From positions 310,001 to 374,000 of the forward strand of contig NZ_BSNK01000001.1 in NCBI RefSeq assembly GCF_030159955.1: a DNA stretch of 64,000 nt, written 5' to 3'. The DNA comes from Algimonas ampicilliniresistens (GTDB lineage: Bacteria; Pseudomonadota; Alphaproteobacteria; Caulobacterales; Maricaulaceae). Below are positions 1 through 64,000 of this stretch, one piece after another (positions within the stretch are counted from its first letter, which is position 1; each line of letters starts with the position of its first letter). The notes under the pieces are model-generated. The model searched no databases, was not told the DNA's origin, and saw only the letters and a list, made by a program, of their open reading frames with translations. Both the position numbers and the translations under genes were made by a program.

Positions 1-506
1 GCGCGGATATGAAGGACCGGATCCGCACACCAGGCCCTTGGCGCATGTGGTTGGGCGCATTTGGTGAAACTATGCCGAGATTTGAGAACAAAGTGACGCT
101 GCATTCGAGCAAGACTGACAAATGGGGTCTACCCATTCCGGTCATGGACTGTCGCTATACGGACAATGAGGTGAACGCGGTTAGCCAAGCGGCTGAAGAC
201 GCCAAGGAGATGATGGAAGCCATGGGGGCAGTCGACGTCATATCCAGCGCCGGTAGCATTACTAAGGATACGCTGGGCGCACCGGGCAATGGCATTCATG
301 AAATGGGAACCTGCCGGATGGGACAGGACCCTGCCACGTCAGTACTGAACAAGTGGAACCAGAGCCATGATGTCCCAAACCTGTTTGTTTCGGACGGTAG
401 TTTCATGACCAGCGCGGCCTGTCAGAACCCGTCTCTGACTTACATGGCCTTCTCGGCACGGGCCGCCAATCATGCCGCAGACCTCATGGAGAGCGGCGCG
501 ATATAG
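1..506 (+). CDS. GMC-family FAD oxidoreductase, C-terminal part
   Basis: The reading frame is open to the left edge, so only the last ~165 residues of a protein that is usually 500-570 aa are present. The C-terminal GMC domain shows the block HEMGTCRMG, whose His is the expected catalytic base, then NLFVSDGS and QNPSLTYMA, whose Asn is the usual second active-site residue. Family members oxidise sugar or alcohol hydroxyls with FAD. The GTCRMG form is typical of sugar, gluconate and fructose dehydrogenase-type members. The sugar-isomerase-like lipoprotein gene downstream supports a sugar or polyol substrate, which is inference. The in-frame ATG at position 9 is internal, not the start. The stop codon lies inside a hairpin. 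Confidence 0.9.
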   Translation, partial: ADMKDRIRTPGPWRMWLGAFGETMPRFENKVTLHSSKTDKWGLPIPVMDCRYTDNEVNAVSQAAEDAKEMMEAMGAVDVISSAGSITKDTLGAPGNGIHEMGTCRMGQDPATSVLNKWNQSHDVPNLFVSDGSFMTSAACQNPSLTYMAFSARAANHAADLMESGAI

Positions 507-513
507 CGCCGCT
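492..513 (+). terminator. Hairpin spanning the GMC stop codon
   Basis: A perfect 8-bp inverted repeat (AGCGGCGC / GCGCCGCT) encloses a 6-nt loop, and the TAG stop of the GMC gene lies at the loop/3'-arm junction. No T-tract follows, so it is either a U-less terminator or a 3'-end stability hairpin. The next gene on the same strand starts about 50 bp later. Confidence 0.45.
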
Positions 514-560
514 TCGTCAGGACCTAATCGGGCCTCAGATTTGTTGGAGACAGGATTGTG

Positions 561-1466
561 ATGAAATCTTCTGGCCATATGGACCGTCGACATTTTCTAT
601 CAACGACAAGTGCGCTGTTACTTGCGGCGTCGTGTCAATCCGCGCCGACTCCAATCCCTGCTAAGCGACAGATATCAAAGGTTGGACTTCAGACCTACAC
701 ATTGCGTGATGCGATGGCTGAGGACTTTGTCGGGACCTTTCAGATGATCAAGGATGTCGGCTATGATTTCGTTGAATTGAATGGTCGGAACTTCGCAGAC
801 CGATCTCCCGAAGATTTGCGCAAAATTTTGGACGATGTTGGTTTGCCAGCGCCCGCGACCCATGTCGATTATGACAGCCTAGCGAAAGAGCCTGCGAAAC
901 TTGCGGACACTGCCTCTATTCTCGGCTGCAAGTTCGCAATTTTGCCCTATCTGAGCGATGATCAGCGCAGTTTGGATGATTATAAACAGCATGCGGAGAT
1001 GCTGAACCGCTCAGCAGAAGTCATGAAATCGACAGGCGTGAGCGTGGCTTATCACAATCACCAATTCGAATTTCTGGATCTGAGTGACGGTCAGACCGGG
1101 ATGAACATTTTATTGTCGGAGACGGAGCCGGACCTTGTCGCATTTGAACTCGACATGTTTTGGGCTGCCTTGGCGCGGATTGATATCCCAGCTTTGCTCA
1201 CAGCGAACGCTGGGCGGTTCCGGCTCTGCCATATTAAAGATATGTCTGGTGATCCGACGGCGCTCATGGCGAGTGGTGATTATGGCAAAATCGTCAGTGA
1301 GCTTATGGTCAATGTTGGCGAAGGTTCACTGCCGTTTGAATCCTATTTCGCTCTGAACGATGTGTCGGGCATGGAGTATTTCATCGCTGAGCATGACGGA
1401 CCGGCTAAACCGTACAGAAAGTCGATCCAGACAAGCTATGACGCGATCAAAGCTATGCGCTTCTGA
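561..1466 (+). CDS. Exported sugar phosphate isomerase/epimerase-like TIM-barrel lipoprotein
   Basis: A 301-residue protein of the xylose-isomerase-like TIM-barrel family (AP endonuclease 2 fold). Near the N-terminus a twin-arginine-like motif (DRRHFL) is followed by a hydrophobic stretch ending in the lipobox LAASC. It is therefore probably a Tat-exported lipoprotein. Candidate metal or substrate ligands are the His residues of AYHNHQFEF, the Glu of FELDMFW and the His of CHIKD. Family members isomerise or epimerise sugars, or lyse oxidised sugars. Pairing with a GMC oxidoreductase is common and suggests oxidation followed by isomerisation of a sugar. A GTG at 558 is directly in frame with the ATG at 561. 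I chose the ATG, with GGAGACAGG just upstream. Confidence 0.85.
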   Translation: MKSSGHMDRRHFLSTTSALLLAASCQSAPTPIPAKRQISKVGLQTYTLRDAMAEDFVGTFQMIKDVGYDFVELNGRNFADRSPEDLRKILDDVGLPAPATHVDYDSLAKEPAKLADTASILGCKFAILPYLSDDQRSLDDYKQHAEMLNRSAEVMKSTGVSVAYHNHQFEFLDLSDGQTGMNILLSETEPDLVAFELDMFWAALARIDIPALLTANAGRFRLCHIKDMSGDPTALMASGDYGKIVSELMVNVGEGSLPFESYFALNDVSGMEYFIAEHDGPAKPYRKSIQTSYDAIKAMRF

Positions 1467-1470
1467 TAGT

Positions 1471-2736
1471 TCAGTCCGTCAACATGCCGAGCGACTGATA
1501 GACGGCTTTCCTGATCTTCGCATGGGCAGCACCGTCAAACGGCATGACCTGCGTGAGGAACACGACCGTCAGATCATTTTCAGGGTCGACCCAAAAGAGT
1601 GTGCTTGCCGCGCCGTCCCAGAAAAACTCCCCCGTCACACCAAACGGCTCGGTCTCATCCTTTGGCGGATCCACACGGACAGCCATACCGAGGCCGTAGC
1701 CTATCTGCCCCTTGAATGGCAGAAAGTCTTTTGCGGTTAAATCGTCCGGAAGATGGTCGCGCGACATTAAGGCTAGCGTTTCAGGTTTGAGTATCTGCAC
1801 GCCGTCTAGAGTACCCTCATTTTGAAGCATCTGGGCAAAGCGCATATAGTCGTCGGCTGTTCCGATCAGGCCATGACCCCCATTAATTTGCACGGGTTTG
1901 GCAGGCCAGAGACCATAGACGGCTTGGTCTGGTTGGCGGGTTAACTCGTTAGCTTCATTTCGAGCATAGCCGGCGGCGACTCGGGCTTTTTCATTGGCTG
2001 GGACGAAGTAGCGGGTCTCGGACATATTGAGCGGGTCCAGCACGCGTTCGTGGATCAGTTCTTCATAGGGGCGAGCTGTGACCACTTCCGCTAAACGTGC
2101 CTGTACATCGGCGGACACGCCATATTTCCACTGTTCGCCTGGATGGCAGTAGAGCGGGACATCTGCGAGCTCTTCGCTGAATTGTGAGAGCGGTTTAGAT
2201 GGATCGAGCACATTGGCCTCAACCATCATCGTCGCCACAGGCGTGCTTTCCCAACCATAGCCAAAGCAGGCTGTGTGTCGGAAAATATCGATGACCTTGA
2301 TAGGGTTGCGCGGCACTTCCAAAATCGATGCACCGTCCGCGTCCAGTCCAGCGAAAACCTTCACATCTGAATATTCCGGAAGGTAGTACGAAAGCGGCGC
2401 ATCGAGGTCGAACAGACCTTCTTCATAGAGTGTCATTAGCGTTACGGCCGTGACCGGTTTGGTCATGGAATATAGCGATACCAATGTATCGCGCTGCCAC
2501 GGACGATCGGCCTCACGATCCGAGGCGCCAACCGCATTAAAATAAATTTCTTCCCCGGATTGATAGATCAGCAGAGATGCCCCGGCTGCGGACTCGCTAT
2601 CCACGAGATCCGATAGAGCTTGGTCAAGAACAGAGCTATTGATGTCAGGAGACACTGTGTCGTCTGTCTGAGGCGTTTGACAAGCACTACAGAGTGCGAA
2701 GGTGCCAAGAATTGGAACTAGAAATTTTCGAAGCAT
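1471..2736 (-). CDS. Serine hydrolase (beta-lactamase/esterase fold) lipoprotein
   Basis: A 421-residue protein of the class C beta-lactamase-related family (Pfam Beta-lactamase), in which most members are esterases or peptidases rather than resistance enzymes. The start at 2736 gives a clean lipoprotein signal with lipobox CSAC (Cys19). An upstream in-frame start would spoil it. The catalytic SxxK is SMTK (Ser90, Lys93). The tyrosine motif is YGVSADV (Tyr205), the EstB/EstU1-type variant. A later HGLIGTADDY segment matches the conserved region near the third motif. It is convergent with the sugar-isomerase-like gene, only 4 bp away. Substrate unknown; a resistance role is not indicated. Confidence 0.85.
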   Translation of the reverse strand: MLRKFLVPILGTFALCSACQTPQTDDTVSPDINSSVLDQALSDLVDSESAAGASLLIYQSGEEIYFNAVGASDREADRPWQRDTLVSLYSMTKPVTAVTLMTLYEEGLFDLDAPLSYYLPEYSDVKVFAGLDADGASILEVPRNPIKVIDIFRHTACFGYGWESTPVATMMVEANVLDPSKPLSQFSEELADVPLYCHPGEQWKYGVSADVQARLAEVVTARPYEELIHERVLDPLNMSETRYFVPANEKARVAAGYARNEANELTRQPDQAVYGLWPAKPVQINGGHGLIGTADDYMRFAQMLQNEGTLDGVQILKPETLALMSRDHLPDDLTAKDFLPFKGQIGYGLGMAVRVDPPKDETEPFGVTGEFFWDGAASTLFWVDPENDLTVVFLTQVMPFDGAAHAKIRKAVYQSLGMLTD

Positions 2737-2860
2737 CGGTTTTCGTCTCACAATATTGGACAGACAAAAACTTCTAGCACAGTTTAGAGAAACCACGACC
2801 TCACGCGCTAGATTTAAATCTCAGACTGAATGGGACGGATACGCCCCAGACCGGTCTCAC

Positions 2861-3898
2861 TTATCGCGTCGGTGCAACAAGCGGCCGCTGATCGCTATGC
2901 CCCATAGCTAACATGTACGGGTCATCCGCTTGACGTTCGAGGAAATGAGTTTTTGTCGACTGTCCCTGCCAGTCAGCCATCAACATGGCCTGAGCGGTCG
3001 CTCCGCCCAATGTGTTGCCTGGTCCCAATATGATCAAACAATCGGGCGCAAATTCGCGCAGTCCCGTTTGGACGGACCGTGTGAAATCATAGGTCTCTGT
3101 GACTTGGCTTCCGAGCGTATAATCCCAAAGTGCGGATGTATCGCAAGCTTTGGGCATCCAGATCTTTCCACGCCCATCGATCATTGGAATTGTGGGCTGT
3201 TGGAATAGCGTTTCGGGTAATGCTTTCCGACCAGCAGCGGAGTTCGCCTGCATTAAGGGAGAATGGAACGCTCCGTGGTTAGGGAGCGGCATTGGAAAGC
3301 GACCTTGAATTTTTTCAAGTTTGCTTTCGGCCTCAGCGAGGGCTTCATCCGTTCCCGCCAATACGATCATCCCGCCGAACCAGATCGATACATGCAAGTC
3401 GTCGATGCTCTCGACCAAGCTCAAAAGGGCTTGTTTGGCTCCGAGTTTTTCCTGCCAGGTCTCATCTACGAATGGGTAGACTAGCTGACCGCCGAGCGCT
3501 TGCTCGTGCATGATAGTACCCATTGTATTGACTGTCCGAAACCCGTCTTCGGGCGATAAGGCTCCGCCGCATGCGAGCGCTGTGTACCAGCCCATCGAAT
3601 TTCCCGTGACCGCGACAATGTCGAATGTATCCCGGTCGATGCTCAGGAAATCTGCAAACGAACAGGCATAAATCAAGCCGGACGCATTATCGCCGCGCGT
3701 GAACTTAGATCGGGAAAACCGGTCGCTACTGTCGAGTTCGAGAATGCTCGGTTGGTTAAGGGCAGTTCTCTGCGCATCAAAGGCAGAGAGGAGGTCCGGC
3801 TTGTCGCTGTGATGAGTCTTTAGATAGCCAAGTTCAGGGGCATTATAGACCCCGCGTCCCGGACAAATGACAAGCGCAGTTTTCTTGGCGTGGCTCAT
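2861..3898 (-). CDS. FabD-like acyltransferase (malonyl-CoA:ACP transacylase fold)
   Basis: A 345-residue acyltransferase-domain protein. The nucleophile elbow is GNSMG (Ser101) and the partner His lies in GAFHSPLM, the hallmark of FabD/PKS AT domains. The N-terminal ICPGRG replaces the usual FxGQG, which marks it as divergent from housekeeping FabD. It starts inside the stop of the upstream E1 gene (ATGA overlap), so the two are translationally coupled. No ACP or ketosynthase gene is nearby. It may move an acyl group made by the E1 or acyl-CoA dehydrogenase steps onto a carrier or CoA. That is inference. Confidence 0.8.
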   Translation of the reverse strand: MSHAKKTALVICPGRGVYNAPELGYLKTHHSDKPDLLSAFDAQRTALNQPSILELDSSDRFSRSKFTRGDNASGLIYACSFADFLSIDRDTFDIVAVTGNSMGWYTALACGGALSPEDGFRTVNTMGTIMHEQALGGQLVYPFVDETWQEKLGAKQALLSLVESIDDLHVSIWFGGMIVLAGTDEALAEAESKLEKIQGRFPMPLPNHGAFHSPLMQANSAAGRKALPETLFQQPTIPMIDGRGKIWMPKACDTSALWDYTLGSQVTETYDFTRSVQTGLREFAPDCLIILGPGNTLGGATAQAMLMADWQGQSTKTHFLERQADDPYMLAMGHSDQRPLVAPTR

Positions 3899-6129
3899 GA
3901 GCGCGACTCCAAAGCCGTTTCACGGACGACGCTAAGGGCCTTCTCAACAATCGCATCACGGTCTGGCATGGTGACACCGAAAGCGGGGCCTGTTGCAATA
4001 AAGCAGTCTGTTGCGACGAGGCGCGCTGTTGGTTTTTTGCTCCGTTCAGCAAACAGCGTCATCAGCGCTTCACTATGGGATCCTTGCTCGCGGCACTCAT
4101 CGACAATCAGGACGTGATCGGCATCGCCGACGGCGTCAATAATCGCGTCTTTTGGCAGTGGGGAGAGCCAGCGCATATCAATCACGCGGCAATTAATTCC
4201 GTGTTTCTCTTCAAGGATGCGCTGAGCCTGCAAAGACAGATAGGCCCCATTGCCATAGGTTACGATGGCTAGGTCCTTTCCATCGCCGTGACAGCCAACA
4301 TCATTGATTGAAATTGTCTCTGGCGAGCCAGGTTCAGGGTAATCGAACGTCCAGCCGCTATCGCCTTTCTCATGCAGATCCCGGGTCATGTAGAGGGCGA
4401 TCGGTTCGAGGAAGACGACCAGCCTTTGTTCCTCGCGAGCTAGTCTGACGCTTTCTCTCAGCATCAAGGCGGCGTCTCGCCCGTTGGATGGGCATGCCAC
4501 GATTAAACCGGGAATATCCCGCAAGGCGGTGACGCTGTTCTCGTTATGGAAGTGTCCGCCAAATCCGCGTTGATAGCCTAGGCCGGCAATCCGAACGACC
4601 ATGGGGTTGGTGAACTGACCCTTTGAGAAGAACGGCAGGGTCGCCGCTTCGCCGCGCAACTGGTCGATCGCATTATGGAGGTAAGCCAGAAACTGGATCT
4701 CTGGAATGGGTATGAACCCATTATGCGCCATGCCGATTCCAAGGCCGAGAATGGCCTGTTCATCGAGCAGTGTATCGATGACACGGTGCGCGCCAAAGCG
4801 TTTCTGGAGGCGCTGCGTGACGCCATAAACGCCGCCCTTTCGCCCAATATCCTCGCCCGCCAGAACAATTTCCTCATGTGAGAGCATAAGGTCGGTCAGG
4901 GCAAGGTTGATAAGCTTTGCCATATGTTGTGGCTGTTTCGTGGCCCGCAGATCGCTGTCGCCTAGGCAGGCGGTTCTCGCCTCAGCGGTCGGTCCGGGTG
5001 TCTCTTCATGGGTCCGACTCGGCGGGATTAAACTCTCCATCACCTCTTCAGCTGTTTGCAGCCTTGGGCGCTTGATGGCTTGCTCAGCAACGCGCTCAAC
5101 ACGGGCGTTCATGTCCTTATACCGCTTTAAGATCTCATCGGCTGTCAGGATGTTTTCGCTGATGAGTCGGCCGGCTGTGTAGAGCAAGGGATCTTGCGCT
5201 TCGGTTGCTTCGATTTCCTGTTTCGACAAATAAGTGCTCGGCGCATCGGGGCCAGCGTGACCATAGAGGCGCACACATTTTGAGTGCAGGAAAGCGGGTT
5301 TACGGTGACGTCTGACGAACTCAGCGGCGCGGGAAGCCGTGTTGTAGGCGTCGAATATATCAAGGGAACTACACTGGAAATATTCTAAGGCCGGACGGGA
5401 TCGAACGGACTGTTCGACCCAGTTTGTTGGTGTTTTTGTCGAAATCCCAATCCCATTATCTTCGCAGACGAATAAGAGGGGCAGGGGTGAGTTTTGGTAC
5501 GCGGTCCAACTCGCCGTATTCAGAGCGCCTTGTGACGTCGAATGATTGAGCGACGCGTCGCCGAAGGTACAGACAACGATACCGTCTGACGGCAATTGCT
5601 GATGTTCCGGCTGAACGCGTTTGGCGAGTGGAATGCTAAATGCCGCGCCAAGGGCCTTGGGTAGATGCGACGCGATGGTCGAGGTCTGCGGTGGAATCGC
5701 CAGTGACTTGGAGCCCAGAACTTTATGCCGCCCACCAGAGATTGGGTCTTCTTTTGAGGTCGAGAAGCTGAGCAGCATGTCCCACAGGGGCGTAGTCCCT
5801 GGAACTTGAAATGACCGACCGATCTGAAAGGCGGCATCTCGGTAGTGCAGGAAAGCCATGTCATCAGGCCGCAGTGCCCAGGCAATGCCCGCATTGCCTT
5901 CATGCCCTGAGGACGCGATTGTATAAAAACCTTCTCCACGAGCTTGGAGTTTCAGCGATACCCTGTCGAGATGTCGCGATAAAAGCTGCGCATCGAACAG
6001 GGCGACAAGCTCATCCGCCGTCAGCCCGGAATCCTTGAGCGTGAGCGAACTGATCGGAGTTGGGAAATCAGCCGCTTTCGTCCGAGCCAGGAAACGCTTG
6101 TGAACGGACTCGGCGTGATCTTTACCCAT
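3895..6129 (-). CDS. 2-oxoacid dehydrogenase E1, fused alpha and beta subunits
   Basis: A 744-residue thiamine-diphosphate enzyme in which the E1-alpha (about residues 20-370) and E1-beta (about 395-740) subunits of the branched-chain/acetoin type are one chain. The TPP motif begins GDASLN near residue 190 and ends with a downstream Asn. The beta half has the GEDIGRKGG and YQRGFGGHFHNENS blocks typical of BkdB/PdhB. Such enzymes decarboxylate a 2-oxoacid and pass the acyl group to a lipoyl E2. No E2 or E3 lies in the window. The gene begins 2 bp after gcdH and overlaps the FabD-like gene. 2-Oxoadipate or a branched-chain oxoacid is possible; the substrate cannot be read from sequence. Confidence 0.88.
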   Translation of the reverse strand: MGKDHAESVHKRFLARTKAADFPTPISSLTLKDSGLTADELVALFDAQLLSRHLDRVSLKLQARGEGFYTIASSGHEGNAGIAWALRPDDMAFLHYRDAAFQIGRSFQVPGTTPLWDMLLSFSTSKEDPISGGRHKVLGSKSLAIPPQTSTIASHLPKALGAAFSIPLAKRVQPEHQQLPSDGIVVCTFGDASLNHSTSQGALNTASWTAYQNSPLPLLFVCEDNGIGISTKTPTNWVEQSVRSRPALEYFQCSSLDIFDAYNTASRAAEFVRRHRKPAFLHSKCVRLYGHAGPDAPSTYLSKQEIEATEAQDPLLYTAGRLISENILTADEILKRYKDMNARVERVAEQAIKRPRLQTAEEVMESLIPPSRTHEETPGPTAEARTACLGDSDLRATKQPQHMAKLINLALTDLMLSHEEIVLAGEDIGRKGGVYGVTQRLQKRFGAHRVIDTLLDEQAILGLGIGMAHNGFIPIPEIQFLAYLHNAIDQLRGEAATLPFFSKGQFTNPMVVRIAGLGYQRGFGGHFHNENSVTALRDIPGLIVACPSNGRDAALMLRESVRLAREEQRLVVFLEPIALYMTRDLHEKGDSGWTFDYPEPGSPETISINDVGCHGDGKDLAIVTYGNGAYLSLQAQRILEEKHGINCRVIDMRWLSPLPKDAIIDAVGDADHVLIVDECREQGSHSEALMTLFAERSKKPTARLVATDCFIATGPAFGVTMPDRDAIVEKALSVVRETALESRS

Positions 6130-6131
6130 CT

Positions 6132-7364
6132 CTAGAAAAAGGCCTGATGGCCAGTTTGGGCGCGGCCAAGGATCAAGGCGTGCACATCATGCGTGCCTTC
6201 ATAAGTGTTAACCGTTTCTAGATTGACCATGTGGCGGATCACTTGGAATTCGCCTGAAATTCCGTTGCCGCCATGCATATCCCGGGATTGGCGCGCAATA
6301 TCGAGCGCCTTGCCACAATTATTGCGTTTGATGAGGGAAATGATTTCAGGTGCGGCCTTGCCTTCGTCCATCAGGCGCCCGGTTCTGAGCGCGGCTTGCA
6401 GGCCCAAGGCGATTTCGGTCTGCATGTCGGCCAGCTTTTTCTGGAATAGCTGTGTGGCCGCAAGCGGACGGTTAAACTGATGACGATCTAGGCCATATTG
6501 TCGCGCGGCGTGCCAGCAGAATTCTGCAGAGCCCATGACGCCCCAGCCAATGCCGTAACGGGCGCGGTTCAAACAGCCGAACGGCCCCTTCAAACCTTCA
6601 ACATGCGGCATGAGAGCGTCTTCAGAGACAATGACGTCTTCCATGACGATCTCGCCTGTGACCGATGTTCTAAGGCTGATTTTCCCGCCGATTTTAGGCG
6701 CGCTCAGGCCTTTCATGCCCTTTTCGAGAATGAAGCCCCGGATCTTGCCGCCATGGGCGTCGGATTTTGCCCAGACGACGAAGACGTCGGCGATAGGCGC
6801 GTTGGAAATCCACATTTTTGTTCCAGAGAGACGATATCCGCCGTCCACTGCTGTCGCTGTCGTTTTCATGCCTCCGGGATCTGACCCGGCATCTGGCTCT
6901 GTCAAACCAAAGCAACCGATCAGCTCACCACTCGCCAAGCCCGGCAAATATTTCTGCCGCTGAGCTTCGCTGCCATAGGCATAAATGGGATAGATCACGA
7001 GCGATGATTGGACTGACATCATCGACCGATAACCGGAATCAACGCGCTCAATTTCACGGGCAACCAAGCCGTAAGAGACATAGCTGGACCCCAATCCGCC
7101 ATAGGCTTCAGGCAAGGTCACGCCGAGAAGGCCTTGCTGACCCATCAGCCGAAATAATGAAGGGTCAACCGTCGCGTTTTCAAAGGCATCAACTGCGCGA
7201 GGGGCCAAATGTTCAGCAGCGAATGCGGCAGACGCCTCAGCGATCATCGTCTCGTCTTCGCTCAGTTGATCGTTCAACAAGAACGGATCTTGCCAAGAAA
7301 ATTGGCCAAGTGTGGGCGATTCTTTATCGCTCCATTGTCTTACTTCAGCTTGATGTTCAGTCAT
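6132..7364 (-). CDS. gcdH: Glutaryl-CoA dehydrogenase
   Basis: A 410-residue FAD acyl-CoA dehydrogenase, full family length. [15 protein letters not shown] is the flavin/substrate loop. [11 protein letters not shown] and the C-terminal [17 protein letters not shown], which contains the catalytic Glu near residue 389, are close to the glutaryl-CoA dehydrogenase signature rather than general short-chain enzymes. It oxidises and decarboxylates glutaryl-CoA to crotonyl-CoA in lysine, tryptophan and 5-aminovalerate catabolism. It is the first gene of a three-gene operon with E1 and the FabD-like protein. gabT and gabD lie upstream on the same strand, which could supply glutarate from 5-aminovalerate. 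AGGACT precedes the ATG. Confidence 0.9.
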
Positions 7365-7680
7365 CGAACTCAGTCCTAAAATATCGGCCGATTGCTAATC
7401 TGATTGGATGCAAATGGGGTTAGCCATCTGATCTTCTCGACATGAGCGATTTCGCGATCCGTCCGCCGTTCTGTTTGTGCAAGGCGTGCGGTTAGCAGGC
7501 TTATATTTCAAGCTCAAGCCACTCATGACGGCATAGAGCCACACCCGAAGAGAAACGGGTGTGGCGTTGAATTCAGGCTATGTGTTGGAAGTCGTCGTTG
7601 CCAAGCCTAAGATCAGGCCGTTGTGATGATGCCATTGCTGAACGCTGCCTATCAGTTTCAACAATCTCTGATTTGAAACA
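7365..7680. other. Intergenic region between gabT and gcdH with two inverted repeats
   Basis: A 316-bp gene-free stretch between two minus-strand genes; I see no supported ORF. It holds a perfect 10-bp inverted repeat with an 8-nt loop at 7538-7565 (GCCACACCCG / CGGGTGTGGC) and a 7-bp repeat, GTTTCAA/TTGAAAC, at 7655-7679 immediately after the gabT stop. Neither has a T-tract on the minus strand. They may end gabDT transcription before gcdH. A gcdH promoter must lie here if the operons are separate. Confidence 0.5.
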
Positions 7681-9006
7681 CTAGGCGTCAATCATTCTAG
7701 AGAGGCATTTTTCAAAAATATCCAAGCCCTCGTGAATGAGTGCGTCCGGTATAGTCAGCGCAGGTAGGAAGCGGAAGACATTCCCGCGAACACCGCAGGA
7801 CAGGATGACGAGGCCTTGCTGATAGGCGTCGCCGACAACGGCTTTGACGAGCTCCGGATTGGGTTTGGAAGGATCGCCGTCCTGAATAAGTTCAACTGCC
7901 ATCATGGCGCCGCGATCGGTTCGAATTTCACCGATCAGAGCGGGGAATTGTTCGCGTAGGGCTTTGAGGCGTGCATCGAATATAGAGCTAATATGATTGG
8001 CGCGGTCGACGAGTTGTTCCTCTTCGATCACATCAATGACGGCGAGCGCCGCTGCACAGCCAACAGGGGAGCCTGCATAAGTTCCGCCCAAGCCACCCGG
8101 TAAGGGCGCGTCCATAATCTCAGCTTTGCCCACGACGCCTGCAATCGGAAAACCGCCTGCCATGCCTTTGGCGACGGTCATCAGATCGGGCTCAATACCG
8201 GAATGTTCCATGCAGAAGAACTTGCCTGTACGGCCAAATCCAGATTGAATTTCATCGGCAATCATGACGATCCCGTGCCTGTCGCAAAGGTCGCGTATGG
8301 CGCGTAAGAATGCGTCTGAAGCAGGGTAGAAACCGCCTTCGCCTTGCACGGGTTCGACAATGATGGCGGCAACATCTTCCGGGATAATGTCGCATTTGAA
8401 CAACATCTCGATCGCATGCAGCGTGTCGTCCAGCGAAACGCCGTGATAGTTGATGGGGTAGGGGACGCGGTAAATGTCCGCGGGGAACGGACCAAAGTGC
8501 GTTTTATAGGGGGCGTTCTTGCCTGTCAGACCTAGCGTGAAGTTGGTCCGCCCATGATAGCCACCATTGAAGGCGATGACGCCGCGCCGACGCGTATGCG
8601 CGCGGGCGATCTTGATCGCATTCTCGACAGCTTCCGCGCCGGTTGTCACGAATATGGATTTTTTCGGTGACGGGCCAGGGGCGAGGCGATTGAGCTCCTC
8701 TGCCAGTCGGACCGCTGTGTCGTATGGCGTCACCATCACGCATGTATGACTGAAACGGTCGACCTGATCCTTAACCGCAGCGACGACCTTGCTATGGGAA
8801 TGGCCCGTATTGCAGACCGCTATTCCGGTGCCAAAGTCGATATAGCGCCGACCTTCAACATCCCACATTTCGGCGTTCTCAGCGCGTTCAATATAGACGG
8901 GGGCGAGATTGCCCTCGCCGCGTGCGATCGCCGCTATTTTGCGGGCTTGCCATTCAGCATTGGTCAGAGAGATATCTTTGACAGTTTTCAGAGGTGCATT
9001 TTTCAT
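7681..9006 (-). CDS. gabT: 4-aminobutyrate (or 5-aminovalerate) aminotransferase
   Basis: A 441-residue class III PLP aminotransferase. TGAEAVENA and NGGYHGRT are phosphate/PLP contacts, IADEIQSGFGR holds the conserved Asp, and Lys280 in VAKGMAGGFP is the Schiff-base lysine. The sequence matches the GabT/DavT group, which moves the omega-amino group of GABA or 5-aminovalerate to 2-oxoglutarate. The ATG at 9006 overlaps the gabD stop (ATGA), and I prefer it to an in-frame start 21 bp upstream. The order gabD-gabT behind a divergent LysR gene is a standard omega-amino-acid operon. With gcdH next door, 5-aminovalerate is as likely a substrate as GABA. Confidence 0.92.
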   Translation of the reverse strand: MKNAPLKTVKDISLTNAEWQARKIAAIARGEGNLAPVYIERAENAEMWDVEGRRYIDFGTGIAVCNTGHSHSKVVAAVKDQVDRFSHTCVMVTPYDTAVRLAEELNRLAPGPSPKKSIFVTTGAEAVENAIKIARAHTRRRGVIAFNGGYHGRTNFTLGLTGKNAPYKTHFGPFPADIYRVPYPINYHGVSLDDTLHAIEMLFKCDIIPEDVAAIIVEPVQGEGGFYPASDAFLRAIRDLCDRHGIVMIADEIQSGFGRTGKFFCMEHSGIEPDLMTVAKGMAGGFPIAGVVGKAEIMDAPLPGGLGGTYAGSPVGCAAALAVIDVIEEEQLVDRANHISSIFDARLKALREQFPALIGEIRTDRGAMMAVELIQDGDPSKPNPELVKAVVGDAYQQGLVILSCGVRGNVFRFLPALTIPDALIHEGLDIFEKCLSRMIDA

Positions 9007-10466
9007 TGGTCTAATCCGCCCATGCAAAGCGACTTGATCTCCAAATAGTCATCAAGTCCGTATTTTGATCCTTCCCGGCCTTGGCCGGATTCTTTTACGC
9101 CGCCGAACGGCGCCATTTCATTGGACATGGCGCCTGTATTGATCGCCACCATGCCAAACTCCAGAGCCTCGCCAACACGCCAGACACGGCCAATGTCGCG
9201 AGAATAGAAGTAAGCGGCGAGACCGAATTCCGTGTCATTCGCCAACGCAATCGCTTCGGCCTCTGTCTCGAACCGGATGACGGGCGCGACGGGGCCAAAG
9301 ATTTCCTCTCGAAACACACGCATGTCTGTCGTTGCGCCTGTCAGGAGTGTTGGCGCTACGAAATTGGCCGTGCTCACTGGACTGTCTCCGGACTGGACAG
9401 CTGTTGCCCCTTGATCCGTTGCGTCCTGAATCAACGCGCGGACATTCGTGGCGGCTCGGTTGTCGATGAGGGGGCCAATGGTCACGCCTGCCTCGTCGCC
9501 CGCACCCATTTTCAAATTCGCCGTCGCGTCAGCTAGAGCGGCTGTGAACTGATCATAGACTGCGGATTGAACAAGAAACCGATTGGCGCAGACACAGGTC
9601 TGCCCAGCATTGCGAAACTTGCTCGCCATCGCGCCCTCTACAGCTGCGTCGATGTCGGCATCTTCAAACACAATGAACGGCGCATTGCCGCCCAACTCCA
9701 TGGATAGGCGTTTCATCGTTCCCGCACAGTCGGACATGAGCTGTTTGCCGACCGCCGTGGAGCCGGTGAAGGTCAACTTCCGAACGATCTCGCTGGATGT
9801 GAGAACTTTTCCGATCTCTGGTGTTTTGCCAGAGACAATGTTGATGACGCCAGCGGGGATCCCGGCACGCGCTGCCAACTCGACCAAAGCGAAGGCAGAG
9901 AGCGGGGTTTGATTGGCAGGCTTGCAGACCACTGTGCAGCCCGCCGCGAGTGCCGGCGCGATCTTCCTTGCCAGCATGGCGTTTGGGAAATTCCAAGGGG
10001 TGATGCAGGCGACGACGCCGACGCCTTGTTTGATGGTGACGAAGCGTTTGTCCGCAGATGGGCTCGGGACGGTGTCGCCATAAATGCGCTTAGCTTCCTC
10101 CGCGAACCATTTCACGTAACTGGCACCATAAAGGATTTCGCCCATCGCCTCGGCCAGTGGTTTACCTTGCTCGGCGGTGAGAATTTTTGCGAGATCGCCC
10201 TGATGAGCGATCATCAAATCGTGCCACGCTTCAAGGTGTGCGGAGCGCGCCTTCGCTGTCAGCGCCCGCCATTCGCTAAGGGCGCTATGAGCCGCCTTAA
10301 TCGCTCGTCGCGTCTCCGAATGACCGCACCGTGCGACATCCGCGAGCGTTTCGCCATTGGCGGGGTTTTCAACACCGTAAGTCTCGCCACTATCCGCCTC
10401 GTTCCAGTGCCCATCAATATAAGCTTGGGTCTTCAGAAGTGATGGATCGGAAAGTGGAAGGGTCAT
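9003..10466 (-). CDS. gabD: Succinate/glutarate semialdehyde dehydrogenase
   Basis: A 487-residue aldehyde dehydrogenase of the NADP-dependent GabD/DavD group. PWNFP holds the oxyanion Asn159, CKPANQTPLSA the NADP-binding Lys182, MELGGNAP the general base Glu257, and GQTCVCANR the nucleophile Cys291. It oxidises succinate semialdehyde to succinate, or glutarate semialdehyde to glutarate, the product of the coupled aminotransferase. It is the first gene of the gabDT pair, divergent from the LysR gene with about 106 bp between the starts. No strong Shine-Dalgarno precedes the ATG. Confidence 0.93.
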   Translation of the reverse strand: MTLPLSDPSLLKTQAYIDGHWNEADSGETYGVENPANGETLADVARCGHSETRRAIKAAHSALSEWRALTAKARSAHLEAWHDLMIAHQGDLAKILTAEQGKPLAEAMGEILYGASYVKWFAEEAKRIYGDTVPSPSADKRFVTIKQGVGVVACITPWNFPNAMLARKIAPALAAGCTVVCKPANQTPLSAFALVELAARAGIPAGVINIVSGKTPEIGKVLTSSEIVRKLTFTGSTAVGKQLMSDCAGTMKRLSMELGGNAPFIVFEDADIDAAVEGAMASKFRNAGQTCVCANRFLVQSAVYDQFTAALADATANLKMGAGDEAGVTIGPLIDNRAATNVRALIQDATDQGATAVQSGDSPVSTANFVAPTLLTGATTDMRVFREEIFGPVAPVIRFETEAEAIALANDTEFGLAAYFYSRDIGRVWRVGEALEFGMVAINTGAMSNEMAPFGGVKESGQGREGSKYGLDDYLEIKSLCMGGLDQ

Positions 10467-10544
10467 GACAAAGTTTCATTGTGGTGTCTGATACGCCTAT
10501 GAATGTGAATTTTGTTGATGAGAATTGACTAATGTTGCACTCAT

Positions 10545-10563
10545 CTGTGAATTAAATTCACAG
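10545..10563. promoter_or_regulatory. Palindromic operator candidate for the LysR regulator
   Basis: CTGTGAATT-A-AATTCACAG is a perfect 9-bp inverted repeat with a 1-nt centre and contains the T-N11-A arrangement recognised by LysR-type regulators. It lies in the divergent gabD/LysR intergenic region, abutting the LysR ribosome-binding site. A partial half-site TGTGAAT recurs at 10504-10510. Binding here would let the regulator control itself and gabDT. Confidence 0.6.
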
Positions 10564-10572
10564 GAGCCTTAG

Positions 10573-11493
10573 ATGGATCGACGAACACTGCCACTGTCTT
10601 CGTTACGGGCCTTTGAGAGTGCCGCTGAACTGCTGCATTTGGGACGTGCCGGAGAGCGGCTTGGCGTGACGCATGGGGCGATCAGTCACCAGATTAGATC
10701 ATTGGAAGATCGGCTCGGTGTGGCCCTTTTCATTCGTGCGCATAATCGGCTGTCATTGACCCCAGCGGGGACGCGCCTGCATCAAGCGGTAAAGGAAGGC
10801 CTAGACCGGATTCTCGACGGCACACGTAATCTCGATCCAGAAAAACTCGGCGGGGTGCTCACGGTAGGGTGTACGCAGACCATTGCAACGAGCTGGGCGG
10901 CCAAACATATTTGCGAGTTTCAGAAACGGTACCCCACCATCGAAATCACTGTTCGTGAGATTGAACCGCGACAGCAGAAGATCCCGAGAGAGATCGACAT
11001 CGCGATCTGTTACGGGGCGCCGACGCAAGATGATCGTCATCTTTCGCATCTCGCGTCTCCGTCTCTATTCCCCGTTTGCAGCCCTCAACTAGTTTCGGCG
11101 CGAACGGATGGGTTCGAAAACGACACGCTCGCTGAGTTTCCGCTGATCCACGATAAACAAGTGTCTTGGGATCGTTGGTTTGCGGCGCAAGGTCTCGACA
11201 AACCGGATCGTGTCCGAAACATCGTCTTTGCGAATACCAGCCAGGCCCTCACGGCCGCCCGGCTTGGATATGGTGTTGCGCTTTGTAATGACTTCGAGAC
11301 GCAGGACTATATCCGCGAAGGTCAGCTAATCCGACTCTCGGACAAGTCCATTCCCGAAGAGAAAGATTATTTCTTACTGACCCCGGCCCCTGGGCGGCAG
11401 TCCGTTAAGACGCAGATCTTTGAAGACTGGATTGTCAGAGCGTGCCGCCCGGTACGAGCCGACTTTGCTGATCCAACTGCCGTGCCGGGATGA
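10573..11493 (+). CDS. LysR-family transcriptional regulator (GcvA-like)
   Basis: A 306-residue LTTR. The winged HTH is in residues 5-65 (LHLGRAGERLGVTHGAISHQ), followed by an effector-binding domain. The opening RRTLPLSSLRAFESAAE and the THGAISHQIRSLEDRLG helix are of the GcvA/amino-acid-metabolism subgroup. AGGAG lies 6-7 nt before the ATG. It is divergent from gabD and a near-perfect palindrome lies at its own ribosome-binding site, so it probably controls gabDT. Its last 59 bp overlap the 3' end of the convergent MFS gene. Confidence 0.9.
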   Translation: MDRRTLPLSSLRAFESAAELLHLGRAGERLGVTHGAISHQIRSLEDRLGVALFIRAHNRLSLTPAGTRLHQAVKEGLDRILDGTRNLDPEKLGGVLTVGCTQTIATSWAAKHICEFQKRYPTIEITVREIEPRQQKIPREIDIAICYGAPTQDDRHLSHLASPSLFPVCSPQLVSARTDGFENDTLAEFPLIHDKQVSWDRWFAAQGLDKPDRVRNIVFANTSQALTAARLGYGVALCNDFETQDYIREGQLIRLSDKSIPEEKDYFLLTPAPGRQSVKTQIFEDWIVRACRPVRADFADPTAVPG

Positions 11494-12643
11494 GCATGAT
11501 GACGGTACAAACGACGAATAGGATGAGCGCCCCATTGAGGATGAAGCTAAAGCCAAAGCCTGCGGTCAGGATTTGGCCTGCTATAACTGGACCTGTCGCC
11601 AAACCGATTTTGGAAACAAAGCCACCCGCCGCTGCAGTCCGGCCGGACTCGTCAAACTGCGACGCCATGCCCAGCAAATAGGCCATAACCATGCCCCAGG
11701 TAATTCCGGTGCCGCAATTGGCTATCAGATAGGCGGCCTTGCTGCCACTGAGATGGAAGAGCGCTGTCCCGGCTAGGGTGAGACCCATGACCAGGAAGAG
11801 CGGCCAGAAGCGCCCATATTTTGTGCCAATAATAATGACCAATCCGGGACCAAGCAGGGCGACCCATGTTGCAAGACCGAGCGCGGTTGAGACATATTCC
11901 CGTTCCAGTCCGTAAGAGATGCCAAGCCGGATAATATAGGCCAGCAGCGCCATATTGACCGCTTGAAACAGAAAGATGGCGAGTAAGGTAAAGCTGAGCG
12001 GTTTCTTTTGTATTGTTCCAGTCGTGGTGGCCAATGGCTTGGGTCGTGGCGGATATCGGTCAAGGAATGGCACCATCGCCAAGCTGGCTAAACTAAACAG
12101 GATCAGTGCGACAAATAGAGCCTGCGTGCCATAGATCGGTACAAGGCGCGGCAGCAGCATGACCCCAAGGCCGCCAAGACCAAATTGCACGAACAGCAAG
12201 ACGCCAAACGTTCGGTCAGGATTGGCTGTACGGGCAATAACCCCATAGGATATACCAACCAGTAGTCCGCCTATGATGCCGTGCAGAAGGCGGACAACAA
12301 TGAGGATTGATGGGTCGGTAATGAACATCGACACCACATCGATTGCGATGAGACCGATAAGCGCCGCAATCGCCGCCGGGCGCCATTTAATCTTCTTGAT
12401 CAGGATGATCGCCATCAGTGCGCCAAGCGCGGCGCCGTAAATATTAGCCGAGCCGATGTTTCCGGCCTGCGCATCGGTCAGGTTCAGACCGCTGACCAGA
12501 CCATCAACGATGGCCGCCATGATATTCACATAGAATAGCCCCGCCGTTGCTAGGAACGACAAGAGTATCCCAGCAAGCAGGCTATCCGCCTTGGCCGTCG
12601 GAAAACGCCGCGGATGTATGGTGATATTATCGGAAGACGTCAT
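11435..12643 (-). CDS. MFS transporter
   Basis: A 402-residue major facilitator with about 12 predicted membrane segments. The N-terminus is cytoplasmic, and a charged loop near residue 190 (DRYPPRPKP) separates the halves. The conserved loop 2-3 motif is weak. The ATG at 12643 overlaps the stop of the upstream hydrolase gene (ATGA), so it is the last gene of the nitrilase-TBDR-sulfotransferase-hydrolase operon. It probably moves that pathway's small product across the inner membrane. Substrate unknown. The gene overlaps the convergent LysR gene by 59 bp at the 3' ends. Confidence 0.82.
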   Translation of the reverse strand: MTSSDNITIHPRRFPTAKADSLLAGILLSFLATAGLFYVNIMAAIVDGLVSGLNLTDAQAGNIGSANIYGAALGALMAIILIKKIKWRPAAIAALIGLIAIDVVSMFITDPSILIVVRLLHGIIGGLLVGISYGVIARTANPDRTFGVLLFVQFGLGGLGVMLLPRLVPIYGTQALFVALILFSLASLAMVPFLDRYPPRPKPLATTTGTIQKKPLSFTLLAIFLFQAVNMALLAYIIRLGISYGLEREYVSTALGLATWVALLGPGLVIIIGTKYGRFWPLFLVMGLTLAGTALFHLSGSKAAYLIANCGTGITWGMVMAYLLGMASQFDESGRTAAAGGFVSKIGLATGPVIAGQILTAGFGFSFILNGALILFVVCTVIMLIPARQLDQQSRLVPGGTL

Positions 12644-14763
12644 GGGTTGGCCTCGCAAAACGGCGCGTCATTGTGAGAGGCGGCCGCGGCGCGCGCCCAA
12701 GCAAAGGCGTAGCCATCGCTAACATAATAATAGGTCTGTCCATTCGGCATGAGGGCCAGCGTCAGGCCCCCATAGCCGGACATGGCGGGGACAAAGAGGT
12801 CATCCTCACAGCCGATGTTGGCTCCTGCATTCCAAGCCCAAAATCCGTTTTTATAGCGTTGGCTGTCGACAACCGCGCGAAGCCCGACGGGCGCTGTCCT
12901 TTGTTGTAGAGCATCAGCGAGCATGGCGGGATCGAGCATAGGTTCGCCATCGATCATGCCGTCCTCGTGTAGAAATTTTGCAATCATGGCTATGTCGCTG
13001 CGGTGCAGGGTCAGGCCCCACCCCGCGAAAACCTGCGCTTCATTGTCATAGGTCCGCCGTGTCTGCCGCGCGACTGGGCTCAGGCCGAGTGATGTCCAAA
13101 CCGGATCAATGAGATCGTCGAATATGTCAGCGTCACTGCGTCCCGTTTGCTCCCGTAGAAAGGCGGTAATAGCCGTGCCAAGAATGTAGGTGTCTGTCGT
13201 GTGGTAGACAAAGGTTTCCCCGGGAGGCGATTGGCGATCATAATTGCAGGCAATGTCGATTTTCCGGTCATGCCGATCAGTGAGGAAAAACTGTCGCGTG
13301 TCCTCTGAGGCCTCATCTTCATCATAGACATCGGAATCATACCGGCCCGTTGCCATATCCAGTGCATGTTGAAACGTCACGCCGTCCCAGTCATCGCAGG
13401 CGGGCACGTAGTCGGCGATCTGCGAACGCATCGCGCCCGGATAGAGTTGCTCAAGCCGCATAGAGGCAAGCCCGGCGACCATCGACTTAGCCCATGAATA
13501 GGAGGGCAGATCAAGGACGTTGCAATAAGGATAGTCGCCAAGCCGTGTTGGGCAGGCGCTGACATAGTGAGTGCCGTCCTTTACATATCCAAGCGCAGTT
13601 ATCGCGTCTGGTGCGACTTCGTCAGAATGCCCGAGCTGATTACGGAAACTCAGTTCTGACAGTGGCTGCGTCGGCAGACGATGGGCGACTTCCGACTGAT
13701 AATTGCGAATGACGGTATTCGCATGAGGAATGGCTTTAGTTTCAAAGCTCGAGGGCGCGCTGCCCCACAGATTGAACTGCATATAAGCGCAAGTTTCTGA
13801 GCCAATCTGGAAGATTAAGGCTGACGTGTCGCCATTGGGGCCGATCTCAAACGCCATCATTCCGTTGTGAACGCAGTTCGCGTTTCGCTCCTGCAAAGCA
13901 AAGGGTAGGCTGGCGCGGGCATGGCTGTCTTCCCGATGCCAGATTTGGCCAGGCTCAATAATCCATTCCCAATCAGGATGATCATTAGCTTGAGGGCCAC
14001 GAAGAGTTGGGATCAAATCCGTGCCATCTTGGACTAGATTCACATTGAAGGCCGGTAGCTTGTCGAGCGTGTCCGCTGTTTGAGAATAATTAAAGCTGTC
14101 TCGGAGCAGTTCAAACCCGGCGGCCTGCGTGCCTTCAAACCGCAGAGTTCCTGAGTAGGATATCGTCGGCGTGGTTATCTTATCGGGTGGTGCGAACGCC
14201 TGCATGGAGACGGGTTCACTAAGGGTTTGACCATGCCACAGCACGTCTTGTGACAAGGCCTCAGACAGGGAGTCCGTGTTTCGGGCGCCGACGACGGAAA
14301 TATTATCGACCCAACAGCTATCATTCGCCGCATTGCCCGTGATCCTTACGCCAAGGAATAGGTTAGGACTGTCCAAATCTAACAGACCGCTGACTGTGTG
14401 GAGCGTGACGGAGTCGTCTTGCCCATCCTCAACCCGGCCGATCTCAAACCAAGCCGCTCCATCCGGAGAGGCTTCAAGAACACAGGCATCATCGCCTTCG
14501 AGACTGTCGGCAGCAAAAGCGGCGCTAATTCTGACACGATCCGCTGACACATCCTTGAGTAGGCGGATGGCATAGGCGTCGCGCGTGAGGTTCAGCGAAA
14601 CATTGCCCTGATAGTCGGTCAGGCCGATCTTGCCTTTCCGGGCGTCAGATTGCCAACCGTCGGCCTCGCCATCTTGAAAGCCTTCATCCAGAAAGGTTTG
14701 CGCCGAGGCGATATGCGGCATCGATAAAAGGCTGGCGGCCAAGAGGAGGCTTCGAAAGATCAT
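12640..14763 (-). CDS. Exported jelly-roll plus serine hydrolase (beta-lactamase fold)
   Basis: A 707-residue secreted protein. The signal peptide (residues 1-22) ends ASA-Q. Residues ~25-160 form a beta-rich domain like carbohydrate-binding or MAM-type jelly rolls (…DSCWVDNISVVGA). Residues ~380-700 are a serine hydrolase with SxxK motif SWAK (Ser423, Lys426) and a GWGLTLHRSDIAMIAKFL block. The usual YxN appears altered (YHTTDTY). The start at 14763 overlaps the stop of the sulfotransferase gene (ATGA). It may cleave an ester or amide substrate in the periplasm after uptake by the operon's TBDR. That role is inferred from context. Confidence 0.8.
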   Translation of the reverse strand: MIFRSLLLAASLLSMPHIASAQTFLDEGFQDGEADGWQSDARKGKIGLTDYQGNVSLNLTRDAYAIRLLKDVSADRVRISAAFAADSLEGDDACVLEASPDGAAWFEIGRVEDGQDDSVTLHTVSGLLDLDSPNLFLGVRITGNAANDSCWVDNISVVGARNTDSLSEALSQDVLWHGQTLSEPVSMQAFAPPDKITTPTISYSGTLRFEGTQAAGFELLRDSFNYSQTADTLDKLPAFNVNLVQDGTDLIPTLRGPQANDHPDWEWIIEPGQIWHREDSHARASLPFALQERNANCVHNGMMAFEIGPNGDTSALIFQIGSETCAYMQFNLWGSAPSSFETKAIPHANTVIRNYQSEVAHRLPTQPLSELSFRNQLGHSDEVAPDAITALGYVKDGTHYVSACPTRLGDYPYCNVLDLPSYSWAKSMVAGLASMRLEQLYPGAMRSQIADYVPACDDWDGVTFQHALDMATGRYDSDVYDEDEASEDTRQFFLTDRHDRKIDIACNYDRQSPPGETFVYHTTDTYILGTAITAFLREQTGRSDADIFDDLIDPVWTSLGLSPVARQTRRTYDNEAQVFAGWGLTLHRSDIAMIAKFLHEDGMIDGEPMLDPAMLADALQQRTAPVGLRAVVDSQRYKNGFWAWNAGANIGCEDDLFVPAMSGYGGLTLALMPNGQTYYYVSDGYAFAWARAAAASHNDAPFCEANP

Positions 14764-16337
14764 CCCGAACCTCCGCGTTGCAGTCCTGCAGCAAGCGGGG
14801 TGAGTTGGGCTTCGTAATGACGCCACTTTTCGACGGATGAGGAATAAAGTGGGCGACGCACCTGCGCAGCACTGGCGGTTGAGGAGGCGGACTGGTTAGC
14901 GTGGAAGTGCAGGCAGGCTGGATCCCAATCGAGACCAACCGCAGCAATGAGCAGGCGACTAACACCCTCTTGATCCGCGATCAGCGCTTCATAGGCGACG
15001 TCGTGAACTCTGCCGGGAAACACGTTATGCCAGTGTTGCATGAGCTGTGTTTTTGCGGAGATGTACCGCGCCAGATCATCTTGATCGTATGAGAATGGGT
15101 AGCCCATGCGGAACAGTGTTTTCAGCATGGCATAGCCGACATCCATCGGGTTTCGCATGACATGGATGATCCGCGCGTTCGGGAAAGCCTTGGCGATCAG
15201 CCCGATATAGAGGAAGTTCAGAGGTGTCTTGTCGATCACACGTTGAGACGCCGCCCCGCGACCGTCGAGCCCCTTTAGATAGGCCGCTCCTAAAGCTTTC
15301 ATATCCATCTTAGCTGAGTTTCTGATCAGCTCGGTCTTAGATTGCGCGGAGCCGGACAGGCGGGTGATTGCTAAAGGTAGATCGTTGATCTCTCCAACGC
15401 TCTCGGCTTCTGGGTGGGAGGTGATAATCCGGTCGACCAGCGTCGTGCCGGATCGCGGCAGACCAACGATGAAAACGGGTCTTTCGTCGCTACAGTCTTC
15501 AAAGGTTGTCTCAGCAAAATCTGTGTCGAAGACCTCTTGTAGAAGATGCATCGTCTCAAGGTCGCCTTCGACCCTATATGCCATGTTTTCACGGCGGCGT
15601 TTCGCGCCCCGGGCGAGCGAATCGAAACTGCGCGGATAATCACCAAGATCTTCAAGTTCTTTCGCCAGCGCATAGGCCAATTGAACCTCACCCATAGGTG
15701 GCAGGTTCGGGCGTTTCAGCTGCTGTTTGAGCGCGTCCACATGATTGCGATCTTGGGTCTGGGTTCGCAATGTCGCGCGGTTGTAATAAGCGTCAAAATC
15801 GGCCGGGTTTTTCTGGATCAGCTTATCCAGCGCTTGTTCGGCCTGATCCATTTGCCCGAGCGCAATATGCGCCGAAGACAGATTATAGAGCAATGACAGC
15901 TCTTCTCGGTCTGGCAGAGGCGATCCGTCCATTGCGCGCATCAATGTGTCGAGCGCGCCTTCGTGATCGGCGAGTTGTGTCTGTATTTCAGCAATCCGGC
16001 CCAATTGGCGCGGCACTAGATTCATTGTCGTGAGGTTTTCGGCGATTTCTGTTCGGGCTTGAGCAATGTCGGATTGAGCAATCAGAGCCTCAATCCGCAT
16101 CAATCGGGCGTCGAAATGGGAGGGATCGGATTGAAGCACATGGTCGACCTGCGCCAGCATACTATCGGGGCGATGGCGCATTTGTTCCGCCCGCGCGATC
16201 ATCAGGCGCGGCGCGACTGCGTCAGGCGCCGCCTTGAGCAGATTCTCACAGATCGCGATGGCTGGGTCAGGGCTGCGTCGCCGGAGCAAATCGTCGGCTC
16301 TGGCGAGCGCAATACTGAAATCTTGGTGATCGGGCAT
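14760..16337 (-). CDS. TPR-repeat sulfotransferase-family protein
   Basis: A 525-residue cytoplasmic protein. The first ~250 residues are degenerate tetratricopeptide repeats (for example ALGQMDQAEQALDKLIQKNP). Residues ~290-520 form a sulfotransferase domain with the 5'-phosphosulfate loop FIVGLPRSGTTLVDR and the later RIIHVMRNPMDVGYA 3'-phosphate block. Proteins of this architecture are frequent near TBDRs in marine proteobacteria, but their acceptors are unknown. The ATG at 16337 is chosen over a GTG at 16346. A 78-bp gap separates it from the TBDR stop and it overlaps the hydrolase start, which supports one operon. Confidence 0.85.
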   Translation of the reverse strand: MPDHQDFSIALARADDLLRRRSPDPAIAICENLLKAAPDAVAPRLMIARAEQMRHRPDSMLAQVDHVLQSDPSHFDARLMRIEALIAQSDIAQARTEIAENLTTMNLVPRQLGRIAEIQTQLADHEGALDTLMRAMDGSPLPDREELSLLYNLSSAHIALGQMDQAEQALDKLIQKNPADFDAYYNRATLRTQTQDRNHVDALKQQLKRPNLPPMGEVQLAYALAKELEDLGDYPRSFDSLARGAKRRRENMAYRVEGDLETMHLLQEVFDTDFAETTFEDCSDERPVFIVGLPRSGTTLVDRIITSHPEAESVGEINDLPLAITRLSGSAQSKTELIRNSAKMDMKALGAAYLKGLDGRGAASQRVIDKTPLNFLYIGLIAKAFPNARIIHVMRNPMDVGYAMLKTLFRMGYPFSYDQDDLARYISAKTQLMQHWHNVFPGRVHDVAYEALIADQEGVSRLLIAAVGLDWDPACLHFHANQSASSTASAAQVRRPLYSSSVEKWRHYEAQLTPLAAGLQRGGSG

Positions 16338-16415
16338 GGCGGTCACGTTATCTCTACCCTGCCGTCCCGGAAAGAGGTGACCCGAACGAACCGGGCCACC
16401 GTAAATATCCTGTCT

Positions 16416-18800
16416 CTAAAATCCAACAGAACCCGTCACGCCGATCATACGCGGTAGGGAAATCATTTCCTTATTGCCATTGCCGAAATACCCTTCGGCT
16501 GGGCTTGTGCCCATATATGCTTCGGTAAAGACCCCGGTCACGCCCTTCTCATTGAAGATATTTTTGACCCAGAGGGACCCCGTGAAATTACCGCGCGTAA
16601 ACGAGGTCGTTGCATTCCACAGGCTGAACCCATCAAGCGGCACATTAAAGGTCGGTGATACACCGACACCATTGCGTGTCTCGGATTGGTAAGAGCCGTC
16701 CAAACGGGCGAAGAAGTCCCAATCATCATTGATCGAGCCTGTGTAATCGAGGGCCCAGTTGAGCATATGTTCTGGAGCGCCTGGAAGGCGCGCACCATCA
16801 ATAGCGACGGGCGTGACAGCGTTGCTAGGCGAGAAAAAGTCTCCGCTAAGCTCGGCGTTCACATAGGCATAGCCAAGATTATAGTGCCAATTGTCGCCGA
16901 TATAGCCGTCCAGTGAGGACTCGATGCCGTAGGTCCGAGCCGAGCTACCATTCTGGACTGCGAAGAAGCCCCAATTTGTCGTCGCCGTATTGAGCTGCGG
17001 ATCACTCCAATCGATGTAAAAAGCACTCACATCGTAAGTCAGACCATTTTTGCTACCTTTTGTTCCGACCTCATAGTTCACGACATTGTCAGCCCCATAA
17101 ATCTGCCAGCCCGGATCTTCGGCGAAGGTACCAGTCAATGGAACGGCGTTAGAGCCGCCACGACGGTAGCCTTCAGAGATGGTCGCATAGATCATCGCAT
17201 CATCGGAATAGCGCCATGCGAGATTGCCCTTGAAGAGGATATCGTCTTCGCTGGTTTCGAAGAACGCGTTGGTCGGAGTGAACACTCCAGTATAGAGTGG
17301 TAGGTCGATAAATGTGTCGTTCTCAGATTTATTATCGAAATATCGCGCACCGATGGTCAGATCGATCGTGTCAGTAGCATGATATGTCACTTCACCAAAC
17401 GCGGCGACTTCCTCGAAATTCTCTATGCGTCGATAGTCAAAGTCTTTATCGCCCGACACAACGGCAGCCAGACCCGGCAGCAATGTATCCCACCATTGTT
17501 TGAACCCGCGCAGATAGCTCTCTTGCGTCGATTCAATTTGCTGTTTCCGATAGAAACCGCCGACAACATAATCGAATGTCTCGCCGACATTAGAGACGAG
17601 GCGAAGTTCCTGAACAATCGCTTCATCAGCGTAGGTGCGTACGGCCGAAGCCATTGGACGTGGATAGTTATAATAGAAGCCGAGGAAACCCGCTTGCGCG
17701 TAGAACCCTGTATTCTCGCTAATACTGTCGCCCGTGTGATCGTAATGCGACGTCGATGAGGTGAGAGTTGCGAAGCCGAGATCGACATTCATTTCCAAGG
17801 ATGTGGAGTTAATGTCGCGCGTTGAAGGCTCCAATTGGATCGAGCCATTCTCATTGTCGCCATAGGCGTTGCCGAAGCCATCAACGTTAAAGCTGCTTTG
17901 CCGCCGTCCGCCAACATCATCGGATTGGCGAATGTGCATCAGGGTCAGATCGACCTCATCGGAAGGTTCCCACAACAGAGTGGCACGACCCATCCACTGC
18001 TCGACTGTATCTGCGTCCTCAACGACCCCGTAGGAGGCGTCAGCGGCTAGAATGCCGCTCGGTGCGACCGGGATGCCATTGGCGTCTAAATCGTAGACAT
18101 TCACATAGTCGGTGATGCCGGGATAATCGCCGAAGCTACCCACGACACGCAGCGCGGCTTTGTCGCCCAGCGGCACGTTGACCATACCGTCCAATGAGTA
18201 GCCAATGCTCTCAGAGCCTTTGACGCTTGAGAATGAGGTGCTCGCCCACCCCGAGGCTTCGCCGAGGACGGGTTTGCGAGTAATGTAGCGGATCGTGCCG
18301 CCGAGTGAGCCAGAGCCGTAGAGTGTACCCTGCGGCCCACGAAGGACCTCAACACGGTCGAGGTCGCGCAGCAGGAAGTTCCCGAAGATGGGCGTCTCGT
18401 TAAGATAGGTCGAAACCGATGCCACGGATGACACGGCATAATCACCAAGGCCGTTCCCATCCACGCTGAGACCCCGGATTCGAACTTGGTTGAGTGTCCC
18501 TGAGTTGCGAGCTCCGCGGTCAATCACGCCAACCCCTGGAACCGACCGAAGGAGTTCAGCATCGTCGAAGATCTGCGCTTTCTCGATAGCCGTCCCGCTG
18601 ACAGCCGAAATATTGTAAGGTACATCCGTTACACTGGTTTCGCGCCGGGTTGCCGTGACAATGATCTCGTCATTATTACGATTACTGGCTTGCGTATCCT
18701 GTGCTTGGGCGACGGTTGCCGTAAACGGGACGATCGCAGAGCTGCACAAAAGAGCAGTCGCGAAGAGGTGGCGTTTTGGGCTGGTGCTGGCAGTCATCAT
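16416..18800 (-). CDS. TonB-dependent outer-membrane receptor
   Basis: A ~794-residue TBDR without an N-terminal signalling domain. The signal peptide ends VAQAQ, and a TonB box-like DEIIVTATRRE leads into a plug domain with VRIRGLSV and DRVEVLRGPQGTLYG. The rest is a 22-strand barrel ending in aromatic Phe (TGSVGF), the usual outer-membrane signature. AAGGAG lies just before ATGATG at 18800/18797. An in-frame ATG at 18836 overlaps the nitrilase stop as ATGA and is an alternative start, but it would put 12 polar residues before the signal. It should import the substrate worked on by the operon's hydrolases. Confidence 0.92.
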   Translation of the reverse strand: MMTASTSPKRHLFATALLCSSAIVPFTATVAQAQDTQASNRNNDEIIVTATRRETSVTDVPYNISAVSGTAIEKAQIFDDAELLRSVPGVGVIDRGARNSGTLNQVRIRGLSVDGNGLGDYAVSSVASVSTYLNETPIFGNFLLRDLDRVEVLRGPQGTLYGSGSLGGTIRYITRKPVLGEASGWASTSFSSVKGSESIGYSLDGMVNVPLGDKAALRVVGSFGDYPGITDYVNVYDLDANGIPVAPSGILAADASYGVVEDADTVEQWMGRATLLWEPSDEVDLTLMHIRQSDDVGGRRQSSFNVDGFGNAYGDNENGSIQLEPSTRDINSTSLEMNVDLGFATLTSSTSHYDHTGDSISENTGFYAQAGFLGFYYNYPRPMASAVRTYADEAIVQELRLVSNVGETFDYVVGGFYRKQQIESTQESYLRGFKQWWDTLLPGLAAVVSGDKDFDYRRIENFEEVAAFGEVTYHATDTIDLTIGARYFDNKSENDTFIDLPLYTGVFTPTNAFFETSEDDILFKGNLAWRYSDDAMIYATISEGYRRGGSNAVPLTGTFAEDPGWQIYGADNVVNYEVGTKGSKNGLTYDVSAFYIDWSDPQLNTATTNWGFFAVQNGSSARTYGIESSLDGYIGDNWHYNLGYAYVNAELSGDFFSPSNAVTPVAIDGARLPGAPEHMLNWALDYTGSINDDWDFFARLDGSYQSETRNGVGVSPTFNVPLDGFSLWNATTSFTRGNFTGSLWVKNIFNEKGVTGVFTEAYMGTSPAEGYFGNGNKEMISLPRMIGVTGSVGF

Positions 18801-18832
18801 GGTCTCCTTAGAGGCGCGGTTTTTCATTGAAC

Positions 18833-19744
18833 TCATTCGACGATTTTAAGTTTTGGGTTTGTGCCGGAGGGACTGGGATCAAACTCAGCAGTTCCTTTTC
18901 GGCTCGGCATTGTTAGCGGACCCAAAGCCTCGAACCCGGCTTTGCGCTGTTCAGCGGATTGGTAGATTTCATATTCGACAGGCGCGTCCCGGAAGCTTTT
19001 CAGAACCTGTCCCAGACCTTGCCATCCTTCAGATCGAACCCGCCGGACTTCATCAAAATCAAGGTTTAGCGCGACGACTTCTGCGGCATCGCCGCAGGCA
19101 TATAGAAGTTCGCCACCTGGGCCGTAGAAGATAGATTTGCCATTGCCTTGTTCGCCCGCGACGTTGACGTCGATGAAGTAACACTGGTTGGTGGCCGCGT
19201 TTGATCGAGCAATAGACAGTTCGACATCACGGTCGATTGTATTGGTCATAGTTGGCAGAAGAATAGCCTCCGCACCCATAGCTGTTAGCGTACGAATGAC
19301 TTCTGGAAACCACATATCATAGCAGATGGCGACGCCGATTCGGCCTGCGCCAGGAACGTCGAATACGCAGAAATCACGACCTGGCGTGATCCCTTTCTCA
19401 TAAGGAAGAAAAGGATAGAGTTTGTCGTGTTTGGCGACGATCTCGCCAGAGGGGTCAATGACGTGAGTGACGTTATAGACCTCGTCACCGCGCTTTTCAT
19501 AAAGGGATCCGGGGACAAGCCATACATTCAAACGTTTAGCCAGTTGCTGCAGTCGCGTGATTGTTGGACCGTTTTCGGGCTCAGCAAATTTCAATGCGGG
19601 GCCGTGAATGGCGAGTTCGCCAAGGACGATCATTTGGACCCATGGGAGGCGCTTCGCAGTCGCCGCCACATCTTTTTCGATTTGGTCCAGATTGCCCGAC
19701 TTTCGACCGGCGGTCTGAATCGCAGCGATGCCTAAATGGCCCAT
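18833..19744 (-). CDS. Nitrilase-superfamily carbon-nitrogen hydrolase
   Basis: A 303-residue cytoplasmic amidase with the complete catalytic triad of the family: Glu43 (LGELAIHG), Lys108 (KHDKLYPF) and Cys141 (VAICYDMWFPE). Sequence blocks resemble the N-carbamoyl-putrescine amidase/omega-amidase side of the superfamily, but no substrate can be assigned. The ATG at 19744 begins MGHLGIAAIQT, the normal beta-strand start of the fold; a longer start adds a basic tail. It is the first gene of the operon and sits about 77 bp downstream of a MocR-type direct repeat. Confidence 0.88.
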   Translation of the reverse strand: MGHLGIAAIQTAGRKSGNLDQIEKDVAATAKRLPWVQMIVLGELAIHGPALKFAEPENGPTITRLQQLAKRLNVWLVPGSLYEKRGDEVYNVTHVIDPSGEIVAKHDKLYPFLPYEKGITPGRDFCVFDVPGAGRIGVAICYDMWFPEVIRTLTAMGAEAILLPTMTNTIDRDVELSIARSNAATNQCYFIDVNVAGEQGNGKSIFYGPGGELLYACGDAAEVVALNLDFDEVRRVRSEGWQGLGQVLKSFRDAPVEYEIYQSAEQRKAGFEALGPLTMPSRKGTAEFDPSPSGTNPKLKIVE

Positions 19745-19820
19745 ACACAATCCCCAGAACGGTCTGCGCGGCACGCGCACTCGACCGATGGAACCTGTTC
19801 GCAGCTATCGCCTAGGGTGA

Positions 19821-19853
19821 TTAGGTCCAGTTTGAGGGATTGAATGGTACCAG
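19821..19853 (-). promoter_or_regulatory. MocR-type direct-repeat operator before the nitrilase operon
   Basis: On the minus strand AAACTGGTACCAT and AAACTGGACCTAA occur as direct repeats with a 23-bp period, about two helical turns. CTGGACCTAA matches the half-site that I recall for the MocR-type regulator TauR in Rhodobacter. The site lies between the MocR gene and the nitrilase gene, placed for activation of the operon. Confidence 0.6.
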
Positions 19854-19865
19854 TTTAGCGCCGCA

Positions 19866-21725
19866 TCAACGGCGTGCAATGACAGCATTGTCGACATCCT
19901 GCCCCTCATCATTGACCCAAAAAACGCGGTCATCTGATAGTCTGACGAAGAATTTCGCGCTCTCCCCATAAGCCCAGTTTTGCCACTGGCGGCACCATTT
20001 ATCGTCTTCAATCCACCATCGCCCTACGTCGCGATCTTCATTGGCATAGCCAGCTTTGCCGGACATGGTTCCGTCCGCGCGTAGCGTGATTGTGCAAGGT
20101 TCGCCGTAGACCGTATTATAAAGCAGATCGACGCCGCTGAGCGCAGAGTCGATTGTTAGAGCATCAAGGTAATCATGTGTCGAGACACCTTCTTGTTCCG
20201 ACGGAGTCGAGCAGAGTTGTGTGATAATCCTCGATAGCCGTTCAATACCCTCGCGAATTCGTTCCGATGGGATGCTGGTAACGCCGAGTCTGAAAATATG
20301 GCGATTATCATTCGGGTTGGCGAAGTAGGTGCTGGCTGGTTCGATTAAAATGCCTTGGGCTTCCGCGACCTTGGCCAGACGCTCAACATTTAATCCTGCG
20401 GGGCCATGCACCCAATAAGAGGTCCCACCCGACACAGCCGGTATAGCAATGGTTAGGGGGCGGTAGTGGTTCAGAGCATCGCGCAATGCCAGCAGGCGCG
20501 TTTCGTAAACTGACCGTAACCGTCGGACCAACGTATCGTAATGACCGAGTGTCAGAAAATAGGCGGCCGCGCGCTGATTGTTCGGAGAAGGCCGACGCGT
20601 GGTCAGGTTACGGAGCTGTCGGGCGGCGGCAATCACTTCGCGCGGGGCAACCATAAAGCCAAGTCTTACGCCCGGGTCTAAGACCTTTGAAATAGCCCCA
20701 AGATATATGACGCGGCCCTGTGTATCGAGACTGTAGAGAGAAGGGAGGGGCGCGTTGAGAAAGTCCATCTCACATTCAAAATCATCTTCGATGATCAGAG
20801 CGTCAGACGCTTTCGCGGCTTCGAGTAGAGCATGTCGTCGCTCTAACGTCATGGTTACACCGCTAGGTCTCTGCCGTGACGGCGAGACATGGATCAGATC
20901 ACAGCGACCGAACCCATGATCAACCACCATACCGTTGCCGTCGACAGCTCGTTGTTTCACCCGCGCTCCATTCAAGGAAAAGAGTTCACGAAGCTCAGGT
21001 AGCCCTGGGTCTTCCATGATAACTTTGGCGGCATTGGTCGCGAATAACTCAGTCAACAAATGCAGCCCTTGTTGCTCGCCAACCGTGATAAGGATTTCGT
21101 CCCGCCGCGCTTCGATCCCGCGCGTTGACAGCAGAGACGACCGGATCGCGTCGACCAGCATTTCATCATCGGCTTCGTCATTGCCGATCGACCATTGTTC
21201 GACCTCTTTGACGCCGAGGGCCAGTCGACTGACTTCGCGCCACTCAGGAACTGGAAAGAGTGATCGGTCATAGCGTCCTTCGATGAAAGGATACTCATAT
21301 CGATGCCAATCGGGTGGGCAGCGATATCTCTGGGCGCGGATTCCCTTTTGCCGAAGATGGGTCGCCGCGACGGTCGCGACATCCTGCACTGCCTCCCCGA
21401 CGATCATCGGCCGTTTCGGCACGTGCCGCTTATAGCCGGGTGATACGAAGACGCCGCTACGGTCTTTCGTAAAGAGGTGACCGTCGCCAATCAGATGCTG
21501 ATAGGCGAGCGAAACCGTATTTCGGCTAATAGACAGATCCTGCGATAATTTCCGCGTCGACGGCATCTTAGCATTGGGCGGGAGCAAACCTGTTTCGATT
21601 AGGTGGAGAATACGTGATCGTATTTGAATCTGGAGTGACAGCGTGTCGTCTCGTCGCAGTTCAATCAACGGGGCCAAGGGAAACCGGGCCGACAAGCGGT
21701 TCGCATCTTTTCTCTGGGCCACCAT
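19866..21725 (-). CDS. MocR-family (GntR-HTH/aminotransferase-like) regulator with extra C-terminal domain
   Basis: A 619-residue regulator. A GntR winged helix lies at ~30-95 (PSTRKLSQDLSISRNTVSLAYQ). It is followed by a class I aminotransferase-like domain with PLP residues Asp314 (IIEDDFECE) and Lys347 (GAISKVLDPGVRLG). MocR proteins normally end near residue 500. This one continues for ~115 residues (505-619) as a Trp-rich beta domain (GRWWIEDDKWCRQW) that resembles small exported DUF995-type domains. The ATG at 21725 is chosen because the longer frame starts with TTG. It lies upstream of the nitrilase operon on the same strand and probably controls it through the 19821-19853 repeats. Confidence 0.88.
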   Translation of the reverse strand: MVAQRKDANRLSARFPLAPLIELRRDDTLSLQIQIRSRILHLIETGLLPPNAKMPSTRKLSQDLSISRNTVSLAYQHLIGDGHLFTKDRSGVFVSPGYKRHVPKRPMIVGEAVQDVATVAATHLRQKGIRAQRYRCPPDWHRYEYPFIEGRYDRSLFPVPEWREVSRLALGVKEVEQWSIGNDEADDEMLVDAIRSSLLSTRGIEARRDEILITVGEQQGLHLLTELFATNAAKVIMEDPGLPELRELFSLNGARVKQRAVDGNGMVVDHGFGRCDLIHVSPSRQRPSGVTMTLERRHALLEAAKASDALIIEDDFECEMDFLNAPLPSLYSLDTQGRVIYLGAISKVLDPGVRLGFMVAPREVIAAARQLRNLTTRRPSPNNQRAAAYFLTLGHYDTLVRRLRSVYETRLLALRDALNHYRPLTIAIPAVSGGTSYWVHGPAGLNVERLAKVAEAQGILIEPASTYFANPNDNRHIFRLGVTSIPSERIREGIERLSRIITQLCSTPSEQEGVSTHDYLDALTIDSALSGVDLLYNTVYGEPCTITLRADGTMSGKAGYANEDRDVGRWWIEDDKWCRQWQNWAYGESAKFFVRLSDDRVFWVNDEGQDVDNAVIARR

Positions 21726-21953
21726 AATTAGGCGACATTGCACGTATGCGACCGGAGGATGCAAGGTGGCTTCTTTCCAAGGCTCTGGCGATTGGATGAT
21801 GAAATCAGCGAATCTCCATCATGAGAAACAGAGATATGACCCATTGAGACCATGCTATTTCGCCAAGCGTGTGAAGGTTTTTTGAACTTTCTTTTGAGGT
21901 GATGGGCCCCGGCTGCGTTGGACGGGTTACAGGGAACTAGGGGAATCCAGACT

Positions 21954-24900
21954 ATGAACCATGCATCAACAACGAAATTCACCGATCGCCAGGCTATCGT
22001 CTCTGGTGTGTCGACTGCTAGAATCAGCAAGCTTATGCTGGGAACGGCGATTGTCGGTGTGTTCGCGCTTCCTGCAATGGCGCAGGCTGCTGAAGTTAAA
22101 TTGTCTGATGCGCTCAACCGTTTCGCCAGCGAAGCCAATGTCGAAGTGCTTTTCTCGTCTGAAGTTGGCGAAACACGTATTGCTGAACTCAAGTCCTATT
22201 CTGGTGATGCGGAAGATGATCTTGATAAGCTGCTCGAGGATACAGGCCTCCGGTTCGAAGAGCCCCGGCCAGGCGTTTTCATCGTCGCCTTAGCGGAGGC
22301 GCCAAAAGTTCCAACGGCTAGGTCCCGCGAAATAATCCGAACCGCGCCAGAAGTTCAAAAACCTGACGTAGCACCCATTCTAGACACGCGCGAAGCTCAA
22401 GCGCAGCCGACGGCCACGCCGGCGCCAGATGCGCCACCGATTTTCGACCTGGACGCACCGACCGGGGTTATCACGGGCCAAGTGATTGATCAGTATTCAG
22501 GCCAGCCACTCGCGGGTGCGATTGTCCTGATCGAAGGGTCGGGTCGGACGACCTCGACCGATACTCGCGGGATTTACCGTTTCGCCGTTGCACCGGTGGG
22601 ATCCTATTCGATTTCAGTCAATTATTTGGGCGCAGAGTTTCAGTCCCAGCGCGTGACCCTTGCGTCCGGGCAGCGTCTTGAGGCCAATTTTCTATTAGGC
22701 GAAGAGCTGGATGAGGTCGTTATCTACGCTAATCGTTCCGCGCTTCAGCAGGCTTTGAATCAACAGCGTGCTGCTACGAATAGTTCTACGGTCGTGTCTG
22801 CTGATCTGCTCGGCGACTTCCCGGCTGAGACGATCGCCGAAGCACTTCGGCGTGTCTCGGGGGTGACCTTCTCCCGCGACGCAACGACGGGTGAGGGTGA
22901 CCGTATTTCAGTTCGTGGTTTCAATGACCAAGCGATCAACGTGCAACTCAACGGCGTAACCCTTCAGGGCACAGGTGTTGATCGCGGTGTCGATTTGTCA
23001 GGCTTCCTGACTGAGAATATCAAACAAGTTACGATTCAGAAGACGTTGCTTCCGAGCCAAGAAGCGACAGGGACAGGAGGTCTGGTTGAGATCGAAACCC
23101 GATCCGGCCTAGATTATGGCAAAAAATATCTGAATCTTGGAATTGAAGGTCAGAGACCCTTCGCTGACGGCTATGGGGATGAATTCGAATTGAGCGCGAC
23201 GGGTGCCTATCAACTGACCGACGATTTCGGTTTGTCAGGGACAATACAGTACCGGGAAACAGCTCGAACAAATTACGATGTAATCTATACACAATCTTTC
23301 GACACGATTTTTCCTGTCGGCTTTACGTCTATTTTCACCATACCTGAAAGCTTCGATTTTCCATTCGTTCCAGGATTTGACAGACCATTCGTTACTGGGA
23401 CTAACACGACGCAACGCGAACGGGATGAAAACAATCTGACGGTTTCTTTAAATGCTGCATATGACTGGGGGAACCATACGCGTTTTAGGCTTGATCTTCA
23501 GCAGATCCAACGGGATGCGGAGTTCTCAGTATCTACTTCCACGCAAACGATTTTGGCCTCTGCGAGGAACTTCCCAATTCCAGAGTTGGGCGGGGAGGTT
23601 CGGCGTCGTCGTTTCTATAATGCGCTTCGTCCAGGGCTCGCTTCATCAGATAATGTTGAAAATCTATCGATCCGATCAGTTAGCTTACGAGGCGAAACAG
23701 ATATCGACAATTGGGAGTTTGATTACCGGGTTGGCTATAGTGAATCCGAGCGGGAGCGGGAGCGCGTATCAGCTACCTTCCTTACAGATCAGCTCCGTAA
23801 TATGACGGATCTGATTAGTCCTAATACGATTCAAACAATTCCCGACACCGGCGGCGTGGATCGCGTCGTTGATGGCGCTGTAATCTTTGCTGGAGACCAA
23901 ATTCCGCTTCTGAGCCTAAGTCAGCTTGGTCAGGGTATCGTGAACGATCCGGCTAGTTACTACCTCAATGTGGCAAGTAAATCAGAAGCGCTTGATGTCA
24001 CGGAGACTTTTGAAGTCGAAGGGGATGTGAGACGTTACTTCGCGAATAGTTTCCTCGATTACGTCCAAGTAGGGGGGAAGTATGAGGATCGAACTCGGAA
24101 TAATTCAGCTGATTCGCTTTCTACGACGGCGTTAGGTTCCCCGCTAACCTTTGTGCGTGCTCGGGATGCAAGCAACCGCTTGATCAATACGTTTATTTCC
24201 GATCTCGATAGCTCTGCCTTCGGGTCTTTAGATTTGTCCGATATTGGTGCGTCTGGTGTTGGGATTCCTATCGTGAATCCGGGTAGTCTTGCTGGTTTAG
24301 TTGGCTTGATCGAGGGGTCTACGGCGGATGATCCGAACACGCCGGAAAATGAGGCACTTTTTAGATTGATTGATCGAACTGTTGCGACACGGGAGGTGGC
24401 AGCTTCGAATAATCCGGCAAAGGTCACTGAAAAAATTCTGTCCGGGTATATGGAGACACGGCTGGAGCTTGGTGACTTCGAAGTCATTGGCGGGGCTCGG
24501 TATCAGCGTGAAGAGCGTGTTGGCACGGCAATTTCGACGCCTGCTATTCGTCGCCGTCCGGAGAATGGTGGTATCGTTCCGCGCGCAGTTTTCTTTGATG
24601 CAGGCTTGTTCCAATTTATTGATCTTGGCGGAGTTCAAGAGACACTGACGCCTAGCGTCATCGCAAACTATCGCCCGACGGATGAAGTCGTGGTTCGCGG
24701 AGCTTACTTCCGTTCTACTGTGAATCCTGCGATTGAAAAAATTGCGCGGCCTACTACGGTCGTTATCGAACTCCGGACACAGTTCGCCAGTATTCCGGTT
24801 CCTACGGCAACTATCAGGGAGGCTAATCCGGACCTTTCACCCTCTATCACTGATAATTTCGATCTCGATTTTTCCTATTACTTCAAAGATAATCCTGGTC

Positions 24901-25655
24901 TCTTGCGTCTCGGTTTTTTCTATAAATCGACGCAGGATAACTTCACGCAGACATTGTTGAATGCGGAACAAGTGGGTTCTGACCTAGAGCCGCGCATTCT
25001 TGAATTTTTGGCGCCTTTGGCCGATGTCGATCCGTCGCTCCTAGTTTTGCCTGCGGATACGCAGTTTTTCCTGCAGCGTCCTGAAAACGGAGAAGGCGGT
25101 AAGGTTTACGGTGTTGAAGCTGAACTTATTCGGCAGATCGATTTTCTTGGCGACAGTGTTCCTAACTGGGTTGAAAATTTCAGCGTTCTTGGAAATTTAA
25201 CCTATACAAAAAGTGATTTCGAATCCTTGGAGCCTGCCCGTAACGACGCCGGCGATTCCATCACATTGGCATTCCAACGCCCCGCTATTGGTCAATCGAA
25301 ATGGGCAGGGAATGCTTCTCTCCGATATGAAGACGGTGCATTTTCCAGTAGTGTTATTTATACGTACCAATCTGCGTCTGCACAGGATTATGACGAGTTT
25401 AATCTGAACACGATCACGCCTTCTTTCGACACGTTAGACGCGCGTCTATCCTACAAAATCGATGCCAAGGGGAATCGTCCGCGCATGATTTTCTACATCG
25501 AAGGCGACGATTTATTGACGGGGTCTAAGGAGGCGGACATTCGGTCCGCGACTTCATCGCAATTCGGTGATGGAACCGCAGAGTTTTTCTTTCCTAGAAA
25601 CCTGCAGTTCAACGGTGGCCGCCGGGTCACTGTCGGCGCTAGGCTCACTTTCTAA
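21954..25655 (+). CDS. TonB-dependent transducer receptor with STN and carboxypeptidase-regulatory-like domains
   Basis: A 1233-residue receptor. After the signal peptide (cleavage near AMAQA) comes an STN signalling domain (~45-100, LSDALNRFASEANVEVLFSS), a Pro/Ala-rich linker, a carboxypeptidase-regulatory-like beta domain (~165-245, GQVIDQYSGQPLAGAIVLIE), then the plug (ISVRGFNDQ) and the barrel ending GARLTF. The STN domain signals through FecR to an ECF sigma factor, and both genes follow immediately. The M16 protease downstream makes a protein or peptide ligand likely, as in Fus systems. The ATG at 21954 follows AGGGGA; an upstream TTG frame start is rejected. Confidence 0.92.
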   Translation: MNHASTTKFTDRQAIVSGVSTARISKLMLGTAIVGVFALPAMAQAAEVKLSDALNRFASEANVEVLFSSEVGETRIAELKSYSGDAEDDLDKLLEDTGLRFEEPRPGVFIVALAEAPKVPTARSREIIRTAPEVQKPDVAPILDTREAQAQPTATPAPDAPPIFDLDAPTGVITGQVIDQYSGQPLAGAIVLIEGSGRTTSTDTRGIYRFAVAPVGSYSISVNYLGAEFQSQRVTLASGQRLEANFLLGEELDEVVIYANRSALQQALNQQRAATNSSTVVSADLLGDFPAETIAEALRRVSGVTFSRDATTGEGDRISVRGFNDQAINVQLNGVTLQGTGVDRGVDLSGFLTENIKQVTIQKTLLPSQEATGTGGLVEIETRSGLDYGKKYLNLGIEGQRPFADGYGDEFELSATGAYQLTDDFGLSGTIQYRETARTNYDVIYTQSFDTIFPVGFTSIFTIPESFDFPFVPGFDRPFVTGTNTTQRERDENNLTVSLNAAYDWGNHTRFRLDLQQIQRDAEFSVSTSTQTILASARNFPIPELGGEVRRRRFYNALRPGLASSDNVENLSIRSVSLRGETDIDNWEFDYRVGYSESERERERVSATFLTDQLRNMTDLISPNTIQTIPDTGGVDRVVDGAVIFAGDQIPLLSLSQLGQGIVNDPASYYLNVASKSEALDVTETFEVEGDVRRYFANSFLDYVQVGGKYEDRTRNNSADSLSTTALGSPLTFVRARDASNRLINTFISDLDSSAFGSLDLSDIGASGVGIPIVNPGSLAGLVGLIEGSTADDPNTPENEALFRLIDRTVATREVAASNNPAKVTEKILSGYMETRLELGDFEVIGGARYQREERVGTAISTPAIRRRPENGGIVPRAVFFDAGLFQFIDLGGVQETLTPSVIANYRPTDEVVVRGAYFRSTVNPAIEKIARPTTVVIELRTQFASIPVPTATIREANPDLSPSITDNFDLDFSYYFKDNPGLLRLGFFYKSTQDNFTQTLLNAEQVGSDLEPRILEFLAPLADVDPSLLVLPADTQFFLQRPENGEGGKVYGVEAELIRQIDFLGDSVPNWVENFSVLGNLTYTKSDFESLEPARNDAGDSITLAFQRPAIGQSKWAGNASLRYEDGAFSSSVIYTYQSASAQDYDEFNLNTITPSFDTLDARLSYKIDAKGNRPRMIFYIEGDDLLTGSKEADIRSATSSQFGDGTAEFFFPRNLQFNGGRRVTVGARLTF

Positions 25656-25672
25656 AGTAGACCTGCTGGATT

Positions 25673-26257
25673 ATGCCGAAAGACCAAATACCAACGCCCG
25701 GCGCTCCGCGTCGCGGCAGCGAGACCGCAGAACCTAGTTTAGGCTCGGTCGGTACCGCGTCGGATAATGGCATTGGCGCGTTGGATAGCGATTTTCGCCA
25801 ACCCTTAGAGCGCTATTTCCGGCGTCAAGGTTTGAACCAGGCAGACGCGCAAGATTATACGCAGGAAACCATGACAAGAATACTGGGGAAAGGCGGCGTA
25901 GCTTCGCTTGCTAATCCCCAGGGTTACGTATTTTCTGTTGCCTCTAATTTGCTGCGTGATCGTGCCCGTCGTCGTCGAACTCGAGCCGCCGATGCCCATG
26001 TGGTAATCGACAGTTCCGAGTTGGTGAGCGATCAACCGTCACCCCACAGGCAGTTGGTCGCTCATCAGGAATTGGCGCGGATCCGCGAAGCTATCTTAGA
26101 TTTACCGGCTAAGTCACAGCGCGTTTTTATTCTGCATCGTTTCGAGGGTTTAACCTACCCAGAGATTGCCGACTTGATGGGCCTGTCCCGGAGTTCGGTC
26201 GAGAAATACATGATGTTGGCCTTAGGTCGCCTGAAAGACGTCAGGAAACGGTCATGA
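25673..26257 (+). CDS. ECF sigma factor, FecI-type
   Basis: A 194-residue sigma-70 family protein. After a ~40-residue polar N-terminal extension, region 2 (ALERYF-type helix, DYTQETMTRIL, NPQGYVFSVASNLLRDRARRRR) and region 4 (LPAKSQRVFILHRFEGLTYPEIADLMGLSRSSVEKYMMLAL) are complete. It lacks a SnoaL-type tail. The order receptor-sigma-FecR reverses the usual fecIRA, but the set is the same. It should transcribe the receptor and the downstream genes once its FecR partner signals. Its stop overlaps the FecR start (ATGA). Confidence 0.92.
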   Translation: MPKDQIPTPGAPRRGSETAEPSLGSVGTASDNGIGALDSDFRQPLERYFRRQGLNQADAQDYTQETMTRILGKGGVASLANPQGYVFSVASNLLRDRARRRRTRAADAHVVIDSSELVSDQPSPHRQLVAHQELARIREAILDLPAKSQRVFILHRFEGLTYPEIADLMGLSRSSVEKYMMLALGRLKDVRKRS

Positions 26258-27336
26258 GTGTTCACGAAATTTTTGGCGAGCGTCCGGACTATCCGCCGCA
26301 TGATGCGGATGATCAGGCAACCTATTGGATGACGATGCTCGGTAGTGACAGGTGTACGCCTGCTCAACGTCGATCTTTCGCTCATTGGCTTGACGATCGC
26401 TCGGAAAATCGTGTCGCCTTCGACAATTTGGCTGCAATAGTCGACGGCGCCGAACTCGTCGCTGAAGACCCTTTGATCCGGGCTCTGAGACGTGATGCCC
26501 TTGGGCATGGCTTACCGAAACCATTCTGGATCCGGCAGCGCTCTAAGCTTTCCGTGGCGGCCGTCGGTTTTGCCGCAGCTTTGTTGATGGTTGCTTTTGT
26601 TCAATGGGGGACGTCTCCATTTGAAACGTCGCCCAGTGACGTTACCTATACGGTCGAAAGCGATAGTAATCTCAATGCGACTTTGCTGACCACTCAGATC
26701 GGGGAGCAGTTGACTCGGCAACTCGATGACGGATCAACGATCGAGCTTAATACGGATAGTGAAGTCCGGTATGAACTCGCGGATAATCAACGGTCGATCT
26801 ATTTGTTGCGCGGGCAGGCCGTCTTTGACGTCGCGCATGATCCGTCTCGTCCATTCGTTGTGTTTGCGGGTGATCGTCGCGTCACGGCCTTGGGAACATT
26901 ATTCGAAGTTCGAATGGACAGTGCTTCAACCCGTGTCACCTTATTAGAGGGCAAAGTCAGAGTCGATGAAATCGCGCTGACGGACGAAATCGATACAACC
27001 AAGCCAGCGAAGAGTTTCGAGCTTAAACCGGGCGAGCGTTTCGTTTCAGTGGATGAAGTCATGTCCACTGTCCCGGCCACAGTCATTGAAACGGACTTAA
27101 GCTGGCGAGAGGGTCGCCATAGTTTCAAAGATGCAAAATTGTCCGACATTGTCGCTGAGATGAACCGATATACGAACCGGAAAATTAAGCTTGCAGACCC
27201 GAGCATTGGGGAGCTGAAAGCCACCGCCAATTTCAAGCTAGGATCGACCCTTTCACTGGCGTCAACGTTGGGACCGAGCTTCGGTCTGACCGTGAAGGAT
27301 GACCCCAATAACGACCATATTCTCGTCGACTGGTAA
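26254..27336 (+). CDS. FecR-type transmembrane anti-sigma regulator
   Basis: A 360-residue inner-membrane protein. The cytoplasmic N-terminal domain (residues 1-95) has the DUF4880-like pattern YWMTMLGSDRCTPAQRRSFAHWL. A single membrane segment at ~99-118 is followed by the periplasmic FecR domain (LDDGSTIELNTDSEVRYEL, RPFVVFAGDRRVTALGTLF) and a C-terminal STN-like/DUF4974 segment (SDIVAEMNRYTNRKIKLAD). It would relay contact from the receptor STN domain to the ECF sigma factor. Translation is coupled to the sigma gene by ATGA. Confidence 0.92.
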   Translation: MSVHEIFGERPDYPPHDADDQATYWMTMLGSDRCTPAQRRSFAHWLDDRSENRVAFDNLAAIVDGAELVAEDPLIRALRRDALGHGLPKPFWIRQRSKLSVAAVGFAAALLMVAFVQWGTSPFETSPSDVTYTVESDSNLNATLLTTQIGEQLTRQLDDGSTIELNTDSEVRYELADNQRSIYLLRGQAVFDVAHDPSRPFVVFAGDRRVTALGTLFEVRMDSASTRVTLLEGKVRVDEIALTDEIDTTKPAKSFELKPGERFVSVDEVMSTVPATVIETDLSWREGRHSFKDAKLSDIVAEMNRYTNRKIKLADPSIGELKATANFKLGSTLSLASTLGPSFGLTVKDDPNNDHILVDW

Positions 27337-27412
27337 CTGATCCAACAGCCTACCAGTGGCGATTTCGCTTTGATTAAATTGTCCTCGAAAAGACTAACCT
27401 AAGGCAAAGATT

Positions 27413-30316
27413 ATGATCATGTCTCATACCCGTCTAAGATTGATGGCCACGACCGCGATAGCTCTAATGATCACGGCCTGCACAACTTCGGCTCAAGACC
27501 AAGCATACGACGCGACCAATGCCACTATTCAGGCGCAAGCTGTCTCGGTTGATCTGCCTGAACTAGCCCCTGATCCAGCTCTGGTAACCGGGACATTGGA
27601 GAATGGTATTCGCTATGCGATTCTGCCCAACAAAACGCCACCCGGACGCGCCGCATTGCGGGTTCGTTTTGACACGGGCTCATTTAACGAGGTCCCGGGA
27701 ACAGGGGGGCTGGCTCACTATCTGGAACATATGGCATTCAACGGCTCTAAGAATGTTCCCGAAGGCGAGATGATTCAAATTCTGGAACGGCTTGGGCTAA
27801 GCTTCGGCGCGGATACGAACGCGTCGACTGGGGTCGACCGAACGATTTACAAACTTAATTTGCCCAACACCGACGATGAGGTTCTCGACGCGGCTTTCAT
27901 GTTGATGCGGGAAACCGCGGAGAACCTAACGCTAGACGAAGATGCCATCGACCGGGAATTGGGAATTATCCTATCCGAGAAGCGAACCCGGGACACGTCG
28001 ATCTACCGCGCATGGGAAGCCTATATGGGGTTACTCGCAAATGGTAGCGATGCGATGTCTCGTCTGCCGATCGGCACGGAAGAGACGCTGCGCGCGATCC
28101 AGTCTGATGATTTCCGCGCTTACTATAATGCCCATTATCATCCGGAGAAGACGGTTGTCGCGTTTGTTGGCGATGCCGATCCAAAGGTAATCGAGGCTCG
28201 TATCCGAGAGACGTTCGGTGAGTGGACCGGTGAAGGTGATGCTGGGGATACACTGATCCCAACTTCAGCGACACCAGAGGCGAGCCGAGTTGTAGTCTAT
28301 GAGGAAGACGGGTTACCAACGCAGGTCCGTCTTGTTTCAACTCAGCCCTATGTGAAGCACGAGGATACGCCAGAATGGCGTCGGGAACGGACATTACGAA
28401 GCCTTGCCTACGGTATGATGTCTTATAGGATGCGCGCTTTGGCGGAACAGGTGGACCGGCCTTTTGTTAATGCCAGTATGGGGCGCCACTCGACGTTTGA
28501 CTTGACCGAAGGCCCAGTTTTCTCGGCCTATACGCAACCCGAAAACTGGGATCGCGCGCTTCGCGGTCTCGACACAGAGTTGCGCCGCGCTTTGCAATAT
28601 GGGTTTAGCCAGTCCGAATTGGATGCTCAGCTGGCCCGTCTCGATGCGTCTGTAAAAGCGAGAGCGGAAGGTGCCGATACGCGGGCGACTACGTCCAGAA
28701 CGGGTGGCTTAACGGGTGCGCTAATGTCGACCTTCGACAATGACCGGGTCTTTACCCACCCATCTCAGGACCTTGCCCGCTTTGAAGCTATGCGCGAGAC
28801 GCTGACTTTGGATGCTGTGAATACAAAGTTGCGAAGTGAATGGGGCGATATTGAAGATTTGTCCGTCTTTATTCAAACATCGGATGCGCCCGAGACACCA
28901 GAAGCGGCTGTCCGCTCCGTCCTGTTGGACAGTCGTTCTACGCCTGTATCAAAACCCGATATGTCGGAAGACAAACCCTTTGCTTACGAGGATTTTGGAA
29001 CGCCTGGGAAAGTCGTTTCTGATCGTGTCGTCGAAGATGTCGACGCACGGTTGATCGACTTTGAAAACAATGTCCGTCTGACCATCAAGACAACTAAATT
29101 TCAGGACGATCGTGTTCTGCTCAAAGTCACCTTTGGCGATGGTATGCTGTCTGCCCCTGTCCGCAATGAGGGGATGCGGCGCATGGCGCTTGGTGTGATC
29201 CAAAGTAGTGGACTTGAAGAACATGAACCCGATGAGTTGCGGCGGATACTCGCGGGACGCCTCGTGGCTTCAAATGCATTCACGGCTCGGGCTGCTGACG
29301 ATAAGTTCTCCTTCACAACGCTGACAGTGCCAGATGATATGCTGTTGCAGTTTCAGATTTATGCGGCCCAGCTCAGCGCTCAAGCGTTCAGAGAACGCGC
29401 GCGTCTGAACTATATAGACAAGTTGAAAGCTTGGTATCCGCGTCACGATGCGACCATGGATGGGGTCTATTCCAAACATGTTCTGCGCCGAGTTTACGGT
29501 GGAGATAAGCGCTTTGGTTTTGAGAATGAAGATCAGTTCTATGCGACAGAGTTGACCAAACTCGAAGCGTGGCTGCGCCCACAGTTTGAACAAGGTCCGG
29601 TCGAAGTCACGGTCATTGGAGATATTGATCCTGAGGTGGTTATCGAAGCCGTTGCGCAAACTCTGGGCGCGCTACCAACTCGAAGCTCGCTGGATAGTCC
29701 GGATAGCCCGTCAGTCGCGGCCATGCGCCAAGTGAGCTTTGGAGCGCAGGGCGATGGTCCGACGATCTTCCGGCACAAAGGCGATGATAATCAAGCCCAG
29801 TTGCGCATTTATTGGCCCGCAAATGACGGCAAGGACCCGCTTTATGCGCGTCAGCTTTCTGTACTGAGAGCCGTGCTACGAAATCGGCTGGTTAAGGATA
29901 TTCGAGAAGGCGAAGCGACGACTTATTCCCCGGGGGCCGGCAGTCACGCCAGCACGACTTTTGACGGTTTCGGATATGTTTTGGCTGTGCTGACGCTCAA
30001 GCCGGAAGATGTTGACGCTATGGCTGACAAGGTTCGTGACATTGCGAACGACCTGGCCTCGGGAAATATCGACCAGGATGAATTCGACCGGGCGCTTAAA
30101 CCTATCGTTGAACGACTGGATAGTACCGAGAAAACGAATGGCTATTGGTTAAATGTACTGGACGATGCGCAAAGTGATGGCCTTGGCCTGACGTCGCACC
30201 GAAGCCGTGCAAGCGACTACGACGCGATGCGTGTTGAAGACATTCAGAGTCTTGCTGCAACTGTGTTCGATGCAGAGCGCGCTTTAGATATCCGAATTTT
30301 ACCGACGGAAGAATAA
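27413..30316 (+). CDS. M16 (pitrilysin/PqqL/FusC-type) zinc protease lipoprotein
   Basis: A 967-residue two-half M16 metalloprotease with lipobox ITAC (Cys23), so it is membrane-anchored and faces the periplasm. The inverted zinc motif HYLEH (His102, Glu105, His106) is intact, with the third ligand expected in AEN about 76 residues later. The C-terminal half lacks the motif, as usual. Length and architecture match PqqL (E. coli) and FusC (Pectobacterium), which cleave proteins brought in by a neighbouring TBDR; FusC acts on ferredoxin. It directly follows the receptor-sigma-FecR set, so it probably digests the imported ligand. Confidence 0.9.
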   Translation: MIMSHTRLRLMATTAIALMITACTTSAQDQAYDATNATIQAQAVSVDLPELAPDPALVTGTLENGIRYAILPNKTPPGRAALRVRFDTGSFNEVPGTGGLAHYLEHMAFNGSKNVPEGEMIQILERLGLSFGADTNASTGVDRTIYKLNLPNTDDEVLDAAFMLMRETAENLTLDEDAIDRELGIILSEKRTRDTSIYRAWEAYMGLLANGSDAMSRLPIGTEETLRAIQSDDFRAYYNAHYHPEKTVVAFVGDADPKVIEARIRETFGEWTGEGDAGDTLIPTSATPEASRVVVYEEDGLPTQVRLVSTQPYVKHEDTPEWRRERTLRSLAYGMMSYRMRALAEQVDRPFVNASMGRHSTFDLTEGPVFSAYTQPENWDRALRGLDTELRRALQYGFSQSELDAQLARLDASVKARAEGADTRATTSRTGGLTGALMSTFDNDRVFTHPSQDLARFEAMRETLTLDAVNTKLRSEWGDIEDLSVFIQTSDAPETPEAAVRSVLLDSRSTPVSKPDMSEDKPFAYEDFGTPGKVVSDRVVEDVDARLIDFENNVRLTIKTTKFQDDRVLLKVTFGDGMLSAPVRNEGMRRMALGVIQSSGLEEHEPDELRRILAGRLVASNAFTARAADDKFSFTTLTVPDDMLLQFQIYAAQLSAQAFRERARLNYIDKLKAWYPRHDATMDGVYSKHVLRRVYGGDKRFGFENEDQFYATELTKLEAWLRPQFEQGPVEVTVIGDIDPEVVIEAVAQTLGALPTRSSLDSPDSPSVAAMRQVSFGAQGDGPTIFRHKGDDNQAQLRIYWPANDGKDPLYARQLSVLRAVLRNRLVKDIREGEATTYSPGAGSHASTTFDGFGYVLAVLTLKPEDVDAMADKVRDIANDLASGNIDQDEFDRALKPIVERLDSTEKTNGYWLNVLDDAQSDGLGLTSHRSRASDYDAMRVEDIQSLAATVFDAERALDIRILPTEE

Positions 30317-30435
30317 GGCGGCCGAAAACTGGCCATAAACTTGCCGTTTCGTCAGGTGATTTTGAAACGCCAAGTTGCTACGCATTTAATCGAAGAATAA
30401 TGGTAATATTTTGTTGAAGGGGCTGGGGTCACGCG

Positions 30436-30525
30436 ATGCGCAGCCAGTTTAATATCGGTGGAAAGTCTGGCGATCTAAATCGATCTGGATCGCTTGATTT
30501 GCCGCGCATCGGCTGGTCGATATGA
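30436..30525 (+). CDS. Small ORF (29 aa) coupled to the ABC permease
   Basis: ATG at 30436 opens a 29-codon frame starting MRSQFNIGGKSG and ending LPRIGWSI. Its TGA overlaps the ATG of the ABC permease (ATATGA). It is hydrophilic, Gly/Ser-rich and has no Cys or membrane segment. A GGGG-type ribosome-binding site lies about 6 nt upstream. It could be a leader peptide that sets permease translation, an exported peptide, or chance. The overlap is the main argument for it. Confidence 0.35.
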   Translation: MRSQFNIGGKSGDLNRSGSLDLPRIGWSI

Positions 30526-31694
30526 AATCGCTGGCGCGATCCAATGTCGGCTTTCACTGGCGTTTGTTCCTGTCGGCTGTGTCAGTGCTCGCCCTTTCAG
30601 GTTGCCTGATTTATGTGGCCGTTGGGATTTCGGCAGCGAATATCCGGAGCTTCTCGACATATCAGCGGAGCTTAGACGTCGACCTATATATTCGTTCTAC
30701 TGGACGCGACAGCGTTTCTCTCCAAAAGTTGCTGACGGAAGTCGACCTTTACGAAGATATTATACGTGCGGAGCCCTATTTAGGTCGTACTCGCCCACAG
30801 CAAGTGAGACTAGATGATGAAGTTAAACAACTATCGATCGCCGAAATTGAACTCGGTGAAGACGTCATTTTGGTTCCGAGGTTTATTTCCTCAGAGGCTA
30901 AGGAAGCACTTTCAGTGCCGGGGACAATTATTGTCTCTTCGACATTGAAGGAAAAAAATGACTTTAAAATGGGCGATGTTCTCTGGAATTCTGATGATAG
31001 TTTCGGGCTTGAGATTATTGGATTTTTTGATGCTGCGGTTAATCGAGGTTTTATAGGGGCTCGAACAGGATACGGATTTGTGAGTCCCGAAACCGGGCGC
31101 TTGTTTTCCCCTTCAACGCCTCGAGCTATTCATTTTGGGGGCGGTGTGTCTCGGAATTTCAGCCGTATAAGCATGGTCGGAGTTCGAATTCCGCCTGACA
31201 CCTCTCCGGAGATCGCGAAGCAGCGGCTCAATCAACAATTTAAGGGAGCCTCGCTCGAGGCCATCACACCACAGGAGATGGGTCGACGAACGTCTTTGGA
31301 TGCGATCCTTGAGAGCAAGCAGTTTCAGGGCTTCCTTGTGGTTGGTGTGTTTGCTGTTTTGATCCCTCTTTTCATTATTGTTCAGACCCTCCGGTCAGCA
31401 ATCCTGACCCAGTCTCAGCAGTTCGCGACGATGCGGGCGCTTGGTATTCCGTCGCGTCATCTTGTCAGCACAGCAATGGAGCAGGCCTTTTGGGTCGGGA
31501 CACTTGGCATTGGCGTCTCCTATTGCGTCATGTTGGGTGTGAAGGCGGGTTTATTGGGTCGAGGTATCGACATGTATGTTACTTCTACAGTGGTTTGGTA
31601 TGTCAGCGCCGCCATCCTTCTTGCTGCCCTTATTGCAGGGGTCATATCCCTTACCGCGATCTTCAAGATGAAGCCGCAGGACTTACTGCGATGA
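30522..31694 (+). CDS. ABC transporter permease, DevC/FtsX type
   Basis: A 390-residue permease. One N-terminal membrane segment (~18-38) is followed by a large periplasmic domain (~40-265) and three C-terminal segments (~270-385) ending TAIFKMKPQDLLR, the DevC/MacB-type FtsX topology. The short length and the separate ATPase match DevC rather than fused MacB. Such pumps push substrates from the periplasm or membrane through an adaptor and a TolC-like channel. Its stop overlaps the ATPase start (ATGA). It lies about 200 bp after the M16 protease gene, on the same strand. Confidence 0.88.
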   Translation: MKSLARSNVGFHWRLFLSAVSVLALSGCLIYVAVGISAANIRSFSTYQRSLDVDLYIRSTGRDSVSLQKLLTEVDLYEDIIRAEPYLGRTRPQQVRLDDEVKQLSIAEIELGEDVILVPRFISSEAKEALSVPGTIIVSSTLKEKNDFKMGDVLWNSDDSFGLEIIGFFDAAVNRGFIGARTGYGFVSPETGRLFSPSTPRAIHFGGGVSRNFSRISMVGVRIPPDTSPEIAKQRLNQQFKGASLEAITPQEMGRRTSLDAILESKQFQGFLVVGVFAVLIPLFIIVQTLRSAILTQSQQFATMRALGIPSRHLVSTAMEQAFWVGTLGIGVSYCVMLGVKAGLLGRGIDMYVTSTVVWYVSAAILLAALIAGVISLTAIFKMKPQDLLR

Positions 31695-32431
31695 CGAGTT
31701 TGGCTAAGCAATCCCCCACAACGGTTGCGGCGATCCAGACTTGCGGGCTCGGCAAAGTTTTTGGCGAAGGGCGGCAACGCGTAATCGCACTGGATGATGT
31801 TTCGATTGAATTATGCAGTGGTCAAATGACGCTGCTTATGGGGCCGTCGGGCTCTGGAAAGTCATCAATGATCGCCGCTCTTGGCGGGCTCCAAGCCCCT
31901 GATACTGGACAAGTTATCGCGTTAGGTGAAGACCTTTGGTCACGCTCTAGCCGCAAGATCACACGTTTTCGTCGTGATCATTGCGGGTTTGTATTTCAGA
32001 GTGGGGGGCTGTTCCCCGCACTCGGCGCACGTGATCAGATCGCTCTACCGCTGACCTTTCTGGGCTGGTCCGCTGCAGAGGCAAAGCGTGCCGCGTGTGA
32101 GGCACTTGATTGGGTTGGGCTAGCTGACCGACAAGATTCGCGTCCGAGCGAAATGTCAGGGGGGCAGAACCAACGCATCGCCATTGCGCGCATGTTGGCA
32201 AAAAAACCGACATTAATATTCTGCGACGAACCGACGTCAGCGCTGGATGGCAAGAACGGTGCGAACATTGCCGAACTGCTCAAGCAGGCGGCTGCTCGAC
32301 ATAATGCCATGATCCTGTGCGTCACCCATGACGAGCGGCTCGTGCCCCATGCTGATCGGATCCTTCATATTGAGGATGGCCGGATCACAAGTGATAGCGA
32401 AGAGGATAAACCCTATGCGGCTAATCGGTAG
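31691..32431 (+). CDS. ABC transporter ATPase, DevA/LolD type
   Basis: A 246-residue ATPase with Walker A GPSGSGKSS (51-59), signature SGGQNQRIAIARML, Walker B LIFCDEPTSALDG and the switch His in CVTHDE. It belongs to the LolD/MacB/DevA class that works with FtsX-fold permeases. The ATG overlaps the permease stop. A longer in-frame start inside the permease gene is rejected because it adds unrelated sequence. It powers the exporter formed with the permease, the adaptor and the outer-membrane factor downstream. Confidence 0.93.
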   Translation: MTSLAKQSPTTVAAIQTCGLGKVFGEGRQRVIALDDVSIELCSGQMTLLMGPSGSGKSSMIAALGGLQAPDTGQVIALGEDLWSRSSRKITRFRRDHCGFVFQSGGLFPALGARDQIALPLTFLGWSAAEAKRAACEALDWVGLADRQDSRPSEMSGGQNQRIAIARMLAKKPTLIFCDEPTSALDGKNGANIAELLKQAAARHNAMILCVTHDERLVPHADRILHIEDGRITSDSEEDKPYAANR

Positions 32432-33353
32432 ACTTCTGACAAACTTGTGGGTCTGGCTTTTAATTATTGTCGTTACGGCGCTCGCAGCGACCTCGTATTT
32501 GAAACGGACGGCAGATCAAGAAGAGAGTGTGACTCTCGCGCCGACTTTGGCGCCTTCATCGCCCTACGCTTTATCTCAGAGTGCGGTGGTCGAGATCGAA
32601 GGTGGGATCGTGCTCGTCTCCGCCAACCGAACTGGGACGATCAAGGAAGTCCTCGTGGCTGAGGGCGATGAGGTCAAACAGGGACAGCTGTTGGCTCTGC
32701 AAGAGGACCGGGATGACCGCATTGCGGTCAGGCTCGCTGAGATCGCCGTCGAAAACGAGACTCTTAAGCAAGAACGAAGCGTGCTGGATCTCGACATCGC
32801 ACGTCGCAATGTTGAACGCGCCGTCATCCAGCGCGAACAGGACGCAATTTCGCAGCAACAACTTGAGACGCAGCAGGATAATCTGACCAAGACAGAACTG
32901 GCGATGGAGACCAATCGAAATTCGATGGAGCGGGTTCAGACCCAGCTTGAAACGGCCCGGTTCAATCTTGCACAACGCCGCGTCATATCTCCGGTTGATG
33001 GCCGGATATTGACCGCAGCTGTCACAGCTGGAGCTGGCGTCTCGGCGGAAAACATCTCGACGGCTTTTTCGATTATTCCTGATGCGCCCAAACGCCTTCG
33101 CGCGAAGGTGCGAGAAGACGATATCGACTCGATCTATCTCGGACAGAAAGTTGATTTCGCGGCCAATAATCGCAGCGCGGATCGCCGCCGCGGTGTAGTT
33201 ACTCAGATTGGCTCAGTCTTCTCGGTGGCAGAAACGGGTGGGCGAAGCCAAACCAATACGGTCGATGTTGTGATTGAGACGGAGGATGTTCCTTTCCGTC
33301 TCGGCAAGACGGTCTTAGTGCAATTTCTCAAACCAGACGTTCCCGATGCCTAG
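32415..33353 (+). CDS. HlyD/DevB-type periplasmic adaptor
   Basis: A 312-residue membrane-fusion protein. It has an N-terminal membrane anchor (~9-28), a lipoyl half-motif (IKEVLVAEGDEVKQGQLLAL), a long coiled-coil hairpin rich in Glu/Gln/Arg (~105-195), a second lipoyl half (ISPVDGRILTAAVTAGAGVSA) and a beta-barrel. It should link the ABC permease to the outer-membrane factor. AGAGGAT precedes the ATG at 32415, which lies 17 bp inside the ATPase gene. Confidence 0.9.
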   Translation: MRLIGRLLTNLWVWLLIIVVTALAATSYLKRTADQEESVTLAPTLAPSSPYALSQSAVVEIEGGIVLVSANRTGTIKEVLVAEGDEVKQGQLLALQEDRDDRIAVRLAEIAVENETLKQERSVLDLDIARRNVERAVIQREQDAISQQQLETQQDNLTKTELAMETNRNSMERVQTQLETARFNLAQRRVISPVDGRILTAAVTAGAGVSAENISTAFSIIPDAPKRLRAKVREDDIDSIYLGQKVDFAANNRSADRRRGVVTQIGSVFSVAETGGRSQTNTVDVVIETEDVPFRLGKTVLVQFLKPDVPDA

Positions 33354-34806
33354 ACATTTATTCAATAGTCTCGTGGCTGTAGTGCTGCTGTCCGGCTGTG
33401 CTCATAACTCTTTGCTGCAAGGAAGTTCTAGGATTGGGGCGGATGTTGCGGCTGCCAAGCTCACTCAGTTGACGCCACCAGAATGGCAATCTGAAACGCC
33501 TGACATACTGCCAAACACCCCCACTTGGCAGGCCCTTGATGACCCGATCTTACAAGATATGATCGCGCAAGGACTGAGTGGTAATCTGTCGATTGAGGCG
33601 TCCTTACTGCGGCTAGAATCTGCGCTGATTGGGCTGGAACAGTCAGAGACCGCCTTGAGCCCTCGTTTTTCACTAGGACGCGGCAGTGCGAGTGTTACCC
33701 AGTCTCGAAATGGGGGTCCGTTTGACAGCTATTCTTTCGGGGGCTCTGCCCAGTACCAAGTGGATATCTGGGGGCGTATTAAAAATAATGTGACGCAATC
33801 CGCCTTATCTGTCGAACAGCAGAAAATCCAAAATGAGGTTTTACGCATTTCGACGGCGCAGGCGATCGCGAACATTTATATCGACCTTCGCGTTCGTGAT
33901 GAAGTCATCCGCTTGCAAGAGCAACAAATCGAAATTCAACGCGAACAGCTGCGCTTATCAGAGGTCAGGCTTGAGGCTGGGGCAATCACGCGGCTCAGTG
34001 TGGATCAGATCCGCGTTAGCATTCAGCGCCTTCTCGGTACGCTTGAAGCCTCGCGCGTTCGGCGAGACGACCTTGAGCGTCGATTGGCTCTGCTACTCGG
34101 ATTGCCGCCTCATGAATTTTCTCTTGAACCACGGTCATTCCAGACATTCGATCTACCTCGGCTAATGCCAGACGCCCCGGCTAATGTGCTGATTGGGAGG
34201 CCGGATATTCGCGCAGCCGAGTGTAACGTCGTGCGCGCTGGTCTTTCGTTGGATAATGCGCGTAAAGCCTGGCTACCGACATTAGGACTTTCCGGCTCTG
34301 CAACGCAGTCGTCGACATCGTTATTTGATCTGTTGACCACGGACGGAATCAGCGCGTCTATCGGAGCGGCCATGTCCGTTTTGCTTTTCGATAATGGTGA
34401 CCGTGATCGGAACATTGCTCAAGTTGAAATAGCCGAACGTCAGACACTCATAAGCTATCAACAAACTGTGCTGGCGGCGCTAGAAGACGTGGAGCAGATC
34501 TTGACGCGTCAGTCGCAAAATATGCGACAGATTGAGATACAGCGCCTGCAGGAAGAAGCCCAACAACGCGTTACGCGTATTACGCAGGCTCAGTATGATA
34601 CTGGCGCCGCCAGTGCGTTCGACCTGATCCGCGAGCAAAGTAATGGTTTGAATTCCCGGCAAAGTCGCGTCCTAGATTGGTCGGAGGGCGTAAAAGTCTA
34701 TATTTCCGCTCTCGGTGCCTTGGCGGTTGACCCGTTGCCAAGTGCTGACGCCTCAACCTCGATGCTCAATGGCATGATTTGCAAAAATTCGGCTGATAGT
34801 GAGTAG
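33346..34806 (+). CDS. NodT/TolC-type outer-membrane factor lipoprotein (first exporter)
   Basis: A 486-residue outer-membrane efflux lipoprotein with lipobox LSGC (Cys17). It has the two OEP repeats of the family: the TLGLSGSATQSS beta strands and paired alpha-helical barrels. The block IGRPDIRAAECNVVRAGLSLDNARKAWLP is the typical NodT signature. It overlaps the adaptor gene by 8 bp and so completes a self-contained tripartite exporter. It is a paralogue of the factor encoded at 38412-39803. Confidence 0.92.
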   Translation: MPRHLFNSLVAVVLLSGCAHNSLLQGSSRIGADVAAAKLTQLTPPEWQSETPDILPNTPTWQALDDPILQDMIAQGLSGNLSIEASLLRLESALIGLEQSETALSPRFSLGRGSASVTQSRNGGPFDSYSFGGSAQYQVDIWGRIKNNVTQSALSVEQQKIQNEVLRISTAQAIANIYIDLRVRDEVIRLQEQQIEIQREQLRLSEVRLEAGAITRLSVDQIRVSIQRLLGTLEASRVRRDDLERRLALLLGLPPHEFSLEPRSFQTFDLPRLMPDAPANVLIGRPDIRAAECNVVRAGLSLDNARKAWLPTLGLSGSATQSSTSLFDLLTTDGISASIGAAMSVLLFDNGDRDRNIAQVEIAERQTLISYQQTVLAALEDVEQILTRQSQNMRQIEIQRLQEEAQQRVTRITQAQYDTGAASAFDLIREQSNGLNSRQSRVLDWSEGVKVYISALGALAVDPLPSADASTSMLNGMICKNSADSE

Positions 34807-34960
34807 ATGAGAGAATTTGTTCTCGAGGCTGTTTGTGCCGAAGGCAGCAAGATTAAATCTTTTCAAGATTACGAGCCGTATCTTCACTAACGACCGGTGC
34901 TGTGACAACATAACAGACATTATGAGTTTCGGTGTCAGGCCGATGGGGGAGAATTTCGGC

Positions 34961-36457
34961 ATGAAGCATCGACTATTGATGGCGACTGTTTGCGCAGTTG
35001 TATTGGTTGGAGCATGTGCAGACTCTAGCGAGACTGAAGCTCAGATGGAACTGGCCTCAGTCCCTGCGATGCCGGGTCAGATCACGCGGGTGATTGGTGC
35101 AACCGGAAAGATTGTTCCGCGTGACGAAGTTATGGTGGGCTCCGAAGTGTCGGGTCGGTTACTCGACGTGCGCGTTGATTATAATTCGCGGGTCACGGCG
35201 GGGCAGGTGCTGGCTATCATTGACCCGACTAATTTTCGTAACCGTGTCGAACAGCTCGAAGGCCGTATCCGTTCGTCCATTGCAGATATCGATGTTCAGA
35301 AAGCCCGTATTCGTTCTGCAGAAGTGACATTGGCGCAAGCCCAACAAAATGAGACACGCCGCCGAGGCCTGTTCTCACAGCAAGCCGTCTCAGAGGCACA
35401 AATGGAAGCCGCTGAACGTGATGTCGGAGTGGCGCAAGCCAATCTTGATCTCGCCGTCGCGCAACTGGAAAGTCAGCGCGCTTCTCTCGCACAAGTTCGC
35501 GCCGAAATGGATACGGCTAAAGAAAACCTGGCCCGATCTATTATTACGAGCCCGATCGACGGGGTTATCATCGACCGCAAGATCGACCCGGGCCAGACCG
35601 TTCAAGCTAGTTTTAATGCGCCTGAACTTTTCACGATCGCGGCCGACCTATCCGAAATTCAAGTCGAAGCGAGGATCGTCGAATCTGATGTGGCCGGGCT
35701 TAATCCGGGTGACAAAGCGAAATTCACGGTCGATGCCTATCCTGACCGGACGATTGAAGGTGAAGTCGAGCTGTTGCGTTTGAAATCAGTCGAGGCAAAC
35801 AATATCGTCTCCTACGTTGCCGTTGTAAAAGCGGACAATCCCGACGGTGTGCTGATGCCTGGCATGACAGCCAATCTCGAAATCACGACAGAAGTCCGCG
35901 CGGGTGTGTCACGACTTCCGGTTATGGCAGAACGGTTCCGTCCGTCGCCAGATCAGGTCGCGCAATTCCAAGCTGAGAGCGCAGAGACTGAACCTGTTAC
36001 TTTGCTTGATCCGACCTATGCGCGCTTTCGGGCCATTGGCATTGATGAGCCGCGCATTGCTGAATTTGCAGACCGGGTCAGTCCGGTCACGCAAGGTGTG
36101 CGCGACATTATCAATGATCCAACCAAAAGCTTCATGCATACGCCGATGCGTATTCAACTCGGCGAGATTGTTGAAAACCAGGTTCGTCAGTTCCTCTCGC
36201 CGGAAGAGCAATCGCGTTACACGGCACAGGTGACACTAGAACGGACCATCCGTCCCGTTGATGTCTGGGTTGCCACGGCTGACGGCAAGATGGTCAAACG
36301 GACGCTAAAGCTCGGCCTGTCCGATGGTGCCTTTGTCGAAGTTGTTGATGGTCTGAAAGAAGGCGAGCAAGTAGTGACGGGTGTCCGCGAGGCCGGTAGT
36401 GGGCAAACAGGTGGTCCAGGGGGCCGCGCGGGCGGGCGCCCAGGCTCGGCTCGCTAG
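34961..36457 (+). CDS. MacA-like periplasmic adaptor lipoprotein with inserted segment
   Basis: A 498-residue adaptor with lipobox VGAC (Cys19), lipoyl halves (VGSEVSGRLLDV, SPIDGVIIDRKIDPGQ), a coiled coil (~95-192) and a beta-barrel (~230-312). Between the barrel and the last membrane-proximal domain lies a ~105-residue, mostly helical insert (~325-430, including FLSPEEQSRYTAQV) that plain MacA lacks. It ends in a Gly/Arg-rich tail. The ATG at 34961 gives a clean signal; earlier in-frame ATGs add a charged tail. About 150 bp separate it from the previous outer-membrane factor, so it may have its own promoter. Confidence 0.88.
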   Translation: MKHRLLMATVCAVVLVGACADSSETEAQMELASVPAMPGQITRVIGATGKIVPRDEVMVGSEVSGRLLDVRVDYNSRVTAGQVLAIIDPTNFRNRVEQLEGRIRSSIADIDVQKARIRSAEVTLAQAQQNETRRRGLFSQQAVSEAQMEAAERDVGVAQANLDLAVAQLESQRASLAQVRAEMDTAKENLARSIITSPIDGVIIDRKIDPGQTVQASFNAPELFTIAADLSEIQVEARIVESDVAGLNPGDKAKFTVDAYPDRTIEGEVELLRLKSVEANNIVSYVAVVKADNPDGVLMPGMTANLEITTEVRAGVSRLPVMAERFRPSPDQVAQFQAESAETEPVTLLDPTYARFRAIGIDEPRIAEFADRVSPVTQGVRDIINDPTKSFMHTPMRIQLGEIVENQVRQFLSPEEQSRYTAQVTLERTIRPVDVWVATADGKMVKRTLKLGLSDGAFVEVVDGLKEGEQVVTGVREAGSGQTGGPGGRAGGRPGSAR

Positions 36458-36467
36458 GGCTTCGGCT

Positions 36468-37184
36468 ATGACCCCGACAAAGACTCTGCCAATGATACAG
36501 ACGGTAGATCTGAGCAAATCATACTCATTGGGCGGATCGACCGTGCATGCGCTCGACGGGGTGACTCTGGCTGTCGCTGCCGGCGAATTTGTTGCGGTCA
36601 TCGGCTCATCGGGATCGGGCAAGTCGACGCTGATGAACATGTTAGGCGGGCTCGACCAGCCAGACTCTGGGTCCGTGATTATCGACGGGAAAAATGTTGG
36701 GTCGCTCAAACCGCGTGACCTCGCGGCCTACCGGGGGGAAACTCTCGGCTTTGTGTTTCAGCAGTTTCAGTTGATGCCGCGCCGTAATGCACTCGCGAAT
36801 GTTATGTTGCCGCTTCAGTATCGTCGTCCCGGCGTTCCAGACGGTGAAGCGCGTGCACAGGCAGCCCTAGACGCTGTGGGTTTAGGGGATCGGGGCCATC
36901 ACAAGCCGACGGAACTGTCAGGCGGTCAGCAGCAGCGCGTCGCGATTGCTCGGGCTCTCGTCGGATCTCCATCCTTGCTCTTGGCTGATGAGCCGACCGG
37001 GGCACTGGATAGCCGCACGTCAGCGGAGATTATGGACCTGCTAGTGACACTCAACCGGAATGACGGACTCACGATTGTGCTGATCACCCATGACCTTGAA
37101 GTGGCCGACTATGCCTCGCGCGTAATTACCATGAGTGATGGCAAGATTATCAGTGACGAGCCACGGTCGGTGGAGGCAGCGTAA
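36468..37184 (+). CDS. MacB-type ABC ATPase subunit
   Basis: A 238-residue ATPase with Walker A GSSGSGKST, signature SGGQQQRVAIARAL, Walker B LLLADEPTGALD and switch His LITHD. LGFVFQQFQLMPRRNALANVMLPL is typical of LolD/MacB. In this locus the MacB ATPase and permease are separate genes. The permease ATG overlaps its stop by one base. Start at ATG 36468, 10 bp after the adaptor stop. Confidence 0.93.
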   Translation: MTPTKTLPMIQTVDLSKSYSLGGSTVHALDGVTLAVAAGEFVAVIGSSGSGKSTLMNMLGGLDQPDSGSVIIDGKNVGSLKPRDLAAYRGETLGFVFQQFQLMPRRNALANVMLPLQYRRPGVPDGEARAQAALDAVGLGDRGHHKPTELSGGQQQRVAIARALVGSPSLLLADEPTGALDSRTSAEIMDLLVTLNRNDGLTIVLITHDLEVADYASRVITMSDGKIISDEPRSVEAA

Positions 37185-38419
37185 TGGCAGTTCCAGGATT
37201 GAGATTAGTCTTTAATGCTTTTGGAAGCCTAGCCGAGCGGCCCATGCGCACATTGTTGACTATGCTGGGCATTATTATCGGGGTTGCCGCTGTCTATACG
37301 ATGTTGGCAATCGGCGAGGGAACGCAGAAGAAAATTCTCGAAAGTTTGGACGGAACTCAAGCTCGGTCTATCACAGTCTTTCCGAATTGGACCCGCGGGC
37401 GATCCTCCCAAAAGCGGCCCTATCGCCGTTTGAACGAAGCTGACCTCCTTGAAGTCCGCGCCCTGCCTGGTGTTGAGGCTGCAACAGGAAATCTGTCGCG
37501 CGAGTACCCTGTCATTACAGACGCGACTGATTGGTCGTCCGATATTCGCGGCACGGATCAGGACTATCTATTTGCCAATGATTTCGAATTGGAAGCCGGT
37601 CGGGACATCACGGAAACGGATTTAGCCCGGAAGGAAACTTTCGCTGTGTTGGGGCAGACCGTTGTAAAGAATGTTTTTGGCGGTCAGTATCCGGTCGGGG
37701 CTAAGATCAAGATCAGCAATGTGCCGTTTACCGTCATTGGAACCGTCGCAAAGGCACCGGAAACTGGCTGGAGCAATGGCCGAGACCGCGATAACTTTGT
37801 CCTCGTGCCGCGCTCTACTTTGCGCGACCGTTTGGTCGGTGGTGACTATCTGGTTCGCAATCACGTCAATCAATACCGAATTATTGGTGAGAACCAAAAG
37901 GTCCTCGATCGGATTGAGGAAGATCTAGATGCGATCTTGCGCCGTTCGCGCGGCCTGTCCGCGGCTGATGCACCGGATTTCCGGGTGCTCAACTTTTCTG
38001 CCAATCGACAGCAATATGCCGAGACTCAACGCACTCTGTCGCTCTTGTTGGCGACTATGGGCATTGTCTCGCTCGTCGTCGGCGGTGTGGGCGTGATGAA
38101 CATTATGTTGGTGAGTGTTACGGAACGCACACGCGAAATCGGCCTGCGTATGAGCCTTGGTGCGCGGCGTTCTGACATTTTGTCCCAATTTCTCACCGAG
38201 GCCCTGCTCATTTGCATTCTCTCGGGCTTGATCGGATTGGGTGTGGGGTACGGCGTTTCGACATTAGGTTTGGGCGGTGACGACATTGAAATGATCTTCG
38301 CACCAGAGATCGCGATTCTCGCCTTTGGTTCTGCAGTTCTTGTGGGGGTCGTGTTTGGCTATCTGCCTGCGCATAGTGCGTCACGCCTCAACCCGGTGGA
38401 GGCTCTGCGCCATGAGTAG
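37184..38419 (+). CDS. MacB-type ABC permease (FtsX fold)
   Basis: A 411-residue permease. It has an N-terminal membrane segment (~20-42), a large periplasmic MacB core domain (~45-275) and three C-terminal segments (~285-400) ending PAHSASRLNPVEALRHE, the standard MacB ending. The conserved SVTERTREIGLRMSLGARRSDIL loop couples to the ATPase. With the preceding adaptor and the next outer-membrane factor it makes a second full MacAB-TolC pump. MacAB pumps export macrolides, lipopeptides, haem precursors or peptides; the cargo here is unknown. Confidence 0.93.
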   Translation: MAVPGLRLVFNAFGSLAERPMRTLLTMLGIIIGVAAVYTMLAIGEGTQKKILESLDGTQARSITVFPNWTRGRSSQKRPYRRLNEADLLEVRALPGVEAATGNLSREYPVITDATDWSSDIRGTDQDYLFANDFELEAGRDITETDLARKETFAVLGQTVVKNVFGGQYPVGAKIKISNVPFTVIGTVAKAPETGWSNGRDRDNFVLVPRSTLRDRLVGGDYLVRNHVNQYRIIGENQKVLDRIEEDLDAILRRSRGLSAADAPDFRVLNFSANRQQYAETQRTLSLLLATMGIVSLVVGGVGVMNIMLVSVTERTREIGLRMSLGARRSDILSQFLTEALLICILSGLIGLGVGYGVSTLGLGGDDIEMIFAPEIAILAFGSAVLVGVVFGYLPAHSASRLNPVEALRHE

Positions 38420-39803
38420 GATCACGCTCCGGTTTGCATCTGTAATGTTGGTCGCAGGATTATCAAGCGCCTGTGCGACTCTGGTTGAGGTTGATGAAGA
38501 GACGCTGATCGCCGCCCAAACAGTCGAGATCCCGTCTGACTGGCAAGTCAGCGCGGACCCGGTCCGTGCCGATAGTTTCGCAGCTCTGTATGACGATCCG
38601 GTGCTGGCAACTTATCTTAAGGCGGCCATTGCCGGAAATTATGACCTTGAACAGGCGCGGTTCCGGGTCGAGCGCGCAGATGCTCAACTCGCCCAGTTTC
38701 GGGCCCGACGAGCACCGCAATTGAGCAGTTCCGCCAGCCTTGGCGCATCGGGAGTGGTCGACAATCTCGACGACATAACTGACACTGCTGGGCTCGGATT
38801 GTCAGGAAGTTTCGATACTGATTTGTTTGGCAGTTTACGAGCTGACATCTCTGGCGCAGCAGCTCGTGCCTCGATCGCTCGAGCCGAGACGGCTCGGTTG
38901 CAGCGGACGATCCTTGCTAATGTCGTTTCGGCCTATGCTGGCACCATCGAAGCGGGATTGCAGCTGCGTGTTGCAGAGTTAAACCTCAATTTTCTGACTG
39001 AAACTGAACGCGTGACGCGGGCCAGGTTTGAGGGCGGTGACGCGGCCGGGTCCGACCTGGCTTTGTCCGAACTGGAATTACAAAGTGCGCGAGCATCCGT
39101 CGCAGAGCAGCATTTTGCCGCCGCCGATGCGCGCCGCGCCCTCTCTGTTCTAATCGGTGGATTTGGCGATGAGACTCTGGACGGCACGCCGCCGCTACCG
39201 ACCATTCTACCCAACGTGACTGACACAGGTGTTGGTTTGGATGCGGCCCCCGCCATAATGATTGCCAATCGGTTTGATGTGCAGGCGGCGCGATTAGCCG
39301 TCGCCGATGCGGCCGCAACTCTTGAGGGCGTAAGGGCGGATGATTTGCCAGGGGCGTCATTGACCGCTTCACTGTCAGGAACTCGCCCGCTTGAAGACCT
39401 TCTGGATATCGACACTTACATCGCGTCCATCGGTGCCGCTCTGTCCTATAATTTGCTCGATGGTGGTGCCAATGATGCTCGGCAGGCTGATGCTCAGGCG
39501 GGTCTAGATAGTGCGCTGTCCGTTTATGCCCAAACCCTACGGAGCGCGGTGCGTAATGTTCGCAGTAACATCGCTCAGGTCGAGGCGCTGCGTGAGGCCT
39601 TGGACTCGCTGCAAGCCGCGGAAGTTGCCTCAGAGCGCGCATTGGAACTGGAAGGTGTCAGGTTTGACCTGGGCGAGTCCATTTTGCTTGATGTACTGAC
39701 CGTTCAGCGCCGGGTCGATGCCACTCGGAGCTCGCGTCTTAGAACGCAACGTCGCTACCTAGAAGCTGTTGCGCAAGCCCATCTTGCGGCAGGGCCGACC
39801 TGA
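38412..39803 (+). CDS. NodT/TolC-type outer-membrane factor lipoprotein (second exporter)
   Basis: A 463-residue efflux channel lipoprotein (lipobox SSAC, Cys18). Two OEP domains form the beta/alpha barrel; FRARRAPQLSSSASLGASG and ASIGAALSYNLLDGGAND are the beta-strand regions. The ATG at 38412 lies 8 bp inside the permease gene. It is the last gene of the plus-strand block, and a strong hairpin follows 4 bp after its stop. It is a paralogue of the protein at 33346-34806, so each pump has its own channel. Confidence 0.9.
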   Translation: MSRITLRFASVMLVAGLSSACATLVEVDEETLIAAQTVEIPSDWQVSADPVRADSFAALYDDPVLATYLKAAIAGNYDLEQARFRVERADAQLAQFRARRAPQLSSSASLGASGVVDNLDDITDTAGLGLSGSFDTDLFGSLRADISGAAARASIARAETARLQRTILANVVSAYAGTIEAGLQLRVAELNLNFLTETERVTRARFEGGDAAGSDLALSELELQSARASVAEQHFAAADARRALSVLIGGFGDETLDGTPPLPTILPNVTDTGVGLDAAPAIMIANRFDVQAARLAVADAAATLEGVRADDLPGASLTASLSGTRPLEDLLDIDTYIASIGAALSYNLLDGGANDARQADAQAGLDSALSVYAQTLRSAVRNVRSNIAQVEALREALDSLQAAEVASERALELEGVRFDLGESILLDVLTVQRRVDATRSSRLRTQRRYLEAVAQAHLAAGPT

Positions 39804-39807
39804 TTTA

Positions 39808-39838
39808 GACAGGACTCTAATAGCCTTAGAGTCCTGTC
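39808..39838. terminator. Bidirectional hairpin between convergent genes
   Basis: A perfect 12-bp stem (GACAGGACTCTA / TAGAGTCCTGTC) with a 7-nt loop lies between the outer-membrane-factor stop (39803) and the end of the glutamate dehydrogenase gene. The dehydrogenase's TAA stop and last codons are part of the stem. Neither side has a clear T-tract. Position and stem strength favour a two-way terminator. Confidence 0.65.
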
Positions 39839-42800
39839 ATCAAATCACTGAGCTGCGCATTCACAATCGCAAATTTAGGTACGGTCCACGCCCCTGAACG
39901 CGACATGGATACCACTGAGTCTTCATAAGTTTTGATTTGCGGGATTTCGTCACGAACCCAATCCGCAATGAGGGATTTGACAGGCTCATCAGCCACGCGT
40001 TTTTCTTTCTTAGCGTAGAGTGCCACACTTTGAGCAAACCGAGCTTGGGCTTTGAAAAAGTCCTCTTGCAAATGCCTCATCGCAAGGCGTTCCCAATGGG
40101 AGTTGGATTTCGTATTGAGTAGGGCTGACCGAATACGATCAATTTTAAACCGGCCCCCAACGTCATAGAAGAGTTCGGCTGCCCGCTGTGCAGGCCATCC
40201 TGTCGCTTCTGCAAGGCCGATCACATCAAACCCTGATGCCCGCGATTTCAACAATGCAACGTCTGTCGCCAAATCTTCAGAAACACCGAGTTTTGTATAA
40301 CTCCTGATCCTCTTTTCGACGCGCTTCTGATCGTAGGGTGAAAGGAGCGCCAACCAAGCCTGATCGACAAGGGCAGAGAGTTGGGAGCGTTTTGCCACGC
40401 GTTCCGCAATCGACCCTGTTTCGTCATATCTGACAAGCCATGCGACAACGCGTTGCAGCACAGTCGCAATTTCATTGGACAGGCGGAGCTGAGCCTGAGC
40501 GTCTACTTTATTATCAAGCGCCGCAATATCGTTCCGCAATTTCGCGACGTTAAGCGTCTCATATGCGACGATGAAGGCTTGGGCGATTTTCGCTAAAGAT
40601 CCTTGGGTCTGTTCCTGCAGCCGCAATGTGAAAACGGGTCCGCATACGTCGATCATCAGATTGACGAGCCGAGAAACAATGATTTCACGGCGCAGTCTAT
40701 GGTGCTGCATGGCCGCCTCAAACCCGTGCAAGGGTTCAGGAAAATAGGCTTGCAGCGTGTCTGCCATAAAGGGGTCATCTGCGACATCGGTTTGGATGAG
40801 ATCATCAAACAGAGTATTTTTCGCATAGGCGAGAAGTACGGAGAGTTCAGGTCGTGTGAGCCCTTGGTTGCTGGATGCAAGAGCCTGCATCCCCTCAGTG
40901 CTTGGTAGACCCTCGACGCTACGATTTAGAACGCCTCTAGACGTCAGAGCGACCATCAACCGTTCATAGGCGTCATGATCATGCAAAGTCCGCATTTGCG
41001 CTAAGGATAGCGCGCCAGTCTGGTCGTAATTGTGTGCGAGTACGAGATCAGCGACTTCGTCCGTCATGCTCGCGAGTAAGGCGTCGCGTTTATCGCGCTT
41101 AAGTTCGCCGTGGTCGATGGCTGCGCCTAGCAAAATCTTGATGTTCACTTCATTATCAGAGGAATCGACGCCCGCGGAATTATCGATTGCGTCCGTATTG
41201 ATCCGTCCGCCGGACCGCGCATATTCAATGCGTCCGGCTTGTGTAGCACCAAGATTGGCACCTTCGCCGACAACTTTCGCATTCACCTCTGATCCATTGA
41301 TTCTGATAGAGTCATTAGCCTTGTCACCGACATCCGCGTGAGATTGTGACTCAGCCTTGATGTAAGTGCCGATCCCGCCAAACCATAATAGCTCTACAGG
41401 CGCGGATAGCAGGGCCTTCATCAATTCATTGGGCGTTACGCTGGTTGCCGAAAGGCCGGTTAAGGCCTTGATTTCAGGCGTGAGATCAATGGCTTTCTCT
41501 TGGCGCGAGAAAACACCACCGCCTTTAGAAATCAGAGATTTATCATAATCCTGCCATGTCGAGCGAGGGAGATCGAACATGCGTTCGCGTTCTTCGAAAG
41601 AGGTTTTCGGATCGGGCTCAGGATCAATAAAAATATCCAGATGATTGAACGCCGCCACCAACTTAGTGTGTTTGGACAGTAGCATCCCATTACCAAACAC
41701 ATCTCCGGACATGTCGCCAACACCCACAACCGTGAAGTCTTCCGATTGAATATCTTTGCCGGCTTCGCGGAAATGTCGTTTGACCGCCTCCCAGCCGCCG
41801 CGCGCCGTAATTCCCATGACTTTATGGTCGTAACCGACGGACCCACCAGAGGCGAACGCATCGTCGAGCCAGAAGTCGTATGATTGGGAAATACCGTTTG
41901 CAATATCCGAAAATGTCGCCGTGCCCTTATCTGCCGCAACGACAAGATAGGGGTCTGGATCATCCCAACAGACGACATCAGCGGGCGGAATTGTACTCTC
42001 GCCGACATAATTGTCTGTCAGGTCGAGAATGCCAGATATGAAGGCCTTGTAGGCTTCAATCGCCTCTGCCTGTACGTCGTCGCGTGTCCCATTCTTGGGG
42101 AGTTGTTTTGGGAAGAACCCGCCCTTGGAACCGACCGGGACGATGACGGCGTTTTTAACTTGTTGTGCTTTCACCAGACCAAGGACTTCTGTCCGGAAAT
42201 CATCCCGACGATCAGACCATCTCAGACCGCCGCGCGCGACGGGACCGAACCGAAGATGAACACCTTCCACGCGCGGTGAACTGACATAGATTTCACGATA
42301 GGGCTTTGGTTCGGGTAAATTATCAAGCGTATCGCTTTTAATCTTGAGAGAGATGTAGGGCTTCACTTGCCCCTCATCACGCTGATAGAAATTCGTACGC
42401 AGGCCCGCCAGTATCACGTCTGCCATACGCCGGATAACACGGTCATGTTCCAAGGACGACACAGAGGCGAGTTCGTTTGTGATCCTTTGTTCAAGGGACT
42501 CAGACTCGGTCTTCCGCGCCTGATGGTCTTCAAACACAGACGGATCAAATCTCGCGGTCTTTAACGCCAGTAATAAACGCGTCAGGGAAGGGTAGGATTC
42601 TAGGGCTTCGATTTGCGTGGCCTCAGATGGATCGAGACCACTTTGGCGCCGATAGCGGGCAACCAAGCGTAAAAAAGCAATGTCACGCCAATCTGCATTC
42701 TGAGGCAAGATCAGCCGGTTGAAGGCATCATCTTCGTTGAGGCCGTTCCAGGTCGCCAGAAACGCCGTCTCGAAAGTTTGCGTGAGTTTCTCAACATCTT

Positions 42801-44679
42801 GTGGCGTGAAAGCCATCCTGATTTCATAATCATGGACCCAGATGATACTGCCGTCGGTCCGCGTTATTTCATGCCCCATCTCTTCAACGATATGGCAATT
42901 GAAATTGCTGAAAACAGGCATGATCCGCGAGGGTTCTAGACGATCCTCGATCTGGTATATTTTAACCCTGAAGAGTCGATCTGACACGTTTGAGACATCA
43001 AAAACGCGCACTGATAAGGGGTTGGGTTCCGAGAGCGTTTCGCTGACAAGAATGTCGGCTAAGGCCTCACGCGAAGAGTATTCGTCTTGATAGGCAACGG
43101 AAAACGCACCCTGATAATTATGGATGATCTGAAGGGCTTTGCCGTCGTCGCTGTCTTCAGATAATAGTTTCACACCTTCGAACCAAGGTTGCGCAATATT
43201 TGCAATTTGCGCTTCAAGCTCAGCGAGGTCGGGATGTAGACCTTGGTCGGGGTCCATGCCGATAATGTAATGGACCCGGGCCATCGGGGCGTCGCTATAT
43301 TGCGGATAGAACGCTGATACACGACCACCGAAAGCGTCTTTTAGTCGCTCACCAATGCGTTGGCGCACGCGCGTATTATAATGCTCTTGCTGAACGTAAA
43401 TGAGGACCGAAACAAATCTTTCGAACCGGTCACGTCGCACAAACATGCGTGTGCGAGGTCGATCAAATGCCTGTGCAATGCCTGTCGCGATCTGCAACAG
43501 TTCATCATCATCAATCTGAAACAATTCATCGCGTGGATAGGATGATAATACGTAATCTAGTCGTTTTGCATTATGGGATCCGAGGGGCCATCCTGACCGC
43601 TCTTTAACGCGGGCAACTTTTTGCCTGATGAGAGGAACATAATGCGGGGAGCGGTTATAAGCATCGGACGTAAACAGTCCCACATAACGGGTTTCCCCGG
43701 TGACTTTGCCCGTCTTACTGAAATGTTTGACCGAAATATAATCCATCCGGACGCGACGGTGAACACGCGTATAAAGGTTTGACTTGGCAACCGTTACGGG
43801 CGGCGCCTCTAGGACAAAGCGCTCAACATTCGTTGAGATAGATGAGGGCTCGCTGCTTTGCCGCAAAATCGTGATGGTTGGATCACGTAAAAGCCCGAGC
43901 GATTCCCCGTCAACGATGGTCGGGTTGATATAATCAGGGTCTTTGCTCGTTGAGGTGGAGCTTTGTGTGTAGTCATAGCGTCGCGCACCGAATAAAACGA
44001 AGTTCCCGTCAGCGATCCACTCCAGAAATGCGACGCCTTCATCGACATCGTCTTTAGGTGTTTTGCCGTGAGAGTGTTTGAGCTCCTCTGCGCGCATCCG
44101 GACATTTTGGACTAAGGGCAAAAAGTCCGTGTTGATGAGTTGGACTTCTTCGAGTGTCTTGCGAATTTCATCTTCGAGACGTTTTTGACTTTGGCGGCTT
44201 TGAGGTGGGACCAAGAGCAGGATCATCGACTCTACGACTTCAATGCCTGATGTACACCACTTGCCCTCTTCATCGCGGCAGCCTTCCACGATTGGGTGGA
44301 AGAGCCCGCTGACATTGATGCCGAAGGACGAGACGGTCGCCACAATTGAGTCCACCAGAAACGACATATCGTCGCAAACGACCTGGATGGCCGTATCGGT
44401 TTTAGGAGAGCCAGTCGGGGTTGGGGACGACTTGACCGAAACAAATATCTCAGAGGGATGACGGCGATTGCCGATCATCCAGAACTCACGGGCAAGCAAG
44501 ATCAAGTCATCAAGACTATAGTCCAAGAACTCGTTTTCCATGGCATCGGTGTAGAAGCTTCTTAAGAAGTGCTCGGCACCCGGCTCAAAGCCGTCCGAGC
44601 CCAAATTAGTGAAATCTTCTTCGCGAGATGCCGCTTCGAGGAAAGCGTCCTCCGAAAATAAAAGAGCCGTCATGTGCAT
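39826..44679 (-). CDS. gdhB: NAD-specific glutamate dehydrogenase, 180-kDa class
   Basis: A 1617-residue enzyme of the large NAD-GDH family (~1600 aa). The long N-terminal regulatory part holds ACT-like segments. The catalytic core near residues 815-1150 has GPVARGGLRWSDRRDDFRTE, AVIVPVGSKGGF and GVGDMSGDVFGNGMLLS, the glutamate/NAD-binding blocks. It deaminates glutamate to 2-oxoglutarate and ammonia, feeding amino-acid carbon into the TCA cycle. This suits a genome region rich in peptide and amino-acid scavenging genes. GGAG lies 10 nt before the ATG at 44679; a second ATG lies two codons in. It is divergent from the ABC-F gene. Confidence 0.95.
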   Translation of the reverse strand: MHMTALLFSEDAFLEAASREEDFTNLGSDGFEPGAEHFLRSFYTDAMENEFLDYSLDDLILLAREFWMIGNRRHPSEIFVSVKSSPTPTGSPKTDTAIQVVCDDMSFLVDSIVATVSSFGINVSGLFHPIVEGCRDEEGKWCTSGIEVVESMILLLVPPQSRQSQKRLEDEIRKTLEEVQLINTDFLPLVQNVRMRAEELKHSHGKTPKDDVDEGVAFLEWIADGNFVLFGARRYDYTQSSTSTSKDPDYINPTIVDGESLGLLRDPTITILRQSSEPSSISTNVERFVLEAPPVTVAKSNLYTRVHRRVRMDYISVKHFSKTGKVTGETRYVGLFTSDAYNRSPHYVPLIRQKVARVKERSGWPLGSHNAKRLDYVLSSYPRDELFQIDDDELLQIATGIAQAFDRPRTRMFVRRDRFERFVSVLIYVQQEHYNTRVRQRIGERLKDAFGGRVSAFYPQYSDAPMARVHYIIGMDPDQGLHPDLAELEAQIANIAQPWFEGVKLLSEDSDDGKALQIIHNYQGAFSVAYQDEYSSREALADILVSETLSEPNPLSVRVFDVSNVSDRLFRVKIYQIEDRLEPSRIMPVFSNFNCHIVEEMGHEITRTDGSIIWVHDYEIRMAFTPQDVEKLTQTFETAFLATWNGLNEDDAFNRLILPQNADWRDIAFLRLVARYRRQSGLDPSEATQIEALESYPSLTRLLLALKTARFDPSVFEDHQARKTESESLEQRITNELASVSSLEHDRVIRRMADVILAGLRTNFYQRDEGQVKPYISLKIKSDTLDNLPEPKPYREIYVSSPRVEGVHLRFGPVARGGLRWSDRRDDFRTEVLGLVKAQQVKNAVIVPVGSKGGFFPKQLPKNGTRDDVQAEAIEAYKAFISGILDLTDNYVGESTIPPADVVCWDDPDPYLVVAADKGTATFSDIANGISQSYDFWLDDAFASGGSVGYDHKVMGITARGGWEAVKRHFREAGKDIQSEDFTVVGVGDMSGDVFGNGMLLSKHTKLVAAFNHLDIFIDPEPDPKTSFEERERMFDLPRSTWQDYDKSLISKGGGVFSRQEKAIDLTPEIKALTGLSATSVTPNELMKALLSAPVELLWFGGIGTYIKAESQSHADVGDKANDSIRINGSEVNAKVVGEGANLGATQAGRIEYARSGGRINTDAIDNSAGVDSSDNEVNIKILLGAAIDHGELKRDKRDALLASMTDEVADLVLAHNYDQTGALSLAQMRTLHDHDAYERLMVALTSRGVLNRSVEGLPSTEGMQALASSNQGLTRPELSVLLAYAKNTLFDDLIQTDVADDPFMADTLQAYFPEPLHGFEAAMQHHRLRREIIVSRLVNLMIDVCGPVFTLRLQEQTQGSLAKIAQAFIVAYETLNVAKLRNDIAALDNKVDAQAQLRLSNEIATVLQRVVAWLVRYDETGSIAERVAKRSQLSALVDQAWLALLSPYDQKRVEKRIRSYTKLGVSEDLATDVALLKSRASGFDVIGLAEATGWPAQRAAELFYDVGGRFKIDRIRSALLNTKSNSHWERLAMRHLQEDFFKAQARFAQSVALYAKKEKRVADEPVKSLIADWVRDEIPQIKTYEDSVVSMSRSGAWTVPKFAIVNAQLSDLMTGL

Positions 44680-44804
44680 GCTCTGCTCACTCCGTTTTAA
44701 AGAGATTCGTTCTCTAACTCGAATTTGAGGGTTGAGCTATGGCTTTGTAAGTTCAACTTGGTCTTAACAGCGTTCGTCTTATATCTGAATTTACTGTTCT
44801 GGAC

Positions 44805-44824
44805 TTCAGAGCCGCGGCTCTGAA
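44805..44824. promoter_or_regulatory. 20-bp perfect palindrome in a divergent intergenic region
   Basis: TTCAGAGCCG/CGGCTCTGAA is self-complementary over 20 bp. It lies between the start of the glutamate dehydrogenase gene (44679) and the ABC-F gene (44898), about 73 bp before the latter. It could be an operator serving one or both genes, or an RNA hairpin in the ABC-F leader. Confidence 0.45.
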
Positions 44825-44897
44825 AGCACGGTAATTCTGCTCCGTCGAGGTGAGTCTGGACGCTTGTGTTCTCTTGCTCACTCCTTAGGGAGCGCGA

Positions 44898-46481
44898 ATG
44901 TTAGCGATTACTGACCTGGATTATGCCGTTCAAGGGCGTCCCTTGTTCAAGAATGCGAGCGCAGTGGTCGCGTCTGGCTGGAAGGTTGGCCTGATTGGCC
45001 GCAACGGCACCGGGAAATCGACACTACTGCGGCTCATTCGTGAAGAAGTTGAGAGCCCGACAAATGATGCCTCTATACGACTGAATAAGAATGCACGTCT
45101 GGGCTGGGTGGCCCAAGAGGTTGAGGCGACGGACGAAACGATCATGGAGGTCGTACTCGCCGCTGATCAGGAACGTCATCGCCTGATGCAACAAGCCGAA
45201 ACGGAGTCTGATCCAGACAAGCTTGGCGAGATTTATGAACGCCTGACTGACATGGATGCGTGGAATGCTGATACGCGTGCGGCTATCGTGTTGGCGGGGC
45301 TAGGGTTCAAAACAGAAGACTTTCACCGCGCGACAAAGGAATTCTCGGGCGGCTGGCGGATGCGGGCCGCCATTGCGGGTGTTCTCGTGTCAGAGCCGGA
45401 TGTGCTGTTGCTGGACGAACCAACTAACTATCTCGACCTTGAAGGCGCGACGTGGCTCGAAGGCTATATCCGCAAATACCCACACACAGTTATTATGGTG
45501 AGCCATGACCGCGAATTGTTGAACCGGTCCGTGACGCACACGTTGGCGCTTGAGCATCAAAAACTGATGATTACACCCGGCGGCTATGATGATTGGATGA
45601 CGTTGCAAGCGGCCAAGACCGCACAGCTCACTGCGCAAAAAGTAAAACAAGACGCTGAGAAAGCTCACCTGCAAGCCTTTGTGGATCGGTTTAAGGCGAA
45701 GGCGTCAAAGGCCCGGCAAGCGCAATCACGCGTCAAAATGCTCGAAAAGATGCAAGACATCGCCATTCCGATTGCGGAACGTACAACGCCATTTTCCTTT
45801 CCAGCCCCAAAGGGAAAGCTCGCGCCGCCCATGCTGCAATTGGAAAATGCCGATCTCGGTTATGGCGAGGATGCGAAGATTTTGTCGGGCGTCAATTTGC
45901 GTTTAGATCCTGACGATCGCGTGGCCATTGTTGGGGCTAACGGTCAGGGGAAAACGACTCTGGTCAAATCGATCGCTCAACGTCTTCCCTTGATGACCGG
46001 ACACCGCAAAGCCTCGTCAAGCTTACGGATTGGCTATTTCTCTCAGGATCAGTTGGATGAACTGACAGCGGGCGAAACAGTTCTAGATCACGTCACGCAA
46101 AAACTGCCTAAGGATACGCCGCAGAGTAAAGCTCGAGGCGCGGCAGCAGCGATGGGCTTCTCCCATGAGAAGGTCGAAACCAAAGTTGAAAAACTATCAG
46201 GCGGAGAAAAGGTTCGGCTTTTGTTGGGGCTAATGTCTATCGAAAAGCCTCACGTCTTGATTTTGGATGAACCCACGTCGCACTTGGATATCGATAGCCG
46301 CGAGGCGCTGATTTATGCGCTCAACGACTTTCCGGGCGCTGTCTTGCTGATCACGCATGATGTCTACCTCGCGGAAGCGACAGCGGATCAGCTCTGGCTG
46401 GTCAAAAATGGCCGCGCCAAACGCTATGATGGCGATTTGCGGGATTATAAGAAACTCGTCATGCAAGCTGATCGAAGCTAA
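44898..46481 (+). CDS. ABC-F family ATPase (YheS/Uup-like)
   Basis: A 527-residue soluble protein with two ABC domains and no membrane segment. Walker A motifs are GRNGTGKST (33-41) and GANGQGKTT (~346), and signatures are FSGGWRMR and LSGGEKVRLLL. Between them is the ABC-F linker (~245-300, KVKQDAEKAHLQAFVDRFKAKASKARQAQSR). ABC-F proteins act at the ribosomal E site in translation rescue or control. The resemblance to YheS suggests a housekeeping role, not drug resistance. AGGGAG precedes the ATG. The hydrolase gene begins 19 bp after its stop. Confidence 0.93.
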   Translation: MLAITDLDYAVQGRPLFKNASAVVASGWKVGLIGRNGTGKSTLLRLIREEVESPTNDASIRLNKNARLGWVAQEVEATDETIMEVVLAADQERHRLMQQAETESDPDKLGEIYERLTDMDAWNADTRAAIVLAGLGFKTEDFHRATKEFSGGWRMRAAIAGVLVSEPDVLLLDEPTNYLDLEGATWLEGYIRKYPHTVIMVSHDRELLNRSVTHTLALEHQKLMITPGGYDDWMTLQAAKTAQLTAQKVKQDAEKAHLQAFVDRFKAKASKARQAQSRVKMLEKMQDIAIPIAERTTPFSFPAPKGKLAPPMLQLENADLGYGEDAKILSGVNLRLDPDDRVAIVGANGQGKTTLVKSIAQRLPLMTGHRKASSSLRIGYFSQDQLDELTAGETVLDHVTQKLPKDTPQSKARGAAAAMGFSHEKVETKVEKLSGGEKVRLLLGLMSIEKPHVLILDEPTSHLDIDSREALIYALNDFPGAVLLITHDVYLAEATADQLWLVKNGRAKRYDGDLRDYKKLVMQADRS

Positions 46482-46500
46482 AGTTGGATAAGGACATAAG

Positions 46501-47718
46501 ATGCCAACCATCCTGTTTCTTATCCATTGTTTGGTGGCTCTGAATCTATTCGGCGCGGCTTTAGCCGGAGCGGTCCACACCACGCTTGTGCGAAAAGTCC
46601 GTAATTTGTCATTTGTCTATTTTGGGTGGAGCCTAGCGGGTCAGGTCTTGGCTTTGCCGCTTTTGCTGGCAACGGTCGGATCACTTTATCTGGCCCAGTT
46701 TGGGGCTAGACCTTCGCCAGTCATCGCGATTGCCAATCTCGCTACAATCATACTCTTCGTCATCATACTCTTCCGGGCATGGCGGGGCAGCTTGAAGCTT
46801 TCAAAAGTCGTGAGGAATAGGCGCGGTGGCGTGTTTGGGCGGTTTGTGTTGGGTGCACTGTTTCCTTTCCGTCTTCGCGGACGGAGTGTGACACGTCTTA
46901 AAAACATTGCCTACGGGCCCAAAGGTCGAAGAAACCTAGTCGATGTTTACGCGCCCAAGAAGACACCTTCCTCTCTGATGCCCGTGCTGATGACTGTACA
47001 CGGTGGAGGCTGGGTTATTGGCCGCAAGGGCCAGCAGTCACAGCCACTCATTCAGTATATGGCCTCTCAGGGGTGGCTTGTTGTCGATATTAATTATCGA
47101 CTGGGACCTTGGACGCGAATGCCTGCTATGATCCAAGATGTTCTACGGGCGGTTGCTTGGATCAAAGCTAATATCGAACGGTACAATGGGAATCCAGATT
47201 TTGTCGCTCTTTCCGGTGGCTCCGCAGGCGGACACTTGGTCGCCTTGGCCGCTTTGGCGTCCGATGCTCAATCGTTCAAGCCGGGCTTTGAGACGGTTGA
47301 TTGTTCCATTGACGCCTGCGTCCCAGTCTATGGTCTCTACGATCTCTTAAATGACAATGGGGCGATGCGTGGGGGCTTTGAAGAACTGCAAAAGTTTATG
47401 ACGATGCTGGTCATGCCTGGGTCGCCAAACACGCATAAGGACGCATGGCAGCAAGCTTCGCCCATCAATTATATCGGTCAAGACGCCCCGCCAATGATGT
47501 TCCTACATGGCCGTCATGACGCCCTAGCGGATTTCGAAAGCGCCAAGTCATTCGCGCAAAGCCTAGAGCGAGTTTCGAACAACGCCGTCCTATTCGTCGA
47601 TTTGCCGGGAAGTCAACATGGTTATGACTTTGCCCACGCGCCGCCCACGCCGGAGCATGTCAGGGCAGTGCACCGTTTTTTGGAAGAGGTTCGGTCCGGC
47701 AAGATTTTGGCGAAATAA
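46501..47718 (+). CDS. Membrane-anchored alpha/beta hydrolase (HSL/BD-FAE-like esterase)
   Basis: A 405-residue hydrolase. Three hydrophobic segments in the first ~95 residues anchor it. The catalytic domain (~130-400) has the oxyanion motif HGGGWV, nucleophile elbow SGGSAGGH, acid in GRHDALADF and His in GSQHGYDF. This is the hormone-sensitive-lipase-like class. The catalytic side of the membrane is uncertain. AAGGA precedes the ATG; it may be cotranscribed with the ABC-F gene. Likely activity is on short-chain or lipid-type esters; substrate unknown. Confidence 0.85.
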   Translation: MPTILFLIHCLVALNLFGAALAGAVHTTLVRKVRNLSFVYFGWSLAGQVLALPLLLATVGSLYLAQFGARPSPVIAIANLATIILFVIILFRAWRGSLKLSKVVRNRRGGVFGRFVLGALFPFRLRGRSVTRLKNIAYGPKGRRNLVDVYAPKKTPSSLMPVLMTVHGGGWVIGRKGQQSQPLIQYMASQGWLVVDINYRLGPWTRMPAMIQDVLRAVAWIKANIERYNGNPDFVALSGGSAGGHLVALAALASDAQSFKPGFETVDCSIDACVPVYGLYDLLNDNGAMRGGFEELQKFMTMLVMPGSPNTHKDAWQQASPINYIGQDAPPMMFLHGRHDALADFESAKSFAQSLERVSNNAVLFVDLPGSQHGYDFAHAPPTPEHVRAVHRFLEEVRSGKILAK

Positions 47719-47888
47719 ATAAGTGGATACAGGCATAGAATTGAGATGCGGGCAGGCTTTTACTGTCGATAGGTTGTTGTCCCCTCATAGAGTTGACTTT
47801 GGGAACGCCCTCTAGTCAAACTTGGCCCATTGCTACTGCATCCGATCCATCGCAATCTATTGGTCTCGAACACCGATAGGATCAGGCC

Positions 47889-49736
47889 ATGAAATTTTCT
47901 CGCCGCGAGCTTCTCCAAACTTCAGCTGCCGTGGTTGCCTCATCTGGCGTTCTTGCGGCAGGGTGTGCACAGCGTGCGCCTGTTGCGACTGAGAATTTCG
48001 ACGGTTTAGCGAAGACCCTCCTGGATAGCGCGAAGGATTTGATGCTTCGTGCCTACCCTGAAACGGCCTCCAGCGTCGGAGTAGATACGGGAGAGTATGT
48101 GGCGCTGAAGTCGCAACTGACCGATCGGTCCCCGGCCGGACAAGCCGCAATCGCAAACGATGTTCATACGCTTTTATCCGCGCTTCAAAAAGTCGATACA
48201 GACAAGCTTTCGGCTGACGTCGCTTTGGATATGGATGTCGTGACCTCCGTATTCGAACGCACGGCGGAAGGCTTTAACTATCCTTATGGCGATGTTGCGC
48301 TGTTGAATTACAACTGGTCTTATCGCAACAGTCCCTATGCCGTGGCTCAGAACACCGGTGCCTTCGTTGAAATTCCAAGCTTTTTGGATGCCTCCCATGC
48401 GGTTAAAACCACTGATGATGCGGATGCCTATCTGACACGTATGCAGGCCTATGCGGGCCAACTGGACGGAGAAACCGAACGTGTCATGGCTGATGGCGCC
48501 CGCGGCGTTGTTTTGCCGAATTTCCTCTTAGAGAAAACATTGGCGCAGCTTCGGGACGCGCGTGACCGATCGCCTGCAGAGTGGGGTATCGTGCAATCTA
48601 TCGTGACCCGCGCGAAAGATTTGGGCCAATATGAGGACCCCGCCGTGTCAATCGCAGCGCAAGACATTGTCCCAGCTTTGACCCGCCAGATTGAGGCGCT
48701 CGAGGCGCTTGCTCCCAAGGCGACGTCAGATGCGGGCGTTTGGGCAAAGCCGGACGGTGATGCCTATTATGATTGGACGCTCCGGTCGAGCACTACGACG
48801 AAGATGGGCGCGGATGAGGTCCATCAAATGGGTTTGGACGAGCTGGCTGACCTTCACGCGCAGATGGAGCCCATCCTCCAATCGGTTGGGTATACGAACG
48901 GGTCTGTTGGCGCGCGTATGTCGGCCTTGGGTGCGGATAAGCGCTATCACTTCAAGCCCGGCGATCCAGGCCGTGCTGAGATTATGAGTTTTATTGAGAA
49001 CACGGTCACCGACATTCGTAGCCGCATGCCTGAAGCGTTCGAGACACTCGTACCGGGCTTTCTCGAAGTTGTACGTATTTCTCCAGATGTGGAAGCCGGT
49101 GCTCCCGGGGCATATGGCGGTGCGGGGTCGATCGATGGGACGCAGCCCGGACATTTTTGGATCAATCTACGCTCGACCGATTTGCACAATAAATTCAACC
49201 TCGCGGACCTGACCTATCATGAAGCAATCCCGGGTCATGTATGGCAAGGGGAATATGCGTTCAAACAATCCCTCACACGCTCACTGCTGGCGTTTAACGC
49301 CTACTCCGAAGGGTGGGCGCTCTATGCGCAGCAGATCGCCGATGAGCTTGGTGTTTATGATGATTTCCCGGTCGGCCGACTGGGATACCTGCAATCCTTG
49401 GCCTTCCGTGCCTGTCGTCTGGTCGTGGACACGGGACTGCATGCGAAACGGTGGACGCGTGAAGAGGCTAATCAGTGGTTTGTCGAAAACAACGGTTCCA
49501 ACCCCGAAGAGGTGAGGGGCGAAGTCGATCGCTATTGCGCATGGCCGGGGCAGGCCTGCGGCTACAAGGTCGGGCATTCGGCGATTAATCGACTTCGCGA
49601 CAAGGCCAAAAGCGAATTGGGTGATCAGTTTGATTTCCGCCGTTTTAACGATGCACTTGTCCTAGGCGGCAATGTACCGATGACAGTCCTCGGTCGCGTT
49701 ATTGACGCCTACATCGCGCGAGAGAAACAAGCGTGA
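47889..49736 (+). CDS. DUF885 family exported lipoprotein (putative metallohydrolase)
   Basis: A 615-residue protein with a Tat-type lipoprotein signal (SRRELLQTSAAVVAS, lipobox AAGC, Cys26). The DUF885 core carries the family signature YHEAIPGHVWQ near residue 445, an HExxxxH-like zinc motif, and later AYSEGWALYAQQ and EVDRYCAWPGQACGYKVG. Members are predicted peptidases and are common in multiple copies in marine proteobacteria. 170 bp separate it from the hydrolase upstream. A peptidase role fits the neighbouring M14 and DadA genes but is not shown. Confidence 0.88.
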   Translation: MKFSRRELLQTSAAVVASSGVLAAGCAQRAPVATENFDGLAKTLLDSAKDLMLRAYPETASSVGVDTGEYVALKSQLTDRSPAGQAAIANDVHTLLSALQKVDTDKLSADVALDMDVVTSVFERTAEGFNYPYGDVALLNYNWSYRNSPYAVAQNTGAFVEIPSFLDASHAVKTTDDADAYLTRMQAYAGQLDGETERVMADGARGVVLPNFLLEKTLAQLRDARDRSPAEWGIVQSIVTRAKDLGQYEDPAVSIAAQDIVPALTRQIEALEALAPKATSDAGVWAKPDGDAYYDWTLRSSTTTKMGADEVHQMGLDELADLHAQMEPILQSVGYTNGSVGARMSALGADKRYHFKPGDPGRAEIMSFIENTVTDIRSRMPEAFETLVPGFLEVVRISPDVEAGAPGAYGGAGSIDGTQPGHFWINLRSTDLHNKFNLADLTYHEAIPGHVWQGEYAFKQSLTRSLLAFNAYSEGWALYAQQIADELGVYDDFPVGRLGYLQSLAFRACRLVVDTGLHAKRWTREEANQWFVENNGSNPEEVRGEVDRYCAWPGQACGYKVGHSAINRLRDKAKSELGDQFDFRRFNDALVLGGNVPMTVLGRVIDAYIAREKQA

Positions 49737-49782
49737 GCCAATCCCTAGGCATATTTCGAATGAGTGATCGCGGCTGATTGTG

Positions 49783-49826
49783 GTTTAACGCGCGTGGTTC
49801 TACCAACGCGCTGGCAGGTGTTAAAC
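49783..49826 (+). other. Nested inverted repeats before dadA
   Basis: An outer stem GTTTAAC/GTTAAAC encloses an inner GC-rich stem (GCGCGTGGT / ACC-A-ACGCGC, one bulged A) and an unpaired TGGCAGGT stretch. It ends 34 bp before the dadA start and begins about 46 bp after the DUF885 stop. It could be a terminator for the upstream gene or a structured leader of the dadA operon. No T-tract follows. Confidence 0.4.
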
Positions 49827-49860
49827 GATTGATTCCTGTGACTGGCTGAAGAGGGCGATC

Positions 49861-51042
49861 ATGAAAATCTGTGTCCTCGGGGCTGGGGTGGTTGGCGTAT
49901 CGACGGCGTTCGCTTTGTCACGATTAGGACATGAGGTTGAGGTGATCGATCGCGCGGATTGCGTTGCCTCTGGGGCGAGCCACGCCAATGGCGCTCAGCT
50001 GTCTTGGTCGCATACGGATCCAATGGCCAGCCCGGCTATTCTTGGAAAACTACCGGCTTTTCTTGTTGGCTTGGATCCGGCTATGCGAATCCACCTCTCA
50101 TTGAAACCAAATTTCTTGGGCTGGGGGCTTTCATTCCTCCGACATTGCACGCCAAGCTTATTTGAAGGTGGTCGCCGGAAGAGGCACCAACTGGCTGAAG
50201 ACTCTCGATTGGCCCTTTCAGAATTTGAACGTGATTTTGCTGGAGCAAAGATGCGGCGAACTGGGATAGGCAAAATCGTCTTAGCGCAAACACTGGGGCA
50301 GCAGCGCGCTATGCTGCAATCGGAAAAATATCACACAGCCGAACAATGTGTCGAGATTGAACCGGCACTCAAATCTTGGGGTGGGAATAATTTGGGTGGT
50401 CTTTATGCGCCTGACGATTGTGCGTTGGACACTGTCTATTTTTGCACCCGATTGAAAGATGAGGCGGAGACGAAATACGGAACGAAATTCCGGTTCGGGG
50501 AGACCATCCACTCCATTTCTACCAAACAAGGTCGCATAGACGGCGTTACTACAGAGACGGGTCATACGCGCTGCGACGCCGTCATAGTTTGTCTAGGTAA
50601 TGACGTGAACGCATTGGTTAGACCTCTTGGATTGTCTGTGCCTATCTGCTCGGTACGAGGCTATAGCGTAACGCTCCCTGCGAAAGCCCACGCTCCGAAA
50701 GCCAGTCTCACCGATCTGACGCACAAAATCGTTTTCGCCAATCTTGGTGATAAAATTCGTATTGCGGGCTTTGCTGATATTAACGCCTTGCAAGAGCGAT
50801 CTGCGCGAAGAGTTGAAACCCTGATCGATATTGCCCGAAATTGCTGGCCCGATATTGCCGACTATGAGGCTGAGCCTTCAGCCTGGACAGGTGCTCGGCC
50901 TATGACGCCGTCGGGTATTCCCGTGATCGGACCAACCTCTATTGAAGGCTTGTTCCTGAACGCTGGTCATGGTTCCCTTGGCTACACATTCGCGGCAGGC
51001 AGCGCGCAGCGCATTGCCAATCAGATCGGAGGCCCCTCATGA
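49861..51042 (+). CDS. dadA: D-amino-acid dehydrogenase (DadA-like FAD oxidoreductase)
   Basis: A 393-residue DAO-family flavoprotein. The N-terminal FAD-binding motif is GAGVVGVSTAFALSRLG followed by VEVIDR. GARPMTPSGIPVIG and AGHGSLGYTFAAGSA are the C-terminal DadA blocks. It oxidises D-amino acids to 2-oxoacids with electrons passed to the quinone pool. Its stop overlaps the start of the M14 carboxypeptidase gene, and the operon ends with an SLC1-type carrier. This suggests release, uptake and oxidation of D-residues, for instance from cell-wall peptides (inference). GAGGG precedes the ATG. Confidence 0.88.
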   Translation: MKICVLGAGVVGVSTAFALSRLGHEVEVIDRADCVASGASHANGAQLSWSHTDPMASPAILGKLPAFLVGLDPAMRIHLSLKPNFLGWGLSFLRHCTPSLFEGGRRKRHQLAEDSRLALSEFERDFAGAKMRRTGIGKIVLAQTLGQQRAMLQSEKYHTAEQCVEIEPALKSWGGNNLGGLYAPDDCALDTVYFCTRLKDEAETKYGTKFRFGETIHSISTKQGRIDGVTTETGHTRCDAVIVCLGNDVNALVRPLGLSVPICSVRGYSVTLPAKAHAPKASLTDLTHKIVFANLGDKIRIAGFADINALQERSARRVETLIDIARNCWPDIADYEAEPSAWTGARPMTPSGIPVIGPTSIEGLFLNAGHGSLGYTFAAGSAQRIANQIGGPS

Positions 51043-52271
51043 AAATATTGGCACCGCTTGGGCTGTGGTGTGCGCTCGCGTTGGCAGGCTGCACAACAGT
51101 TTCGATGGGTGACGAGCCTGCAGCGCCGTTGCTTTCCGGAGAAACAATCCTCTGTGAGACGGCCGATGTGGCCATCCGAACCGGATATAGTACGTCTCGC
51201 GCTACCGATTGTCAGACACTATCAAAGCGCCATTTCGTTTTGAACATTCAGCCCGAAGCGATGGTCGACCCGAATGGGATTTCGATCAACGATAGTGCTT
51301 GGTATGGATTCCGGGTGGCGCCCAAAACAAAAAGTTCTGTCCGGGTTCGACTCGATTATGAAGGTGGGTCACATCGCTACAATCCGAAAGTAAGCCGCGA
51401 TGGGCAAAACTGGACGCTGTTACCCTCAGATCGCGTGAAACAAATTTCCGACAGGTCTGTGGAATTAAACCTCAAGCCCGGTGCGGATCCTCTCTTTGTC
51501 TCAGCGCAGGAAATTTTCTCTCCTGCATCCCATTATGCTTGGCTAAGTAAAGTGGGTGAACGGACTGACGCGACTGTTTCGGAAATCGGGAGGTCTGTAC
51601 AAGGTAGGGCGCTACTACAAATCGACATTCAGACCGAGCTAGATAAGGAGAAACCCTATATTGTCCTGATTGGTCGCCAGCATCCGCCAGAAGTGACAGG
51701 GGCCTACGCCCTAATGTCTTTCGTCGAAACGATCCTGAATGGATCAGACTTGTCAGAGCAGTTTCTGGATAGCTTCAATCTGCTCGTTATACCGATGGTC
51801 AATCCTGACGGCGCGGAAAACGGAAATTGGCGGTTTAATATGGGGGGTACAGATCTCAACCGCGATTGGGGGCCGTTCACTCAACCTGAAACACAAGCCG
51901 TCCGATCAGCGTTGCAACGCTTTCACACAGGCGAAGATGACGTCGCATTTTTCACCGACTTCCACTCTACGAAACGCAATCTGCTTTATACGCAAGCTGA
52001 TGAGGAGCCGACAATCCCGGCCATGTTTACGCGAGACTGGATTGCCGCGGTGAACGCCAGATTAGATGAGGCGGAATATCCTTATACGCGGGAAGAGAGT
52101 CCGAATGGCGGGCAACCGATTTCCAAGAACTATATGTATGGAAGTTTCGGAATTCCTTCTATTACCTATGAGGTTGGCGACAAAACCCCTCGGCCTGCTA
52201 TCGCCGAGTCGGCCACAATATTCTCTGAGGAAATGATGCGGCTTCTATTGGCGTCACCAGACAATCCATGA
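51039..52271 (+). CDS. M14-family zinc carboxypeptidase lipoprotein (first copy)
   Basis: A 410-residue lipoprotein (lipobox LAGC, Cys18). An N-terminal beta-sandwich domain (~40-160, GGSHRYNPKVSRDG) is followed by an M14 peptidase domain. Zinc ligands are His215 and Glu218 (RQHPPE) and His309 (TDFHST), and the catalytic Glu378 is in TYEVGD. NPDG and DLNRDWGPFTQPE are M14 blocks. It should trim C-terminal residues from peptides or N-acyl amino acids in the periplasm. It is clearly paralogous to the protein at 60501-61670. GGAGG lies 6 nt before the ATG, which overlaps the dadA stop. Confidence 0.9.
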   Translation: MKILAPLGLWCALALAGCTTVSMGDEPAAPLLSGETILCETADVAIRTGYSTSRATDCQTLSKRHFVLNIQPEAMVDPNGISINDSAWYGFRVAPKTKSSVRVRLDYEGGSHRYNPKVSRDGQNWTLLPSDRVKQISDRSVELNLKPGADPLFVSAQEIFSPASHYAWLSKVGERTDATVSEIGRSVQGRALLQIDIQTELDKEKPYIVLIGRQHPPEVTGAYALMSFVETILNGSDLSEQFLDSFNLLVIPMVNPDGAENGNWRFNMGGTDLNRDWGPFTQPETQAVRSALQRFHTGEDDVAFFTDFHSTKRNLLYTQADEEPTIPAMFTRDWIAAVNARLDEAEYPYTREESPNGGQPISKNYMYGSFGIPSITYEVGDKTPRPAIAESATIFSEEMMRLLLASPDNP

Positions 52272-52405
52272 AGGACTGGCTCAACGATATCCACGCGGAC
52301 TTTGTAAACGACGTTCCAAAAGTCCAAGATGTACAAATGACTGCAGCCTTTGCACGCTGTGCTCTGAAACGCGGCGATAAGGGCCAAGGTAGTTATGCTG
52401 AATAA
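52268..52405 (+). CDS. Small ORF (45 aa) coupled to both neighbours
   Basis: A 45-codon frame beginning MKDWLNDIHADF and ending GDKGQGSYAE. Its ATG overlaps the M14 stop (ATGA) and its last codons overlap the start of the symporter gene (ATG at 52395). It fills the whole gap between the two genes. It is soluble, amphipathic, has one Cys and no signal peptide. I do not recognise a family. It could be a small partner of the symporter or a coupling cistron that keeps ribosomes moving into the next gene. Confidence 0.5.
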   Translation: MKDWLNDIHADFVNDVPKVQDVQMTAAFARCALKRGDKGQGSYAE

Positions 52406-53603
52406 GTTGATCGCGTTAGGGCTTTTCCTGGGGCTTTGTGTTGGCTTGGGCGCTGCCATGACCGGCAACCCGGTTCTGCAGGCTATCGCGCGAGAGTCGG
52501 CCCCGCTTGGCAAGCTATTCATCAATGCGATCAGAATGATCGTGATCCCTTTGGTTGTCGCGATTATATTTTCGAGTGTCGCGCGGCTTGGAGATATTAG
52601 GAAGCTTGGGACAATCGGGGGGAAAACCCTTGTATTCTATTGGGTGACGCTGGTGCCAGCGATCTTGATCGGCATGAGCGTCATGGCACTTGGTCTGCGG
52701 TTTGTGCCAGATATGGTCATGCCACCCGTCGATGACGTGCCAATTCCACAATTGCAGAGCATCACAGACTTTATTGTGAGTTTGATACCGCCCAACCCAA
52801 TTGCGGCGGCGGCTGACGGCGCAATCCTGCCTTTGATCGTTTTCACAGCCCTTTTCGCTGCGGCGGCAGGAACATTGCCGATCGAGCGCAGAGAGCGAAT
52901 GATCACAGCTGCAGAGGATATTGGGGAAGCGCTGATCAAGCTTGTTTGGTGGGTCTTGTTGGTTGCTCCCATTGGCGTGTTCGGACTAATCGCGCCGGCG
53001 ACCGCGCAAATGGGCTGGGGTATTATTCAAAGCCTTGGCGTGTTTATCATCAGTGTGGCGCTGGCACTTATACTGTTCGTGGCGGTTGTATTCGTCCCGC
53101 TCCTTTTAATCTTTGCAAAGCTGGGGCCCCTAAAGTTTTTCAAGGGCATATTAGGCGCTATGTCGATTTCCTTTTCCACGACCAGTACGGCTGCCGCGAT
53201 CCCGGTCACGCTGGAAGAGGTGACCAAGAATCTAGACGTGTCTGACACGACCGCAGATCTGCTCGTTCCGCTCGGAGCGTCGATCTTCCGCCCCGGAAGC
53301 GCTCTGTTTCAGGGTGCGGCTATCGTCTTTCTGGCACATATTTACGGTGTGCCCATTGCCTTGGGAACGGTTGGCGCTGTGCTCTTGGCAACCTTCCTCG
53401 TTTCGCTGACTGTGGCACCCGTGCCATCATCAAGTGTGGTGACGATGGCGCCTGCGCTTGAAGCTATCGGCGTGCCCGTTGCAGGATTGGCGCTCATGCT
53501 AGGCATTGACCGTATTCCAGACATGATGCGTAGTGCCGTCAACGTGATCGGACAGATCACGGCTGCGGTCATGGTCGATAAATCAGCGCCAAAGCCGGAC
53601 TAG
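52395..53603 (+). CDS. Dicarboxylate/amino acid:cation symporter (SLC1/DAACS), motif-divergent
   Basis: A 402-residue SLC1-fold carrier with 8 membrane helices and two re-entrant hairpins. HP1 reads SFSTTSTAAAIP. The final helix GIDRIPDMMRSAVNVIGQ keeps the Arg that binds the side-chain carboxylate in GltPh (Arg397) and Asp390, Asp394 and Asn401, but Asp405 is Gln. The NMDGT motif of helix 7 is replaced (PLGASIFRPGSALFQ). Those residues form sodium sites, so coupling is probably altered. An acidic substrate is still likely. It follows dadA and the M14 peptidase in one operon. Its TAG stop shares the CTAG of the convergent TetR gene. Confidence 0.87.
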   Translation: MLNKLIALGLFLGLCVGLGAAMTGNPVLQAIARESAPLGKLFINAIRMIVIPLVVAIIFSSVARLGDIRKLGTIGGKTLVFYWVTLVPAILIGMSVMALGLRFVPDMVMPPVDDVPIPQLQSITDFIVSLIPPNPIAAAADGAILPLIVFTALFAAAAGTLPIERRERMITAAEDIGEALIKLVWWVLLVAPIGVFGLIAPATAQMGWGIIQSLGVFIISVALALILFVAVVFVPLLLIFAKLGPLKFFKGILGAMSISFSTTSTAAAIPVTLEEVTKNLDVSDTTADLLVPLGASIFRPGSALFQGAAIVFLAHIYGVPIALGTVGAVLLATFLVSLTVAPVPSSSVVTMAPALEAIGVPVAGLALMLGIDRIPDMMRSAVNVIGQITAAVMVDKSAPKPD

Positions 53604-54877
53604 CCTTCTTTCCGCGCATACCCCGTCAGTAGAGGCTCAAAGTAAGCGGCAGACGCTGCGACAGGTTCTACAGCGGGGTTCCATGATTGGTGTAATGGAG
53701 TTGCCGCCAAGCGCCATTGGCTAGCCGAGAAGAGCGTACCCATAAAAAGGTTTTCTAAGGCGTCAAGATCGATCGATCTAGCCGATCCATCTAGCATGGC
53801 GATAGCGATTATCTCTGAGAAAGAGGCTCTCAAACGTTTCAACCTGGCTTCGATGACCTTTCTCTTAGCCGAGTTGACTGAACTGAGCAGGTTCAACCGG
53901 ATAAGGGGATCAAGGTCGGTAATGTGACCTTCGAACAATGTGCGCAAGGTTTGCTCGATCACAGTAATTGCGTCGAGTTGTGTGTCTCGCCTCGCCCGAT
54001 CCAAAGCATTTTCAATCGTGTCGCATGTGCGATCAAAACATCGCTCAAGCAGATCATCCTTATCGGAAATATAATAGTAGAAGGCTCCCCGGGTGACGCC
54101 CAGTTCCTTTGCAAGATCATTCAATGAGAGTTTCCGAAAGCCGGTTCTGTTCAGAAATCTGATCCCGGTTCGCAAAAAGGCATCGCGCTTAAGCTGGTTG
54201 CGAACAGATCGATCAAATATGGCTGGATAATGATCCAATTGCTGTCGGAGATTCGTACGACTAATGCGTCGATCTGGATCGAGAACGATCCCATTTCGTA
54301 AAAGGTCGCAAAGTCCGTCCATCGCGCTTTCATGATGCGCATTGGGCATGCTGGCAAACCAACGCGGTAGCCAATGTAGAAGGTTTAAAAGGAAAAAAGT
54401 GGCTGCCGCTGGCGACTGTACGTCGACGGATCCGTCATCAATTCCTGATTGAATGAACGCGCAAATGCGTTCGATCTGCGCATCATGCTTTGCCAATATT
54501 TCGGGGTTTGAGCTCTGTGAGACGGCCTCGATGTCAGACAGTAGCGGGGTTGGAGGCGTCCGTCCCGCAAGCGCGGCTGCATGCGTTTCTGCTCTGCGAC
54601 GCACAAGCGAAAGGATGCGCTCCAGACCTGTTCCAGCCTCTGAGGCTAAGTCCAACTCATGCGTATTGAACGCACAAGAGATAGATAGAGCTTCCTCCAG
54701 CAAGGCATCCTTGGATCGGAAGTGGTAGCTGATACTCGTTTTGCTTTTGCCGACCTCGTTCGCAATGTCTTCAAGGCGGGTGTCGTGGTATCCATCCGCA
54801 TTGAACAGCTCGACGGCGCGCGCGAGAATTTCTGCGCGTTTGCGAGATGTTTGTTTTTCAGAGCCGGTTTTCGTCAT
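53600..54877 (-). CDS. Tandem-TetR transcriptional regulator (two HTH units in one chain)
   Basis: A 425-residue protein, twice the normal TetR size. The first TetR HTH is at ~12-62 (RAEILARAVELFNADGYHDTRLEDIANEVGKSKTSISYHFRSK is spread across it, with YHFRSKDALLEEAL closing it). The second is at ~220-270 (GFRKLSLNDLAKELGVTRG…YYYISDKDDLLERC). Each is followed by a helical ligand-type domain. The second HTH is canonical; both keep the Y-x-F/Y recognition helix end. It acts as a built-in dimer. It is divergent from the TBDR operon and convergent with the symporter gene, and a short palindrome lies in the divergent promoter region. Confidence 0.9.
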   Translation of the reverse strand: MTKTGSEKQTSRKRAEILARAVELFNADGYHDTRLEDIANEVGKSKTSISYHFRSKDALLEEALSISCAFNTHELDLASEAGTGLERILSLVRRRAETHAAALAGRTPPTPLLSDIEAVSQSSNPEILAKHDAQIERICAFIQSGIDDGSVDVQSPAAATFFLLNLLHWLPRWFASMPNAHHESAMDGLCDLLRNGIVLDPDRRISRTNLRQQLDHYPAIFDRSVRNQLKRDAFLRTGIRFLNRTGFRKLSLNDLAKELGVTRGAFYYYISDKDDLLERCFDRTCDTIENALDRARRDTQLDAITVIEQTLRTLFEGHITDLDPLIRLNLLSSVNSAKRKVIEARLKRLRASFSEIIAIAMLDGSARSIDLDALENLFMGTLFSASQWRLAATPLHQSWNPAVEPVAASAAYFEPLLTGYARKEG

Positions 54878-54936
54878 GTCTTAAACTGCTTCATGAGGGG
54901 CCTTTAATTCTTTCGACATACGAACCTCTACACCAA

Positions 54937-54949
54937 AACTGAACCAGTT
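54937..54949. promoter_or_regulatory. Candidate TetR operator between the regulator and the TBDR
   Basis: AACTG-AAC-CAGTT is a 5-bp inverted repeat with a 3-bp centre. An outer ACATAC/GTATGT pair flanks it at wider spacing. It lies about 60 bp before the tandem-TetR start and 75 bp before the TBDR start. A TTGACT hexamer follows at 54962-54967. It is a short site, so chance is possible. Confidence 0.4.
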
Positions 54950-55024
54950 GTATGTTTTTTGTTGACTGCTTTCAGATTGGAGATAGGCTGAGTTCAAACA
55001 AGACGTATATTCAGGGGATTCACA

Positions 55025-58000
55025 ATGCGCGTTCAAGTTAAGCATTCTCTTATGCTGTCGACAGCCATGGTTATGGCTGCAGCGACTTCAGTTCATGCTC
55101 AGGATGTGACTGACGATGACGAAGTCATCACGACAGGGACCTTTATTCAAGGGGCGCGCGTCAATGAAGCCTTACCTGTGACGGTAGTTACTAGCGAAGA
55201 TTTGCAAAGTATTGGCTCGCTTGATGGGGAAGACCTCATTCGATCTCTGCCGTCAAATGGTGCCGTAGAGTTCAATGGATCTAACAATGTTACGCCCAAT
55301 AATGCGCGGGGAGACGTCGCCTCCATCAACCTTCGGTCCATTGGCTCCAGCGGGACATTGGTGCTGCTGAATGGTCGCCGGGTCGTAAACCATCCGGGCA
55401 CACAAGCCGAGCTTTCTACGCCTGTCACGACGGTCAATACGAACGCACTGCCTGTAGGCGGCGTGCGTCGTATGGAGGTCTTTAATGATGGTGCCTCAGC
55501 AATTTATGGCTCTGACGCCGTCGCTGGGGTCGTGAACATGATCCTCAAAGACAATTATGAAGGTTTGAGCTTCTCTGCCCGAACAGGCTTTGCTGAAAAT
55601 ACCGGGCTTGATGAGTCGAGCATCACGGTCACTGGCGGCAAGGATTTCGAAGGTGGAAAGACCAATGTTTCCTTCTTCGCTGAATATTCAAAGCGTGATG
55701 GGCAAATGGCGAGTGAGCAAGACTTCACCGCTGCTGCTGATCTGCGTCCTTTTGTTGTTGGGACAAGTTTTGAAGGTGACACTTCATTCGATAACCGCAC
55801 GACCGGCTCACCGTGGGGGCAGTTCACACTGCGAACGACATCCCGAACACGCGTTCGCCAGGACGGTACGACGCTTACGACATCAAGTGGTCGCTTCCAT
55901 ATCCAACCCACTAGTTTTTCTGGGTGCCGAGGAACGGCTGTTGGTAACCTCGCTGACCTTGGTCTGTGTATCGATGATAGCTCCCTTGATCGCGATCTGC
56001 GGTTCAATGATGACTTCGATAAGTCGATTGTGTCCGACCGTGACCGGGTAAATCTCTTTGCTTTTGTAAATCGTGATCTCGATAATGGTGTCCGCCATTA
56101 TAGCGAACTTGGTTTCTATTACGCCGAAACCCAACCGATTAACTCTAGCTCCTCTCCGCTCGGCAGCGGCGATATCGTGATCCCCGCCAATTATTATTAT
56201 AACCCGTTTGGTCCCGTGCGCTTTTCTGATGGCTCGCTCAATCCTAACCGCTTGCCCGGTCTCACTAATGTGCCGGATGAAGGATTGCCTGTTTTTGTCG
56301 ATTCTGGACGGTTTCGTCTCGATGATGTTGGCACGCGCAACGTGAACGTTGTCAATAAATCCTTCCGGGCTTTAACCGGCTTCAAAGGTGACTTTGGCGA
56401 CTCGGGCTGGGATTGGGATACGGCGCTGCTTTGGAATCATGCCGAAACAGACGACATCACGTCTAACCGCGTGTCGTCGACCCTTTTTCAGCAGGCATTG
56501 TTCAATGAAACACCTAACGTTTACAATATTTTCAATGGCGGAAATCAGAGCAACCCATCTTTCGGGGACGCGCCCGGTAATGATCGCAGCCTGATTGATC
56601 CTTTCATCATCTCGGTCGAACGTCTGACCACGTCGACGCTATTGCTCGCGGATTTTAAAGTGACAAATGGTGCCGCTTTTTCATTACCGGGCGGTCCGGT
56701 AGGGCTAGCCTCTGGCATGGAGATCCGTCGCGAAAGCTATACCGAAGACCGAGACGATCGCCTTGATGGCACGATTACATATACCAATGCTGTGACCGGA
56801 GCTGTGTCTGACTCTGATGTGGTGAATTCGACCGGTACGCCGGATTCAGAAGGGTCTCGCACTGTGGTTGCCATATTCGGTGAAGCCTCGGTGCCGCTTG
56901 TTAGCCCCGGAATGAATATCCCATTGGTGGATACATTCGATTTGCAATTAGCGGCGCGCTATGAGGATTACTCCGACTTTGGTGGATCTGGTATCAAGCC
57001 TCGCGTTGCTGCGGCGTGGAAACCGTTCGATGCCTTAAAACTAAGAGGCGCTTGGTCCAAAGGCTTCCGCGCACCCAACCTGCTAGTCATCAACCAAGCT
57101 GTCGGCCGATCCAACTTCCGCGAAGATTCTGCTTTCTGCGAAGCGGGCGTGCAAAACGGGACTTTTGCCGAGTTTGGCGATTGTATCGGCTTTTCGAACT
57201 CCACACTGGAACGTCGGGAAGTGGCTGACGATATTGGTCCAGAGGATGCGCGCAACATTACGTTTGGCGGTGTGTTTGAACCTCGCGGTCTCTCAGGTGG
57301 ACTTTCGTTCTTGAACAATCTGACGGTGACCGTTGACCGATGGGATATCAAACGTGAAAATGTTGTTGGTGTCTTCGGCGCAACAAATCAGATCAACTTA
57401 GACTTGGTGCTGCGCTTGAACGGTTCTTCTAACCCGAACGTTGTTCGGCTTGCCCCAAACGTAGACGATATTGCGTTTTTCCAAGGCACCGCGTTCGAGG
57501 CTAATCCTTTCGGAGCTATCGACTTTACGCGGGATACTTATGACAACAATGAAACCCAACGTGTGAAGGGCATCGATTACGCCGTCTATTACGATCTGGA
57601 CGGCACCCCGTTGGGCGATTTCGGTTTCAAATTCAACGCAACACAAATGACCGATTATTTTATTGGTCTATCTCCGGGCTCAATTCTCATTCGCGAAGCA
57701 ATCGATTCAGGTCTCATCTCGGACGATATTTCGATTTCGCAAGAAGGTGATATTGTTGGTATTAATGGCCAGCCTGAATGGCAAGCTAACGCCAGTGTCA
57801 GGTGGCGCACCGATAGCGGTTTTGGTGCCGGAGCCAGATATAGCTACACAGGTGACTTCATCGAGGAAGGCCCAGGTCTCGACCCCGATGGCAATCCGTT
57901 TGTCGTCCAAGACGTTGGCTTAACCAACCTTTACGCCCAGTATAGTTTTGACCGCAAAGGCGTGTTCGACAATACGCGTTTCAGAGTAGGCGTGAACAAT

Positions 58001-58108
58001 GCGTTCGACGTGAAACCGCCTCTTGCGGATGAGAACTTTGGGTACTTCAACGAGTATCACTCATCTCGAGGTCGCTACTTCTATTTCGATGTCAGTAAAC
58101 GATTCTAA
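55025..58108 (+). CDS. TonB-dependent outer-membrane receptor (large, ~1027 aa)
   Basis: A 1027-residue TBDR. The signal peptide ends SVHAQ, then a TonB-box-like region DDEVITTGTFIQG and a plug with INLRSIGSSGTLVLLNGRRV and YGSDAVAGVVNMIL. This is the class common in Sphingomonadales/Caulobacterales for peptides and plant or algal compounds. The barrel ends FYFDVSKRF. AGGGGA lies 6 nt before the ATG. It heads an operon with an exported hydrolase, an SLC13 carrier, an M14 peptidase and an exported lyase. The cargo is probably a compound carrying a dicarboxylic or amino-acid moiety (inference). It is divergent from the tandem-TetR gene. Confidence 0.93.
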   Translation: MRVQVKHSLMLSTAMVMAAATSVHAQDVTDDDEVITTGTFIQGARVNEALPVTVVTSEDLQSIGSLDGEDLIRSLPSNGAVEFNGSNNVTPNNARGDVASINLRSIGSSGTLVLLNGRRVVNHPGTQAELSTPVTTVNTNALPVGGVRRMEVFNDGASAIYGSDAVAGVVNMILKDNYEGLSFSARTGFAENTGLDESSITVTGGKDFEGGKTNVSFFAEYSKRDGQMASEQDFTAAADLRPFVVGTSFEGDTSFDNRTTGSPWGQFTLRTTSRTRVRQDGTTLTTSSGRFHIQPTSFSGCRGTAVGNLADLGLCIDDSSLDRDLRFNDDFDKSIVSDRDRVNLFAFVNRDLDNGVRHYSELGFYYAETQPINSSSSPLGSGDIVIPANYYYNPFGPVRFSDGSLNPNRLPGLTNVPDEGLPVFVDSGRFRLDDVGTRNVNVVNKSFRALTGFKGDFGDSGWDWDTALLWNHAETDDITSNRVSSTLFQQALFNETPNVYNIFNGGNQSNPSFGDAPGNDRSLIDPFIISVERLTTSTLLLADFKVTNGAAFSLPGGPVGLASGMEIRRESYTEDRDDRLDGTITYTNAVTGAVSDSDVVNSTGTPDSEGSRTVVAIFGEASVPLVSPGMNIPLVDTFDLQLAARYEDYSDFGGSGIKPRVAAAWKPFDALKLRGAWSKGFRAPNLLVINQAVGRSNFREDSAFCEAGVQNGTFAEFGDCIGFSNSTLERREVADDIGPEDARNITFGGVFEPRGLSGGLSFLNNLTVTVDRWDIKRENVVGVFGATNQINLDLVLRLNGSSNPNVVRLAPNVDDIAFFQGTAFEANPFGAIDFTRDTYDNNETQRVKGIDYAVYYDLDGTPLGDFGFKFNATQMTDYFIGLSPGSILIREAIDSGLISDDISISQEGDIVGINGQPEWQANASVRWRTDSGFGAGARYSYTGDFIEEGPGLDPDGNPFVVQDVGLTNLYAQYSFDRKGVFDNTRFRVGVNNAFDVKPPLADENFGYFNEYHSSRGRYFYFDVSKRF

Positions 58109-58128
58109 GCGGCTCGGCGGTCTAGACG

Positions 58129-59025
58129 ATGCCTTCGGCCTATTCGGCCAGACACAGTTTTTCATTCCGCCGCTTTTTGGCGGCGGGTGTACTGGTATTA
58201 TTTGCCTGGCTATCGGTCAGCCCAGTCTTTGCGCAATCTGTTCAAATAGGTGCGTTTGAGTTCTCAAACTGGGATGGTCCCGTCCTTCCAATACATTATG
58301 CGGAGCCGGACGGTCTTTCGCCGGACGCGCCCATCGTCATTGTCATGCACGGCGTTAACCGCAACGCTGATGACTATCGTGACAATTGGATCGACCTAGC
58401 AGATCAGTATGGTCTGGCAGTCTACGCACCCGAATTCTCAAAGGCAGATTTTCCGAAATCGAAAAACTATAATCTTGGCGGATTGTCGAATGCAGACGGG
58501 CGCGCATTTGATGCAATTGATCCGCTATTCGACCAGATCAAAGCGCGCCGTGGAGTCGATAATGCTAAATATTATCTATTCGGCCATTCCGCAGGGGCGC
58601 AATTCGTTCACCGCTTTGTCTATTTCAATTCTGACGCACGGTTTGAACAGGCCTACGCCGCCAATGCTGGTTGGTATACTTTACCCAACACGAATTGGGA
58701 TTGGCCTTATGGCTTAAAGCATGCGCCTGCGAAACCGATCGCTATGCCGGATATTCTATCTCGGGATCTCGTCCTTCTTCTTGGGGACCGGGATATTGAT
58801 CCGACAAGCCGTAATTTGCGCCAGACACCGGAAGCGAAGGCACAAGGTCAGCACCGTTTTGAACGGGGCTTCAATTTTCTAAAAGTGGCTAAGGAGCAGG
58901 CTGATAGGCTTGGCGTGCCCGCGAGATGGACATTTCAAATTATCCCGGATGTCGCCCATGACAATCACGGCATGGCTATAGCAGCTGCCGCTCAGATCGA
59001 TTCTCACCATACTGGAAAAGGCTAA
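58129..59025 (+). CDS. Exported alpha/beta hydrolase (PHB-depolymerase/esterase-like)
   Basis: A 298-residue secreted hydrolase. A signal peptide covers residues ~1-36 (ends PVFAQ). The fold shows VIVMHGVNRNADDYRDNW near the oxyanion hole, nucleophile elbow LFGHSAGAQF, a DRDID acid region and the His of PDVAHDNHGMA. The pattern resembles LpqC/polyhydroxybutyrate-depolymerase-type esterases. It starts 20 bp after the TBDR stop. It probably cleaves an ester in the imported compound in the periplasm. Confidence 0.85.
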   Translation: MPSAYSARHSFSFRRFLAAGVLVLFAWLSVSPVFAQSVQIGAFEFSNWDGPVLPIHYAEPDGLSPDAPIVIVMHGVNRNADDYRDNWIDLADQYGLAVYAPEFSKADFPKSKNYNLGGLSNADGRAFDAIDPLFDQIKARRGVDNAKYYLFGHSAGAQFVHRFVYFNSDARFEQAYAANAGWYTLPNTNWDWPYGLKHAPAKPIAMPDILSRDLVLLLGDRDIDPTSRNLRQTPEAKAQGQHRFERGFNFLKVAKEQADRLGVPARWTFQIIPDVAHDNHGMAIAAAAQIDSHHTGKG

Positions 59026-59029
59026 CCTC

Positions 59030-60496
59030 GTGACCTCAGACTCAAACGCGTCACGGGGGGTGTCTCAAAACATTGGTCTGGCAGCCGGGCCAATGGTTGC
59101 CATCCTGCTCTTCCTCTTTTTTAGACCGGATGGTTTGTCATTGACAGGGACGGCAACCGCTGCGTTCGCGGCATGGATGGCGATCTGGTGGTCGACGGAG
59201 GCGATCCCCGTGGCTGTCACCGCTTTTCTGCCTCTCGTTTTGTTTCCGCTGTTCGGCATTAATACTATGTCGGTCACAGCCTCATCCTATTCGCATCCAA
59301 TTATCTATCTCTTTTTGGGGGGGTTCGTCATCGCTCTGGCGATTGAGCGTTCGGGGTTACATGTGCGAGCTGCCTTGAAAGTTTTCCGAATGGCCGGCTT
59401 GAACGGGAAATCGCTTGTTGCTGGATTTATGGCGGCGGCCGCGCTGATCAGTATGTGGATATCCAATACCTCCACGACGCTGATGCTGTTGCCGATCGCG
59501 GCTTCAGTGACTTTGGTTATCCGCGATACGATGTCGGATTCGCTCTCCAAGACTGAGATTTCAAACTTTGAGACCTCCATGCTGCTAGGGTTAGCTTATG
59601 CGGCGACGTTGGGTGGGATGGCGACATTAGTCGGCACGCCGCCGAACACATTTATGGTCGGCTTCATGGCCGATAGCTATCAGATGGACATTGATTTCCT
59701 GCGATGGATGATTGTCGGTGTGCCGTTAGCCTTGATCATGCTGCCGTTGACGTGGCTCGTGCTGACCCGGTTCTTATATCCCGTCAATTTCCGGGCGACC
59801 CAACAGGCACGCTCTCATATTGATCATCTATATACCGGGCTTGGGACGATGAGCGTAGCGGAAAGGCGAACCCTTTATCTGTTCATTGCGCTTGTCTTGG
59901 GGTGGGTGCTTCGAAAACAAATCGTCGCCGTAACGGGCCTGACGGGTCTAACTGACTCCGGCGTTGCCATGGCAGCCGCTGTTGCGGCCTTCATCATTCC
60001 CAGCGGTAAGACAGGTGAGGGCTTGATCACTTGGGAGGACATGAAAAGACTGCCTTGGGGCGTCCTCATTCTCTTCGGCGGCGGTTTGGCTCTCGCAGGT
60101 GGCATGACGGCGACCGGGCTGACACTCTGGCTCGGCAAGCAACTCGCACCATTAGGCGAAATCAATATTGCTGTGCTCGTCGTCTGTTCAGCCTTGTTGG
60201 TAATTTTCCTGACAGAATTGACGAGTAACCTTGCGACGACGGCGACGATCTTGCCCGTCATGGCCGCGATTGCGGTCGAGACAGGTCAAGACCCGCTGGT
60301 ATTCGTTATTCCTGTTACCTTGGCAGCAAGTTGTGCCTTCATGCTTCCGGTCGCAACACCCCCCAATGCCATCGTCTTCAGTTCCGGGCGTGTCTCGATC
60401 CCGCGTATGATGCGTGCTGGTTTCGTCTTGAATATTATCGGCGTCATCGTTCTGTCGCTGGTGGCTCTAAAGCTTGTTCCTCTCGTATTTGGGTGA
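59030..60496 (+). CDS. SLC13/DASS-family dicarboxylate:sodium symporter
   Basis: A 488-residue inner-membrane carrier with ~11-12 membrane segments. Family motifs are ISNTSTT (first SNT), VGTPPNTFMVG, TSNLATT (second SNT position, here SNL) and VATPPNAIVF. VcINDY-type homologues import succinate, fumarate or related acids with sodium. The start is GTG at 59030, 4 bp after the hydrolase stop. In this operon it would take up a dicarboxylate released in the periplasm by the downstream lyase and peptidase. That is inference from context. Confidence 0.9.
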   Translation: MTSDSNASRGVSQNIGLAAGPMVAILLFLFFRPDGLSLTGTATAAFAAWMAIWWSTEAIPVAVTAFLPLVLFPLFGINTMSVTASSYSHPIIYLFLGGFVIALAIERSGLHVRAALKVFRMAGLNGKSLVAGFMAAAALISMWISNTSTTLMLLPIAASVTLVIRDTMSDSLSKTEISNFETSMLLGLAYAATLGGMATLVGTPPNTFMVGFMADSYQMDIDFLRWMIVGVPLALIMLPLTWLVLTRFLYPVNFRATQQARSHIDHLYTGLGTMSVAERRTLYLFIALVLGWVLRKQIVAVTGLTGLTDSGVAMAAAVAAFIIPSGKTGEGLITWEDMKRLPWGVLILFGGGLALAGGMTATGLTLWLGKQLAPLGEINIAVLVVCSALLVIFLTELTSNLATTATILPVMAAIAVETGQDPLVFVIPVTLAASCAFMLPVATPPNAIVFSSGRVSIPRMMRAGFVLNIIGVIVLSLVALKLVPLVFG

Positions 60497-60500
60497 CCCT

Positions 60501-61670
60501 ATGAGACGTCAATTAGCACCATATTTAGTCATGGGACTGTGGGTTTCCGCCTGCGCAACGACGCCGTCCTATCAGTGTGATCTCAATGCAGTGGAGTTCA
60601 AAACAGACTTCGAAAGCGGGCAATTGAACACCGTATCCTGCGATACGAACGGATACCGTATTGTGATCTCTCCGGAAAACACGCCTATCAACAATAGCCC
60701 TTGGTACGCCTTTGACATAATGGGCGCCGAGAACATCACCGTCCCGATTACCCTCGTCTATGAAGGTGGAACACACCGATATAGTCCGAAACTGCAGAAG
60801 GGTGATGGCAGTTGGCAAGATATTACGGACACTGTCTTTGTTACGGAGGATAAGTCTTCGGCTCGGTTTAACATCACGCCCGCGTCGGACTCAGTGCGGA
60901 TTGCGGCCCAGCCAATTATCGACACGCAAGATCATCTCGCATGGATGCGGGAAAAGGCGAGGCTGAATTTTGTCAAACTTGATCAAATTGGTCAGTCTGT
61001 CGAAGAGCAGCCAATTTTCAAGCTCGAGGAAGTGGATGCGCCTTTGGCTGACAAGCCATATGTGGTCATCATCGGTCGGCAACATCCGCCGGAAGTGACG
61101 GGTGCACAGGCGCTGATCCCCTTCGTTGATACGATTTGGAATGATAGCGCGTTGTCACAGCGGTTCCGGGACGAATATAATCTAATTGTCATTCCTCTGA
61201 TCAACCCTGACGGCGTGCTCAAGGGTCATTGGCGCCACAATGTTTCGGGTTTGGACCTTAACCGGGATTGGGGGCCATTTACTCAGCCAGAAACGCAAGC
61301 GGCTCAAAACGAGTTTCGACGGTTTGAATCTGGTCAAGATGACATCGTTTTATTCCTAGATTTTCACTCCACTTGGCGAAACCTCATTTACACTCAGACG
61401 GATGAAGAGCCGACAGTCCCTGCCGACTTCACTCGGAACTGGATTGACCGCGTCAAAGCTAAACTGACAGATGATGTCTACGCCTTCACGCGAGAAGCCA
61501 ACACAACATCGGACCGACCCGTGTCGAAGAACTACATGTACCGCACCTATGGAGTCCCAGCGATGACGTTTGAGGTCGGTGATGATACATCCGTTGCCGC
61601 CATTGAGGCGGCAAGCCAAGTGTTTGCCGAGGAGATGATGACATTGCTGCTGGAGGAGGCTTCGCGATGA
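60501..61670 (+). CDS. M14-family zinc carboxypeptidase lipoprotein (second copy)
   Basis: A 389-residue lipoprotein (lipobox VSAC, Cys18). The N-terminal beta-sandwich (~50-140, GGTHRYSPKLQKGDG) and the M14 domain match the protein at 51039-52271 along their length. Zinc ligands are His195, Glu198 (RQHPPE) and His289 (LDFHST); the catalytic Glu358 is in TFEVGD. It lies 4 bp after the SLC13 gene and overlaps the lyase start. It probably removes a C-terminal or amide-linked residue from the imported compound. Confidence 0.9.
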   Translation: MRRQLAPYLVMGLWVSACATTPSYQCDLNAVEFKTDFESGQLNTVSCDTNGYRIVISPENTPINNSPWYAFDIMGAENITVPITLVYEGGTHRYSPKLQKGDGSWQDITDTVFVTEDKSSARFNITPASDSVRIAAQPIIDTQDHLAWMREKARLNFVKLDQIGQSVEEQPIFKLEEVDAPLADKPYVVIIGRQHPPEVTGAQALIPFVDTIWNDSALSQRFRDEYNLIVIPLINPDGVLKGHWRHNVSGLDLNRDWGPFTQPETQAAQNEFRRFESGQDDIVLFLDFHSTWRNLIYTQTDEEPTVPADFTRNWIDRVKAKLTDDVYAFTREANTTSDRPVSKNYMYRTYGVPAMTFEVGDDTSVAAIEAASQVFAEEMMTLLLEEASR

Positions 61671-63091
61671 AAACGAGGCTGCTTGCACTTGCCGTCACAA
61701 CGCTTGTCTACGCTGCACCTAGCAGTTTCCTGTCTGCGCAGGCCTTACCCGATCAACTGAAAATCTCGGCGAAACCCGATACGATTGAGCGCGTATTTCT
61801 GCCCGATAATCGTAACCAACGCATTCTCGATATCGAAGCCGCCATTGCCAGAGCGCAGGCGGTTCATGGCGTGATCCCGCAATCGGCAGCCGATCACATC
61901 AGTGCAAAGGCCGATGTGAAATATGTTCCGCAAGAGGCGCTTGCGGCTGAATATAAGAAAACCAATCACCGTATGGTCGCGCTGCTCAATGTCTGGAGTG
62001 AGCATCTGGACTCGGAGGCCGCCAACTATCTGCATTACGGCGTTACGACTGTAGACATATACGACACAGTACGAGTTCTACAGGTGAGGGATAGTATTCT
62101 GCATCTGATCGAGGACATGCGAGAGATTGAAGTCGCTCTGCTCGGACTGGCCGAGCAGCATCGAGACACGGTCATGATCGGCCGAACGATCGGGCAACAT
62201 GCCTTGCCGATTACATTTGGTAAAAAGGTTGCCGTTTGGGCGGCGCAGAACCGTCGCAATATTGAGCGATTGAAAGAGGTGCTTATCCGTGTCGAGTCTC
62301 GCGGTGTCTTGAAGGGCGCGGTCGGTACTCATTTGGGATTAGGTCCCAAAGGACATCTGATAGAGCGGGATGTTTCTAAAGCTCTAGGTCTGTCTGACCC
62401 TGAACCAGCTGACTGGCACGGCTCTCGTGACGTGTTTGCCGAGTATGGTCAGGTGCTTGCTCTGATCTCGAAATCCTACGGCGCGATGGGCGCTGAAATC
62501 TTCCGTCTCATGGGTACAGATATTGGCGAACTGTCAGAACGTCAGCCGGACACGAATGTCGGCAGCAGCACCATGCCGCATAAGCGTAATCCGCGGATGC
62601 CAGAACGTGTAATAGCCCATAGCCGAAAGATTCCGCGTCTGGCTGAAATCCTGCTTGATGATGTCGAAAACACATTCGAACGTGACAACACCTCCGGCCC
62701 CAACCGTATTGTTGAAGAGATCAGCTTGGAAGCGTCCCGTATGATACGGGACACACGAAAAATGATCGATGTGATCGTCGTCGATGAGTCCAGAATGTTG
62801 GAGAGCGTCAATCTGACGGACGGCATGGTCATGGCTCAGCGTTTAATGCTGTTTCTATCCGAAAAAATCGCAAGATCAGAAGCGGAAGAGCGAGTTCGCA
62901 AAGCAGCGCAAATGTCCCTTGTTGAGGATTTGTCTTTCCGAGAGGCCTTGTTAAACGATCCTGTTCTCTCTGCTCATTTGCATGACCGAATAGACCAACT
63001 GTTGGACCCAAGAGGCTATCTAGGTCTCTCGTCTGAGCAGGTCGATCAGACGATTGAGTACGTAAAGCAGCGTCGGAAAACGGATCCGTAG
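61667..63091 (+). CDS. Exported fumarase/PurB-superfamily lyase
   Basis: A 474-residue protein of the fumarase/aspartase/adenylosuccinate-lyase superfamily. The catalytic loop signature is GSSTMPHKRNP (Ser300-Pro309), with HYGVTTVDIYDT (~123-134) and GQHALPITFG (His178) as the other active-site blocks. It is nearest to the PurB/PcaB branch. These enzymes eliminate fumarate, or the reverse, from C-N or C-O adducts and are normally cytosolic. This one opens with an N-terminal signal peptide (MKTRLLALAV…LSAQA), so it should act in the periplasm. GGAGGAGG lies 7 nt before the ATG, which overlaps the M14 stop. It is the last gene of the TBDR operon. Confidence 0.9.
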   Translation: MKTRLLALAVTTLVYAAPSSFLSAQALPDQLKISAKPDTIERVFLPDNRNQRILDIEAAIARAQAVHGVIPQSAADHISAKADVKYVPQEALAAEYKKTNHRMVALLNVWSEHLDSEAANYLHYGVTTVDIYDTVRVLQVRDSILHLIEDMREIEVALLGLAEQHRDTVMIGRTIGQHALPITFGKKVAVWAAQNRRNIERLKEVLIRVESRGVLKGAVGTHLGLGPKGHLIERDVSKALGLSDPEPADWHGSRDVFAEYGQVLALISKSYGAMGAEIFRLMGTDIGELSERQPDTNVGSSTMPHKRNPRMPERVIAHSRKIPRLAEILLDDVENTFERDNTSGPNRIVEEISLEASRMIRDTRKMIDVIVVDESRMLESVNLTDGMVMAQRLMLFLSEKIARSEAEERVRKAAQMSLVEDLSFREALLNDPVLSAHLHDRIDQLLDPRGYLGLSSEQVDQTIEYVKQRRKTDP

Positions 63092-63173
63092 ACTGACCTG
63101 AGCGAGTATCCTTCAACTCCCTATTGGGGCTCTCAAGCGAAGTTAGAAGTCTATCGGCCATCGCCTACGTCTT

Positions 63174-64000
63174 CTACTCCATTGGAAGAATGACTTCGAA
63201 CACGCTTCCGGACGGGGTTCTGGGCGCGTATCGGGCGTAGCCGCCATGTGCGAGTGCAATTTGCCTGACTAGGCTTAGGCCCACACCTGTTCCGTCTCTC
63301 TTGGTGGTGAAAAACGGTGTGAATATTCTTCCTTCAATGTCTTTCCGAACTCCATTTGCGCTATCGGTAACCCGCAGAACCAATAGACTGTCGGCACGAT
63401 CCTCTGCAGACAAAATGATCGGAGTCGTTTGGCCCGCCTCCAGAGTTGCGTCCCGAGCATTGGCGAGCAGATTAACTAAGGCTTGCTCAATCAAATTTGG
63501 GTCGAACCTCGAAAGCAGTTGTGGAGTGACCTCGATGATTTTTAAAGGCACTTTGTCGAGCGTGTCTGTCATGGATGCGGCAACTCGGCTTAGGAATGGG
63601 CCAATGAGCACATCCCTTTTTTCGGGCGCTGGAATGCGGGCAATCTTGCGATAAGATTCCGCAAACTTCTTCAGGCCAAGAGTGCGCCCTGCGATGGCGT
63701 GAACCGCCGACCTCAAATCTTGCCATTGTTCATGGGTTTCCGGCTCACTATTCAGCGGCATTTGGGCGACTGACAGCTCATCTACTAATTCCTTCGCCGT
63801 GTGCGCCATGGTGTTGACGGGCGTGACGGTATTCATGAGTTCATGAGTGAGTACCCGCACGAGATCGTGCCAGGCTTCAAATTCCGCTGCCCCTAACTCG
63901 GAATCGATATTTCTGATGGCGACGATTTTAAGGTCTGAGCCGCGCACGGTTAGCGCATTGGCGGTCAGTGTTATGCGATGAGTGAGGCCGTTATTTTCGG
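63174..64000 (-). CDS. NtrY-like sensor histidine kinase, C-terminal part
   Basis: The frame runs off the right edge, so the N-terminal sensor part is missing. What remains begins in the end of a PAS-like segment (ITLTANAL…VAIRNIDSEL), then the H-box VLTHELMNTVTPV with the phosphorylated His, N-box VNLLANARDA and the G-box RDGTGVGLSLVRQIALAHGG. The linked AWHDLVRVLTHE pattern is that of NtrY-type kinases. It is convergent with the lyase gene, 82 bp apart. Its response regulator is not in the window, and its link to the neighbouring operon is unknown. Confidence 0.9.
   Translation of the reverse strand, partial: ENNGLTHRITLTANALTVRGSDLKIVAIRNIDSELGAAEFEAWHDLVRVLTHELMNTVTPVNTMAHTAKELVDELSVAQMPLNSEPETHEQWQDLRSAVHAIAGRTLGLKKFAESYRKIARIPAPEKRDVLIGPFLSRVAASMTDTLDKVPLKIIEVTPQLLSRFDPNLIEQALVNLLANARDATLEAGQTTPIILSAEDRADSLLVLRVTDSANGVRKDIEGRIFTPFFTTKRDGTGVGLSLVRQIALAHGGYARYAPRTPSGSVFEVILPME

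Follow-up and report, generated by a model that had tools for sequence, protein, structure and literature searches.

A conserved operon of Algimonas ampicilliniresistens encoding an export-type fumarase-superfamily lyase, with a possible role in the periplasmic breakdown of acidic isopeptide-linked compounds

A lyase of the aspartase/fumarase superfamily that carries a signal peptide and is encoded together with an outer-membrane receptor, an exported hydrolase, a dicarboxylate carrier and a carboxypeptidase lipoprotein raises the question of which compound such a set could dismantle, and in which compartment. The operon was analysed within a window of 64,000 nt (the whole stretch of DNA under study) from Algimonas ampicilliniresistens, assembly GCF_030159955.1, contig NZ_BSNK01000001.1, positions 310,001-374,000 of the forward strand. 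An initial annotation had read the five genes as a catabolic pathway in the periplasm, in which an imported compound is de-esterified, trimmed and cleaved by elimination.

Gene content and conservation of the locus

The features of interest are listed below; signal peptides and lipoboxes throughout were assigned by reading N-termini by eye.

49861..51042, plus strand: DadA-like FAD-dependent D-amino-acid dehydrogenase-like protein, cassette B (Pfam DAO, 2.6e-53)
51039..52271, plus strand: M14 carboxypeptidase lipoprotein no. 1, a paralogue, cassette B (Peptidase_M14, 1.6e-22; lipobox L-A-G-C)
52395..53603, plus strand: SDF-family (GltP/DctA-like) acidic amino acid/dicarboxylate symporter, cassette B (Pfam SDF, 1.1e-93)
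53600..54877, minus strand: tandem two-domain TetR regulator, divergent from the operon (Pfam TetR_N, two stretches)
54940..54966, plus strand: conserved putative operator/promoter site (shared 9-mers, alignment, genome matches)
55025..58108, plus strand: TonB-dependent outer-membrane receptor (Pfam barrel, 9.5e-23; plug, 3.5e-13)
58129..59025, plus strand: exported PahZ1-like serine hydrolase, putative beta-aspartyl amidase (Pfam Esterase_PHB, 7.3e-8; best PDB relative 6ve6)
59030..60496, plus strand: SLC13/DASS sodium-coupled di/tricarboxylate symporter (Pfam Na_sulph_symp, 1.6e-66; TIGR00785)
60501..61670, plus strand: M14 carboxypeptidase lipoprotein no. 2, CCP-like (Peptidase_M14, 5e-21; lipobox V-S-A-C)
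61667..63091, plus strand: exported lyase, aspartase/fumarase superfamily, PurB/PcaB branch (Lyase_1, 1.2e-38; ADSL_C, 1e-13)
61667..61744, plus strand: predicted signal peptide of the lyase, residues 1-26 (by eye; pLDDT; match starts)

Open reading frame calls agree with the initial layout of five plus-strand genes separated by gaps of 20, 4 and 4 bp and then an ATGA overlap, and Pfam matches together with the N-termini bear out the receptor, SLC13 carrier, M14 lipoprotein and signal-peptide lyase. The unit as first drawn, 55025..63091, does hold these genes but is too narrow, since the TetR gene, the site and, loosely, the genes at 49861-53603 belong to it too; that account had also passed over the upstream DadA/M14/SDF genes, the regulator with its conserved site and a possible acidic-residue signature in the M14 protein.

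Early searches with the lyase gave the impression of an oddity of one genome: none of 40 relatives had a match above 32% identity, only one of 385 genomes of the class (G184) exceeded 37%, a contig scan with the lyase alone returned four distant and uninformative loci at 26-33%, and tblastn against plasmids gave 86 records, all below 60% identity, the best among the matches listed being 38%. That idea was overturned by orthologues in 6 of 201 genomes of the order, the source genome included, and in 2 of 199 genomes of the family of G184, which brings the orthologues seen to eight. All six in the order lie in one cluster with the PahZ1-like hydrolase, the SLC13 carrier and the tandem-TetR gene, across four genera and two families, and five of them also with a TonB receptor and an M14 gene. 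Complete cassettes besides that of the window occur at L098, L103, L104 and L118, with receptors 62-65% identical to the window receptor; a tandem-TetR homologue lies within the cluster in these four and in L119 and L146. The further flanks of two cassettes (L139, L140) gave no match to the reference set.

Conservation of the gene set outside this genome, proposed as a check in the initial annotation, was thus confirmed, and its recurrence in further genera and families shows that the arrangement is not due to chance. The reading of a loose collection, in which a shared regulator controls genes serving unrelated nutrients, is improbable against the hydrolase, SLC13 and TetR genes being kept in cluster by all six lyases, though gene order and strand vary, one genome (G022) has the TetR, TonB, hydrolase, SLC13 and M14 genes with the lyase orthologue absent, and another (G1065) has its M14 gene on a separate contig, and the TonB genes near its cluster show only weak similarity.

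Upstream of the operon, the motif at 54940-54966 reads TGAACC-N3-TGTAT-N8-TTGAC (from shared 9-mers and alignment) and leads into promoter-like elements read by eye, TTGACT at 54962-54967 and TAGGCT at 54984-54989. It matches its own genome once only, at the operon, and six of seven genomes have a single match, at the cluster. This single conserved site is probably where the tandem-TetR protein acts to control the operon.

Cassette B lies directly upstream of the operon (cassette A) and in its full form consists of a DadA-like enzyme, an M14 protein, a D-aminoacylase-type lipoprotein and an SDF symporter; the D-aminoacylase is missing from the window and has only a 36% homologue elsewhere. In two genomes that belong to a different family (L064, L077) both cassettes are combined around a single receptor. 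The DadA-like protein scores 319 bits against the D-amino acid dehydrogenase model PRK00711, below the cut-off of 383, and no export signal was seen at its N-terminus; GltP is the nearest NCBIfam model of the symporter, also below cut-off. M14 no. 1 is 42-43% identical to M14 no. 2.

An export-type lyase of the aspartase/fumarase superfamily

The superfamily fold and the signature loop with its catalytic Ser are present in the lyase, and its N-terminus is of Sec type, with S-A-Q-A ending before residue 27. Residues 1-37 have pLDDT below 50 in the model, and most alignments with relatives free of a signal peptide start around residue 38 or beyond. All eight orthologues have export-type N-termini, either Sec-like or lipoprotein-like and with no recognisable common sequence among them, whereas a hydrophobic N-terminus was found in none of 28 class relatives (those of 51 other class matches that were obtained as loci), where the highest score was 1.75 against 2.39-2.83 in the five exported lyases scored. 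The eight form one clade with support of 100/100. Cytosolic location, the outcome named at the outset as fatal to a periplasmic pathway, was checked on the sequence, and the enzyme is predicted to be exported in every orthologue seen. To our knowledge, superfamily members known so far are cytosolic or mitochondrial, and an open-access literature search gave no exported member among the matches listed; the lyase would thus be an unusual, exported member of its superfamily.

The conserved cluster and the export-type N-termini, joined by a dicarboxylate carrier, make a periplasmic catabolic pathway well supported, with the five genes predicted to form one conserved unit working outside the cytoplasm.

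Its chemistry is harder to place, as the lyase falls below the curated cut-off of every NCBIfam model listed: 271.3 bits against the equivalog cut-off of 326.2 for TIGR00928 (PurB), 211 of 355.75 and 283 of 595 for the PcaB models TIGR02426 and NF006554, and 316.1 of 600 for its best model, XcbD, a 3-sulfopropionylcysteine synthase. A misannotated housekeeping PurB was considered and rejected, as the genome contains three more superfamily matches, all weaker (27-30% identity), and the exported clade stands separate. The His that ends the G-R-T-H motif in 3c8t and most relatives is replaced by Ile or Leu in the exported lyases; solved PcaB (Trp) and Tad1 likewise have no His there. The substitution disfavours a leaving group of the plain N-succino amine kind.

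Substrate of the proposed pathway

The best solved relative of the hydrolase is 6ve6, poly(aspartic acid) hydrolase-1 (PahZ1), at E 1.7e-61 in the PDB. Its G-H-S-A-G, Asp and His align with 6ve6 in a PHB-depolymerase-like fold, and we take the aligned Ser, Asp and His to be the catalytic triad; the N-terminus is a signal peptide. In excerpts of one report, Pedobacter PahZ1 is described as cleaving beta-Asp amides and tolerating D-Asp (PMC4456602). PahZ1-like genes are clustered with an SDF-family symporter in L064, L102, L132 (cut by the contig end) and L134, with gamma-glutamyltransferase (GGT) in L078 and L102, and with M14 genes in L078, L102, L132 and L134; in one family (f17) the PahZ1-like gene does not adjoin M14 in five of the eight genomes that carry it (G432, where the contig ends nearby, G435, G496, G521, G537). 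The de-esterification step of the initial annotation is not sustained by a beta-aspartyl amidase as best relative and by such neighbours, and cleavage of beta-aspartyl amides is the putative activity.

In M14 no. 2 the zinc ligands His-Glu-His, the carboxylate-binding Arg/Asn-Arg and the catalytic Glu are all present. Lys343 is invariant in 25 of 25 sequences and lines up with a carboxypeptidase O (CPO) Arg in a weak match (sequence E 0.0085, stretch 0.42; ING5 chains, which are unrelated, reach 0.07); the column holds Cys or Ser in four solved bacterial CCPs. A basic residue 255 in M14 carboxypeptidases is taken as acidic specificity in the portion of the literature consulted (PMC9925722), and Lys343 may sit where CPO has its acidic-specificity Arg. 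The SLC13 carrier scores 285.7 bits against TIGR00785, above the cut-off of 198.6, and has SLC13A5, SLC13A2, SLC13A3 and VcINDY as solved relatives.

From the observed gene set and its conservation, together with the N-termini of export type, the conserved site and the conserved catalytic residues, we infer the substrate, the product and the binding of the TetR protein, and tentatively favour, at somewhat under even chances, a periplasmic pathway, under local regulation and supplied by the TonB receptor, for an isopeptide-linked acidic amino-acid oligomer, most likely beta-aspartyl and of mixed L/D configuration, with a gamma-glutamyl oligomer as a close second. The receptor, judged by its family, would import the oligomer to the periplasm, where the PahZ1-like amidase, by homology, would cleave internal beta-amide bonds and the M14 lipoprotein, with its intact zinc site and Lys343, would remove C-terminal acidic residues. 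The exported lyase would act on an N-linked 1,2-dicarboxyethyl (aspartyl) group and eliminate from it a C4-dicarboxylate, probably fumarate; adenylosuccinate lyase performs such an elimination on the carboxamide SAICAR, and fumarate release is plausible by analogy. The SLC13 protein would carry the dicarboxylate inward, and where cassette B is present as well the free acidic L- and D-amino acids would be released, imported and oxidised.

A bolder and doubtful extension holds that the lyase is a true peptide lyase, acting by beta-elimination on a terminal aspartyl residue, at its backbone C-N bond, to give fumarate and an amide end. If true, a beta-linked acidic chain would be cut without water, as polysaccharide lyases cut sugars, and the lyase, the PahZ1-like enzyme and an acidic-specific M14 would together make up a natural route devoted to beta-aspartyl polymers or to aged peptides rich in isoaspartate. 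We know of no natural poly-beta-aspartate, and isoaspartyl TonB systems were not found among the matches listed in an open-access literature search.

A gamma-glutamyl (D/L-Glu) target, for example poly-gamma-glutamate or a muropeptide, with the M14 protein acting CCP5-like on glutamate, is the best placed of the alternatives and still unlikely: the PahZ1-like enzyme indicates aspartyl units, it is not obvious what a fumarate-type lyase would do with glutamate, and GGT was not noticed by BLAST in the lyase-bearing cassettes.

Less likely again is a target of the ester kind, for example beta-polymalate or malyl/citryl esters, for which the hydrolase would be an esterase, the lyase would free fumarate from malyl esters and SLC13 would import malate and fumarate. 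This is the reading nearest the initial idea, with a carboxylate leaving group as in PcaB. Ester substrates keep some probability because the relatives of PahZ1 include LpqC, an annotated putative PHB depolymerase that the hydrolase matches at 7.4e-45; the PHB-depolymerase fold, the nearness of the lyase to PcaB, Tad1 and 3c8t with the motif His absent as in the first two, the SLC13 carrier, and the DUF4886 genes (presumably SGNH-type hydrolases) adjoining SLC13 in L110 and L119 all suit it. It would leave the M14 and D-amino-acid genes without a role, and runs counter to the amidase relative and to the M14 and SDF neighbours of the hydrolase.

Action of the lyase on succinated thiols or amines, of the S-(2-succino)cysteine type or as succinated glutathione or peptides, is improbable, though it is favoured by XcbD as best model (at roughly half its cut-off), the capacity of GGT and a carboxypeptidase to trim a glutathione adduct, and the lyase class I enzyme 2SL, which does such chemistry elsewhere in bacteria according to the part of PMC9706529 consulted. 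The yxe/2SL pathway is recognised by at least three clustered yxe genes (YxeK/2SL, YxeL, YxeMNO, YxeP, YxeQ); no yxe-kind acetyltransferase or ABC importer is among the annotated window genes, a Pfam scan found no acetyltransferase, ABC importer or monooxygenase among the ten proteins at 49861-63998, and this reading has no place for the PahZ1-like and D-amino-acid genes. Weakest, and very improbable, is a chelator pathway (iminodisuccinate, EDDS or aspergillomarasmine type) in which the lyase yields fumarate and D-Asp for oxidation by DadA: IDS and EDDS lyase chemistry is known and 3c8t comes from Mesorhizobium sp. BNC1, which we take to be a chelator degrader, but the PahZ1-like, M14 and D-aminoacylase genes would not be needed.

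Comparison with known systems

Within the branch of adenylosuccinate lyase, 3-carboxymuconate cycloisomerase, Tad1 and XcbD, the window lyase differs by its export and by Ile/Leu in G-R-T-x. The 2SL of yxe loci is likewise catabolic, fumarate-releasing and of the same superfamily, yet its export goes unmentioned in the sections consulted of PMC9706529, and the operon differs from those loci, compared by description and not by sequence, in that the partner genes were not seen. With respect to the CCPs (M14D) and CPO, the window M14 differs as a bacterial lipoprotein beside a TonB receptor. DgcN-DgcA catabolism of acidic D-amino acids is not in the window's cassette; in L112 and L113, the D-glutamate genes DgcN and DgcA (above curated cut-offs) and GltS (88% identical between the two) adjoin a TonB-M14 pair related to that of cassette B. 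Together with the D-aminoacylase-type and DadA genes of cassette B, these neighbours favour acidic D-amino acids as part of the substrate.

The claim that no described system holds this set was not contradicted by open-access literature searches, although PahZ1 itself is already described; a term search of the PahZ1 main text (PMC4456602) found neither "operon" nor "gene cluster", and no PahZ1 gene cluster was found in the literature of one open-access library. A conserved operon with its own regulator, receptor, possibly acidic-specific exopeptidase, exported fumarate-type lyase and dedicated carriers suggests that an acidic, isopeptide-like nutrient exists in nature and is tied to D-amino-acid turnover, and it singles out a few proteins for assay. 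Thermal polyaspartate, the substrate in PahZ1 degradation, is a synthetic polymer, and we know of no natural role for polyaspartate-degrading enzymes; isolated with that polymer, they would gain a natural setting. Polyaspartate degradation by PahZ1 in Sphingomonas sp. KT-1 and Pedobacter sp. KP-2 employs an exported serine hydrolase of the same family as that of the window, and the tolerance of PahZ1 for both D- and L-Asp, as far as the excerpts describe it, agrees with the D-amino-acid genes around the operon.

Operon structure and surroundings in the window

The initial annotation had described a five-gene operon for catabolism in the periplasm; the operon at 55025–63091 carries exactly the claimed spacings, and the annotation's central claim, the periplasmic pathway, is well supported. 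The genes of the region are as follows.

55025–63091, five genes on one strand, with intergenic gaps of 20, 4 and 4 bp, the last two genes overlapping by ATGA:
first gene, TonB-dependent receptor (domain and family searches)
second gene, exported alpha/beta hydrolase (family searches; signal peptide read by eye)
third gene, SLC13/DASS symporter (family searches and solved relatives)
fourth gene, M14 lipoprotein (family searches; N-terminal signal read by eye)
fifth gene, aspartase/fumarase superfamily lyase (N-terminal signal peptide read by eye)
53600–54877, immediately upstream and divergent from the operon: regulator with two TetR domains
49861–53603, preceding the regulator: same-strand trio of DadA-like oxidoreductase, second M14 lipoprotein and SDF-family symporter
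46501–49736, + strand, just ahead of the DadA-like gene: BD-FAE esterase and DUF885 protein
39826–44679, − strand, about 5 kb from the trio: large-type NAD-dependent glutamate dehydrogenase (1617 aa)
30522–39803, + strand: uninterrupted run of MacB/FtsX-type exporter genes, two membrane-fusion genes and two outer-membrane efflux genes

The glutamate dehydrogenase near the trio fits glutamate catabolism, although its position may be coincidence. A homologue of the DUF885 protein (29%) also lies near a PahZ1-like gene in another neighbourhood (L131).

Conservation of the lyase-bearing cassette and its putative operator

A profile built from seven lyases, with orthologues defined at E 1e-90 or better, found the lyase in 6 of the 201 genomes of the order, own genome included, and in every one of them it was clustered with the tandem TetR gene, the hydrolase and SLC13. 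Five of these clusters (the window, L098, L103, L104 and L118) additionally hold the TonB receptor and the M14 gene; in the sixth (L146, genome G1065) the M14 gene lies on another contig (L138), away from the set, and the TonB genes near the lyase are only weakly similar (25%). Genome G022 carries the same set of TetR, TonB, hydrolase, SLC13 and M14 genes without a lyase orthologue. A different family of the class, f17 (probably sphingomonads), has the lyase in 2 of 199 genomes, again clustered with SLC13, TonB and M14, the hydrolase being inside the cluster in G184 (L064) and elsewhere in G435; in 5 of the 8 genomes of this family with a PahZ1-like gene the hydrolase gene lies apart from M14. 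DUF4886 proteins adjoin SLC13 in two cassettes where no lyase was seen (L119, 17850–18734; L110, 10557–11378), and could possibly substitute for it.

The intergenic regions of these cassettes share TGAACC-N3-TGTAT-N8-TTGAC, a conserved putative site to which we infer that the TetR protein binds. Seven genomes were scanned with up to two mismatches, the reversed pattern serving as control and giving one match across all seven. The pattern occurred once per genome, always at the cluster, in G000, G1046, G1070, G1080, G1065 and G022, with no second copy found in these six at that tolerance. In G962 the cluster site differs by one base in length and was missed, and two chance-like matches with two mismatches each lie elsewhere. 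As most matched sites had served to recognise the motif in the first place, the informative results are the lack of a second site in six genomes and the mismatch-free site of G022, a genome whose region was known beforehand just from a short piece.

Cassette B and merged gene sets

A profile from nine M14 proteins matched in 27 of 201 genomes of the order and 14 of 398 of the phylum. A receptor of the same family lay within the stretch in 28 of 30 M14 neighbourhoods (L090–L119) and was not found in the fetched stretches of L115 and L116. These neighbourhoods reveal a second recurrent set, cassette B, comprising TonB, DadA-like, M14, D-aminoacylase-type lipoprotein and SDF symporter genes, of which the trio upstream of the operon is a partial copy. 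All five genes are present in L090, L091, L096 and L099, and also in L092 and L097, where the D-aminoacylase or DadA reading frame is shortened; within the fetched stretches, SDF is absent in L109 and DadA in L095. A LysR-type gene, 34–43% identical to that of L112, lies near cassette B in L090, L091, L092, L095, L096 and L109.

Genomes G184 and G435 gather genes of both cassettes around one receptor and one M14 gene, with no SDF gene in the fetched stretch of G435. PahZ1-like hydrolase, TonB, M14 and GGT genes occur together in L078 and L102, the SDF symporter in the latter and not the former. L132 and L134 combine TonB, M14, hydrolase and an SDF-like gene, the last cut by the contig end in L132 and the receptor split over two frames in L134. 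In another family of the phylum (L112, L113), TonB-M14 lies beside DgcN, DgcA and a GltS gene, DgcN and DgcA each above its own curated cut-off and the GltS gene of L113 88% identical to that of L112. In excerpts of PMC12363236, dgcN is named as the key gene of a pathway that irreversibly racemises acidic D-amino acids and their amides.

Further neighbours were observed. In G435 (L077, 13639–17193) a fused hydantoinase/oxoprolinase A-B protein directly follows the merged cassette, then an acetyl-CoA synthetase. Proteins of about 870 aa lie near TonB-M14 genes at L090 4515–7124, L095 15435–18023 and L100 7161–9782; they are 47–60% identical to the L090 copy, which has its own M14 domain. Four genomes of about 1.3–1.4 Mb (family f54, L079–L082) carry the TonB-M14 pair by itself, in surroundings that are largely shared among them; streamlined genomes thus retain it.

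Enzymes, carriers and the proposed substrate

The de-esterification initially proposed is probably wrong, since among solved proteins the hydrolase comes closest to poly(aspartic acid) hydrolase-1 (6ve6, E 1.7e-61), with which its catalytic residues align; LpqC follows at 7.4e-45. According to excerpts of PMC4456602, the Pedobacter enzyme (PahZ1) cuts beta-amide and not alpha bonds between Asp units and tolerates D-Asp at three of four subsites.

The zinc site and carboxylate-binding residues are intact in all 25 M14 proteins, and Lys343 is invariant among them. The top-ranked match of the C-terminal half, a weak one (sequence E 0.0085, aligned stretch 0.42), places this Lys opposite an Arg of carboxypeptidase O (CPO); in the excerpts of PMC9925722, CPO owes its acidic specificity to Arg255, and any basic residue there is read likewise. 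The nearest neighbours of the M14 model are bacterial CCPs and human CCP5; CPO ranks lower, among many CPA/B-type chains. In this column Cys or Ser is found in four solved bacterial CCPs, so the Lys could be a trait specific to this M14 group.

All eight exported lyases have Ile or Leu in place of the G-R-T-H His of 3c8t and most relatives, so that the leaving group may differ, possibly a carboxylate (ester) or thiolate. Among the carriers, SLC13 relatives transport di- and tricarboxylates, and SDF relatives Glu, Asp and C4-dicarboxylates.

Overall, the simplest interpretation is that the pathway handles, in the periplasm, an acidic oligomer containing isopeptide bonds and D residues; the candidate substrates are narrowed to acidic amino-acid oligomers. 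In nature the oligomer could derive from aged peptides rich in isoaspartate or from an acidic polymer not yet described. A beta-aspartyl chain would suit the hydrolase, the M14 enzyme, the symporters, the D-amino-acid genes and the fumarate-type lyase together. In such a chain every C-terminal Asp amounts to an N-(1,2-dicarboxyethyl) amide; from SAICAR, adenylosuccinate lyase removes this same group.
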